Assembly: GCA_947172415.1 (NCBI GenBank)
Contig: OX359191.1
Coordinates: 2,790,001-2,854,000 of the forward strand
DNA length: 64,000 nucleotides
Source: Chondrosia reniformis
Lineage: Eukaryota > Porifera > Demospongiae > Chondrillida > Chondrillidae
Reading direction: 5' to 3'
Shown here: in pieces, positions 1-64,000 of the stretch
Position numbering within the stretch: the stretch's first letter is position 1
Layout: each line of letters opens with the position of its first letter
Position numbers and translations under genes: made by a program
Notes under the pieces: model-generated
Database searches by the model: none
What the model saw: the letters and a program-made list of their open reading frames with translations, nothing else
What the model was told of the DNA's origin: nothing

Positions 1-3000
1 CATATTATACATAATACAGCCCCTAATAAGTACATTTAACTAGTACATACAACTGGTATATACATACAACTAGAACATACAACTAGTACATAAAATTAAT
101 AGGTATAACTAGTTCATACAACTAGTAACTAGTACATATAACTAGTACTTGCGACTAGTACATACAACCAGCTAATACAGCTAGTACATACAAATAATAC
201 ATGTACCAAGTACATGTATTAATATATATAGTACATAGAAATAGTACGTAAAACTAGTATATACAACTAGTACAAACAACTAGTACGTACAACCAGTACA
301 TACAAATGTAACGAGTCCATATACGTAGTACATACAACTAGTACATACAACTAGACATATAAGTAGTAAATACAACTAGTACATATAACTAGTACATATA
401 ACTAGTACATACAACTAGTGTCTAGTATATACAACTAGTTCCCCCTTAAGTAACTAGCATAATTAGGATTAGAACCATCAACTAGTATATACTACTAGTA
501 CAAGCAACTAGTTCATGCAACTAGTACAAATAACTAGTACATATAGGTATTACATATGACTATTACATACACATATAATTAGCACATAAATATAGTACAT
601 ACAAGTAGTACAGAAAACTAGTTAACACAAACAAACAAGTAGTTCATAGAACTAGTTCATTCCTAGTACCTAGTATAACTTGCAATAGAACCTAAAATTA
701 GTTCAAACATCTAGTATATACAACTAGTACATACAACTAGTACATAAAAATGGTACATACAACAATTACACATTACTTATACATTCAACTAGTACAAATA
801 ACTACTACATTCGACTAGTAGATACAAATAGTATTGGGTGCTAACAACTAGTACATACAACTAGTACATACAACTAGAAACTAGCGACTAGTACATACCT
901 AGTACATACAATTAGTACACAGAACTAGTTCAAAAAATTAGAACGTACAACTACAACATTCACCTAGTACATACAACTAATACATACAAATAGTACATAC
1001 AGCTAGTCCATACAAGTTGTACATAAAACTAGTTCATACAACTAATACATGCAACAAGTATCTAGTACATACAAATAGAATCTACCTAGTACATAGTATA
1101 GCTAGTACAACAACTGGTACATACACATAGTACATACAACTAGTACTTATAACTAATACTTACAACTAGAAACTAGTAAATGCTACTAGTTTATAGAACG
1201 AGTACAAAATACTATATAGAACATACAACTTGAATATACATCTAGTACATAGCTAATATTAACAACTAGTATGTACATACAACTATTAAGTACAACTGGT
1301 ACATAACTAGTACATACAAATAGTACATACAACTAGTACATACCAAATAGTACACACACCTGGCACATACAATTTGTACATACAACTAGTACATTCAACT
1401 AGTCCATATAACTAGGACAAACAACTAGGACATATAAGTAGTACATACACCTACTACTTAAAACTAGTACATACACATATACCTAGTAATTACAAATAGT
1501 ACATAAATCTAGTATATTCAACTAGAAACTGGTATATACAACTAGTATATATATAAACACTAGTACATTTAACTAGTACATAAAACTAATATATACATAC
1601 AAAGAGTACATACAATTAGTACATAGAATTAGTAGGTACAACTAGTTCACACAACTAGTAACTAGTACATCTAACTAGTACATGGAACTATAACATACAA
1701 CTAGTACATACAACTAGCACCTACAACTAGGAAATATAACTAGTATTAGTACATACAACTAGTACAATTACACACAACTGGTACATGCAACTAGTACATA
1801 CAATTAGTAACTAGTACATACAACTAGCAATTCGCTATTACCTAATATGACTAGGACTTGAACCTAAAACTAGTACATACAACTAGTACATACAATTTAT
1901 AACTAGTACATAAAGCTAATACATACAACTAGTACATATAACTATTACATTTGATTGGTACATACAAATAGTATCGAGTACATACAAGTAGTATATACAG
2001 CTAGTACATTCAACTAGTATATACAACCACTACATAAACAGGAAACTAGTACATACAACTAGTACATAGCTACTACATACAACTAGTATATACATACAAA
2101 TAGTGCATACAACTAACCCACACAATTACTGCATACAACCACTACATCCAACTACTACTTACAACCAGTATATACAACTAATAAGTTAAAGTAGTCCTAA
2201 CAACTAGTACAAACAACTAATTGCTACTCAGTACCTAATAAAACTAGTACTAGCACCTACAACTTATACATACAGCTAGCGCATACACGTAGTACAGGCA
2301 ACTTCTACATCCAACTGTAACATACAACAACTACATATAACCAGTACATACACATATAACTACTATATAAAAATAGTACATACACCTAGTACATACAACC
2401 AGTACTTACAAAAAGTACATACAACTGGTATATACAACTAGAAACTAGTATATACAACTAATTCATAGAACGAGTACAAAATACTTGAACATACAACTAG
2501 TACATTCAACTCGTATGTACAACTAGCACAAACAACTAGGACATATAACTAGTACATACAACTACTACATATAACGAGCACATACACAAATATCTAGAAT
2601 ATATAAATAATACATACAACTAGTACATACAGCTTGCGCATACAACTAGTACATATAACCAGTACTCAAACATACAAATAGTACATACAAATAGTTAATA
2701 CAACTAGAACATACAACTAGTACAAAGCTAGTATATACAACTAGTATAAACATACAACTAGTACACAGAACGTGTACATACAATTAGCACATACATCTAG
2801 TACTTTCAACTAGTACATATAACAAGTTCAAACACCTACTACATATAACTAATACATAAACATATAACTAGTATATATGAATAGTACACACACATGGTAC
2901 ATACAACTAGAAACTAGTACATAAAACTAGAACATACAACAAGTACATAGCTAGTACATACAACTGGTATATACATACAACTAGTACATAAAATTAATAG

Positions 3001-6000
3001 GTACAACTAGTTCATACAACTAGTAACTAGTACGTATAACTAGTACATGCGACTAGTACATACAACTAGTACATTCAACTAGTACATACAACTAGTTCAT
3101 AAAACTAGTATACAGCTAGTACAAAGAACTAGTGCATACATCTTGTACATACAACTGGTTCATATCTAGTGCAAACAACTGGTACATACACCCAGTACAT
3201 ACAAATGTAACGGGTACATATAAGTAGTACATACAACTAGTACATACAAAAATTACACAAAAGTGGTACATTCAACTAGTACATATAACTGGTACATATG
3301 ACTAGTACATACACATATAATTAGTACATAAATATAGTACATGCAACTAGTACAAAAAACATGTTCACACCAACAAACAAGTAGTTCATAGAACCAGTTC
3401 ATTCCTAGTACTTAGTATAACTTGTGCTAGAACCTAAAACTAGTTCAAACATCTAGTACATACAACTAGTACATCCAACTAGTACATACAACTAGTACAT
3501 ACAACTAGTACATACAACTAGTACATATAACTAGTACATACAACAATTACACACTACTTATACATTCAACTAGTACAAATAACTACTACATTCGACTAGT
3601 ACATACAAATAGTATTGAGTACATACAACTAGTACATACAACTAGTGCATACAATTAGTACACACAGATAGTACATACAGCTAGTAAATATTACTTGTAC
3701 ATACTACTAGTACATAAAACTAGTACATATAACTGGTACATATAACTAGTACATATAAACAGAACATACAACTAGTTCATACAACTAGTTCAGAAAACTA
3801 GTTCATGCAACAAGTATCTAGTACATACAACTAGAACCTACCTAGTACAAAGTATAAGTAGTACAAGAATCAACAACTGGTACATACACATAGTACATAC
3901 AACTAGTACTTATAAATAGTACATACAACTAGAAACTAGTAACTAGTACATATCTTGTACATACAATTAGTACATAGAACTAGTTTAAACAATTAGAACA
4001 TACAACTACTACATACACCTAGTACATACAACTGGTACATGCAACTTGTACATACAAATAGTACATACAACTGGTACAATTACACACAACTGGTACAAAC
4101 AATAAGTACATATAATTAGTATCTAGTACATAGAACTAGCACCTCCCTAGTATCTAATATAACTAGGACTTGAACCTACAACTAGTACATACAACTAGTA
4201 CATACAACTAGTACATGCAAATAGGACATACGAATCGTACTTGCAACTAATAAATACAGCTAGTACCTACAACTAGTACATAAAACTGGAACTAGTTCAT
4301 AAAACTAGTACTTACACCTACTACTAACAACTAGTAACGAGTACACAGAACTAGTACATTGAAGTAGTATGCACAACATGTTCATGCAACTAGTACATGC
4401 AACTTGAACATACAATTAGTAGATAAAATTAGTACATATAACTAGTACATACAAAGAGTACATACAACTAATACATTCCATTTAGTACACACACCTAGGA
4501 CATACAATTAGTACATACAACTAGTATATACATACAACTAGTACATACAACTAGTATCTACAACTAGTAAATATAACTAGAACTAGTCCATACAACTAGT
4601 ACATACAACTAGTACTTGCAACTTGTTCATTTAACTAGTACACACATCTACCACATATAACTAATGCCTAAAAATATAACTCTCACATATATATAGTACA
4701 TTAACATAGTATATACAAGTAGTTCATACAACTACTAGTACATAGAAGTAGTACATAAAACTAGGACCTAAAACTAGTACACACCTACGACATAAAATTA
4801 GTATAAATATATAACTAGTACATATGAATAGTGCATCCATATAGTATATATAACTAGTTCATAAAACTAGTACATGCAACTAGAAACTAGTACATACAAC
4901 TAATATATACAAACAACTAGTTCATACAACTAGTATTTACAAATAGGTTTTACAACTAGTTCACACAACTATTAACTAGTACATATAACCAGTACATGCA
5001 ACTAGTACATACAACTAGTGCATACAACTAGTACATACAACTAGTATTGACAATTAGTACATACAACTAGTTCATACAACTATTAAGGAGTACATATAAC
5101 TAGTACATTAAACTAGTAGATACAATTAGGACAAACAACAAGGATAGATAACTAGTACATACACCAACTACATATAACTAGTAAATATACATTTACCTTG
5201 TAATTATAAATAGTACACACAACCAGTACATACAGCTAGTGCATACAACTAGTATATAATACTAGTTCACAAACATATAACAACTAGTAAATATAAATAG
5301 AACTAGTTCATAAAACTAGTGCATACAACTAGTACATGCAATAAGTACATACAACTAGTACATCGTAACAATACACACAAATAGAATATACAACTAGTAC
5401 ATACAACTAGTACATTCAACTAGAACATATAACTAGTACAAACAACTAGGACATATAACTAGTACATGCACATATACCTAGTAATTATAAACAGTACTTA
5501 CAACTAGTACCTTGAACGGGTACATAAAACTAGTCCATACAACTAATATATATATAACACTAGTACATTTAACTAGTACATAAAACTAGTATATACATAC
5601 AAAGAGTACATACAACTAGTACATAAAATTCGTAGGTACAACTAGTTTTTAAAATTAGTAACTAGTAAATATAATTCTTACATGTGACTAGTACATACAA
5701 CTGGAACATACAACTAGTGCTTGCAACTAGTACATAGCACTAGGACATATAACTAGTACATACACGTATACCTAGTAAATGTAAATAGTACATACAAATA
5801 GTACATACAGCTAGCGCTACAACAAGTAAATATAATTAGTACACACACATATAAATAGAACATACAAATAGTAAATACAACTAGTACATACAACTAGTAC
5901 GTACAACTGGTACATACAACTAGTATATATATACAACTATATAGTACACAGAACTTGTACTTACAATTAGCATATGCAACTACTACATACAACGAATATA

Positions 6001-6500
6001 TACAACTAGTACCTAAAACTAGTAAATATAGCTAGTTCTAGTACCTACAACTAGTACATACAACTAGTCCTTTCAACTAGTACATATAACATAAAACATA
6101 ACATTATACATAAAAATATAACTAGTTCAAATAAATAGTGCATCCACATAGTACATACAACAAGTTCATAAAACTAGCATATAGCTAGTACTAAGAACTA
6201 GTGCATACATCTTGTACAAACAACTGGTTCATATCTACTATATAAAACTAGTACATATAACTAGTATGTAGAATTAGTACTTACAACCAGCTAATACAGC
6301 TTGTACATACAAGTAGTACATATGCCTAGTACATACACATATATATAGTATATATAAATAGTACGTACAACTAGTCTATATAACTAGTACAAACAACTAG
6401 TACATACACCCAGTACATACAATTGTAACGAGTACATATAAGTAGTACATACAACTAGTGCATACAATTAGTACACACAAATAGTACATACAGTACAGAC
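1..6500 (+). repeat. 13-bp ACTAG minisatellite, forward
   Basis: Degenerate tandem repeats of AACTAGTACATAC, each unit containing the palindrome ACTAGT. Units vary by point changes and by short variants such as actagtaactagtac. Longer variant blocks recur, for example acattcaactagtacaaat followed by agtattgag near 781-835 and again near 3560-3620, so a higher-order period of about 2.8 kb is laid over the 13-mer. No credible gene is present; the short open frames are composed of repeat. Confidence 0.95.
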
Positions 6501-6501
6501 T

Positions 6502-7044
6502 ACTTATAGGTATATTGATGACCTTTTATGTATTAACAACAAGGATTTTGAACTGTCAATTAGTGATATTTACCCCAAAGAACTTATTCTTAAAAAGACA
6601 AATACCACCATTAAAAAATCCCCCTTTTTAGACTTAGATATAACCATTACTAACAATCAATTTATCACTAAAGTATATGATAAGCGAGAGGACTTTAACT
6701 TTGATATAGTAAATTTCCCCCATTTAGATAGTAATATTCCTAATACCCCAGCCTATGGTGTCTTTATTTCACAACTAATTAGGTATTCTAGAATATGTAG
6801 TGACTTCTCCAGTTTTCAGGCTAAAAGTTTGCAGTTATGCAATAGGCTTATTAAGCAGGGTTACAAATACCTTAAGCTAAAATCAACCTTTAAAACCTTC
6901 CTATCCCGGCAGCCTCTAGTTAGAATCAAGTATAAGCAAAAAGTAGCTAGTATGCTTAAGGACTGTCTTGTGTTACCCCATATTGTGTTACCCCACCTCC
7001 AAAGAAATGTTACTACTAGAAGACCTAAGGGTAGACTTACGTAA
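6502..7044 (+). pseudogene. PLE reverse transcriptase, C-terminal fragment
   Basis: This is an open 180-codon remnant in the same frame as the full-length RT. It starts at TYRYIDD (motif C catalytic aspartates), runs through KKSPFLDLDITI and the thumb-like region, and ends GRLT then TAA. All sequence upstream of motif C (fingers and motifs A and B) is missing, so it cannot act as a polymerase. There is no start codon of its own at the truncation; truncation at the 5' side is usual for target-primed retroelements. Confidence 0.85.
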
Positions 7045-7220
7045 TATGTCCTACTTGTGTCTATAGTTATGCTGAGTCTGTTTTACCTGTACAAGCAAGA
7101 TTACTAATAGATTTATAATTAATTCATAAAAGTTAATTGGACCTACATTCCTTTCATAAAATTATATTTCATCATGTGTCTTAGTTAACACCTTATTTAA
7201 CTTTTGGCACCAAAATAGTG

Positions 7221-7230
7221 TATATAAGGC
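7221..7230 (+). promoter_or_regulatory. TATA box of PLE terminal region (copy A)
   Basis: tatataaggc lies about 75 bp upstream of the hammerhead, at the same place as in copies B (39411) and C (42903). The conserved position in the pLTR suggests the core promoter that drives transcription of a downstream tandem copy. Assignment is by motif and position only. Confidence 0.5.
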
Positions 7231-7293
7231 CCCTAGATTTAGCATAGTGAGCCAAGGATTCACAGAAGATCAAGATAAAGAAAAAGACAAAGA

Positions 7294-7352
7294 CTCCCAG
7301 GATCACTGATGAAGGGTGGAATTCCCAGAAACGGCTGTCTGACCCAGGGGAG
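7294..7352 (+). ncRNA. Type I hammerhead ribozyme (PLE copy A)
   Basis: The core CTGATGA (7306-7312), a short helix II (GGG/CCC, loop TGGAATT), GAAAC (7328-7332), a minimal helix III capped by GGCT, and the cleavage triplet GTC (7337-7339) appear in the right order. Helix I pairs GGATCA with TGACCC (5 of 6), then CCC with GGG further out after an A/A mismatch. Predicted cleavage follows C7339. Very short helix III is known for PLE hammerheads. The A/A closing position of helix II is non-ideal. Confidence 0.75.
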
Positions 7353-7494
7353 AAGAAGATGAAAGAAGGGAAAAGAAGGAAGAAAAGACTCCTGTATCTT
7401 CATCTAAAGCTCTCTTTAGGCTTAGTTCCCCTATAGGCTCTTTTTACAGAATAGGCATATAGCATGTAGGAAAATGGTATCTTAGATTTTTCAT

Positions 7495-10400
7495 ACAGCT
7501 AGTAAATATAACTAGTACATACTACTAGTACATACAACTAGTACATATAACGGTACATAAACCTAGTACATATAAAGAGTACACCCAACTAGTTCATAAA
7601 ACTAGTTCATACAACTAGTACATGGAACAAGTATCTAGTACATACAACTAGAACCTACCTAGTACATAGTATAAATAGTACAAGAATCAACAACTGGTAC
7701 ATACACATAGTACATACAACTAGTACTTACATCTAGTGCATACAACTAATACATACAACTAGACTATACAACTATTAACTAGTATATACAACTGGTACAT
7801 AAATTTAATAGTTACAACTAGTTCATACAACTAGTAACTAGTACATATAACTAGTACATGCGACTAGAACATACAACTAGTCCAAACACATAGTACATAC
7901 AACTAGTTCCTTAAACTAGTATATATGACTAGTACAAACAACTCGTACACACACCCAGTATATACAAATGTAACGAGTACATATCAGTAGTACATACAAC
8001 TAGTATATACAACTTATACATATAAACAGTACATGCAACTAGTACATACAACTAGTACATATAACTAGTACACATAACTAGTACATACAACTAGTGTCTA
8101 GTATATACAACTAGTTCCTCCCTAGTACCTAGTATAATTAGGATTAGAACCTTCAACTAGTATATACTACTAGTACATACAACGAGTACATGCAACAAGT
8201 ATTTAGTACATACAACTAGAACCTACCTAGTACATAGTATAACTAGTAGAAGAATCAACAACTGGAACACGCACATAGTACATACAACTAGTACTTTAAA
8301 CTAGTGCACGCAACTAGTACATACAACTAGACTATACAACTATTAACTAGTACATACAACTAGTACATGCAAATAGGACATACGAATCGTACTTGCAACT
8401 AATATATACAACTAGTACCTACAACTAGTACATATTCCTGGAACTAGAACATAAAACTAGAACATACAACTACTACTAACAACTATTAACGAGTACATAC
8501 AACTAGTACATTGAACTAGAACGCACAACATGTACATGCAGCTAGTACATGCAACTTGTACATACAATTAGTTGATAAAATTAGTACATATAACTAGTAC
8601 ATACAAATTGGAATGAAAACATACAACTATTACATTGAACTATTACACACAACTTGTACATAAAACTAGTAAATAGTACAATCAGCTAGGACAAACAACT
8701 GGTACATACAGCTAGGACATACAACTGGTATATACATCTAGGTCATATAACAACTTTATATAACAAGTACATACAAGTAGTTTCTAGTACATATAACTAT
8801 AAAGAACCTACCTAGTACCTAGTTTAACCAGTACTAGAACCTACAACTAGTACATACAACAAGTGCATACAATTAATACACACAAATAGTACATAACACT
8901 AGTAATTATAACTGGTACATACTACTAGTACATATAATTGGTACATATAACTGGCACATAAAACTAGTACATATAAACAGTACATACAACTAGTTCATAA
9001 AACTAGTTCATACAACTAGCACGTACAACAAGTATCTAGTACATACAAAAAGAACCTACCTAGTACATAGTATAACTAGCACAAGGATCAACAACTGGTA
9101 CATACACAGAGTACATAAAACTAGTACTAACAACTAGTACATACAACTAGAAACTAGAAAATACTCCTAGTTCATAGAACGACTACAAAATACTATATAG
9201 AACATACAGCTTGAATATACATCTAGTACATAGCTAATATTAACAACTAGAATATACATACAACTATTACGTACAACTGGTACATAACTAGTACATAGAA
9301 ATAGTACATACAACTAGTACATACCAAATAGTACAAACACCTAGCCCATTCAATTAGTACATACAACTAGTACATTCAACTAGTCCATATAACTAGGACA
9401 AACAACTAGGATATATAACTAGTACATCCATCTACTACATATAACTAGTACATACATATATGCCTAGTAATTATGAATAGTACATACAACTAGTACATAC
9501 TATTTACAATTAGGTCGTACAACTAGTTCACACAACCATTAACCAGTACATATAACCAGTACATACAACTAGTAACTAGTACATATAACTAGTACATTCA
9601 ACTAGTACATACAACTAAGACAAACAACTAGGATATATAACTAGTACATACACCAACTACATATAACTAGTAAATACACATATACCTTATAATTATAAAT
9701 AATACATACAACTAGTACATACAGCTAGTGCATACAATTAGTATATACAACTAGTTCACAAACATATAACCACTACATTCATATAACTGGTACTTTTATA
9801 TTGTACATACACATAGCACATATATATAAACAGTAGATAAAATAGTACATACATTTGCTACATTTAACTAGTACCTACAACTAGAACATACAACTAGTAC
9901 AAACAACTAGGACATATAACTAGTACATACACCTACTTTATATATCTAGTACATACACGTATACCTACTAAATGTAAATAGTACATACAATTACTACATA
10001 CAGCTAGCGCATACAACTAGTACATATAACTACTACACACACATATAAATAGAACATACAAATAGTAAATACAACTAGTACATACAACTAGTACCTACAA
10101 CTAGTACATTCAACTAGTATCTAGTATATACAACTAGAACATACAACTAGTACATAGCTAGTAATAACAACTAGTATATACATACAACTAGTACACAGAA
10201 CTTGTACATACAATTAGCACATGCAACTCCTCCATACAACTAATACATACTACTAGTACCTAAAACTAGTAAATATAGCTAGTTCTAGTACATATAACTA
10301 GTACACACACCTATTACATATAACTAATGCATAAAAATATAACTAGTTCAAATAAATAGTGAATCCACATAGTACTTACAACAAGTACATAAAACTAGTA

Positions 10401-12711
10401 AATACAACTGGAAACTAATATATACAACTAGTATATATATAAAATTAGTACATTTAGCTAGTATATACAACTGGTATATACATACAACTAGTTCATCCAA
10501 CTAGTACATAAAATTAATAGGTACACCTAGTTCATACAACTAGTAACTAGTACATATAACTTGTACATGCGACTAGTACATACAACTAGTACATACAAGT
10601 AGTACAGACAACTAGTGTCTAGTATATACAACTAGTACCTCCCTAGTACCTAGTATAATTAGGACTACAACCTACAACTAGTATATACCACAAGTACATA
10701 CAACTAGCACATACAACTAGTACATATAACTAGTACATATGACTAGTACATACACAAATAATTAGCACATACATATAGTACATGCAAGTAGTGCAGAAAA
10801 CTAGTTGACACAAACAAACAAGTAGCTCATAGAACTAGTTCATTCATTTAATAAGTACATAAAACAATTACAAACTACTTATACATTCAACTAGTACAAA
10901 TTACTACTATATTCGACTAGTACATATAAATAGTATTGAGTACATACAACTAGTCCATACAACTAGTACATATAACTTGTACATTCAACTAGTACATACA
11001 ACTAGGACAAACAACTAGTATATATAACTAGTACATACACCAACTACATATAACTAGTAAATACACATATACCTTGTAATTATAAATAGTACATACAACT
11101 AGTACATACAGCTAGTGCATACAATTAGGATATATAACTAGTTCACAAACATATAACTACTACATACATATAACTGGTACTTATAAATAGTACTTACACA
11201 TAGTACATACAAATAGTACATTCAACTTGAACATACAACGAGTACAAACAACTAGGATATATAACTAGTACATACACCTACTAAATACAACTAGTTCATA
11301 CACATATACCTAGTAAATATAAATAGTACATACAACTAGTGCATACAACAAGAAATTAGTCCATACAACTAGTCCATACAACGAGTATATATATAACACT
11401 AGTACATTTAACTAGACATAAAACTTGTATATACATACAAAGAGTACATTCAACTAGTACATAATATTAGTATGTACAACTAATTCACACAACTAGTACA
11501 TACAACAAATTCATAAACCTAATATATAGCTAGTACAAACAACTAGTGCATACATCTTGTACTTACAACTGGTTCATATCTAGTTCATACAACTAATACA
11601 TACAACTAGTACATCCAACTAGTACATACAATTAGTACATACAACTACCACATACAACTTGTACATACAACTAGCACCTAGAACTAGTAAATATAACTAG
11701 TATTAGTACATACAACTAGTAGATAGAATTAGTACATACAACCAGCACATACAGCTAGTACGTACAAGTAGTACATATACCTAGTACATAAACATATAAA
11801 TAGTACATACAACTAGTACAATTACATACAACGGGTACATACAACTAGTACATACAATTAGTATCTAGACTTCAACCTACAACTAGTACATACAACTAGT
11901 ACATACAACTAGTACATACAACTAGTATATACGATTAGTACAAAAAACTAATTCAAACAAACAAACAAGTAGTATATAGAACAAGTTCCTTCCTAGTTCC
12001 TAGTATAACTTCAAAAAACTAGTACGTACAACTAGTACATACAATTAGTCACTAGTACATACAACTAATACATACAACTAGTACATATAAATACTACATT
12101 TGATTGGAGCATAGTATCGAGTTCATACAACTACTATATACAGCTAGAACATTCAACTAGTATATACAACTACTACATAAAGTACATACAACTAGTACAT
12201 AGCTACTACATACAACTAGTACATAGATAAAACTAGTGCATACAACTAATACATACAATTAGTACATACAACTACTACATCCAACTACTACATACAACCA
12301 GTACCTACAACTAGTTAATATTACTAGTACTAGTACATAGAACTAGTACATACATCTAATATGTTCAAATAGTCCTAACAACTAGTACATACAACTAATG
12401 CCTACTTAGTACCTAATATAACAAGTACTAGAACCTACAACAAGTACATACAGCTAATGGATACACGTAGTACAGGCAACTTGTATATACAAAAGTTACA
12501 TACAACTACTACATATAACCAGTACATACACATATAACTAGTATTTAAAAATAGTACATACACCTAGTACAACCAACAAGTACATACAAAACGTACATAC
12601 AACTAGTACATACAACTAGTACACACAACTACATACAACTAGTATATACATACAACTAGTACGTTCAACTGGTACATAACTAGTACATACAACTTGTACA
12701 TAGTGTAACCA
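7495..12711 (+). repeat. 13-bp ACTAG minisatellite, forward
   Basis: Same array as before copy A. A block at about 8341-8850 (it contains acaatcagctaggacaaaca) recurs at about 14470-14900, an offset near 6.1 kb, showing segmental amplification inside the array. No genes seen. Confidence 0.95.
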
Positions 12712-12800
12712 AAAGCTCTCTTTAGGTTTAGTTCCCCTATAGGCTCTTTTTACAGAATAGGCATATAGCACGTAGGAAAATGGTATCCTAGATTTTTCAT
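12712..12800 (+). mobile_element. PLE 3'-tail fragment (89 bp), first copy
   Basis: It matches only the last 89 bp of the PLE (aaagctctctttagg to tttttcat). The left flank reads acatagtgt and the right flank continues ttcatagtgtgag, so agtgt (or catagtgt) is repeated on both sides like a short target-site duplication. It looks like a severely 5'-truncated insertion. An apparent minus-strand ORF across it is an artefact of tail plus satellite. Confidence 0.8.
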
Positions 12801-15571
12801 AGTGTGAGTACATAAAACTAGCATATACAACTACTACATATACAACAAACTAGTATATACATACAACTAGAACATAGCTAATAATTACAATTAGTATATA
12901 CATACAACTGGTTCATACAACTAGTACTAACAAATAGTACATACAACTACTACATCCAACTACTACATACAACCAGTACCTACATCTAGTAATTATAACT
13001 AGTACCAGTACATAGTACTAGTACATACAAAAACTACATACAACTAGTATATACAACTAGAAACTAGTACATACAACTAATTCATAGAACGAGTACATAC
13101 ACATATACCTAGAAAATATAAATAGTACATTCAACTAGTACATACAGCTAGTGCATACAACTAGTACATATAACTAGTACACAAACATATAACTAGTACA
13201 TGCAGATAGTAAATACAACTAGAACATACAACTAAGACGTACAACTAGTACATGCAAATAGTACATGCAACTAGTATCTAGTACATACAACTAGAACATA
13301 CATCTATTTCAAAGCTAGTACATTCAACTAGTATAAACATACAACTAGTACACAGAACGTGTACATACAATTGGCACATATATACAACTAGTACTTTCAA
13401 CTGGTACATATAACAAGTTCACACACCTACTACATTTAACTAGTACATACAACTGGTATATACATACAACTAGTACATACAACTGGTATATACATACAAC
13501 TAGTACATACAACTAGCACATACAAGCAGTACATAAAATTCGTAGGCACCACTAGTTCATAAAATTAGTAACTAGTAAATATAATTAGTACATGCGACTA
13601 GTACATACAACTAGTACAAACAACTAGTACATGCGACTAGTACATACAACTAGTACAAACAACTAGTACATGCAACTAGTACATACAACTATGACATATA
13701 ACTAGCACATACACCTACTACATATATCTGGTACATACACGTATACCTAGTAAATGTAAATAGTACATACAACTAGTACATATAGCTAGCGCATACAACT
13801 AGTACATATAACTAGTACATATAACTATTACATTTGACTAGCACCTACACATATAATTAGTACATAAATATAGTACATACAACTAGTACAGAAAACTAGT
13901 TCACACAAACAAACAAGTAGTTCTTAGAACTAGTTCATTCCTAGTACCTAGTAAAACTTGTACTAGAACTTAAAACTAGTTAAAACATCTAATACATACA
14001 ACTGGTACATACAAATAGTACATACAACTAGTACATATAACTAGTACATACAACAATTACCCACTACTTATACATTCAACTAGTACAAATGACTACTACA
14101 TTCGACTAGTACATACAAATAGTATTGAGTACATACAACTAGTACATACAACTGGTGCATACAAGTAGTACACAACAAATAGTACCTACAGCTAGTTAAT
14201 ATTACTAGTTCATACGACTAGTACATACAAAGAGTACATACAAATAGTACATAAAAGTTGTACATAAAACTAGTACATACAACTGGTGCCCAGACCTAGG
14301 ACTTAAAACTAATTCATATAACTAGTACATAACTAGTACATACAATTAGTACATAGAACTAGTTCAAAAAATTAGAACATACAACTACTACATACACCTA
14401 GTATATAAAATTTGTACATTCAATTAGTATATACAAATAGTACATACAACTAGTACATACAACTAGACTATACAACTATTAACTAGTACACACAACTAGT
14501 ACATAGAAATAGGACATACGAATCGTACTTGCAACTAATAAATACAACTAGTACCTACAACTAGTACATATACCTGGAACTAGTACATAAAACTAGTACA
14601 TACAACTACTACTAACAACTAGTAACGAGTACATACAACTAGTACATTGAACTAGAACGCACAACATTTCCCTGCAACTAGTACATGCAACTTGTACATA
14701 CAATTAGTAGATAAAATTATTACATATAACTAGTAAATAGTACAATCAGCTAGGACAAACAACTGGTACATACAGCTAGGACATACAACTGGTATATACA
14801 TCTAGGTCATATAACTACTTTATATAACAAGTACATACAAGTAGTTTCTAGTACATATAACTACATAGTCCCTCCCTAGTACCTAGTTTAAGTAGTATTA
14901 GAACCTACAACTAGTACATACAATTATTGCATACAATTAGTACACAAATAGTACATACAGCTAGTAAATATAACTAGTACATACCACTAGTACATAAAAC
15001 TAGTAGATATAACTGGTACATATAACTAGTACATATAAAGAGTACACACAACTAATTTATAAAACTAGTTCATACAACTAGTACATGCAACAAGTATCTA
15101 GTACATACAAATAATATTTACCTAGTACATAGTATAACTAGTACAAGAATCAACAACTGGTACATACACATAGTAAATACAACTAGTACATATAACTAGT
15201 ACTTACAACTAGAAACTAGTAAATACTACTAGTTCATAGAACTAGTACATAATACTATATAGAACATACAACTTGAATATACATCTAGTACATAGCTAAT
15301 ATTAACAACTAGTATATAGATACAACTATTACATACAAATGGTACATAAATAGTACATCGAAATAGTACATACAACTAGTACATATCAAATAGGACGTAC
15401 ACCTAGTTCATAGAGTGCATAATACTAGAACATACAACTTGTATATACAACTAGTACATAGCAACTACATACAAGTAGTATATACATACAACTAGTATGT
15501 TCAACTGGTACATAACTTGTACATACAACTTGTACATAACTAGTACATACAACTTGTACATAGTGTAACCA
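12801..15571 (+). repeat. 13-bp ACTAG minisatellite, forward
   Basis: Minisatellite between the two 89-bp PLE tails. The stretch around each tail (about 12610-12945 and 15440-15795) is the same sequence duplicated, so the insertion was copied along with the array at an offset of about 2.86 kb. Confidence 0.93.
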
Positions 15572-15660
15572 AAAGCTCTCTTTAGGTTTAGTTCCCCTAT
15601 AGGCTCTTTTTACAGAATAGGCATATAGCACGTAGGAAAATGGTATCCTAGATTTTTCAT
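15572..15660 (+). mobile_element. PLE 3'-tail fragment (89 bp), duplicated copy
   Basis: Identical 89-bp tail to 12712-12800, with the same left (acatagtgtaacc) and right (agtgtgagtacata) flanks. Shared flanks mean one insertion later duplicated with the satellite, not two insertions. The left flank differs by a small local duplication of acataacttgtacatac-type units. Confidence 0.8.
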
Positions 15661-16905
15661 AGTGTGAGTACATAACACTAGCATATACAACTACTACATA
15701 AACAACAAACTAGTATATACATACAACTAGAACATAGCTAGTACTTACAATTAGTATATACATACAACTGGTACATACAACTAGTACAAACAATATTAAC
15801 AACTAGTATATAGATACAACTATTACGTACAACTGGTACATAACTAGTACATAGAAATAGTATATACAACTTGTACATACCAAATAGTACACACACCTAG
15901 CACATACAATTAGTACATACAACTAGTACATTCAACTAGTCCATACAACTAGGACAAACAGCTAGGACACACACCTAGCACATACAATTAGTACATACAA
16001 CTAGTACATTCAACTAGTCCATACAACTAGGACAAACAACTAGGACATATATCTAGTACACACATCTACTACATTTAACTAGTAAATACACATATACCTA
16101 GTTATTATGAATAGTACATACAACTAGTACATACAGCTGGTGCATACAACTAGTACATATAACTAGTAAACAAACATATAACCAGTAAATACATATATAA
16201 CTGGCACTTAAAAATAGTACATACGCATAGTACATACAATTAGTACATACAACTAGTACATACAACTAGTACTTGCAATTAGTACATATAACTAGTACAC
16301 ACATCTACCACATATAACTAATACATAAAAATATAACTAGTACGTATAAATAGTACATAAACATAGTACATACAAGTAGTTCATACAACTACTAGTACAT
16401 AGAACGAGTACATAAAACTAGGACTTATAACTAGTACACACCTACTACATATAATTAGTACATAAATATATAACTAGTACATATGAATAGTGCATCCATA
16501 TAGTATATATAACTAGTACATAAAACTAGTACATGCAACTAGAAACTAGTATATACAACTAGAAACCAGTACATACAACTAATATATACATAAAGCTAGT
16601 ACGTTTAACTAGTTGATACAACTATTATATACAAACAACTAGTTCATACAACTAGTATTTACAATTAGGTCGTACAAGTAGTTCACACAACTATTAACTA
16701 GTACATATATATAACCAGTACATGAAACTAGTACATACAACTAGTATATACATACAACTAGTTCATACAACTAGTATTCACAATTAGTACATTCAATTAG
16801 TCCATACAACTAGGACAAAAAACTAGGATATATATCTAGTACATACACCAACTACATATAACTAGTAAATAAACATATACCTAGTAATTATAGATAGTAC
16901 ATATA
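15661..16905 (+). repeat. 13-bp ACTAG minisatellite, forward
   Basis: Forward-oriented units up to an orientation switch near 16905, where agtacatata is followed by reverse-oriented ctggttaaatgtactagt. No genes seen. Confidence 0.93.
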
Positions 16906-19098
16906 CTGGTTAAATGTACTAGTTTTATATATAGACTAGTTGTATGTACTAGTTTATAGTTGTATGTACTATTCATATATACTAGTTATATGTAGTAGGT
17001 GTGTGTATTTGTTATATGTAGTAGGTGTGTGTACTTGTTATATGTACTAGTTGAAAGTACAAGTTGTTTGTCCTAATTGTATATACACGTTCTGTGTACC
17101 AGTTGTATGTTGATACTGGTTGTATGTACCTAGTTGTATGTACTAGTGTTTTGAACTAGTTGTAGGTTCTGGTACAAGTTATACTAGGAACTAGGAAGGA
17201 ACTCGTTCTCTATACTACTTGTTTCTTTGTTTGAACTAGTTTTATCTACTAATTGTATGTACTATTTGTATGTACTAGTTTTAAGTTCAAGTCCTAGGTA
17301 CTAGGGAGGGGCTAGTTGTATGTACTAGATTCTAATTGTATGTACTAGCTGTATGTACTAGTCGCATGCACTAATTATATTTACTATTTACAAATTTATG
17401 ATCTAATTGTACCTTGTATGTACTAGTTGTATGTACTAGTTGTATATATACACTAGTTGTATGTACTAGTTTCTAGTTGTGTGCAGTATGTGTATGTACT
17501 ATTCATATATACTAGTTATATGTTTAGGTATTAGTTATATATAGTAAGGTGTGTGTACTTGTTATATGTACTAGTTGACGGTACTAGTTGTATGTCCTAA
17601 TTGTATGTACACATTCTGTGTACTAGTTGTATGTTTATACTAGTTGTATGTACTAGCTTTATATTAGTTGTATGTACTAGTTGTATGTACTAGTTTTGAA
17701 CTAGTTGTAGCTTCTGGTACAAGTTATACTAGGAACTAGGAAGGAACTCGTTCTCTATACTACTTGTTTCTTTGTTTGAACTAGTTTTATCTACTAATTG
17801 TATGTACTATTTGTATGTACTAGTTTTAGGTTCAAGTCCTAGGTACTAGGGAGGGGCTAGTTGTATGTACTAGATTCTAATTGTATGTACTAGCTGTATG
17901 TACTAGTCGCATGCACTAATTATATTTACTATTTACAAATTTATGATCTAGTTGTACCTTGTATGTACTAGTTGTATGTACTAGTTGTATATATACACTA
18001 GTTGTATGTACTAGTTTCTAGTTGTGTGCAGTATGTGTATGTACTATTCATATATACTAGTTATATGTTTAGGTATTAGTTATATGTAGTAAGGTGTGTG
18101 TACTTGTTATATGTACTAGTTGAAGGTACTAGTTGTATATCCTAATTGTATGTACACATTCTGTGTACTAGTTGTATGTTTATACTAGTTGTATGTACTA
18201 GCTTTATATTAGTTGTATGTACTAGTTGTATGTACTAGTTTTGAACTAGTTGTAGCTTCTGGTACAAGTTATACTAGGAACTAGGAAGGAACTCGTTCTA
18301 TATACTACTTGTTTGTTTGTTTGAACTAGTTTTTGTACTAATTGTATGTACTAGTTGTAGGTTCAAGTCCTAGTTATATTAGGTACTAGGGAGGGGCTAG
18401 TTGTATGTACTAGATACTAATTGTATGTACTACTTGTATGTACTATTTATATGTATTATTTATATGTTTATGTACCAGGTATATATACTATTTGTATGTA
18501 CTTGCTGTATATCCTGGTTGTATGTGCTAATTGTATCTACTTGTTGTATGTACTAATACTATATAGTTATATTAAATAGTTGTTGGTGCTACTTGTTTGT
18601 ACAACTTGTATGTGGTAGTTGTAATTAGTAATAATTGTAGGTACTAGTTGCATGTACTAGTTGTATGTACTAGTTGTATGTACTAGAAATGAGCCTGTTG
18701 TATGTACAAGATGTATGCACTAGTTGTTTGTGCTAGCTGTATACTTGTTTTATGAAGTTATTGTATGTTCTACTTGTATGTACCAGTTGTATGTAATATT
18801 CGCATTTACTAGTTATATGTACTAGTTACTAGTTGAGTGAACTAGTTGCATGTACTATTTATAATTACTAGGTATATGTGTATGTACTAGTTGTATGTAG
18901 TAGGTGTATGTACTAGTTATATGTCCTAGTTGTTTGTACTAGTTGTATGTTCTAGTTGAATGTACTAGTTGTATGTACTAGTTGTATATACTATTTGTGT
19001 GTACTATTAGGTTGCATTAGTTTTATGTACTAATTGCATGTACTAGTTGTATGCACTAGTTTTATGAACTAGTTCTATTTATATTTACTAGTTGTATA
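16906..19098 (-). repeat. 13-bp minisatellite, inverted block with 545-bp higher-order repeat
   Basis: Units here read GTTGTATGTACTA, the reverse complement of the flanking array. Within the block, a segment containing ttttgaactagttgtag and then tatactaggaactaggaagg recurs at about 17152, 17697 and 18242, exactly 545 bp apart each time, with very high similarity between repeats. This marks recent tandem amplification inside an inverted segment. Orientation returns to forward near 19098. Confidence 0.9.
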
Positions 19099-22000
19099 AA
19101 ACTGGTATCTATATACAACTAGTGCATACATCTAGTATATACAAGTAGTACATAAAATTCGTAGGTACAACTAGTTCATAAATTAGTAACCAGTAAATAT
19201 AATTAGTACATGCGACTAGTACATACAACTAGGACATATAACTAGTAGATAAACTTCTACATATAACTAGTACACACACGTATACCTGGTAAATGTAAGC
19301 AGTAAATACATCTAGTACATACAACTAGTACCTACAACTAGTACATACAACTAGTATCTAGTACATACAACTAGAACATACAACTAGTACATAGCTAGTA
19401 CATACAACTAGTATATATATACAACTAGTACACAGAACTTGCACACACAATTAGCACATGCAACTACTACATACATCTAATACACACAACTAGTACCTAA
19501 AACTAGTAAATTAAGCTAGTTCTAGTACATACAACTAGTACATACAACTAGTACTTTCAACTAGTACATATAACTAGTACAAACATCTACTACATATAAC
19601 TATTACATAAAAATATAACTAGTTCAAATAAATAGTGCATCCACATAGTACATACAACTAGCACATAAACGTAGTAAATACAACTGGAAAGTAGTAGATA
19701 CAATAAGTATATATATAAAATTAGTACATATAACTAGTACATACAACTGGTATATACATACAAGTAGTACATGCAACTAGTACATAAAATTAATAGGTAC
19801 AACTAGTTCATACAACTAGTAACTAGTACAAATAACTAGTACTTGTGACTAGTACATAGAAGTAGTACATATACCTAGTACATACATATATATATAGTAC
19901 ATATAAATAGTACGTACAACTAGTATATATAACTAGTACAAACAACTAGTACATACACCCAGTACATACAAATGTAACGAGTACATACAAGTAGCACATA
20001 CAACTAGTACATACAACAATTACACAAAACTGGTGCATACAACTAGTACATATAACTAGTACATATGACCAGTACAGTACATACACATATAATTAGTACA
20101 TAAATATAGTACACACCACTAGTACAGAAAAATAGTTCACACAAACAAACAAGTAGTTCATAGAACTAGATCATTCCTAGTACCTAGTATAACTTGTACT
20201 ACAACCTAAAATTAGTTCAAACATCTAGTACATACAACTAGTACATACAATTAGGCAATAGTACGTATAACTAGTACACACAACTAGTACATACAACTAG
20301 TACATAAAACCAGTACATATAACTAGTACATACAACAATTACCCACTACTTATACATTCAACTAGTACCAATAACAACTACATCGACTAGTACATAGAAA
20401 TAGTATTGCGTACGTACAACTAGCACATACAACTAGGACAAACAACTAGGACGTATAACTAGTACATACATCTACTACATATAACTAATAAATACACATA
20501 TAACTAATAATTATGAATAGTACATACAACTAGTACATACAGCTAGTGCACACAACTAGCACATATAACTAGTACACAAACATATTACCAGTAAATACAC
20601 ATATAACTGGCACATATAAATAGTACATACAAATAGTTCATAGAACGAGTACATAATACTAGAACGTACAACTTGTATATACAACTAGTGCATAGCTATT
20701 ATTTATAACTAGTATATACATACAACTTATACATACAACTGGTATATAACTGGTACATACAACTAGTATATACAAATAGAACAAACAATTAGTACATACA
20801 ACTATTACATACAACTATTACATACAACTTTTACATACATCTAGTACCTACAACTACTAAATAGAATTAGGTCTAGTAAATAAAACTAGTCCATGCAACT
20901 TGTACCTACAACTGGTAAATATAACTAGTACTAGTCCATACAACTAGTACATACAACTAGTACTTGCAATTAGTACCTATAACTAATACACAATCTACCA
21001 CATATAACTAATACAGAAAAATATAACTGGTACGTATAAATAGTACACACAAGTAGTTCAATCAACTACTAGTACATAGAACGTGTACAAAAAACTAGGA
21101 CCTATAACTAGTACACACCTACTACATATAATTAGTATATAAATATATAACTAGTATATATATAATAGTGCATCCATATAGTATATATCACTAGCACATT
21201 TAACTAGTTCATACAACTGTTATATACAAACAACTAGTTCATACAACTAGTAATTACAATTAGGTCGTACAACTAGTTCACACAACTATTAACTAGTACA
21301 TATAACTAGTACATTCAACTAGTACATACAACTAGGACAAACAACTAGGATATATAACTAGTACATACACCTACTACATACAACTAGTACATACACATAT
21401 ACCTAGTAATTATAAATAGTACATACAAAGAGTACATAGAACGGGTACATAAAACTAGTACACAAAACTAGAAACTAGTCCATACAACTAGTATATATAT
21501 AACACTAGTACATTTTACTAGTACATAAAACTAGGATATACATACAAAGAGTACATACAACTAGTACATAAAATTAGTAGGTACAACTAGTTCACACAAC
21601 TAGTAACTAGTACATATAACTAGTACATACAACTAGTGTCTAGTATATACAACTAGTAACTCCCTAGTTCCTGGTATAATTAGGAATAGAACCTACAACT
21701 AGTATATACTATTAGTAAATACAACTAGTACATGCAACTAGTACATGCAACTAGTACATATAATTAGTACATAAATATAGTACATACAACTAGTACAGAA
21801 AACTAGTTCACACAAACACACAAGTAGTTCGTAGAACTAGTTCATTCCTAGTACCTAGTATAACTTGTATTAGAACCTAAAACTAGTTCAAACATCTTGT
21901 ACATTCAACTAGTACATACAATTAGGCAATAGTACATACAACTAGTACATATAACTAGTACATCCTAACAGTACATACAACTAGAAACTAGTCCATACAA

Positions 22001-22118
22001 CTAGTATATATATAACACTAGTACATTTAACTAGTACATAAAACTAGGATATACATACAAAGAGTACATACAACTAGTACATAAAATTAGTAGGTACAAC
22101 TAGTTCACACAACTAGTC
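19099..22118 (+). repeat. 13-bp ACTAG minisatellite, forward
   Basis: Forward units resume after the inverted block and continue to the TA target of the MITE. The variant block with acaattacccactacttata seen elsewhere occurs again near 20330-20400. No genes seen. Confidence 0.93.
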
Positions 22119-22120
22119 TA

Positions 22121-22391
22121 CAAGTAAATAAAAACATTTAAAAAATGAAATGAGAAGTAGGGATGGCAGTCCCTGCAACAGTATCTATCACATCTAGAAA
22201 AAGTAACGAAACAAGAAAGTGATCGTATGGTAAGGCTATCATTGCAGAAGTGGCATACTGAAACTTAACTATGCACATCACTTCTATGTTTGGGCGCATC
22301 ATGGATATATTAGAAGTAGGGATCGATGCGCCCAAACATAGACTGCCATACCTATTTCTCATTTCATTTTTTAAATGTCTTTATTTACTTG
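22121..22391. mobile_element. 271-bp MITE, TA target duplication
   Basis: The ends are inverted repeats of about 51 bp with only a few mismatches: CAAGTAAATAAAAACATTT at the left and its near-exact complement at the right end. TA flanks both sides (22119-22120 and 22392-22393), the hallmark of Tc1/mariner-type insertion. No transposase is encoded. Just inside the right terminal repeat is a second perfect 17-bp inverted repeat (22284-22300 with 22325-22341, core TTTGGGCGCATC). The 74-residue minus-strand open frame across it is an artefact of the palindromes. Confidence 0.85.
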
Positions 22392-22393
22392 TA

Positions 22394-22960
22394 TTCCTTC
22401 TTTTTTTGTAATGTTATATAATTATTAAAATTAGTTTTGTAATTTTTTTGGCGAAAACCCGAAATATAACGTCGTAGTCGAAGGCAATCAGGAGATGACC
22501 AAGAACTCCTAATTGGAAAATGGCGACAAAAGGTTCCAATTTCCTTACGCGACACAGAAAACCGTCTTTGCACAAATCGTTTGAAGACAGATAGGTAGCT
22601 ATTCCCTAGTTTCTAAAACTTTTAGACGATATGCCCCTAAAATGTATTTATCTACAAGCGCATTTATGCACTAGCGTGAAATAAAAGGAAGAATAACAAG
22701 AAGAAGAAGAAGAAAATGAGGAAAACCGGAAGTAGGCCTGAAACCGATTTACAAACTTGGAGCCTTTATGCGCTCTTGAAAACAGCTTCCCTCAATTGAA
22801 ATCGTACAAAAAAGACACATTATGAGTTTAAAAAAGGTAAAAACGCATTAACTGCCTACTTATAAGGTGTTAACCCGTAATACATTGAATACGGCATCCA
22901 TTTTTTTGGGCCATCCCTACTTAGAGAGTACTACCGTACTCTCTGATAGCTACTACAAAA
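22394..22960. other. Non-satellite spacer, unclassified
   Basis: About 570 bp unlike either satellite. The motif aagtagggatgg inside the MITE (22156) reappears inverted at 22911-22922 (ccatccctactt), followed by a perfect 9-bp hairpin agagagtac/gtactctct with loop tacc (22924-22945). This may be the far end of a larger, decayed DNA element around the MITE. No convincing coding exon was found on either strand. Confidence 0.5.
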
Positions 22961-23414
22961 AACTTGTGCCCATATCTTGTACATACAACTTGTTCATGTC
23001 TAGTACACACAACTAGTACATACAACTAGTACATCCAACTAGTACATAAAATTAGTACATACAACTACCACACACAACTTGTACATACAACTAGCACCTA
23101 CAACTAATGAATATAACTAGTATTAGTACATCCAACAAGTACATACAACTAGTCCATACAACTAGTACATACAATTAGTACATAAAACTAGTTCAAACAA
23201 ACAACACAAGTAGTATAGGGAACGACTTCCTTCCTAGTTCCTAGTATAACTTGTACCAGAACCTACAACTAATTCAAAAAACTAGTACATACAACTAGTA
23301 CATACAACTAGTACAAAGCTAGTACCTACAACTAAAATAAACATACAACTAGTATAAACATGTCACTAGTACACAGAAGGTGTACATACAATTTGCAGGT
23401 ACAACTAGTACTTT
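22961..23414 (+). repeat. 13-bp ACTAG minisatellite, forward remnant
   Basis: Forward ACTAG units between the unclassified spacer and the first 252-bp monomer. The junction with the second satellite is abrupt (agtactttccagacgatg), so the 252-bp array interrupts the minisatellite. Confidence 0.9.
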
Positions 23415-25861
23415 CCAGACGATGTCATCCGTAACAAAATCGGTCACTTGTGTTCCACAATATATGTTATAAATGAAGTCCTATTTATGTACCACTCACT
23501 TTTGACTCTACATATATATGCAATATATAAGATATATAATATGCATATAAGATATATACAATATATATTACATATAAGATATATATTACATATATAAGAT
23601 GTATACTTTTTTCTTTTTTCAGGCCCTACCTGGTATTTAACCAGGGCATCCTCGTACCCTGTATCCAGACGATGTCATCCGTAACACCATCGGTCTCGTG
23701 GGTCACCCAATATATGTTGTAAATGAAGTCCTATTTATAAACCACTCACTTTTGACTCTACATATATATTCAATATATAAGATATAGAAAATGCATATAA
23801 GATATATACAATATATTTACATATAAGATATATAATACATATATAAGATGTATTCTTTTTTCTTTTTTCAGGACCCAACCTGGTATTGAACCAAGGCATC
23901 CTCATACCTTGTATCCAGACGATGTCATCCGTAACACCATCGGTCATGTGGGTTCCGCAATATATGTTGTAAATGAAGTCCTCTATATATACCATTCACT
24001 TTTGACTCTACATATATATGCAATATATAAGATATATAATATGCATATAAGATATATACAATATATATTACATAAAAGATATATATTACATATATAAGAT
24101 GTATGCTTTTTTTCTTTTTTCAGGCCCTACCTGGTATTTAACCAGGGCATCCTCGTACCCTGTATCCAGACGATGTCATCCGTAACACCATCGGTCACGT
24201 GGGTCACCCAATATATGTTGTAAATGAAGTCCTATTTATAAACCATTCACTTTTGACTCTACATATATATTCAATATATAAGATATAGAAAACGCATATA
24301 AGATATATACAATATATTTACATATAAGATATATAATATATATATAAGATGTATTCTTTTTTCTTTTTTCAGGACCCAACCTGGTATTGAACCAAGGCAT
24401 CCTCATACCTTGTATCCAGACGATGTCATCCGTAACACCATCGGTCATGTGGGTTCCGCAATATATGTTGTAAATGAAGTCCTCTATATATACCATTCAC
24501 TTTTGACTCTACATATATATGCAATATATAAGATATATAATATGCATATAAGATATATACAATATATATTACATAAAAGATATATAATACATATATAAGA
24601 TGTATGCTTTTTTTCTTTTCTCATGACATAACCTGGTATTAAACTAAGCTATCCTCGTACCTTGTCTCCAGAGAATGTCATCCATAACACCATCGGTCAC
24701 GTGGGTTTCACAATATATGCTGTAAATTAAGTCCTATTTATATACCACTCACTTTTGACTCTACATATATATGCTATATATAAGATATGTAATAGGCATA
24801 TAAGATATATAATACATATATAATATGTATGCTTTTTTTCTTTTTTCAAGACCCAACCTAGTATTGAACCAGGGCATCCTCGTACCTTGTATCCAGACGA
24901 TGTTTTCCGTAACACCATCAGTCACGTGGGTTCCACAATATATGTTGTAACTGAAGTCCAATTTATATATGCCACTCACTTTGGACTCTACATATAAATG
25001 CAATTTATAAAATAGATAATATGCATATAAGATATATACAATATATATTACATGTAAGAAATAAAATGCATATATAAGATGTGGGCTTTTTTTCTTTTTC
25101 AGGACCCAACCTGGTATTGAACCAGGGCATCCTCGACCTTTGTATCCAGACCATGTCATCCGTAACACCATCGGTCATGTAGGTCACCCAATATATGTTA
25201 TAAATGAAGTCCTATTTACATACTACTCACTTTTGAAGCTACATATATATGCAATATATAAGATATATAATGTGCTTATAAGATATATACTATATATATT
25301 ACAAATAAGATATATAATACATATATAAGATGTATGCCTTTTTATTTCTTTTTTCAGGACACAACCTGGTATTGAACAAGGGCATCCTCGTACCTTGTAT
25401 CCAGACGATGTCATCCGTAACACCATCAGTCACGTGTGTTCCACAATATATGTTGTAAATGAAGTCCTATTTATATACCACTCACTTTTGACTCTACATA
25501 AATATGCAATATATAAGATATATAATATGCATATAAGATATATAAAATATATATTACATATAAGATATATAATACATATATAAAATGTATGTTCTTTTTT
25601 CTTTTTTCAAGACCCAAACTGGTATTGAACCAGGGAATCCTCTTACCTTGTATCCAGACGATGTCATCCGTAAGACCATCGGTCACTTGGATCACCCAAT
25701 ATATGTTGTAAATGAAGTCTAATTTATATACCACTCACTTTTGACTCTACATATATATATTAATATATAAGATATATAATATGCATATAAAATATATACA
25801 ATATATTTACATATAAGATATATAATACATATATAAGATGTATTCTTTTTTCTTTTTTCAG

Positions 25862-25944
25862 GACCCAACCTGGTTTTGAACCAAGGCATCTTCGTACCTT
25901 GTATCCAGACGATGCCATCCGTAACACCATCGGTCACGTGGGTC
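25862..25944 (-). other. tRNA-like (SINE-like) module, representative monomer
   Basis: Read on the minus strand, the conserved third of the monomer resembles a tRNA. The 5' GACCCAC pairs with 3' TTGGGTC at 6 of 7 positions. A TGACCGATGG sequence resembles the Pol III A box and a D arm (stem ACCG/CGGC-like, loop ATGGYGTTA with the GG doublet). The B box GGTTCAAAACC (25872-25882) fits GGTTCRANNCC exactly, inside a 5-bp stem with a 7-base loop. The region between has no clear anticodon stem, so a functional tRNA is unlikely. A degenerate tRNA-derived SINE head is the best reading. The same module recurs in most monomers. Confidence 0.55.
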
Positions 25945-25970
25945 ACCCAATATATGTTGTAAATGAAGTC

Positions 25971-25981
25971 CTATTTATATA
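25971..25981 (-). promoter_or_regulatory. TATA box upstream of tRNA-like module (representative)
   Basis: The minus-strand sequence TATATAAATAG lies 26 bp upstream of the tRNA-like start and is conserved in most monomers at the same distance. This spacing suits a TATA element for Pol III or Pol II. No T-run terminator follows the module on that strand, so any transcript would read through neighbouring monomers. Function is inferred. Confidence 0.4.
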
Positions 25982-28433
25982 CCACTCACTTTTGACTCTA
26001 CATATATATGCTATATATAAGATATGTAATAGGCATATAAGATATATACAATATATATTACATATAAGATATATAATACATATATAAGATGTATGCTTTT
26101 TTTCTTTTTTCAAGACCCAACCTGGTATTGAACCAGGGCTTCCTCGTACCTTGTATCCAGACGATGTCATCTGTAACACCATCTGTCACGTGGGTCACAC
26201 AATATATGTTGTAAATGAAGACCTATTTATATACCACTCACTTTTAACTTTACAAATATATGCAATATATAAAATATATAGTATGCAAATAAGATACATA
26301 CAATATATATTACATATAAGATATATAATACATATATAAGATGTATGCTTTTCTCTTTTTCGGGACCCAACCTGGTATTGAACTAGGGTATCCTCGTACC
26401 TTGTATCCAGACGATGATATCTGTAACGCTATCGGTCATGAGGGTTCCACAAAATATATTGTAAATGAAGTCCTCTATATATACCACTCACTTTTGACTC
26501 TACGTATATATGCAATATATAAGATATATAATGTGTTTATAAGATATAAACAATATATATTACAAATAAGATATATAATACATATATAAGATGTATGCCT
26601 TTTTATTTCTTTTATCAGGACACAACCTGGTATTGAACCAGGGCATCCTCGTACCTTGTATCCAGACGATGTCATCCGTAACACCATTGGTCACGTGTGT
26701 TCCACAATATATGTTGTAAATGAAGTCCTATTTATATACCACTCACTTTTGACTCTACATAAATATGCAATATATAAGATATATAATACGCATATAAGAT
26801 ATATAATATGCATATAAGATATATAAAATATATATTACATATAAGATATATAATACATATATAAGATGTATGCTTTTTTTTCTTTTTCAGGCCCTACCTG
26901 GTATTTAACCAGGGCATCCTCGTACCTTGTATCCAGACGATGTCATCCGTAACACCATCGGTCACGTGGGTCACCCAATATATGTTGTAAATGAAGTCCT
27001 ATTTATATACCACTCACTTTTGACTCTACATATATATTCAATATATAAGATATATAATATGCATATAAGATATATACAATATATTTACATATAAGATATA
27101 TAATACATATATAAGATGTATGCTTTTTTCCTTTTTTCAAGACCCAACTTGTTATTGAACCAGGGCATCCTCGTACCTTGTCTCCAGACGATGTCATCCG
27201 TAACACCATCGGTCACGTGGGTTCCGCAATATATGTTGTAAATGAAGACCTATTTATATACCACTCACTTTTGACTCTACGTATATATGCAATATATAAG
27301 ATATATAATATGCATATAAGATATATACAATATATTTACATATAAGATATATAATACATATATAAGATGTTTGCTTTTCTTCTTTTTTCGGGACCCAAAC
27401 TGGTATTGAACGAGGGCATCCTCGTACCTTGTATCCAAACGATGTTATCCGTAACACCATCGGTCACGTGGCTTCCCCAATATATGTTGTAAATGAAGTC
27501 CTATTTATATATGCCACTCACTTTTGACTCTACATATAAATGCAATTTATAACATATATAATATGCATATAAGATATATACAATATATATTACATGTAAG
27601 AAATATAATAAATATAGAAGATGTGTGCTTTTTTTCTTTTTCAGGACCCAACCTGGTATTGAACCAGGGCATCCTCGACCTTTGTATCCAGACGATGTCA
27701 TCCGTAACACCATCGGTCATGTAGGTCACCCAATATATGTTATAAATGAAGTCCTATTTACATACTACTCACTTTGAAGCTACATATATATGCAATATAT
27801 AAGATATATAATATGCATATAAGTTATATACAATATATATTACATAAAAGATATATAATACATATATAATATGTATGCTTTTATTCTTTTTTGAGGACCC
27901 AACCTGGTTTTGAACCAGGGAATCCTCGTACCTTGTATCCAGGCGATGTCATCCGTAACACCATTAGTCACGTGTGTCACCCAATATATGTTGTAAATGA
28001 AGTCCTATTTATATGTCACTCACTTTTGACTCTACATATATATGCAATATATAAGATATATAATATGCATATATGATATATACAATATATATTACATATA
28101 AGATATATAACATATAAATGCAATTTATAACATATATAATATGCATATAAGATATATACAATATATAAGATATATACAATATATTTACATATAAGATATA
28201 TAATACATATATAAGATGTATGCTTTTTTCCTTTTTTCAAGACCCAACTTGTTATTGAACCAGGGCATCCTCGTACCTTGTATCCAGACGATGTCATCCG
28301 TAACACCATCGGTCACGTGGGTTCCGCAATATATGTTGTAAATGAAGACCTATTTATATACCACTCACTTTTGACTCTACGTATATATGCAATATATAAG
28401 ATATATAATATGCATATAAGATATATACAATAT

Positions 28434-31400
28434 AATATATATATAATAATATATATATAATATAATAAAAAAAATGGAGTCGGTTGATACAGACACGAGT
28501 AGCGACACGAGTAGCGAGTTGATTCCCGACTGTGATCCTCAATCCCAAACTCCTAACTTCTCCAAGAGCCAAGATACCCTACGTGGTCTTTGCACTGTTT
28601 GCTGCCGGTCAATGCCTGTGAGAAGGGACGGTTTTGTTCGTGTGCACGGGCCTGTAGGGCATCGCTGCCAGGGCTCTGCGAAACTACCTCAAAGGGCACC
28701 GCACACTCTTCCATCTGATGGTGATTGTACCCAACAAGCTATCAGTCGACCCATCGACATCGACATCGGGTCACTCTCTCCCGATACTATATCTTTCCCG
28801 CGAGTTAAACTCTTGAGAAGACTTCCCCGTGCTTCCAGAGCTCTCGCCGCTAAGACGCTGAGCAACATACTCAACCAAATAACTCGTTTAAACAACCATG
28901 AGTCTTGGAAACGTCTTTTGTTATTCCCCAGTCGTTGTTTCCGGGTTCCTAGAAGAGGGGGTCGCCGATGGAATCTAGCTAAGTTGGTTAAACAGCAACT
29001 TCTTGAGGAATCTGATCCACCTTCTGGGTCAGCTATTCCCAACTGCTCCACGTACCTCTCCCATTCTGCAGGTTCAGCCAATTATTTGGCTAAGAGAGTC
29101 TCCATTAAGATGGAGGAAGGAGACATTAAAGGTGCTGTTCGTCTGGCCAGCTCAGAAGACACAATAGCTTTAGAGACTCAGGAAACTATCTCTGTTTTGA
29201 AGGATAAGCACCCTCCCCCTCACCCAGACACTAAGTTTCAAGACCCTCCACCTGCAGGGGAGCATATAACTGATGCCTTATCAGTTTCTGAGACAGACGT
29301 AGTCAAAGCCATCAAGTCCTTCCCAAATGACTCTGCAGGGGGCCCTGATGGCCTCCGCCCACAACATCTCAAAGACATGATTTCTACTATAGCTGGCCCT
29401 GAAGGTGAGAACTTGTTGTCTTCCCTAACATCTCTTGCTAACCTTGCTCTCTCTGGTGATATTCCTTCATCTGTACGCCCAATTTTTTTTGGTGCCTCAC
29501 TTACCATCCTTAATAAAAAAGGCGGAGGGGTTAGGCCTATTGCCGTTGGCTGCACCCTTCGGCGTTTGGTGGCTAAACTAGCAAGCCATTCAGTCGTGGA
29601 GTCAGTTGGCACTTATCTTTCCCCTTTTCAGCTCGGCTCTGGAGTTCCATTTGGGGCAGAGGCTGCTGCCCATTCGGCACGATCATATCTGAATGACTTA
29701 CCTTCTTCACATATTTTGCTTAAGCTGGACTTTGAGAATGCCTTTAACACCATCAGACGTGACAAAGTCCTTGAAGCAGTGGCTGCCATTACACCCCAAC
29801 TCCTCCCCTATGTATTTTCTTGCTATTCTTCTCCATCCACTCTTTACCTTCAGAGTACTACTTTAGAATCTAGAGAAGGAATTCAACAAGGGGACCCTCT
29901 AGGTCCTCTCCTCTTCTGTTTATCGATCCAACCCGTCATCCTCCAACTCAGCTCAGAGTTTCGTGTGTTTTACTTGGATGATGGAACTTTGGGGGGCCTT
30001 GAGAAGGATGTTTTACATGACTTTGTTTCCATCAAACAGGAGTGCAGTTCTCTCGGTCTCAAACTTAATATTTCCAAATCAGAGCTCATTAGTTATGGCC
30101 CAGCTGGTGCCCAGCTGCTCAAGGTAGCACCCAATCTTCGCCAGATACACCCTAATGAAGCCACTCTATTGGGATCCCCTATTGGCCAGCTGCCTTCCAT
30201 CAATACTGCCCTATCCAATAAGATCCAAGCACTGAGAACCATGGGCTCCAGATTATCTCTCCTTTCCAAGCATGATGCCTTGCTTTTACTTCGGCACTGT
30301 TTTGCCCTTCCAAAGATTCTATATGTTCTGAGGACAGCACCCTGCTTCTTGTCACCCCTTCTAACTTCCTTCGACCAGGAACTACGCTCTTCTCTGAGTT
30401 TGATCCTTAATATTAACTTTGACTCGGACCCCATATGGTCCCAGGCTTCTTTGCCAGTGTCCTTTGGTGGTATTGGTGTTCGTAGTGCTATCCAGCTTGC
30501 TCCATCTGCCTACCTTGCTTCAGCTGCTGGAAGCACTACTCTACTGAAACAGATCCTACCATGCAGGTTTCACAACAACCTTTTCCCTGCTGTAACTGAT
30601 GCAATTGAAACCTGGAAAGTTGGCCATAACTGCCCCCCACCCTCCTCCCCAGCAGATTGCCATCAAAAGGCTTGGGACATCCCAAGGGTTCAGAGTACTT
30701 TTGAAGCCATTCTATCTAATGCTCTGGATCCCAGATCTAGAGCTAGACTTCTTGCCACCTCAACAAAGGAATCGGGGGCGTGGCTTAATACCCTACCAGT
30801 ATCTTCATTGGGTCTGCGACTGGATGATAATTCCATCAGAATTGCTGTGGGTCTCCGCCTTGGTGCCCCTTTATGCAGAGTACACACTTGCCAGCTTTGC
30901 GGTGGTGAGGTGGATGAGCTAGCCCTGCATGGCCTTAGTTGTAATAGGAGTGCTGGCCGTCATCCTCGCCATTCAGCGATTAACGACATCCTCAAGAGAG
31001 GCCTTGCTTCCGCAGGAATCCCTTCGATTCTGGAGCCCCCAGGCCTTTCTAGGTGTGATGGAAAGAGACCAGACGGTGTTACTGTAACACCCTGGAAGAC
31101 AGGCCTAAACCTCATCTGGGATGCCACATGTGTGGATACCTTTGCCGCCTCCCACATCATACAAGCTACAAGGGAGGCTAGAGCAGTTGCCAACCAAGCT
31201 GAGCTCAGGAAAAAGGCCAAATATAGCCTCCTCTCCAGAGCAAACATCTTCCTCCCATTCGCAGTTGAGACATCTGGAGCCTTTGGACAAGAGGCTCTTC
31301 TATTTTGCTCCGACCTAGCCAGAAGAATACGATCCAGAAACCAAGAAAGCAATTCTTATATGTTCCTGATACAACAACTATCTATTGCTATTCAAAGAGG

Positions 31401-31521
31401 CAACACTGCTGCAATCATGGGATCAGCCCAATGCAGCCTCTCTGAACTATTTGACAATGACTCTATTTATTGACATAAAATTATGTTAGTGGTTATACTT
31501 AAAATATATAATATTATTAAA
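28434..31521 (+). mobile_element. Non-LTR retrotransposon, R2-superclade type, inserted in 252-bp satellite
   Basis: About 3.09 kb of non-satellite sequence interrupts a monomer in its TA-rich part. The left monomer ends near gatatatacaatat and the right resumes at agatatataatacatatata. Nearly all of it is one ORF; the 5' leader is only a TA/A-rich stretch and the 3' UTR about 45 bp. No poly(A) tail or long terminal repeats are seen. Insertion in TA-rich repeat DNA suits RLE-bearing elements of the R4/Dong or HERO kind, but the clade cannot be fixed by eye. Confidence 0.85.
28474..31473 (+). CDS. Non-LTR retrotransposon polyprotein: reverse transcriptase plus restriction-like endonuclease
   Basis: An intact 999-codon ORF. 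Residues 40-65 form a Cys/His cluster (C40-x2-C43, H58, H63, C65) suited to nucleic-acid binding. The RT domain follows: GGPDGLRPQHL, a VRPIAVGCTLRR motif, motif A around KLDFENAFNT (D419), motif B GIQQGDPLGPLLF, and catalytic YLDD at 500-503. The C-terminus has a C-x2-C-x9-H-x3-C knuckle (C806, C809, H819, C823) followed by RPD at 865-867 and WD at 882-883, the arrangement of the PD-(D/E)XK-like endonuclease of R2-type elements. The protein would nick DNA and prime reverse transcription at the nick. The first in-frame ATG at the satellite edge is taken as start. An unbroken frame implies recent activity. Confidence 0.9.
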   Translation: MESVDTDTSSDTSSELIPDCDPQSQTPNFSKSQDTLRGLCTVCCRSMPVRRDGFVRVHGPVGHRCQGSAKLPQRAPHTLPSDGDCTQQAISRPIDIDIGSLSPDTISFPRVKLLRRLPRASRALAAKTLSNILNQITRLNNHESWKRLLLFPSRCFRVPRRGGRRWNLAKLVKQQLLEESDPPSGSAIPNCSTYLSHSAGSANYLAKRVSIKMEEGDIKGAVRLASSEDTIALETQETISVLKDKHPPPHPDTKFQDPPPAGEHITDALSVSETDVVKAIKSFPNDSAGGPDGLRPQHLKDMISTIAGPEGENLLSSLTSLANLALSGDIPSSVRPIFFGASLTILNKKGGGVRPIAVGCTLRRLVAKLASHSVVESVGTYLSPFQLGSGVPFGAEAAAHSARSYLNDLPSSHILLKLDFENAFNTIRRDKVLEAVAAITPQLLPYVFSCYSSPSTLYLQSTTLESREGIQQGDPLGPLLFCLSIQPVILQLSSEFRVFYLDDGTLGGLEKDVLHDFVSIKQECSSLGLKLNISKSELISYGPAGAQLLKVAPNLRQIHPNEATLLGSPIGQLPSINTALSNKIQALRTMGSRLSLLSKHDALLLLRHCFALPKILYVLRTAPCFLSPLLTSFDQELRSSLSLILNINFDSDPIWSQASLPVSFGGIGVRSAIQLAPSAYLASAAGSTTLLKQILPCRFHNNLFPAVTDAIETWKVGHNCPPPSSPADCHQKAWDIPRVQSTFEAILSNALDPRSRARLLATSTKESGAWLNTLPVSSLGLRLDDNSIRIAVGLRLGAPLCRVHTCQLCGGEVDELALHGLSCNRSAGRHPRHSAINDILKRGLASAGIPSILEPPGLSRCDGKRPDGVTVTPWKTGLNLIWDATCVDTFAASHIIQATREARAVANQAELRKKAKYSLLSRANIFLPFAVETSGAFGQEALLFCSDLARRIRSRNQESNSYMFLIQQLSIAIQRGNTAAIMGSAQCSLSELFDNDSIY

Positions 31522-34500
31522 TAGATATATAATACATATATAAGATGTATGCTTTTTTTGATTTTTCAGGACCCAACCTTGTATTGACCCAGGGCATCCT
31601 CTTACCTTGTCTCTAGACGATGTCATCCGTAACACCATCGGTCACGTGGGTTCCACAATTAATGTTGCAAATGAAGTCCTATTCATATACCACTCACTTT
31701 TGACTCTACATATATATGCAATATATAAGGTATATAATATGCATATAAGATATATACAATATATATTACATATAAGATATTTAATACATATATAAGCTGA
31801 ATGCTTTTTTTCTTTTTTCAGGACCCTACCTGGTATTGAACCAGGGCATCCTCGTACCTTGTATCCAAACGATGTCATCCGTAACACAATCGGTCACGTG
31901 GCTTCCACAAAATATGTTGTAAATGAAGTCCTATTTCTTTACCCCTCACTTTTGACTCTACATATATATGCAATATATAAGATATATGATATGCATATAA
32001 GATATGTACAATATATATTACATATAAGATATTTAATACATATATAAGATGAATGCTTTTTTCCTTTTTTCAGGACCCATCCTGTTATTTAACCAGGGCA
32101 TCCTTGTACCTTGTATCCAAACGATGTCATCCGTAACACCATCGGTCACGTGGGTCACCCAAGATATGTTGTAAGTGAAGTCCTATTTATATACCACTCA
32201 CTTTTGACTCTACATATATATGCAATATATAAGATATATGATATGCATATAAGTTATTTACAATATATATTACATATAAGATATATAATACATATATAAG
32301 ATGTATGCTGTTTTTCTTTTTTCAGAACCCATCCTGGTATTGAACCGGGGCATCATCGTACCTTGTCTCCAGACGATGTCATCCGCAACACCATCGGTCA
32401 CGTGGGTTCCACAATATATGTTGTAAATGAATTCCGATTTTTATACCAATTGCTTTTGACTCTACATATATATGCAATATATAAGATATATAATATGCAT
32501 ATAAGATATATACAATATATATTACATATAAGATATATAATACATATATAAAATGTATGTTCTTTTTTCTTTTTTCAAGACCCAAACTGGTATTGAACCA
32601 GGGAATCCTCTTACCTTGTATCCAGACGATGTCATCCGTAAGACCATCGGTCACTTGGATCACCCAATATATGTTGTAAATGAAGTCTAATTTATATACC
32701 ACTCACTTTTGACTCTACATATATATATTAATATATAAGATATATAATATGCATATAAAATATTTACAATATAAATTACACATTAGATTAATAATACATA
32801 TATAAAATGTATGCTTTTTTCTTTTTTCAGGACCCATTCTGGTATCGAACCAGGGCATCCTCGTACCTTGTGTCCAGACGATCTCATCCGTGACACCATC
32901 GGTCACGTGGGTTCCAAAATATATGCTGTAAATGAAGTCCTATTTATATACCACTCACTTTGACTTTACATATATTTGCAATATATAACATATATGATAT
33001 GCATATAAGATATATACAATATATATTATATATAAGATTTTAAAATTCTTTCTCTTTTTTCAGGTGACCCAGCCTGGTATTGAACTAGGGCATCCTCTTA
33101 CCTTGTATCCAGACGATGTCATCCGTAACACCATCGGTCACGTGGGTTCCACAATATATGTTGTAAATGAAGTCCTATATATATACCACTCACTTTTGAC
33201 TCTACATATATATGCAATATATAATATATATAATATGCTTAAGAGATATATACAATATATATTACATTAAAGATGTATAATACATATATAAGATGTATGC
33301 TTTTTTCTTTTTTCAGGACCCAACCTGGTATATAACCAGGGCATCCTCGTACCGTGTATCCAGACGATCTCATCCGTAACACCTTCGGTCACGTGGGTTC
33401 CACAATATATGTTGTAAATGAAGTCCTATATATATACCACTCACTTTTGACTCTACATATATATGCAATATATAATATATATAATATGCTTAAGAGATAT
33501 ATACAATATATATTACATTAAAGATGTATAATACATATATAAGATGTATGCTTTTTTCTTTTTTCAGGACCCAACCTGGTATATAACCAGGGCATCCTCG
33601 TACCGTGTATCCAGACGATCTCATCCGTAACACCTTCGGTCACGTGGGTTCCACAATATATGTTATAAATGAAGTCCTATTTATATACCACTCACTTTTG
33701 ACTCTACATATATAAGAAATATATAATATATATAATATGCCTATAAGATATATACAATATATATTACATATAAGATATATAATACATATATAAGATGGAC
33801 GCTTTTTTCTTTTTTTAAGGACCCAACCTGGTATTGAACCAGGGCATCCTCGTACCTTGTATACAGACGATGTCATCTGTAATACCATCGGTCACGAGGG
33901 TTCTACAATATATGTTGTAAATGAAGTCCTATTTATATACCACCCACTTTTGACTCTACATATATTTGCAATATATAAGATATATAATATGCATATAAGA
34001 TATATACAATATATATTACATATAAGATATATAATACATAAATGAGATATATGTTTTATTTCCTTTTTTATGGTGACCCAACCTGATATTGAACCAGGGC
34101 ATCCTCGTACTTTGTATCCAGACGATGTCATCCCGTAACATTATAGGTCACATGGGTCACACAATATATGTTGTAATTGAAGTCCTATTTATATATTACT
34201 GACTTTTGACTCTACAAATATATGTAATATAAAAGATATATAATATGCATATAAGATATATACAATATATATAATATGTAAGATATATAATATGTAAGAT
34301 ATATAATACATATATAAGATATATACTTTTTTCTTTTTTCAGGTGACCCAGCCTGGCATTGAACCAGGGCATGCTCATGCCTTTTATCCAGACGATGCCA
34401 TCCGTAACACCATCGGTCACGTGGGTCACCTAATATATGTTTTAAATGAAGTCCTATTTATATACCACTCACTTTTGACTCTACATTTATATGCGATATA

Positions 34501-35879
34501 TGCGATATATATTATGCATATAAGATATATACAATATATATAATATATTAGTTATATAATACATATATAAGATGTGTGCTTTTTTTCTTTTTTCAGGACC
34601 CAATCTGGTATAGAACCAGGGTATCCTCGTACCTTGTATCCAGCCGATGTCATCGGTAACACCATCGGTCACGTGGGTCACCCAATATATGTTGTAAATG
34701 AAGTCCTATTTATTTACCACTCATTTTTGACTCTACGCATATATTTAATATATAAGATATATAATATACATATATGATATATACAACATATATTATATAT
34801 AAGATTTTTACACTTTATTTCTTTTTTCAGGTGACCCAGCCGGGTCTTGGACCAGGGCAACCTCGTACTTTGTATCCAGACGATGTCATCCCATTATACC
34901 ATCCGTCACGTGGGTCATACAATATATGTTGTTTATGAAGTCCTATTTATATACCACTCACTTTTGACTCTACATATATATTCAATATATAAGATATATA
35001 ATATGCATTTAAGATAAATACAATATATATTACATATAGGATATTTAATACATATATAAGATGTGTGCTTTTTTTCTTTTTTCAGTAGACCCAGCCTGGT
35101 GTTTAAACAGGGCATCCTCATACCTTGTATCCAGAAGATGTCATCCGTAACACCATCGGTCATGTGGGTCACACAATATATATTGTAAATGAAGTTCTAT
35201 TTATATATCACTCGCTTTTGACTCTACATATATATATAAGATATAAGATATATAATATACATATAAAATATATACAATATATATTATATATAAGATATAT
35301 AATACATATATAAAATTTTCAATTTTATTTTCTTTTTTCAGTTGACCCATCTTGGTATTTAACCAGGGCATCCTCGTACTTTGTATCCAGACGATGTCAT
35401 CCGTAACACCATCGGTCACGTGGGTCACACAATATCTGTTGTAAATGAAGTCCTATTTATATATCACTCACTTTTGACTCTACATATATATGTAATATAT
35501 ATATAAGATATATAATATACATATAAGATATATGCAATATATATTATATATAAGATAATATAATACATATATAAGATGTATACTTTTTCTTTTTTCAGGT
35601 GACCCAGCCTGGTATTGAACCAGGGCATCCTCGTTTCTTGTATCCAGACGATGTCATCAGTAACACCATCGGTCAAGTGGGTCACCCAATATATGTTGTA
35701 AATGAAGTCCTATTTATATATCACTCACTTTTGACTCTACATATATATGTAATATATAAGATATATACAATATATATTATATATAAGATATATACAATAT
35801 ATATTATATATAAGATATATAATACATATATCAGATGTATGCTTTTTTCTTTTTTCAGTTGACCCAACCTGGTATTGAA
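31522..35879. repeat. 252-bp satellite array, right half (about 17 monomers)
   Basis: The same monomers continue after the retrotransposon. Here the period is very regular at 252 bp (equivalent positions at 31607, 31859, 32111, 32363). One 249-bp monomer is duplicated almost exactly at about 33290 and 33540. A variant monomer (gtaagaccatcggtcacttg) at about 32548-32763 is nearly identical to one at 25578-25795 on the other side of the insertion. The array ends at cctggtattgaat, joining ACTAG minisatellite directly. Confidence 0.95.
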
Positions 35880-38660
35880 TATATACATACACATGCAACT
35901 ACTACATACAACTTGTACCTACAACTATTAAATATAACAAATACTAGTCCATACAACTAATACATAGAACTAGTACAAACACCTAGTACATAAAATTAGA
36001 ACATACAACTAGTACACACAAGTTCTACATATAAGTAGTACAGATAACTAGAAACTAGTACATGCAACTATATAGTACATAAAAGGAGTACCTAAAACTC
36101 ATACATACAACTAGTAAGAACAACAAGACATTAGTACATACATCTACTTCATAGAAGGTGAACATAAAACTAAAACATAAAACTAGTATATACAACTAGT
36201 GCACAGCTAGTACATACAAATTATATAGACATACAACTAGTACATACAATTGGTACATAACTAGTACATGTAACAACTACATACAACTTGTACCTACAAC
36301 TATTAAATATAACTAATACTAGTCCATACATCTAGTACATAAAACCAGTACAAAAACCTAGTACATAAAATTAGTACATACAACTAGTACACACAACTAC
36401 TACAGATGACTAGTACATACAACTAGTACATAGAACTAGTACATACCTCTAGTACATAGAACAAATACATAAAAATAGTACATACATATGGTGCATACAA
36501 GTGGTACATAACTCGTACATACAACTAGTACATACAACTAGTACATATATTTATTACATACACATGTAACTAGAACATACAAAAAGCACATCAACTTGTA
36601 TATAGTACATGCAACTAGGATCTACCTAGTACCTAGGATAACTAGAACTAGAACCTACAACTAGTATATACAACTAGTACATACAACTAGTACACACACA
36701 TATAACTAGTATATATAAATAATACATGCACCTAGTACACACGACTAGGACATACAAGTAATATACACAACTAGTACACACAACCAGTGCAAACAACTAG
36801 TAAATACAACTAGCAACTAGTACATGCAACTAGTACATAGAAAGAGTACATAAAACTCATACATACAACTAGTAGGAACAACAAGAGACTAGGACATACA
36901 GCTAGTTTATAGAACGTCAACATAAAACTACCACATAAAACTAGTATATACAACTAGTACACAGCTAGTACAGACATGTAATATATACATAAAACTAGTA
37001 CATACAACTAGTACATATAACTATTACATTAAACTATTACACACAACCATTACATACAACTTGTACCTACAACTAGTAAATATAACTTCTACTAGTACAT
37101 ATATACAACTAGTAAAATCAACTAGTACATACAATTAGTACATACAAATAGTACAAACAGCTAGTACATTATACTTGTACCCACCTAGTAACCACTATAA
37201 CTAGTACTAGAACCTATAACTATTACATACACCTAGTACATACAACTAGTACATATACTTATTATATACACATATAACTAGTACACACAACTACTACATA
37301 AAACTAGTCCATACACATATAACTAGAACATATAAAGTACATATAACTAGTACTTTCAACTAGAACATAAAACTAGCACAAACAACTAGTACTTATAACT
37401 AGTAACTAGCAAAAACAATTAGTACATAACTAGTACATACAGCTGGTACATACAACGAGTACATAAAATTAGTACATACAAATATTACATTCAGCTAGAA
37501 AATTCAACTAGTACCTACAACTAGTACGTACAATTATTACCTACAACTAATAAATAAAACCAGTACTAGTACATATAACTAGTACATACAACTAGTACAT
37601 ACAATTAGCTACGAGTACATACAACCAGTACATACAACTAGCTACGAGTACATACAACTTGTACCTTAAACTAGTATATACAACTACTTCATAAAACTAG
37701 TACATAGAACGATTACTTACAACTAGTAAATACATCTACTACATACAACTAGTACATAAAACTAGTCCTACAAATAGTACATACAACTAGTACACAAACG
37801 TAGTCCATATAACTAGAACATACAACTAATACATACAGGTAGTACCTACAACTAGTTAATATTACCAGTACTAATACCTACAACTAGTGCCTCCAACTAA
37901 TACACACAACTAGTACATATAACTAGTATATACATATAGAACATACAACTAGAACTTACAACTAGTAACTAGTTCATACAACTAGTTCACACAACTAGTA
38001 CATCCCTAGTTGATACCACTAGTACATCCCTAGTTGATACCACTAGTACATACAACTAGCACAAACAACTAGTACAAAACTAGTACATACAACTAGTACA
38101 TACAAGTAGTACCTACAACATATTATTATCAGTAATAGTACCTACAACGATTTCATACAACTATTTCATACAATTAGTTCATACAACTAGTTAATACAAC
38201 TAGCACAAACAACTACTACTTAAATAGTACATACAACTAGTCCATTCAACAAGTACATGTTACTAGTTCATACAACTAGTAAATATAACTACTACAAAAA
38301 ACTAGTACCTTCAACTTGTACATAAAACTAGCAACGAGAACATACAACGAGTACATACAACTAGTATAAACAACTACTTCATTCAACTAGTCCATATAAC
38401 TAGTTCATACAACTAGTACACACAACTATTACATAAAACTAGCACATATGACTAGTGCATGCAACTGGTACAAACAACTAATACTTACAACTATTACATA
38501 CAACAAGTACATACAGTAAGTACATACAACTACTCTGAGTACATACATGTAGTACATACAATTTGTACCAACAACTAGTAACGAATACATAAAAACTATT
38601 ACATACAACTAATACATACAACTACTACCTACAACTGGAACATAAATGTAGTACTTACAA
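35880..38660 (+). repeat. 13-bp ACTAG minisatellite, forward; outer part of inverted duplication
   Basis: Forward units. From about 36165 onward the sequence matches, in reverse complement, the array at 58000-61936; for example a marker block at 36600-36665 (actaggatctacctagtacc) corresponds to 61445-61515. No genes seen. Confidence 0.93.
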
Positions 38661-38663
38661 CTA

Positions 38664-39224
38664 GCTATTAAATTTTCCAATACTTATAGGTATATTGATG
38701 ACCTTTTATGTATTAACAACAAGGATTTTGAACTGTCAAATAGTAATATTTACCCCAAAGAACTTATTCTTAAAAAGACAAATACCACCATTAAAAAATC
38801 CCCCTTTTTAGACTTAGATATAACCATTACTAACAATCAATTTATCACTAAAGTATATGATAAGCGAGAGGACTTTAACTTTGATATAGTAAATTTCCCC
38901 CATTTAGATAGTAATATTCCTAATACCCCAGCCTATGGTGTCTTTATTTCACAACTAATTAGGTATTCCAGAATATGTAGTGACTTCTCCAGTTTTCAGG
39001 CTAAAAGTTTGCAGTTATGCAATAGGCTTATTAAGCAGGGTTACAAATACTTTAAGCTAAAATCAACCTTTAAAACCTTCCTATCCCGGCAGCCTCTAGT
39101 TAGAATCAAGTATAAACAAAAAGTAGCTAGTATGCTTAAGGACTGTCTTGTGTTACCCCATATTGTGTTACCCCACCTCCAAAGAAATGTTACTACTAGA
39201 AGACCTAAGGGTAGACTTACGTAA
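38664..39224 (+). pseudogene. PLE reverse transcriptase, C-terminal fragment (copy B)
   Basis: An open remnant of about 186 codons in the RT frame. It runs from AIKFSNTYRYIDD through the C-terminus to TAA at 39222-39224. Motifs A and B are absent, so it is non-functional. It is nearly identical to the end of the full-length RT, which fits recent formation together with copy C. Confidence 0.85.
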
Positions 39225-39410
39225 TATGTCCTACTTTTGTCTATAGTTATGCTGAGTCTGTTTTACCTGTACAAGCAAGTTTACTAATAGATTTATAATT
39301 AATTCATAAAAGTTAATTGGACCTATTTTCCTTTCATAAAATTAAATTTCATCATGTGTCTTAGTTAACACCTTATTTAACTTTTGGCGCCAAAATAGTG
39401 TATATAAGGC

Positions 39411-39419
39411 CCCTAGATT
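39411..39419 (+). promoter_or_regulatory. TATA box in upstream pLTR, likely promoter of the full PLE
   Basis: tatataagg sits 78 bp upstream of the hammerhead core and about 400 bp upstream of the first coding ATG of copy C. Because it lies in the partial unit directly upstream, it is placed to transcribe the full copy. The function is inferred from position and conservation in all three long copies. Confidence 0.5.
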
Positions 39420-39476
39420 TAGCATAGAGAGCCAAGGATTCACAGAAGATCAAGATAAAAGGAAAAAAGACAAAGA

Positions 39477-39535
39477 CTCCCAGGATCACTGATGAAGGGT
39501 GGAATTCCCAGAAACGGCTGTCTGACCCAGTTGAG
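39477..39535 (+). ncRNA. Type I hammerhead ribozyme (PLE copy B)
   Basis: Core CTGATGA at 39489-39495, helix II GGG/CCC, GAAAC at 39511-39515, tetraloop GGCT, then GTC at 39520-39522. Helix I pairs GGATCA with TGACCC. Predicted cleavage is after C39522. Outer helix I is weaker than in copy A because the 3' strand reads CAGTTGAG. Together with the copy-C ribozyme it would bound a unit-length RNA of about 3.5 kb. Confidence 0.72.
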
Positions 39536-39806
39536 AAGAAGATGAAAGAAGGGAAAAGAAGGAAGAAAAGACTCCTGTATCTTCATCTAAAGCTCTCTTT
39601 AGGTTTAGTTCCCCTATAGGCTCTTTTTACAGAATAGGCATATAGCATGTAGGAAAATGGTATATTAGATTTTTCATGTGTTTACTTAGCCTCATGTTAG
39701 TCCCTGGTGGCTGTTGAGCTATTGTTGCCTTTAAATAGCCCCGGCTACATGTAATAGGTTAAGTCTTTGTGGACTAGCTTGTCTAGTCCTTAACCCATTT
39801 CCAATC

Positions 39807-40276
39807 ATGACAAGTACAAAGTATAGAGATAGGATACCGGCTGGGAGGTCGCCCGGGTTAACAAGCTCCCCGTCATTAGGTAAAGGTAGGGTGCCTGGTG
39901 ATGAAAAGTTAGCTAACTCTCCCCCATCTGTAGGTAGAGGGTGCCTACTGGTGGGCAAGCTAGCCCCTCACTAGTTAAGAAGTGTAGCAATAAGCGGTGT
40001 AAAACATGTCCCTCTTTAGTTACTGGCCCTACTTTTAAGAGTTCAGTTACTGGCAGGACCTATCAAGTCCGTAGCCCTTGTGGTCCCCTAGGATGCCAGA
40101 ATAGGAATGTTGTGTATCTTATTACTTGTAAACAATGTGATGTACAGTATGTAGGAGAAACCTCTCAGATGCTTAGGAGTAGAATGAACAACAATAGGAC
40201 TAGTACCAAAGGTTTAAGCCACTGTATCTTTACAATCACTTTAATTCTGATAACCATAGTTTTGATGATGCCTTGA
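39807..40276 (+). pseudogene. PLE N-terminal zinc-binding and GIY-YIG endonuclease region, frameshifted
   Basis: Coding starts at ATG 39807 in one frame (MTSTKYRDR onward) and must shift near 39936-39950 to the frame with KKCSNKRCKTCP (a C-x4-C-x2-C zinc-binding motif), then CGPLGC, then VVYLITC..C...YVGET..LRSRM, the GIY-YIG nuclease core (YVG standing for YIG). A second shift near 40221-40230 leads to LYNHFNSDNHSFDD, which continues into the RT frame. In related PLEs this is one continuous protein, so two single-base indels, or assembly errors, have broken it. The domain would nick target DNA for priming. Confidence 0.8.
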
Positions 40277-42726
40277 TTATGCCCATAGAACAGATACCTG
40301 AGACACCTAATTCTACTAGCCTCAGACTACTGAGAGAAGCGTTCTGGTACAAGGAACTCTGCTCTATTTACCCATATGGACTTAACGATAACATTAAAGG
40401 CGTTGGCAATATTTCGAAACTTAAAAAAGAAATCATCGTATGGAACCTTTTTAATCGCTTATCTCATAAAAGACCGCATCGACGCTCCAATCTAAAATCG
40501 ACAGGCAGTAGTAATAACGCTACCTTCGACCCTGAATGGCTCAAAGAACGACTACCACTTTACAAGAACGTGGGCTTTCTAGCCAAACTTAAACGCGATA
40601 CTTTTGCATTACAAGCTCAACACCTTCATCGTTTGTTAAACTTGGTACAATGTCTCATCGATACCCCAGAAACACCTTTTCCACTTAGACTTATGCTAAT
40701 GATTAAAGACGTTATTAAAGCACGCGCTTCAGCCAGCCTTCCGAAACAGCCAACGAAAACGACAAGTCCAGAAGGGTTTCTTAAAATCGTGTTTCATAAT
40801 AAAGGTGTAGAAAAAATAGGCCTCTCAGGTATCTTAAACCAAAAGTTAGTGTTAGAAACTGTCCCACCCTTTATACAAAACAAAGAGCCCCCATGTGTAG
40901 TATATAAGTATACCCAACCAATAGGACCTCAAATCTTTAACTTTTCACAAGCCTCTAAGTCAGATGTCTTTAGAAAACCAGAACCATGTGAGTGTCACAA
41001 GTCCCCCTTCATTTACAAGCCCCTAGGCCATGTTTTAACAGGTGACCTATGTATTGTTAGTAACCCAAAACTTAGAAAACTTCTTAAGAAAGGACCAAAA
41101 TTTAGAGAACCTAATAACTTTAATTGGGTAACTGCTTTAAAAATGTGTAAGGAAGGTCTTAGAAAATATAAGATTACCTGGGCCCGTAGAGAAAATGTAT
41201 CTATTTCTGTATTTAGTGAGTGGGAAAATACTGTACTTAAGAAAATTAATGATAGGATCTCTAAGCTGTCTAAATTGTATACCAAATCCTCAGTAGCCAA
41301 GAAGACCCTTACTTGCCCTAAAATTAAGAAATTCTTAGCAGACCTACATGATAAGTATGTTATAGCCCCTGCCGATAAGGCCTCTAATAATATAATATTT
41401 ATATGTAAGTCCTACTATAGACAAATTATTAATGAAGAACTAGGCAGTACCTCCACTTATGCTAAATGTACAGTAGAACCACAACAGTTAATTAGGAAAC
41501 ACATAGATTTCTTAAAACTAGAGAACTTAGAACCTAAACCAGACTGGTGTAACCTTCCCTCTTTTTACTGGATGCCTAAGCTACATAAGAACCCTTACAA
41601 CTACAGATTCATAGCTGCTTCTCACAAATGTACTACCAAACCCCTTTCTAGATTTCTAAATTCAGCACTCAGACTAATTCTCAAACATTTTAGAGAATAC
41701 TGCCTAGGTATATATAGGAATACTGGTGTTAATGCCTTTTGGATAGTAGAAAACTCACTAGAAGTCTTAGATAGTCTTAGGTCTATACCCGCTAGAAAAA
41801 CCCAGCTAGCTAGTTTTGATTTTTCTACATTATATACAGCGATCCCCCATAACCTACTTAAAGATAAGATTACTAACCTTATTCATAGTGCCTATACCTG
41901 TAGGAAGTCCCAATATATAGAAGTCTGTCAGGATAAAGCCTTTTGGTCTAACAATGTCTCCAATAAAGCAGTCACAGTTGTTCATTTAGTAGAGCTCTTT
42001 AATTACCTTATTGACAACATTTATGTATGTGTAGACGGTTCTGTATTTAAGCAATGTGTAGGTATCCCTATGGGTACTGACTGTGCCCCTGTAGTTGCTA
42101 ATCTTTTTCTGTTTGCCTATGAGTATGAGTTTATGAAAGGACTACTTAAGGATAACATCACCCTAGCTATTAAATTTTCCAATACTTATAGGTATATTGA
42201 TGACCTTTTATGTATTAACAACAAGGATTTTGAACTGTCAAATAGTGATATTTACCCCAAAGAACTTATTCTTAAAAAGACAAATACCACCATTAAAAAA
42301 TCCCCCTTTTTAGACTTAGATATAACCATTACTAACAATCAATTTATCACTAAAGTATATGATAAGCGAGAGGACTTTAACTTTGATATAGTAAATTTCC
42401 CCCATTTAGATAGTAATATTCCTAATACCCCAGCCTATGGTGTCTTTATTTCACAACTAATTAGGTATTCCAGAATATGTAGTGACTTCTCCAGTTTTCA
42501 GGCTAAAAGTTTGCAGTTATGCAATAGGCTTATTAAGCAGGGTTACAAATACTTTAAGCTAAAATCAACCTTTAAAACCTTCCTATCCCGGCAGCCTCTA
42601 GTTAGAATCAAGTATAAGCAAAAAGTAGCTAGTATGCTTAAGGACTGTCTTGTGTTACCCCATATTGTGTTACCCCACCTCCAAAGAAATGTTACTACTA
42701 GAAGACCTAAGGGTAGACTTACGTAA
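40273..42726 (+). CDS. PLE reverse transcriptase
   Basis: An open frame of 817 codons; in the intact element it would be fused to the upstream GIY-YIG part, so 40273 is a frame limit and not a true start. PLE RT motifs are in order: ADKASNN, FYWMPKLHKNP (41563), motif A FDFSTLYT (41815-41838), motif B GIPMGTDCAP (42061), catalytic YIDD (42193-42204), then KKSPFLDLDITI and the thumb-like C-terminus. PLE RTs are relatives of telomerase RT. The RT itself has no internal stop, so loss of function, if real, comes from the N-terminal frameshifts. Stop TAA is at 42724-42726. Confidence 0.9.
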   Translation: MIMPIEQIPETPNSTSLRLLREAFWYKELCSIYPYGLNDNIKGVGNISKLKKEIIVWNLFNRLSHKRPHRRSNLKSTGSSNNATFDPEWLKERLPLYKNVGFLAKLKRDTFALQAQHLHRLLNLVQCLIDTPETPFPLRLMLMIKDVIKARASASLPKQPTKTTSPEGFLKIVFHNKGVEKIGLSGILNQKLVLETVPPFIQNKEPPCVVYKYTQPIGPQIFNFSQASKSDVFRKPEPCECHKSPFIYKPLGHVLTGDLCIVSNPKLRKLLKKGPKFREPNNFNWVTALKMCKEGLRKYKITWARRENVSISVFSEWENTVLKKINDRISKLSKLYTKSSVAKKTLTCPKIKKFLADLHDKYVIAPADKASNNIIFICKSYYRQIINEELGSTSTYAKCTVEPQQLIRKHIDFLKLENLEPKPDWCNLPSFYWMPKLHKNPYNYRFIAASHKCTTKPLSRFLNSALRLILKHFREYCLGIYRNTGVNAFWIVENSLEVLDSLRSIPARKTQLASFDFSTLYTAIPHNLLKDKITNLIHSAYTCRKSQYIEVCQDKAFWSNNVSNKAVTVVHLVELFNYLIDNIYVCVDGSVFKQCVGIPMGTDCAPVVANLFLFAYEYEFMKGLLKDNITLAIKFSNTYRYIDDLLCINNKDFELSNSDIYPKELILKKTNTTIKKSPFLDLDITITNNQFITKVYDKREDFNFDIVNFPHLDSNIPNTPAYGVFISQLIRYSRICSDFSSFQAKSLQLCNRLIKQGYKYFKLKSTFKTFLSRQPLVRIKYKQKVASMLKDCLVLPHIVLPHLQRNVTTRRPKGRLT

Positions 42727-42902
42727 TATGTCCTACTTTTGTCTATAGTTATGCTGAGTCTGTTTTACCTGTACAAGCAAGTTTACTAATAGATTTATAA
42801 ATAATTCATAAAAGTTAATTGGACCTATTTTCCTTTCATAAAATTAAATTTCATCATGTGTCTTAGTTAACACCTTATTTAACTTTTGGCGCCAAAATAG
42901 TG

Positions 42903-42910
42903 TATATAAG
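42903..42910 (+). promoter_or_regulatory. TATA box in downstream pLTR (copy C)
   Basis: tatataag, same position and context (gcgccaaaatag upstream, gcccctagattt downstream) as in copy B. It would serve as promoter only if another copy lay downstream; here satellite follows. Confidence 0.45.
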
Positions 42911-42978
42911 GCCCCTAGATTTAGCATAGAGAGCCAAGGATTCACAGAAGATCAAGATAAAAGGAAAAAAGACAAAGA

Positions 42979-43037
42979 CTCCCAGGATCACTGATGAAGG
43001 GTGGAATTCCCAGAAACGGCTGTCTGACCCAGTGGAG
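42979..43037 (+). ncRNA. Type I hammerhead ribozyme (PLE copy C)
   Basis: Core CTGATGA at 42991-42997, GAAAC at 43013-43017, GTC at 43022-43024; predicted cleavage is after C43024. The core is identical to copies A and B; helix I differs only distally (CAGTGGAG). The distance between the B and C cleavage sites is 3502 nt, one element unit. Confidence 0.75.
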
Positions 43038-43179
43038 AAGAAGATGAAAGAAGGGAAAAGAAGGAAGAAAAGACTCCTGTATCTTCATCTAAAGCTCTCT
43101 TTAGGTTTAGTTCCCCTATAGGCTCTTTTTACAGAATAGGCATATAGCATGTAGGAAAATGGTATATTAGATTTTTCAT

Positions 43180-44436
43180 ACATATAGTACCTACAAATAT
43201 TAAATATACCTGGTACCAGTACATACAACTGGTACATACAACTAGTAAGTAAAACTAGCACTAGTACATACAACTAGAACATACAATTGGCACATACAGC
43301 TAGTAACGAGTACATATAACTAGTAAATACATCTAGTATATAAAACTAGTACATACAATTATTAATTACAAGTAATACATACAACTAATAACTAAACCTA
43401 GAAAATATAACTAGTAGTAGTACGTACAACTAGTATACACAACTAATACCTGCGACTAGTAAATATAACAAGTATTAGTACATACAACAAATACATAAAA
43501 CAGGTACACACAACTAGTAGATAGAACTAGTACATACAACTTGTACATTCACCTAGTACATACAACTAGTCCATTAACTAGTACATATACTTAATACATA
43601 CAACAAGTACATATAACTAGAAATATATCTATTATATACAACTAGTAACTAGTACATACAACTGGTACATAAAACTTGAACCAATTACTAGTAAATATAA
43701 CTAGTATTAGTACATACAACTAGTACATACAACAAGTAGATACAACCAGATTGTACAATCAGTAACTACATAAAACTAGAACCTACAACAAGGAAATGTA
43801 ACTAGTACCTACAACTAGCAAACATAACAAGTACTAGTATATAAATCTAGTGCACACAACTAATACATACACCTACTGCATGCAACTAGTACATGCAAGT
43901 AGTACATAAAATAATACATACAACTAGTGTATACAATTAGCACTTGCAACTAGTAGATACAACTAGTACACACAACTTAAAACTATAGCTAGAACTAGTA
44001 CATACAAATAGTACAAACAACTAGGATATACATACAACAAGTACATACAACTAGTACATACAACTAGAACTACAAATATTATATAGAACTAGTTAATAGA
44101 ATGAGAACATAAAACTAGTACATTCAACTAGTAACCAGTACATACAACTAATATATACGATTAGTGTGTAAACTAGTAAATATAACTTGTTCTTGTACAT
44201 ACAACTAGGGCATAAAACTAGTACATGCAAATAGAAAGGAGAAGTTACAAATAGTACATACAATTAACACATAGAACTAGTACATAGAAAGAGTACATAA
44301 AACTAGTATATACAACTAGTACTTACAACTAGTTCATATAACTAGTTCATATAACTAGTTCATACAACTAGTACATACAAGCAGAAACTAGTGCATACAA
44401 CTAGTACATACAACTAATACATAAAACTAGTACACA
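43180..44436 (+). repeat. 13-bp ACTAG minisatellite, forward
   Basis: Forward units from the PLE tail to the TA at 44437-44438. The first 120 bp (acatatagtacctacaaata onward) match the reverse complement of about 57850-57978, the sequence that follows the PLE site in the uninserted arm. Confidence 0.93.
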
Positions 44437-44449
44437 TATGGATTTGTTA

Positions 44450-44855
44450 TGCTCATTTTTTACATTCCACACCTCCAAATGTGTCAAAAAGTATACAGTA
44501 TATTGAATTTTTTTGTTATATTTCTACTTTAGAAATCATAGAACAGACAACTACAAATTTGGACAACGTATGGGGAATGTACAGGTCAAGAGGAACAAAA
44601 TGATACCTAATATGCAGCAAAACCGACCTTCGCCGTTTGTCCCTAGAGCGTTTTGTTTTTAGACTTGCTTGTATACAAATTTTATAGGGACTCCATTTTG
44701 AAATACAAATATATTCATTGACTATTATGTAATCCAAATTTGGACCGTAGACTTGTTATAACACACCCTTAGGGGTGTGAAATGGCACTCTTACTTTATT
44801 GGAAGTACAATTCTGGCTTGTCCATCGATTATTTTAGAGAGAGAGGTTGTTCATC
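44450..44855. other. Left-end non-coding region of the 6.26-kb insert
   Basis: About 400 bp upstream of the transposase-like gene. It contains a perfect 7-bp hairpin cacaccc-ttag-gggtgtg at 44763-44780 and a loosely related inverted motif ttccacacctcc near 44465. The 73-residue minus-strand open frame (44516-44737) has no recognisable features and is not called. Confidence 0.5.
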
Positions 44856-45858
44856 ATGGTCAGTAGTTTTGTTGTCGTCACCTTCATGGCTTTGATTGAC
44901 GTTTGTATTGCCGGAAGAGAAGAGGTTTTCTCTATAACCAAGTAAGATCAATCTGCACTTATATTTTAATCATTTCTTAGCGACTGAGATGCTAAAGACA
45001 TGCTATATACGATTTCCACAATCTTTATCTTTTTTCATACGGTAAGCGCTCTGTTTACCTATTATAGTTTTGATGTCGGTAAGCCGATCGATACCGGCGA
45101 TAATGTTATGTATAAGCAAGTCCAACGTAATATTAGGAATAAGTAAAGATAAACGACTGTAACCATCTTATATGTATTAGGATTAGGGTTATGTGGTCAA
45201 TGTAAAATTCATAATTACACATACAAGCAATTTTATGTGAAAGTTGTTTATTTCATTGTATATAGCCAAGAACTATTCAACCTGTTCAGCGGATTGCTTG
45301 TAGCTTCTTCTTTGAAAGTAATCCAGGATGATGTGATCCCAAAGTTGGCAAAATTCTTAGGACAAAACCTGGTAGTTTCTGATAAGTTAGCTCAAAGTAT
45401 ATACAACAAGTATGTATATATTAAAAAAAGCTCAAGGAGTTTCCTGGAGGAAGAAAAAGATGTAACTTTTGCATGACTGCCTGGGAGTTCACTGCTGAGG
45501 TTTCTGAGGAACCTTTAGGTAGAGTGGTACATCACCATTTTTGGTTTCATCCACGTTTATGTGTGTGTTTGTATGCATGTGTAGCTGTGAAAAAAAGGAA
45601 GCCATTGGAGGATTGCTGTCCATCACACCAGAAAAGATTGAAGACTAAAGAAAAGGAACACATACAGAAGTCACTTTCTTGGTTACGTGAGGCTGGCGTT
45701 CACCCACTTTCTTTGAAAGTGTATGATTCCAGGACCTGTAGAACTGAATATATCAACTTAAATTGAGATTTAGTACCTACAGATATTCCTAATGATGACC
45801 TATTGAGCCTTGCACTCTATGTAAAGGACAGACATGGAATTTCAGGTGGGTATATGAA

Positions 45859-45889
<31 letters not shown>

Positions 45890-47733
45890 TCATTGCGGTT
45901 TTTAATGTAAATAGGGGAAACTTAAAAAGATCTCTCAAGGCATTTCTCTGAAATGCCATCCTTGTATCAAATCAGGCAGAAAATTAAATTTTTAAACAAC
46001 AAATTTATTATCAAACCTACACCAAATGGAACTACAGGTGTTCAGCAAAGTCTGAGAGAGCGACTAGAATTCCGGATAATGCAATTACTCAGAAAGAGTG
46101 TTGTGGAAGCCCCGTTCAGGTGTGTTCCTTCTATACATATTATTGTTATTAGTGTGACGCATCTCCTCTTCTTTTGCATTTAGGTTACGTGGTTCCGTTA
46201 GGGTGAAGCTCACTGCTGATGGTACTAATGTAGGCAAAAGACTGCTTTGTGTTGTGTTTGCTTTCATCTTACTAGATGAATGTGATCAGTCTGTTGATGG
46301 CATACATCCATTAGCTCTTTTTAAGGAACCTGAGAAATATGTTTCCCTGAAGGTAGCTCTAGCTGATATAATAGAGGAAGTAGAGCAGACCAAGGAAGTG
46401 ACTGTCAATGAGCAAACTTTTAAGGTACGTATACAGTCATAAATATGGATATATATTCTGTGTGCATGTTTCTGTAATATACCAGTGTTATATACATATA
46501 TGTATCAATTATGTACGTATGTAGGTTGATTACTATCTGGGAGGTGACTGGAAGTTTTTAGCTATGGCTACAGGAATTAATGCTGCATGTAGCACATATG
46601 CGTGCATATGGTGCAAGTGTCCTGCTGACAAGCGTTGGGACACTTCCTTAGATTGGTCCTTGACTGATCATTCTTTGAATGCTAGGTATGTATGCATAAT
46701 TCAAATCTAACATGATTACAGGATTATTCTTGAATGGATATCTTATTCTCTGTTGATGCAGAACCATTGATGAAAATATTGCTCTATCCCAGTTGCCTAA
46801 GAGCAAAAAGAAGTTTAATGTCACCAACTCTCCTCTTTTCCCAACTATTCCCCTACACCATGTTGTCATCGACAACCTTCATTTGTTTTTGAGGATAGCT
46901 GATGTCCTTATGGATCTTTTAATTGAAGATCTCATGAGGGCAGATTCCATTGAGAAGGGAAAAAGGCTACAAAATGGATTTGATGCATCAAAGTACAAAC
47001 ACCTTCATGAATTTGAAAAATTTGTTCGCAGTCTTGGGATTCCAGGGTTTTCATTTTTTGTTGGGACTAACAAGATAATGAATTGGAGAACACTTACTGG
47101 TTAGTAACTACTAGCTTATACATGCAAGAAGGTAATAAAGAATGTTTCTTGATTCATACAGGTCCAGAGAAGTTGGTACTTTTTTCAAAGATAGACATCC
47201 CAAACCTTCTTCCTAATGTTAATCCCACAAACACAGCAACTATACAGTCGCTGTGGTGTCACTTCTTGGAAGTCAACAGGCTATTGTGTGGAACTAAGGA
47301 ATTGGATTTGTCTGTTCTAGAAACGAAGTGCACAAAATGTGTAGATACCTTTGTTTCCATCTATCAAACAAAAAGGGTCACTCCCTACATTCATGCTCTA
47401 CATTCACATGTAAGCCAGTTTCTTTACTTACATGGAAGCATAGCACCATTCTCCCAGCAGGCACTGGAAAAATATAATGACCAATTAACCAAGACATTCT
47501 TTAGGTAAGCATCATATGGATATATAATATAATCTGTGCATTGATTTTAAATTGAATCATATCCATACAGGACGTCCAATATGAGACAAACGGAAGCCTT
47601 AAAGCAGATACTTGAAAAAGAGAATAGGTTAGAAACTCTGATGGAAGAAGTGATCCCACCAGAAGTAAAGGAGTATGTTTGTAGCAATTGTGGAGTAAAA
47701 GGGCACAACAAGAGAACTTGCATGCACTTCTAG
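44856..47733 (+). pseudogene. Multi-exon DDE-transposase-like gene with in-frame stops
   Basis: Exons read from splice signals: 44856-44941, 45266 to about 45409, 45595-45845, 45915-46119, 46184-46424, 46525-46685, 46762-47099, 47162-47504, 47571-47733. From the fourth on, all junction phases agree. Candidate RNase-H catalytic residues: D in LTADGTNVG, D in GGDWKFLA, the C/D-x2-H motif as DNLH after a CIWCKC zinc pair, and E in QALEKYND. The C-terminus is a CCHC knuckle (CSNCGVKGHNKRTC). The family resembles uncharacterised transposase-like proteins of invertebrates; the superfamily is unsure. TGA (45764-45766) and TAA (45923-45925) interrupt otherwise continuous reading, and joining exons 2 and 3 is uncertain, so it is called a pseudogene. 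Confidence 0.65.
45861..45889. repeat. TA dinucleotide microsatellite in intron
   Basis: About 14 TA units inside the intron between the 45595-45845 and 45915-46119 exons of the transposase-like gene. Confidence 0.9.
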
Positions 47734-48615
47734 TTAAATAGTATGTCAGGCTTTTTTAAATTGTAAATATGTATCACTGACATTTGCATTTATGTAATGT
47801 TGAAAATTAATAACTTAATATTCACACAAACCTTCTTTACTCACCTTCAATTGTGAATGGCTTTTGTACTTGTTAGGCTTCTTGAGATGGACTAACATGG
47901 TGAGCTTCACTCCAACATAGGAATATGACAGTATAGTGTCCTTTAGTGGACATAAATCACTGTCACATCACTATATAATCTAAAGTGAACCTCACATGTT
48001 TGAAAAATTCACCTTTGCAAACCTATATACACTTAGAATAAAATTAAACGTACAATTCAAGGAAAAGAATGCAAAAGAATTTGACTATGCAGACACTGAA
48101 GTATCCATTCACGTAAACCTGCCTTACTCACCTTCAATTGTGTTCTATTGAATGGCTGTTGTCCTTGTAAGGCTTCTTGAGATAACTAGCCATTAGCACA
48201 TTGCCATTAAATTTAGCTATATTACCAGAGGCCCATGTTATATTGCACATGAAAGGACTCAGAGTTTAATATGAGTTGAACATAGAGTACATGCACTGTC
48301 GCACTCAATTGTGCAAAACTAGTAGTTATCATTTATAAATTCAATCATGCAATACAATATAATGGCACAATGAATACTGATCAAAGAGCTAGTTATTCAG
48401 TAACGATGATTTGCCTCAAGTCAACTTGATCATTAAATTCATATGGCCAATCCATCTAAGGACTTTGAGGGTCATATGAAAGTAAAAAAAGAGTTGAACA
48501 CAGAGAATTACAATGGTCATGGGTGTAAATATAATGACTACATATCAAGTGTAAGTGTATATTCTAACACAACAACAAGTGTTACAGTCTTAAGAATTAT
48601 CTGAAGAGTTTTAGT
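47734..48615. other. Intergenic region with an imperfect direct repeat
   Basis: Between the transposase-like and PGAM5-like genes. About 70 bp containing ctcaccttcaattgtg and ggcttcttgaga occurs at 47837-47890 and again at 48126-48183, about 290 bp apart. No coding exon recognised. Confidence 0.6.
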
Positions 48616-49430
48616 ATGGCAGAAGCAGTTCAAGAAGTTCCAGTTATTTCAAAAGTAGAAGCTGTATAGGCACGTTAAGTCTATAGACAGCAAATGAACA
48701 TATATACTAAGTAATGATACTTTTATGTCAACTTTTAGAAGCCACAGATTGACCAGGTTGTGCCTGAACCTTCAATAGAGCCCTTCACAGTGCTATTAAT
48801 TAGGCGTGGACAATGCAATACTTACAGCGGCAGATTAACTGAATTAGGTGAGGAACAGGCTATCAAGACAGGCCAATATCTATCAGGCTGCCTGGACACT
48901 AACAAAGTCATTTCTTGGGAGTGTTCACCACTACAAAGAGCTCAGGACACCAGTAGGAAAATTCAGAGATTCCTCAGCATAAGATTCCCAAGCTACACAA
49001 ATGAAAAGCTAAAAGAAGGCTCTCCTGTAAGTAAACCATATTCTCAACACTTAACACACATTTATATATTATCATTATCCTGAACAGAACAGTTCCTCAG
49101 ACTGAGACAGGTTTCAGTCTGCCTGGGAGGATTTAAAATCAGAGGGCTATGAGTCCAAAAATAAAGGGAAAATTAAAGTATTGGTGTGCCACAAAAATAT
49201 AATAAGGCATATTCTAAGCCAGTAAGTCTTACACTTTCAGACGTAAATATTGCCGTTACACATATTGCAACAATTGCATTTTTAGAGCTTCAAGACAGGA
49301 AGGTCACATCTGGCATTGTGGTATTGCTAAGATTCTATTCCATTGTAAGAACATAGGAATTAACAATAGCAGTTGTGAACATTTTAGCAGTAGGAAGCTA
49401 CAAACACATTATAACCATCACTTATACTAA
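48616..49430 (+). pseudogene. PGAM5-like histidine phosphatase, catalytic His replaced and one in-frame stop
   Basis: Four exons from splice signals: 48616-48663, 48739-49026, 49088-49221, 49286-49430 (stop TAA). The protein starts MAEAVQEVPV. It has FTVLLIRRGQ where the family has LIRHG, then RLTELGEEQA, CSPLQRAQDTS, an EKLKEGSP motif like the REGAP of PGAM5, and VCHKNIIRHIL, matching the second-histidine motif of PGAM5. PGAM5 is a phosphatase acting on protein Ser/Thr/His. Here the first catalytic His, the phospho-acceptor, is Arg. Exon 3 has TGA at 49103-49105 in the only frame that joins exons 2 and 4. Either change suggests a non-catalytic or dead copy. No mitochondrial leader is evident. 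Confidence 0.65.
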
Positions 49431-49707
49431 ATGTAACTTAGTACATCGTAAAATTAATTAATTGGCAGTGCAGGTGTTGTGCCATTTACCATGATAGTAC
49501 TGGCTACATCTTTGGATCTTAGTGGCTTTTAAAAAAACCATTGAAAATACATGGTCAGTCAATGACACTAAGCTAAACAATAAGAGTAGACACACAGCTG
49601 ATTGCACAAGTTTACAATATTGATCAGAAATTGTGATGGCTTTTATATAAAGAAGCTATATAAACAATGCAACCAATGACTTTGATAACCTCTGTATAAT
49701 AAAACAC

Positions 49708-50112
49708 TTAAAGTATACTTAATATGTCCTTCCACTTACAAGGTGGGCAGTCCATGCGTACAAATTTGAAAACCAAAAAGATACAACCAGGTGTTACAAC
49801 TTCAGGTTCAACAATGTCTTTATGTCTTGATAAATAAAATGTTACACTGTTAAGGTCACAGTAACAGAAGTCCCCAGCAACATTTAGTTTCCTTATATGC
49901 CATTGTTCCCCTAACAGGGGAACAAGATCCAGGTATCTTTTAATACCAAACCTTTCATGGCCAAAGTGAATGCCTAATGGCTTTCCAACATTACCTAGAC
50001 CACCTTTAAATAACAAAAAATCAAATGGTATTTCGATTCTACCCTCAATTTGGTGGGGGATAGGCTTTAAAGCAACTTTTATTCGCCACGCTAGCTCTTT
50101 TATGGGCATCAT
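49708..50112 (-). CDS. Terminal exon of a minus-strand gene, conserved unknown domain
   Basis: A 134-residue open frame starting MMPIKELAWRIK and ending at a stop at 49708. Recognisable landmarks are FDFLLFKGGLGNVGK, a GIKRYLDLVPLLGEQWH segment and NVAGDFCYCDL. The pattern (LLG..WH...N..GDFCY) resembles a domain found in uncharacterised invertebrate proteins that carry an upstream chromo/Tudor-like domain, recalled by pattern and not checked. The methionine may not be the true start: the weak acceptor aaaag at about 50100 would join this exon in frame to the one at 50271-50398. Confidence 0.5.
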   Translation of the reverse strand: MMPIKELAWRIKVALKPIPHQIEGRIEIPFDFLLFKGGLGNVGKPLGIHFGHERFGIKRYLDLVPLLGEQWHIRKLNVAGDFCYCDLNSVTFYLSRHKDIVEPEVVTPGCIFLVFKFVRMDCPPCKWKDILSIL

Positions 50113-50270
50113 AGGGCTTCAAATACGACACACCTAAATCTACTGCCTGTACAGAACCTACACACAAATTCCGGACTGAAGGATAAACCTACACACAACA
50201 AAACTACGTACAAGTTAACGAACGCCGGGAAGATGCCAAAATTGACCATTTAGCTAACACTAATACATAC

Positions 50271-50398
50271 TGCAATTTAGTACTGAAACATCCTCTTTGT
50301 TCCTCCATTCGTCGTATGCGTCATCGTATCCAACATAATGAATCCTGACTTCTCCAGTGTCAGGATTTCGTCTGGTAATTGTTATGTTATACAATCCT
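50271..50398 (-). CDS. Exon with chromo/Tudor-knot-like motif (same minus-strand gene)
   Basis: The minus-strand reading is LYNITITRRNPDTGEV followed by HYVGYDDAYDEWRNKEDV. The HYxGYDxxYDEW pattern is typical of Tudor-knot/MBT/chromo-barrel folds that bind chromatin or RNA. The exon ends at a good donor, GTATGT, on the minus strand (50270 downward). A likely first exon lies just upstream with ATG at 50500-50502 (MNRYNFRERREPKK), but three in-frame stops separate it from this exon, so an undetected splice or decay is needed. Confidence 0.5.
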
Positions 50399-50698
50399 TA
50401 TTTTGATGCCTTCGGTGGCAACTTCTTTCAACTTCTTCAGATGATTGAAGGCGCTTCTGATTTCTTGGGCTCCCTGCGCTCTCTAAAATTATAGCGATTC
50501 ATCTTAACTTATCGGTAAACAAACTTTCACGGTAAACTAAACTTTGTTGCACCTTCGCAATCACGTAAAAGCTTTACGTATTTCGTAATGAATATAATTA
50601 TAGCATCATAATGAATATCATTAAGGAATGCGTGAATACAATTATACCACCTTCTTCTAATTTAGCACCCTACACGAAACGAGCCAAACAAACTCATA

Positions 50699-53600
50699 TT
50701 TACAGCTGGTACATACAACTAGTACATACACCTCTATAGTATATTCAACTAGTACACAGAACTAGTAAGAAGTACATATAACAAGTACATACAACTAGTA
50801 ATTACAACTATTACATTAAACTAGTACATATAACTAGTGCATGCAACCAGTACACACAACTAGTACATACAACTAATACATACAACTAGTACATACAGTT
50901 ACTACACACAACTAGTTATGAGTACATAAATGTAGTACATACAATTAGTACAAACAACAATTTACGAGTACATAAAAACTAATGCATACAACTAATACAT
51001 ACAACTACTATATACAACTAGAATATAAATCTAGTACATACAACTAGGACATACATATAGTAGATACAAATACTAAATATACCTAGTACCAGTACATACA
51101 AATACTACAAACAACTAGTATCTATGACTAGTAAATAAAACTGGTATTAGTACATACAACTAAAAGGCACAACTGTCACATTCAGCTAGTAATGTGTACA
51201 TATAACTAGTAAATACATCTAGTATATACAACTAGTCCATACAACTATTAATTACAAGTAAGACATACACCTACTACATAAAACCAGTACATACACATAT
51301 AACTAGTACATATAAGTAGTACTTACAACTACTAAATACAACTAGTACATACAAGTGGTACATAACTAGTACATACAATTAGTACATATAATTAGTACAT
51401 ACAAGTAGTACAAACAGATAGTACATACAACTTGTACTTACCTAGTACTAATTATAACTAGTACTATAAAGAACCTATAACTATTACATACAGCCAGAAC
51501 ATATATACAACTAGTGCATACAAGTAGTACTTACAACTAGTACATATAACTAATGCATACAACTAGTACATACACATAGTAAGTACATGTAGTACGTACA
51601 ACTACTACACACAACTAGTACATAAAACTAGTACACACAACTAGTACCTACAAATAGTATATACAACTTGTGTCTAGTACATGCAACTAGGACCTACCTA
51701 GTACCTAGTATAACTAGGACTAGAACCTACAACCAGTACATACAACTAGTACATATAACAAGAACATACAGCTAGTATATACACCTAGTACACACAACTA
51801 CTACATATAACTAGTACATACACATATACCTAGTACATATAAATAGTACATACAACTAGTACATACAACTACTACACACAACTAGTACATATAACTAGTA
51901 CACACAATTACTACATTAAACTAGTGCATTCACAGAAAACTAGCACATATAAATAGTATATACAACTAGAACATAAACTAGAACCTACAAGTGGTACATA
52001 AAACTAGTACATACAACTAGAAGCTACTTAGTACATAGTACAACTGATACTAGAACCTACAACTAGTATCTACACCTAGTCATACAACTAGTATCGAGTA
52101 CATACAACTAGTACCAACAACTAGTACATACAAATAGTCCATACAACTAGTACATACAACTAGTACATACAACTAGTACCTACTTAGTACCTATTATAAC
52201 TAGTACTAGAGCATACAACTAGTACTTACTACTAGTACATACAGTTAATACATATAAATAGTGCATACAACAAGTACATACAACAATAACACACAATTAA
52301 TACATACAAATAGTATATACAACTTGTGTCTAGTACATATAACTAAAATCTCCCTAGTACCTAGTATAACTAGTACTAGAACCTATAACTTGTATATACA
52401 ACTAGTACATATAACTACTTTATACAACTAGTATATACATGTAGTACACACAACTACTACATATAACTAGCAAATACACATATACATAGTACATATAAAT
52501 AGTACATACAACTAGTACATACAACTAGTACATATATACAACTAGTACATAAAACTTGAATATACAATTAGTATATAGAACTAGTTCAAACGATTAGTAC
52601 ATACAACTAGTACCTACCTAATACTTTGTTATAACTTGTACTTGAACATACAACTAGTACACACAACCAGTAAATATAACTAGTACACACAATTACTACA
52701 TTAAACTAGTACATATAAATACTATATACAACTACAACATAACTAGAGCATACAATTAGTACATAGAACTAGTACAAACAACTAGTACATACAACTAGTA
52801 CAAACAACTAGTACATATAACTAGTACATACAACTAGTACATACAACTTGTATTGAGTACATAAAACTAGTAAAAACAACTAGTACATACAACTAGTGCG
52901 TACAACTAGAACCAACCTAGTACCTAGTATAAACTAGTACTAGAACTTACAACTAATACTTACAACTAGTATATACAACTAGTCCATATAAATGGTGCAT
53001 ACAACTAGTACATACAACTAGTACATATAACTAGTACAAACAACTAGTATATACGCCTAGTTCACGCAACTACTAAAGATAACTAGTACATACGCATATA
53101 TAGATAGTACATATAAATAGTATATACAACTAGTACATACAACTAGTACGTACACAAATTACACTCATCTTGTATGTAAAACTACTACATACAACTTGTA
53201 TCCAGTAAATATAACTAGGATCTACCTAGTACCTTGTATAACTACTACTAGAACTTACAACTAGAGCATAGAACTAGTACATACAACGAATACATGCAAC
53301 TAGTACCTACAACTAGAAAGTATAACTAGTACATACAGTTATTACACCCAACTAGAACATACAACTAGTACATATAACTCGTACATACAACTAGTACATG
53401 CAACTAGTACAAACAATTAGAACTTACAACTAGTACACACATAATACATACAATTAGTACGTGCAACTAGAACATACACCTAGTTACTAGACAAACAACT
53501 AGTACATACAACTAGTTACTACAAATAGTAAATAGAGTTAGTACATACAATAATTAGACACAACGTGAACATATAACTAGTACATTCACATATAACTAGT

Positions 53601-54704
53601 ATATATAAATAGTACATACACCCAGTACATACAACTAGGACACACAAGTAATATTTACAACTAGTACACACAACCAGTGCATACAACCAGTGCATACAAC
53701 TAGTACATACAACTAGAAACTAGTACATGCAACTAGTACATAGAAAGAGTACATAAAACTCATGCATACAACTAGTACGAACAATAAGACATTAGTACAC
53801 ACAGCTAGCTCATAGAATGTGAACATAAAACTACCACATAAAACTAGTAATTATACAACTAGTACTAACCTAGTACATGCAAGTAATATATACATACAAC
53901 TAGTACATACAATTGGTACATAACTAGTCCATGCAACTAGTACAAACAATTTGTTTATACAACTACTACATGCAACTACTACATACAACTTGTACCTACA
54001 ACTATTATATATAACTAATACTAGTACATAAAACTAGTCCATAAACCTAGTCCATAAAATTTGTACATACAACTAGTACACACAAGTACTAGATATAACT
54101 AGTACATACAACTAGTACATATAACGAGTACATAAACCAAGTATAGACAACTAGGACATATAACTAGTACATAAACTGTTACACACAACTACTACATATA
54201 ACTTGTACCTACAATTATAGATATAACTTGTTCTAGTACATACAACTAGTAAATCAACTAGTACATACAATCAGTAATTACAAATAGAACAAACAGCTAG
54301 TACATACAACTTGTACCCACCTAGTAACCACTATAACTAGCACTAGAACCTATAACTATTCAATACAGCTAGTATATACAACTAGTACATATACTTATTA
54401 CATACACATATAACTAGTACACACAACTACTACATAAAACTAGTCCATACACAGGTAACTAGTACATATAAATAGTATATACAACTAGAACATAAACTAG
54501 AACATACAACTAGTACATTGAACTAGTACATACAACTAGAACCTATCTAGTACCTAGTACAACTAGTACTAGAACCTACAACTAGTACTTACAACTAGTA
54601 AATACAACGAGTATCGAGTACATACAACTAGTACATACAACTAGTACTAACAAGTAGTACATACAACTAGTCCATATAACTAGTACATACAATTAGTACA
54701 TACA
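50699..54704 (+). repeat. 13-bp ACTAG minisatellite, forward; inner part and spacer of inverted duplication
   Basis: Forward units. About 50880-53440 matches the reverse complement of 54705-56920 (for example 52000-52060 with 55770-55830, and 53180-53240 with 54965-55035). About 53440-54704 is the unpaired spacer and instead shows direct similarity to 36700-37500. No genes seen. Confidence 0.93.
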
Positions 54705-57700
54705 GTTGTATGTACTAGTTGTATGTACTGGTACTAGGTATATTTAATATTTGTAGGTACTATATGTATGTACTAGTTGTAAGTTCTAATTGTTTGTACT
54801 AGTTGCATGTACTAGTTGTATGTACGAGTTATATGTACTAGTTGTAAGTTCTAGTTGGGTGTAATAACTGTATGTACTAGTTATACTTTCTAGTTGTAGG
54901 TACTAGTTGCATGTATTAGTTGTATGTACTAGTTCTATGCTCTAGTTGTAAGTTCTAGTAGTAGTTATACAAGGTACTAGGTAGATCCTAGTTATATTTA
55001 CTGGATACAAGTTGTATGTAGTAGTTTTACATACAAGATGAGTGTAATTTGTGTACGTACTAGTTGTATGTACTAGTTGTATATACTATTTATATGCACT
55101 ATGTATATGCGTATGTACTAGTTATCTTTAGTAATTGTGTGAACTAGGCGTATATACTAGTTGTTTGTACTAGTTATATGTACTAGTTGTATGTACTAGT
55201 TGTACGCACTAGTTGTATGTACTAGTTGTTTTTACTAGTTTTATGTACTCAATACAAGTTGTATGTACTAGTTGTATGTACTAGTTGTTTGTACTAGTTC
55301 TATGTACTAATTGTATGTTCTAGTTATGTTGTAGTTGTATATAGTATTTATATGTAATAGTTTAATGTAGTAATTGTGTGTACTAGTTATATTTACTGGT
55401 TGTGTGAACTAGTTGTATGTTCAAGTACAAGTTATAACAAAGTATTAGGTAGGTACTAGTTGTATGTACTAATCGTTTGAACTAGTTCTATATACTAATT
55501 GTATATTCAAGTTTTATGTACTAGTTGTATATATGTACTAGTTGTATGTACTATTTATATGTACTATGTATATGTGTATGTGCAAGTTATATGTAGTAGT
55601 TGTGTGTACTACATGTATAAACTAGTTGTATAAAGTAGTTATATGTACTAGTTGTATGGACTAGTTGTATGTACTAGTTGTATGGACAATTTGTATGTAC
55701 TAGTTGTTTGTACTAGTTGTATGTACTCGATACTAGTTGTATGACTAGGTGTAGATACTAGTTGTAGGTTCTAGTACCAGTTGTACTACGTACTAAGTAG
55801 CTTCTAGTTGTATGTACTAGTTTTATGTACCACTTGTAGGTTCTAGTTTATGTTCTAGTTGTATATACTATTTATATGCGCTAGTTTTCTTTGAATGCAC
55901 TAGCTTAATGTAGTAATTGTGTGTACTAGTTATATGTACTAGTTGTGTGTAGTAGTTGTATGTACTAGTTGTATGTACTATTTATATGTACTAGGTATAT
56001 GTGTATGTACTAGTTATATGTAGTAGTTGTGTGTACTAGGTGTATATACTAGCTGTATGTTCTTGTTATATGTACTAGTTGTATGTACTGGTTGTAGGTT
56101 CTAGTCCTAGTTATACTAGGTACTAGGTAGGTCCTAGTTGCATGTACTAGACACAAGTTGTATGTACTATTTGTAGGTACTAGTTGTGTGTACTAGTTTT
56201 ATGTACTAGTTGTGTGTAGTAGTTGTACGTACTACATGTACTTACTATGTGTATGTACTAGTTGTATGCATTAGTTATATGTACTAGTTGTAAGTACTAC
56301 TTGTATGCACTAGTTGTATATATGTTCTGGCTGTATGTAATAGTTATAGGTTCTTTATAGTACTAGTTATAATTAGTACTAGGTAAGTACAAGTTGTATG
56401 TACTATCTGTTTGTACTACTTGTATGTACTAATTATATGTACTAATTGTATGTACTAGTTATGTACCACTTGTATGTACTAGTTGTATTTAGTAGTTGTA
56501 AGTACTACTTATATGTACTAGTTATATGTGTATGTACTGGTTTTATGTAGTAGGTGTATGTCTTACTTGTAATTAATAGTTGTATGGACTAGTTGTATAT
56601 ACTAGATGTATTTACTAGTTATATGTACACATTACTAGCTGAATGTGACAGTTGTACGTTTTAGTTGTATGGACTAATACTAGTTTTATTTACTAGTCAT
56701 AGATACTAGTTGTTTGTAGTATTTGTATGTACTGGTACTAGGTATATTTAGTATTTGTATCTACTATATGTATGTACTAGTTGTATGTACTAGATTTATG
56801 TTCTAGTTGTATGTAGTAGTTGTATGTATTAGTTGTATGCATTAGTTTATATGTACTCGTAAATTGTTGTTTGTACTAATTGTATGTACTACATTTATGT
56901 ACTCATAAATAGTTGTGTGTAGTAACTGTATGTACTAGTTGTATGTATTAGTTATATGTACTAGTTGTATGCACTAGTTTCTGCTTGTATGTACTTGTTA
57001 TATGAACTAGTTGTAAGTACTAGTTGTACATACTAGTTTTATGTACTCATTCTATGTACTAGTTCTATGTGTAAATTGTATGTACTATTTGTAACTTCTC
57101 CTTTCTATTTGCATGTACTAGTTTTATGCCCTAGTTGTATGTACAAGAACAAGTTATATTTACTTATTTTCGCACTAATCGTATATATTAGTTTTATGTA
57201 CTGGTTACTAGTTGAATGTACTAGTTTTATGTTCTCATTCTATTAACTAGTTCTATATAATATTTGTAGTTCTAGTTGTATGTACTAGTTGTGTGTACTA
57301 GATTTATATACTAGTACTAGTTATGTTTGCTAGTTGTAGGTACTAGTTACATTTCCTTGTTGTAGGTTCTAGTTTTATGTAGTTACTGATTGTACAATTT
57401 AGTTGTATCTACTTGTTGTATGTACTAGTTGTATGTACTAATACTAGTTATATTTACTTGTAATTGGTTCAAGTTTTATGTACCAGTTGTATGTACTAGT
57501 TACTAGTTGTATATAATAGATATATTTTCTAGTTATATGTACTTGTTGTATGTATTAAGTATATGTACTAGTTAATGGACTAGTTGTATGTACTAGGTGA
57601 ATGTACTAGTTGTATGTACTAGTTCTATCTACTAGTTGTGTGTACTTGTTTTATGTATTTGTTGTATGTACTAATACTTGTTATATTTACTAGTCGCAGG

Positions 57701-60700
57701 TATTAGTTGTGTATACTAGTTGTATGTACTACTACTAGTTATATTTTCTAGGTTTAGTTATTAGTTGTATGTATTACTTGTAATTAATAATTGTATATAC
57801 TAGTTTTATATACTAGATGTATTTACTAGTTATATGTACTCGTTAGTAGCTGTATGTGCCAATTGTATGTTCTAGTTGTATGTACTAGTGCTAGTTTTAC
57901 TTACTAGTCAAAGGTACTAGTTGAATGTACCAGTTGTATGTACTGGTACCAGGTATATTTAATATTTGTAGGTACTATATGTATGTACTAGTTGTAAGTA
58001 CTAGATTTATGTTCCAGTTGTAGGTAGTAGTTGTATGTATTAGTTGTATGTAATAGTTTTTATGTACTCGTTACTAGTTGTTGGTACAAATTGTATGTAC
58101 TACATGTATGTACTCAGAAGTAGTTGTATGTACTTACTGTATATACTTGTAATAGTTGTAAGTATTAGTTGTTTGTACTAGTTGCATGCACTAGTCATAT
58201 GTACTAGTTTTATGTAATAGTTGTGTGTACTAGTTGTATGTACTAATTATATGTACTAATTGTATGTAATAGTTGTATGTACTAGTTGTATGTACTAGTT
58301 GCATATAAAAGTTGTATGTACTAGTATTAGGGACTACTTGTATGTACTCCTTACTAGTTGTATGTACTACTTGTAAGGAGTAGTTGCATGTACATACTGG
58401 TTGAATGTACTAGTTGTATAAAGTAGTCATATGTACTAGTTATATGTACTTGTTGTATGTACTAGGTATATATACTAGTCATATATATCTAATAGTTATA
58501 TACTACTTGTATGTACTAGTTGTATGTACTATTTTTATGTACTACCTGTTATAACTGATTGTATGTAATTTACTTGTTGTATGTACCAGTACTAGTTACA
58601 TTTTCACGTTGAAGAGCCTAAATGTACGTGCTAGTTGTCTATCTGAATATACTAGTTGTATGTTCTAGTTATATTTACTAGTTATATGAACTAGTTATTT
58701 TTACTAGGTGTATGGACTAGTAGTATGTACTAGTATATACTAGGTTTATTTACCAGTTGTAGGTACAGGTTATATGTACAAGTTTATGTAATAGTTGTTT
58801 GTACTGATTGTATGTACTAGTTGTATGTACTAGTTGAAAGTACCAAATACGTCGTAGTTGTTTATGAACTTTTTATTGACTAGTTGTATGAACTAGTTGT
58901 ATGAACTAGTTGGAGGTACTATTACTGGTAATATTAAAGAGTTGTAGGTACTATTACTGGTAATATTAAGGAGTTGTAGGTACTACTTGAATGTACTAGT
59001 TATATGCACTAGTTATATTTACTAGTTATATGTACAGGTATATATACTAGCTATATATATATACTAGTTTTGTACTACTTCTATGTAGTATTTGAAATAC
59101 TAGTTATATGTACTAGTTGTATGTTCTATTTGTATGTATTATTTGCATGTACTAGTTATATTTACTAGTTGTAGGTTTCAGTTGTGTGTACTAGTTGTAT
59201 GAACTGATTGTATGTAATTTACTAGTTGTATATACTGGTACAAGTTATATTTACTCTTTGAGTATACTAAATGTACGTACAAGTTATTTGAACTAGTTTT
59301 ATGGACTACTTGAATGTACTAGTTGTATGTAGTAGTTATATTTACTATTTGTATGAACTAGTTTTATGTACTAGTTGTATGGACTAGTTGTATGTACTAG
59401 TACTAGGTTGATTTACTAGTTGTATGTACAAATTGTATGTAGAGATTTAATGTAATAGTTTTATATACTAATTGTATGTTCTAGTTGTATGTACTAGTTG
59501 TATATACTAGTTGTGTTGTATATAGTTGTTTGTGCTAGTTGTATTAACTAGTTGTATGCACTCTTTTTGTACTAGTTGTTTGAAGGATGTACTATCGCCA
59601 AGATTGTATGAACTAGTTGTATTAACTAGTTGTAGGTACTTTGATTGGTTTTATTAACTAGTTTTAGGTACTACTTGTATGCACTAGTTATATGTACTAG
59701 TTGTATGCACTACTTACTAATTATATGTCCTAGTTGTTTGTTCTGGTTGTATGTGCTAGTTGTATGTACCAGTAATATGTACTAGTTGTGTGTACTAGTT
59801 GTAGGTACTAGTGGTAGTTCTAGTTTTATGTACTAGTTGTAGATCCTAGTTGTATATACTAGTTGTAAGTAATAGTTATATGTACTAGTTGAATGAAGTA
59901 GTTGTTTATACTAGTTGTATGTACTCGTTGTGTGTTCTCGTTGCTAGTTTTATATAAAAGTTGAAGGTACTAGTTGTTTTTAGTAGTTATATTTACTAGT
60001 TGTATGAACTAGTAACATGTACTAGTTGAATGGACTAGTTGTATGTACTATTTAAGTAGTAGTTGTTTGTGCTAGTTGTATTAACTAGTTGTATACACTA
60101 TTTTTGAACTAGTTGTATGAACTAATTGTATGAAATAGTTGTATGAAATCGTTGTAGGTACTATTACTGATAATAATATGTTGTAGGTACTACTTGTATG
60201 TACTAGTTGTATGTACTAGTTGTATGTACTAGTTTTGTACTAGTTGTTTGTGCTAGTTGTATGTACTAGTGGTATCAACTAGGGATGTACTAGTTGTATG
60301 AACTAGTTGTATGAACTAGTTACTAGTTGTAAGTTCTAGTTGTAGGACTAGTTTTATGTACTAGTTGTATGTAGTAGATGTATTTACTAGTTGTAAGTAA
60401 TTGTTCTATGTACTAGTTTTATGAAGTAGTTGTATATACTAGTTTAAGGTACAAGTTGTATGTACTCGTAGCTAGTTGTATGTACTGGTTGTATGTACTC
60501 GTAGCTAATTGTATGTACTAGTTGTATGTACTAGTTATATGTACTAGTACTGGTTTTATTTATTAGTTGTAGGTAATAATTGTACGTACTAGTTGTAGGT
60601 ACTAGTTGAATTTTCTAGCTGAATGTAATATTTGTATGTACTAATTTTATGTACTCGTTGTATGTACCAGCTGTATGTACTAGTTATGTACTAATTGTTT

Positions 60701-61936
60701 TTGCTAGTTACTAGTTATAAGTACTAGTTGTTTGTGCTAGTTTTATGTTCTAGTTGAAAGTACTAGTTATATGTACTTTTTATATGTTCTAGTTATATGT
60801 GTATGGACTAGTTTTATGTAGTAGTTGTGTGTACTAGTTATATGTGTATATAATAAGTATATGTACTAGTTGTATGTACTAGGTGTATGTAATAGTTATA
60901 GGTTCTAGTACTAGTTATAGTGGTTACTAGGTGGGTACAAGTATAATGTACTAGCTCTTTGTACTATTTGTATGTACTAACTGTATGTACTAGTTGATTT
61001 TACTAGTTGTATATATGTACTAGTAGAAGTTATATTTACTAGTTGTAGGTACAAGTTGTATGTAATGGTTGTGTGTAATAGTTTAATGTAATAGTTATAT
61101 GTACTAGTTGTATGTACTAGTTTTATGTATATATTACATGTCTGTACTAGCTGTGTACTAGTTGTATATACTAGTTTTATGTGGTAGTTTTATGTTGACG
61201 TTCTATAAACTAGCTGTATGTACTAGTCTCTTGTTGTTCCTACTAGTTGTATGTATGAGTTTTATGTACTCTTTCTATGTACTAGTTGCATGTACTAGTT
61301 GCTAGTTGTATTTACTAGTTGTTTGCACTGGTTGTGTGTACTAGTTGTGTATATTACTTGTATGTCCTAGTTGTGTGTACTAGGTGTATGTATTACTTAT
61401 ATATACTAGTTATATGTGTGTGTACTAGTTGTATGTACTAGTTGTATATACTAGTTGTAGGTTCTAGTTCTAGTTATACTAGGTACTAGGTAGATCCTAG
61501 TTGCATGTACTATATACAAGTTGATGTGCTTTTTGTATGTTCTAGTTACATGTGTATGTAATAAATATATGTACTAGTTGTATGTACGAGTTATGTACCA
61601 CTTGTATGCACCAGATGTATGTACTATTTTTATGTATTTGTTCTATGTACTAGAGGTATGTACTAGTTCTATGTACTAGTTGTATGTCTAGTCATCTGTA
61701 GTAGTTGTGTGTACTAGTTGTATGTACTAATTTTATGTACTAGGTTTTTGTACTAGTTTTATGTACTAGATGTATGGACTAGTATTAGTTATATTTAATA
61801 GTTGTAGGTACAAGTTGTATGTAGTAGTTACATGTACTAGTTATGTACCAATTGTATGTACTAGTTGTATGTATATATAACTTGTATGTACTAGCTGTGC
61901 ACTAGTTGTATATACTAGTTTTATGTGGTAGTTTTA
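54705..61936 (-). repeat. 13-bp minisatellite, reversed arm of large inverted duplication
   Basis: Units read GTTGTATGTACTA throughout. The switch is a perfect local palindrome, agtacataca-gt-tgtatgtact. The block is the reverse complement of 36165-38660 + 43180-44436 + 50880-53440, with the PLE and the 6.26-kb insert missing. No genes seen. Confidence 0.92.
57850..58140 (-). other. Empty PLE insertion site preserved in the inverted arm
   Basis: The reverse complement reads continuously through sequence equal to the left flank of the PLE (38508-38660, ending acttacaactag) and the right flank (from 43180, acatatagtacctac). At the junction the empty site has actagtacatacatatag where the filled site has actag, then the element, then acatatag, so only a few bases differ and no target duplication is visible. 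Confidence 0.8.
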
Positions 61937-62025
61937 ACCATTTTGTAACTTGCCCACAAGGACAAAAAAGGCCAAGGCCTTTATATACGTATGTTATGTC
62001 CCTTGTGTACAAGTTACAAAATGGT
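61937..62025. repeat. 89-bp foldback at left end of the 1.9-kb element
   Basis: Arms accattttgtaacttg...aaggaca and its complement, about 28 bp each with a few mismatches. Between them lie aaaaggccaaggcctttata and a short AT spacer. It could be a small nested MITE or the outer tip of the larger element. Confidence 0.6.
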
Positions 62026-62611
62026 CTCTAACCCTGTTGATTATGCAAATGCATGCAACCAACCGTCGGTGTTCTTAGCTCCCTCACAAGGCAAATCAAA
62101 TCTGCTCTGGTTATTAGCTGAGACCCCTTTAATACTGGAACATTTGTTGATATATAGCATGCGGATGCATCATCTTCAGTCTATACTAAGGTGTGAAAAG
62201 GTAATTGGTAGGCCATTATTCTACCTTGCATTTGGATGATCTGTATCAACTACTACTCTCTATGCAGTAGTTGAGGATTTCAAAGCCTGCAACAGTACTA
62301 GTGTGACTAAAGTCTTGTACTGTTTAAAATACTGATTATCCTAGGGGTCACTTGGATCTCTTTAAATTTGTAACTTGCACTGCATGTGTAGCTAGTACTT
62401 GATTGTAATTTTAATATTGTATAGTCACTTGGCCCTCTTAAATTTGTAACTTGTACAGTGTAGTACTTGATTGTAATTTTAATATTGCCAGTAACTTTCA
62501 CTGTGTAGTGTACTTGAGTGTAATTAGCCTTCACTATACTTAAGACATTCACTATGAGCAAATATCGTTATGAGATTCTACTCTACATATGGAAAACGTA
62601 CACACATGGAT

Positions 62612-62763
62612 AAGAATAAAGCCTTGTTGAACATCAGTAACATATATTACTAATTCTGGACGTTTCAACCCGGAAGTCTTCATCAGAAATAAAGAAATGT
62701 GAATATCAAGTAGGAAATTAGTAAATTCATGTTGCTGATGCTCAACAAGGCTTTATTCTCATA
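62612..62763. repeat. 152-bp hairpin with hammerhead-like core on minus strand
   Basis: The outer arms (agaataaagccttgttgaac at 62614 onward and the near-exact complement ending at 62763) pair over about 34 bp, with an inner pair ttactaatt/aattagtaa. The loop contains, on the minus strand, CTGATGA (62680-62686), GAAAC (62662-62666) and GTC (62659-62661), the order of a minimal hammerhead, but helix I is poor and helix III has no loop. Self-cleavage is uncertain. Confidence 0.5.
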
Positions 62764-63815
62764 ATGATCACAACAAACACTCCTAATTCCTAAACATGGA
62801 CAAGTAAAAAATGTAAGAAGAGAAGACAGAGCTATACAATCGACTAAACGAATTTCTTTTGCATCAATATAGGGACAATTCTGCCTCAATTTTAATGGAA
62901 ACGTACACAAATACGCTTTATCTAACCTTCGCTACAATTCGTTTATTCCGTAGCTCCTTCTGGTAGGACAGCGTCGACTTGTCATAGCCGTTCTCGAAAG
63001 GATGATCTTCTGTAACAATGAGGCGGCGACGTTTTGCAACGTCACATGATAATCCACTAAATGTGTACTGATGGATATACGAAGATGCTGATGACGCACT
63101 AGAGCAACATCACAATATATCACCAGATTGTGCAATTGTAAGCTTGAATTCTTCAATATATCTCGATTATTTTGCAACTTTAATTAAGCAAAACTTCACC
63201 AGACGTTTGACATACACATGTACCATGATATATGTCAGTTTCACAGTGATCTGACCAATTGATAATTGTTATCAATACAACACTTGGTTTCAATATAAAT
63301 TTTCTATAGCTTTTCTATAGTCCTATGACATTTTATATGCAGACTTTGTCCTTCGTTTTCTAACAAACGGAGAACTACATCAAAAATCCATTAATTTAAA
63401 ACGAGTTTTATACCCTAAACGTTATGATACTATGCCCATTCTGTTGTTAGGTCCTTTCTTGGAGCCATATGAATTATTTATATTATATATTTATTTATTT
63501 ATATTATATTATATTATATTAGATTGCCTTAGTATATTGTAACTTGTAATGTATATAGTGCAAGTTACAAATTTATACACGGATGCAAGTGACTCCCAAG
63601 ATAATCACACTGAGGTATATAATATAATACGGATGCAAATGACTCCCAAAATAATCACAATCAGGTATAATAAACGCTACAAGACTTTAGCCACACTGAA
63701 ATTCTCAACTGCTGCATACAGAGTAGTATAGTCTCTACAGATCTTATAAGGTTAAACGCATAGCCTTCCAATTACCTTTTCACAACTTAGTATAGACTGA
63801 AGATGATGCATCTGC

Positions 63816-64000
63816 ATGTACAAGTTATATGTACTAGTTGTATTTATTAGTTGTATGTGCTAGTTGTATGTTCCAGTTGTATGTACTAGTTGTATGTTCT
63901 AATTGTTTGGACTAGTTATATGTACTAGTTGTATGTACTCGATACTAGTTGTGTGTACTAGTTGTGCATACTAGTTATATGTACTAGTTGTACCTATTAG
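63816..64000 (-). repeat. 13-bp minisatellite, reversed
   Basis: Reverse-oriented units (tactagttgtatgtac) resume after the foldback element and run off the window end. Confidence 0.93.

Follow-up and report, generated by a model that had tools for sequence, protein, structure and literature searches.

A decayed DNA transposon of the sponge Chondrosia reniformis that combines a possibly RAG1-related transposase with genes for a histidine phosphatase and a chromatin-reader-like protein

Vertebrates build their antibodies with the help of a RAG1-type enzyme. The ancestor of the vertebrate RAG recombinase was a transposon that also bore a convergently oriented partner gene, and in many forms this partner has a histone-reading domain. 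RAG1 belongs to the CMCT clade, together with CACTA/EnSpm, Mirage, Chapaev and Transib. Chapaev has 4-bp target duplications, and Spy, a relative of Harbinger, has 0-bp target duplications. The CMCT clade is defined by the catalytic residues D, D and E; a C(2)C and an H(3-4)H motif lie between the last two of these, the termini are in most cases 5'-CA..TG-3', and the target duplication is 2-5 bp (PMC12730594). One of its members, ESTA, came to light through HHpred similarity to RAG1, and the same source gives a precedent for 0-bp duplications among Harbinger relatives (PMC12730594). In invertebrate RAG1L, a CCGHC motif is a feature of the C-terminal tail (PMC7204232).

The window analysed here comprises 64,000 nt of contig OX359191.1 of the sponge Chondrosia reniformis, and coordinates count from its start. 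A non-satellite block of 6.27 kb lies alone within a 13-bp satellite, which flanks it at 43000..44434 and 50701..54000. The original prediction, made from the sequence, treated the block as one mobile unit with limits at 44439-50696. The unit holds, but its true limits lie 4 bases further out on each side, at 44435..50700 (+ strand; copy A): homology with copies D and E ends at 44435, and that with F, G, H, I, J, M3a and M3b at 50699-50700. The 6.3-kb block is a genuine mobile element. Its ends are not unique in the genome, and its genes occur in several copies with common ends and, apart from duplicated segments, different flanks; these were the points on which its mobility had been staked beforehand. 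The genome holds three near-complete and several partial copies. No description of the element was found in the titles or abstract beginnings of the open-licence literature searched.

Two terminal sequences are common to the copies, 5'-CATATGRRTTTGTT...GCTCATTT. In copy A they form the short, related inverted ends that had been expected: a left terminal inverted repeat, CATATGGATTTGTTATGCTCATTT, at 44435..44458 (+ strand, no mismatches to the terminal pattern), and a right one, AATATGAGTTTGTTTGGCTCGTTT, at 50677..50700 (- strand, two mismatches). The terminal hexamer CATATG was present at all five left ends (A, B, C, D, E) and at nine of the ten right ends read (A, B, C, F, G, H, I, J, M3a, M3b), the exception being the window's own, with one base changed. 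The ends read CATATGRR and have the 5'-CA..TG-3' termini of the CMCT clade; they lack a CAC-type heptamer. With up to three mismatches, the terminal pattern had 25 matches in the genome versus one for the pattern read backwards, the source copies among the 25 fitting by construction because the pattern was made from their ends. For further ends at C4:608 kb, C14:3368 kb and C2:40 kb, comparison with the window element gave no match at the DNA level, and a clear opposite end was lacking. None of the 35 pattern matches on viral contigs was a relative of the element. M3a and M3b were considered as the two ends of one element, but their flanks match as well, so they represent an inverted duplication.

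The TA on both sides of the block had been taken for a target duplication. This is refuted, because the CA preceding and the TG following it are kept at the ends, and TA is the centre of the terminal CATATG. CATATG itself is unlikely to be a duplicated palindromic target, since the ACATATGTAC then required at A and B is absent from the window. Copies A and B are flanked by a 4-bp TACA repeat, and a 5-bp duplication is absent at both (GTACA versus TACAG and TACAA). Flanks joined without a duplication fit the satellite register better (126 to 1 and 17 to 0), and the 4-bp candidate breaks the register. The target duplication appears to be 0 or 4 bp long, with the register of the rejoined flanks favouring none. 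Ends on C14, C13, C7 and C9 were dropped as sources for target duplications because their flanks are alike. The matching place in the inverted arm has no element, as predicted; it is not a clean empty site, as about 150-200 bp of satellite beside the insertion point are also missing there.

All three predicted genes, namely a transposase-like gene, a phosphatase gene and a minus-strand chromo/Tudor-like gene, were confirmed inside the block. The transposase gene (44856..47733, + strand) is intron-rich, as anticipated, with D, D, DxxH, E and zinc motifs. Alignment of copies and a splice model with GT-AG junctions, which connects the exons into one open frame, gave the proposed exons 44856-44941, 45266-45518, 45585-45845, 45930-46119, 46184-46424, 46525-46685, 46762-47099, 47162-47504 and 47571-47733, of which the 5' exons are uncertain. 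The catalytic part (46184..47733, + strand) has its first D in ADGT, followed by D-x18-CxxC, DxxH and Hx4H-x19-E, and so shows the D, D, E residues and the C2C and H(3-4)H motifs of the CMCT clade. From the second D onward, the spacing is identical in copy A, paralogue F and mouse RAG1, and none of 20000 shuffles reproduced it. F and G are without the part of the catalytic exon that holds the first D. A C-terminal zinc knuckle, CX2CX3GHX4C, was read from the translation at 47680..47721 (+ strand) and corresponds to the CCGHC motif of invertebrate RAG1L; its Pfam match (E 0.014) was below that profile's cut-off. Copy A is dead. In its transposase gene, alignment of copies revealed a shift of frame near 45423-45430 as well as a stop codon at 45764.

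The transposase looks distantly related to RAG1, at weak RAG1 sequence scores. For the window copy, RAG1 was the sole transposase family among the Pfam matches (E 0.016, 13.8 bits versus a cut-off of 25), and paralogue F had no Pfam RAG1 match. No CACTA-type Pfam match was found at E up to 10, although above 0.1 the filters of HMMER keep most matches from view. In a PDB profile search, RAG1 reached E 0.16 and ranked behind an apolipoprotein (0.072). When the family was aligned to mouse RAG1 with hhalign, the histidines and the E were in register and the score was 34.6, compared with 28.1 for the best of 200 shuffles and 15.9 for the reversed sequence; the hhalign probability was only 28.6. A search of the genome with the RAG1 family gave no match, and neither did its positive controls.

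The histidine phosphatase gene (48616..49430, + strand) has several exons and was delimited by its Pfam His_Phos_1 match and comparison of copies. A single exon of copy A matched at E 1.4e-6 (28.5 bits) and paralogue F at E 5.4e-9 (36.4 bits), with a cut-off of 21.7. The prediction of a phosphatase was therefore right, but nothing points to PGAM5 in particular, and a PDB search had no matches at E 0.01. In copy A the catalytic histidine is lost, with RRG instead of RHG. Between A and F, pN/pS was 0.31 for the phosphatase (bootstrap 0.23-0.42) and 0.34 for the transposase (0.28-0.42). The phosphatases of these two subfamilies are separated by about the same divergence as their transposases, and purifying selection has acted on them; for this reason the gene is, judging from the sequences, not a recent passenger.

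The chromatin-reader-like gene (49708..50502, - strand) is broken in copy A and lies tail to tail with the transposase gene. An MBT/Tudor/chromo-like segment at the gene start (50260-50397, - strand) agrees with the original prediction; the C-terminal part spans 49708-50118 (- strand). Neither Pfam nor PDB matches indicated a kelch propeller or a PHD finger. Structure predictions were too poor to use, both for the C-terminal part (mean pLDDT 36.0, n=3 sequences) and for the first exon (pLDDT 50.8, n=1 sequence).

The best explanation, with a probability of about 0.7, is a dead copy of a cut-and-paste DNA transposon with a CMCT-clade DDE transposase, from a lineage that combines the transposase with a histidine phosphatase and a chromatin-reader-like protein. 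Most likely, the clade is a known one and the element a new lineage within it, set apart by its unusual combination of genes. The transposase would bind the CATATG ends, perhaps through its CCGHC knuckle by analogy with the lancelet RAG1-like protein, and would cut and paste the element. The reader-like protein may tie the complex or its insertion to chromatin, and the phosphatase may target a host protein by which the element is held in check. With the CMCT clade, including ESTA, the element shares the motifs between the second D and the last E, the 5'-CA..TG ends and the presence of extra enzyme genes, which are TET/JBP in some fungal members (PMC12730594); it differs in its CATATG ends, its different extra genes and its sponge host. 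Were the element a typical representative of some other CMCT superfamily already described, such as Chapaev or ESTA, with extra genes acquired by happenstance, it would share the motif set, which is common to the whole clade (PMC12730594), and the TACA repeat would fit. The lack of a CACTA-type match within the reach of the HMMER filters and the preference of the joined flanks for no duplication make this distinctly improbable. For a 0-bp duplication, a candidate only in the sponge element, Spy and other Harbinger relatives offer a precedent, but their transposase group differs. A true Transib or RAG-like transposon in which the reader-like gene replaced a RAG2-like partner is improbable too. 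RAG1 is the nearest profile, and the RAG1-spaced catalytic and zinc motifs, the CCGHC tail and the convergent second gene, with its possible histone-reader domain, resemble RAG1L-RAG2L transposons such as ProtoRAG (PMC7204232). Transib likewise has a RAG1-related transposase, and an RAG1L-type tail is reported in one of its subgroups (PMC9435367). However, the ends are CATATG and not CAC-type, a 5-bp duplication is absent at A and B, no kelch or PHD was detected in the second gene, a phosphatase is added, and there are three genes versus one in Transib. We did not file the element under either group because its terminal sequence and the absent 5-bp duplication do not fit.

The idea of a host gene cluster duplicated jointly, with no transposon involved, is largely refuted and very improbable. 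All three genes have introns, and C, G, H, M3a and M3b are products of segmental duplication, but at B, D, E, I and J the end sequences are identical on both sides while the flanks are unrelated. A separate question from the transposase affiliation is whether the phosphatase is a chance-captured passenger without a role for the transposon. This is unlikely, given its pN/pS and its presence at the same place in two deep subfamilies, although the window copy has lost the catalytic histidine and the phosphatase is missing from the matches at one locus, C2:5.024-5.026 Mb, where the transposase and the reader-like gene are represented. Of nine loci matched by the transposase, six were matched by the phosphatase as well. 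Similar phosphatase matches also occur away from those of the transposase: the genome's at least 35 matches fall either within copies of the element or at dispersed sites (e.g. C1:3.08-3.94 Mb, C2:6.716 Mb). Among them no clear single-copy host parent was seen, and the proposed origin as host-derived cargo is conjectural.

More tentatively, the element could stand for a separate, superfamily-level lineage of RAG1-related sponge transposons with its own tail-to-tail chromatin-reader partner, a long-kept phosphatase and insertion without target duplication, a possible but doubtful counterpart, beyond the RAG-like transposons known so far, of the RAG1-RAG2 pair. If true, a RAG1-related transposon whose reader-like partner is a different one, yet equally arranged, would open the question of whether such pairing is the ancestral state or evolved several times. 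For a transposon, a phosphatase maintained by selection would be an unusual accessory gene, comparable to the TET/JBP genes of fungal transposons. Similar uncharacterised proteins presumably occur in cnidarians.

The block behaved as a transposon: a unit with fixed ends was observed in several copies at unrelated genomic places, which bears out the original prediction of a DNA transposon at 44439-50696. Copies were located by DNA searches of the genome (117379552 bases, 15 contigs) with four pieces of the block, giving counts that are lower bounds, and by joint alignment. The published description of the assembly lists 117.37 Mb in 14 chromosomes plus a mitochondrion, with chromosomes 1-6 of 10.41, 10.29, 9.42, 8.96, 8.8 and 8.73 Mb (PMC12181767). 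The window spans positions 2790001-2854000 on contig C3. Besides the window copy (copy A, 44435-50700, plus strand), copy B (C3:4.593-4.599 Mb, minus strand of the same contig) was 95.5% identical to A along the whole length, and copy C (C4:4.369-4.374 Mb) was 98.2-98.6% identical, with an internal deletion. Partial copies were D, E, F, G, H, I, J, M3a and M3b. The left homology limit was window 44435 in D and E, the right one 50699-50700 in F, G, H, I, J, M3a and M3b, and CATATGRRTTTGTT starts both element ends. With up to 3 mismatches allowed, a 24-base pattern built from both ends matched the genome 25 times (10 of these exact; control, 1).

Some copies have to be discounted as duplicates: C has flanks in common with A, one right flank is common to F, G and H, and those of M3a and M3b are alike. 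Two inverted copies of the right end, with flanks in common, stand 12.6 kb apart (C3:2458503-2458855 and C3:2471079-2471437). The flanks of A and B (1.5 kb on each side) had no common 22-mer on the matching line, and B is therefore probably a separate insertion, the alternative being fast satellite turnover.

A 13-bp satellite, ACTAGTACATACA, fills much of the window, in both orientations (about 1-22100, 36000-39000, 43000-44434 and 50701-62000). Its 17-mer CTAGTACATACAACTAG occurred 16267 + 17118 times genome-wide (33385; control, 0), and from this density the satellite may make up, as a rough estimate, about a tenth of the genome. It could be centromeric. Both A and B were inserted in the context ...CTAGTACA / TACA(G,A)CT..., and their junctions were compatible with a 4-bp TACA duplication and with zero duplication. 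Joining the flanks without duplication gives normal satellite, which favours zero duplication, on the basis of two sites inside a repeat: within the window, CTAGTACATACAACTAG was counted 126 times (44001-51000 left out) versus 1 for the 4-bp version, and AGTACATACAGCT 17 times versus 0. The TA duplication suggested by the TA noted on both sides was not upheld, and neither was a 5-bp one at A and B. Flanks were read for eight insertion groups (A/C, B, F/G/H, D, E, I, J and M3a/b), and three of these lay in satellite, against its rough tenth of the genome; this count leaves out further end-pattern matches (10 of the 25, with 2-3 mismatches). This lends weak support to satellite targeting by the element, the alternative being survival of copies there.

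The transposase gene lies on the plus strand, in a nine-exon model with uncertain 5' exons. Its catalytic residues follow the order ADGT (first D), D-x18-CxxC, DxxH and Hx4H-x19-E. The first-D stretch was absent from F, a paralogue in a second subfamily, and from G. From the second D onward, A, F and mouse RAG1 have the pattern with identical fixed spacing, which none of 20000 shuffles of A reproduced. RAG1 was the sole transposase family returned by Pfam for A (E 0.016, 13.8 bits versus a cut-off of 25), and no transposase family was returned for F. A search of PDB by sequence placed RAG1 at E 0.55, in two collinear weak blocks, and an apolipoprotein alongside it at 0.56; a three-row profile placed RAG1 at 0.16, under an apolipoprotein (0.072). 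For scale, a mouse RAG1 fragment found the solved Transib transposase at only E 0.0057, in the same stretch. Alignment of the family with mouse RAG1 by hhalign scored 34.6 (probability 28.6, P 0.0006), versus at most 28.1 for 200 shuffles and 15.9 for the reversed control; the E and both histidines were aligned in register.

CACTA transposases, as generally described, also have the D-x18-CxxC and H-x19-E spacing. The motif spacing thus supports a place in the CMCT clade (CACTA/EnSpm, Mirage, Chapaev, Transib and RAG1 transposons) and not RAG1 alone. A published definition of this clade takes C2C and H(3-4)H motifs together with 2-5 bp duplications and, in most cases, 5'-CA..TG ends; the same source describes ESTA, which was recognised by RAG1 similarity (PMC12730594). 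The element matches these motifs and ends, with a duplication of zero or 4 bp at A and B. It differs from Transib and RAG-like transposons, being without CAC ends and without a 5-bp duplication. Its transposase ends in C-x2-C-x3-GH-x4-C, a spacing that would fit the RAG1L CCGHC motif. A motif of that name has been reported in the C-terminal tail of invertebrate RAG1L (PMC7204232), and the lancelet RAG1L tail was reported to be important for end binding (PMC9435367).

The phosphatase matched His_Phos_1 in Pfam, at E 5.4e-9 for F and, from a single exon, at 1.4e-6 for A. Between A and F, pS was 0.81 for the transposase (235 codons) and 0.71 for the phosphatase (133 codons). Silent sites are close to saturation, and the ages of the two genes can therefore be compared only approximately. 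The pN values were 0.28 and 0.22, and pN/pS 0.34 (bootstrap 0.28-0.42) and 0.31 (0.23-0.42); by these ratios, both genes are diverged under constraint. Phosphatase matches accompanied transposase matches at six of nine loci (A, B, C, D, F and G; four lineages after removal of duplicates), and none was found at C2:5.025, C6:3.638 and C12:1.488 Mb. Stretches between the two genes (47906-48187 and 48408-48519) recur at many other genomic places, some of these close to related ends on C14 and C13.

The reader-like gene (50502 to 49708, minus strand) stands tail to tail with the transposase and phosphatase genes. Its first segment gave L3MBTL3 among PDB sequences at a whole-sequence E of 0.0054, with no single stretch passing, and ARID4A at 0.14; the exon alone matched MBT and Chromo in Pfam at E 0.046. 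The longer F protein had no Pfam match, the remainder of the protein received no assignment, and structure predictions were unusable. Over 156 codons, A and F differed with a pS of 0.03 and a pN/pS of 0.8, from few changes. Because this gene is nearly unchanged while silent sites of the other two are saturated, the two subfamilies have probably traded their right parts, in a modular exchange of ends. Identity between them reaches 91% over the right 1.3 kb (C2:5373007-5374296 versus window 49443-50699).

Weak relatives of the reader-like gene, at E 5e-4 on C9, 0.0013 and 0.33 on C14 and 0.019 on C7, lay next to related ends. On C9 (stretch L069, 1508-2428), a GIY-YIG domain follows the exon relative within the same open frame, reflecting either nested elements or a fusion; on C7 (stretch L068, 1532-1834), the same exon occurs without GIY-YIG.

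The window copy is dead, judging from its coding sequence: the transposase has a stop and a frame change, the reader-like gene has internal stop codons, and the phosphatase has arginine instead of the catalytic histidine present in B, C, D and F. In an active element, the RAG1-related transposase would cut and paste the element, the reader-like partner would link it to chromatin, and the phosphatase would act on host restraint.

Two further open frames were seen in the window. One, of 999 codons (28474-31473), carries an RVT_1 reverse transcriptase domain (E 2.4e-19), is surrounded by a different AT-rich repeat array, and is apparently an intact non-LTR-like element. The other, of 817 codons (40273-42726), resembles a Penelope-like reverse transcriptase and begins in almost the same way as the GIY-YIG-bearing frame of L069 (GIY-YIG E 2.7e-5).
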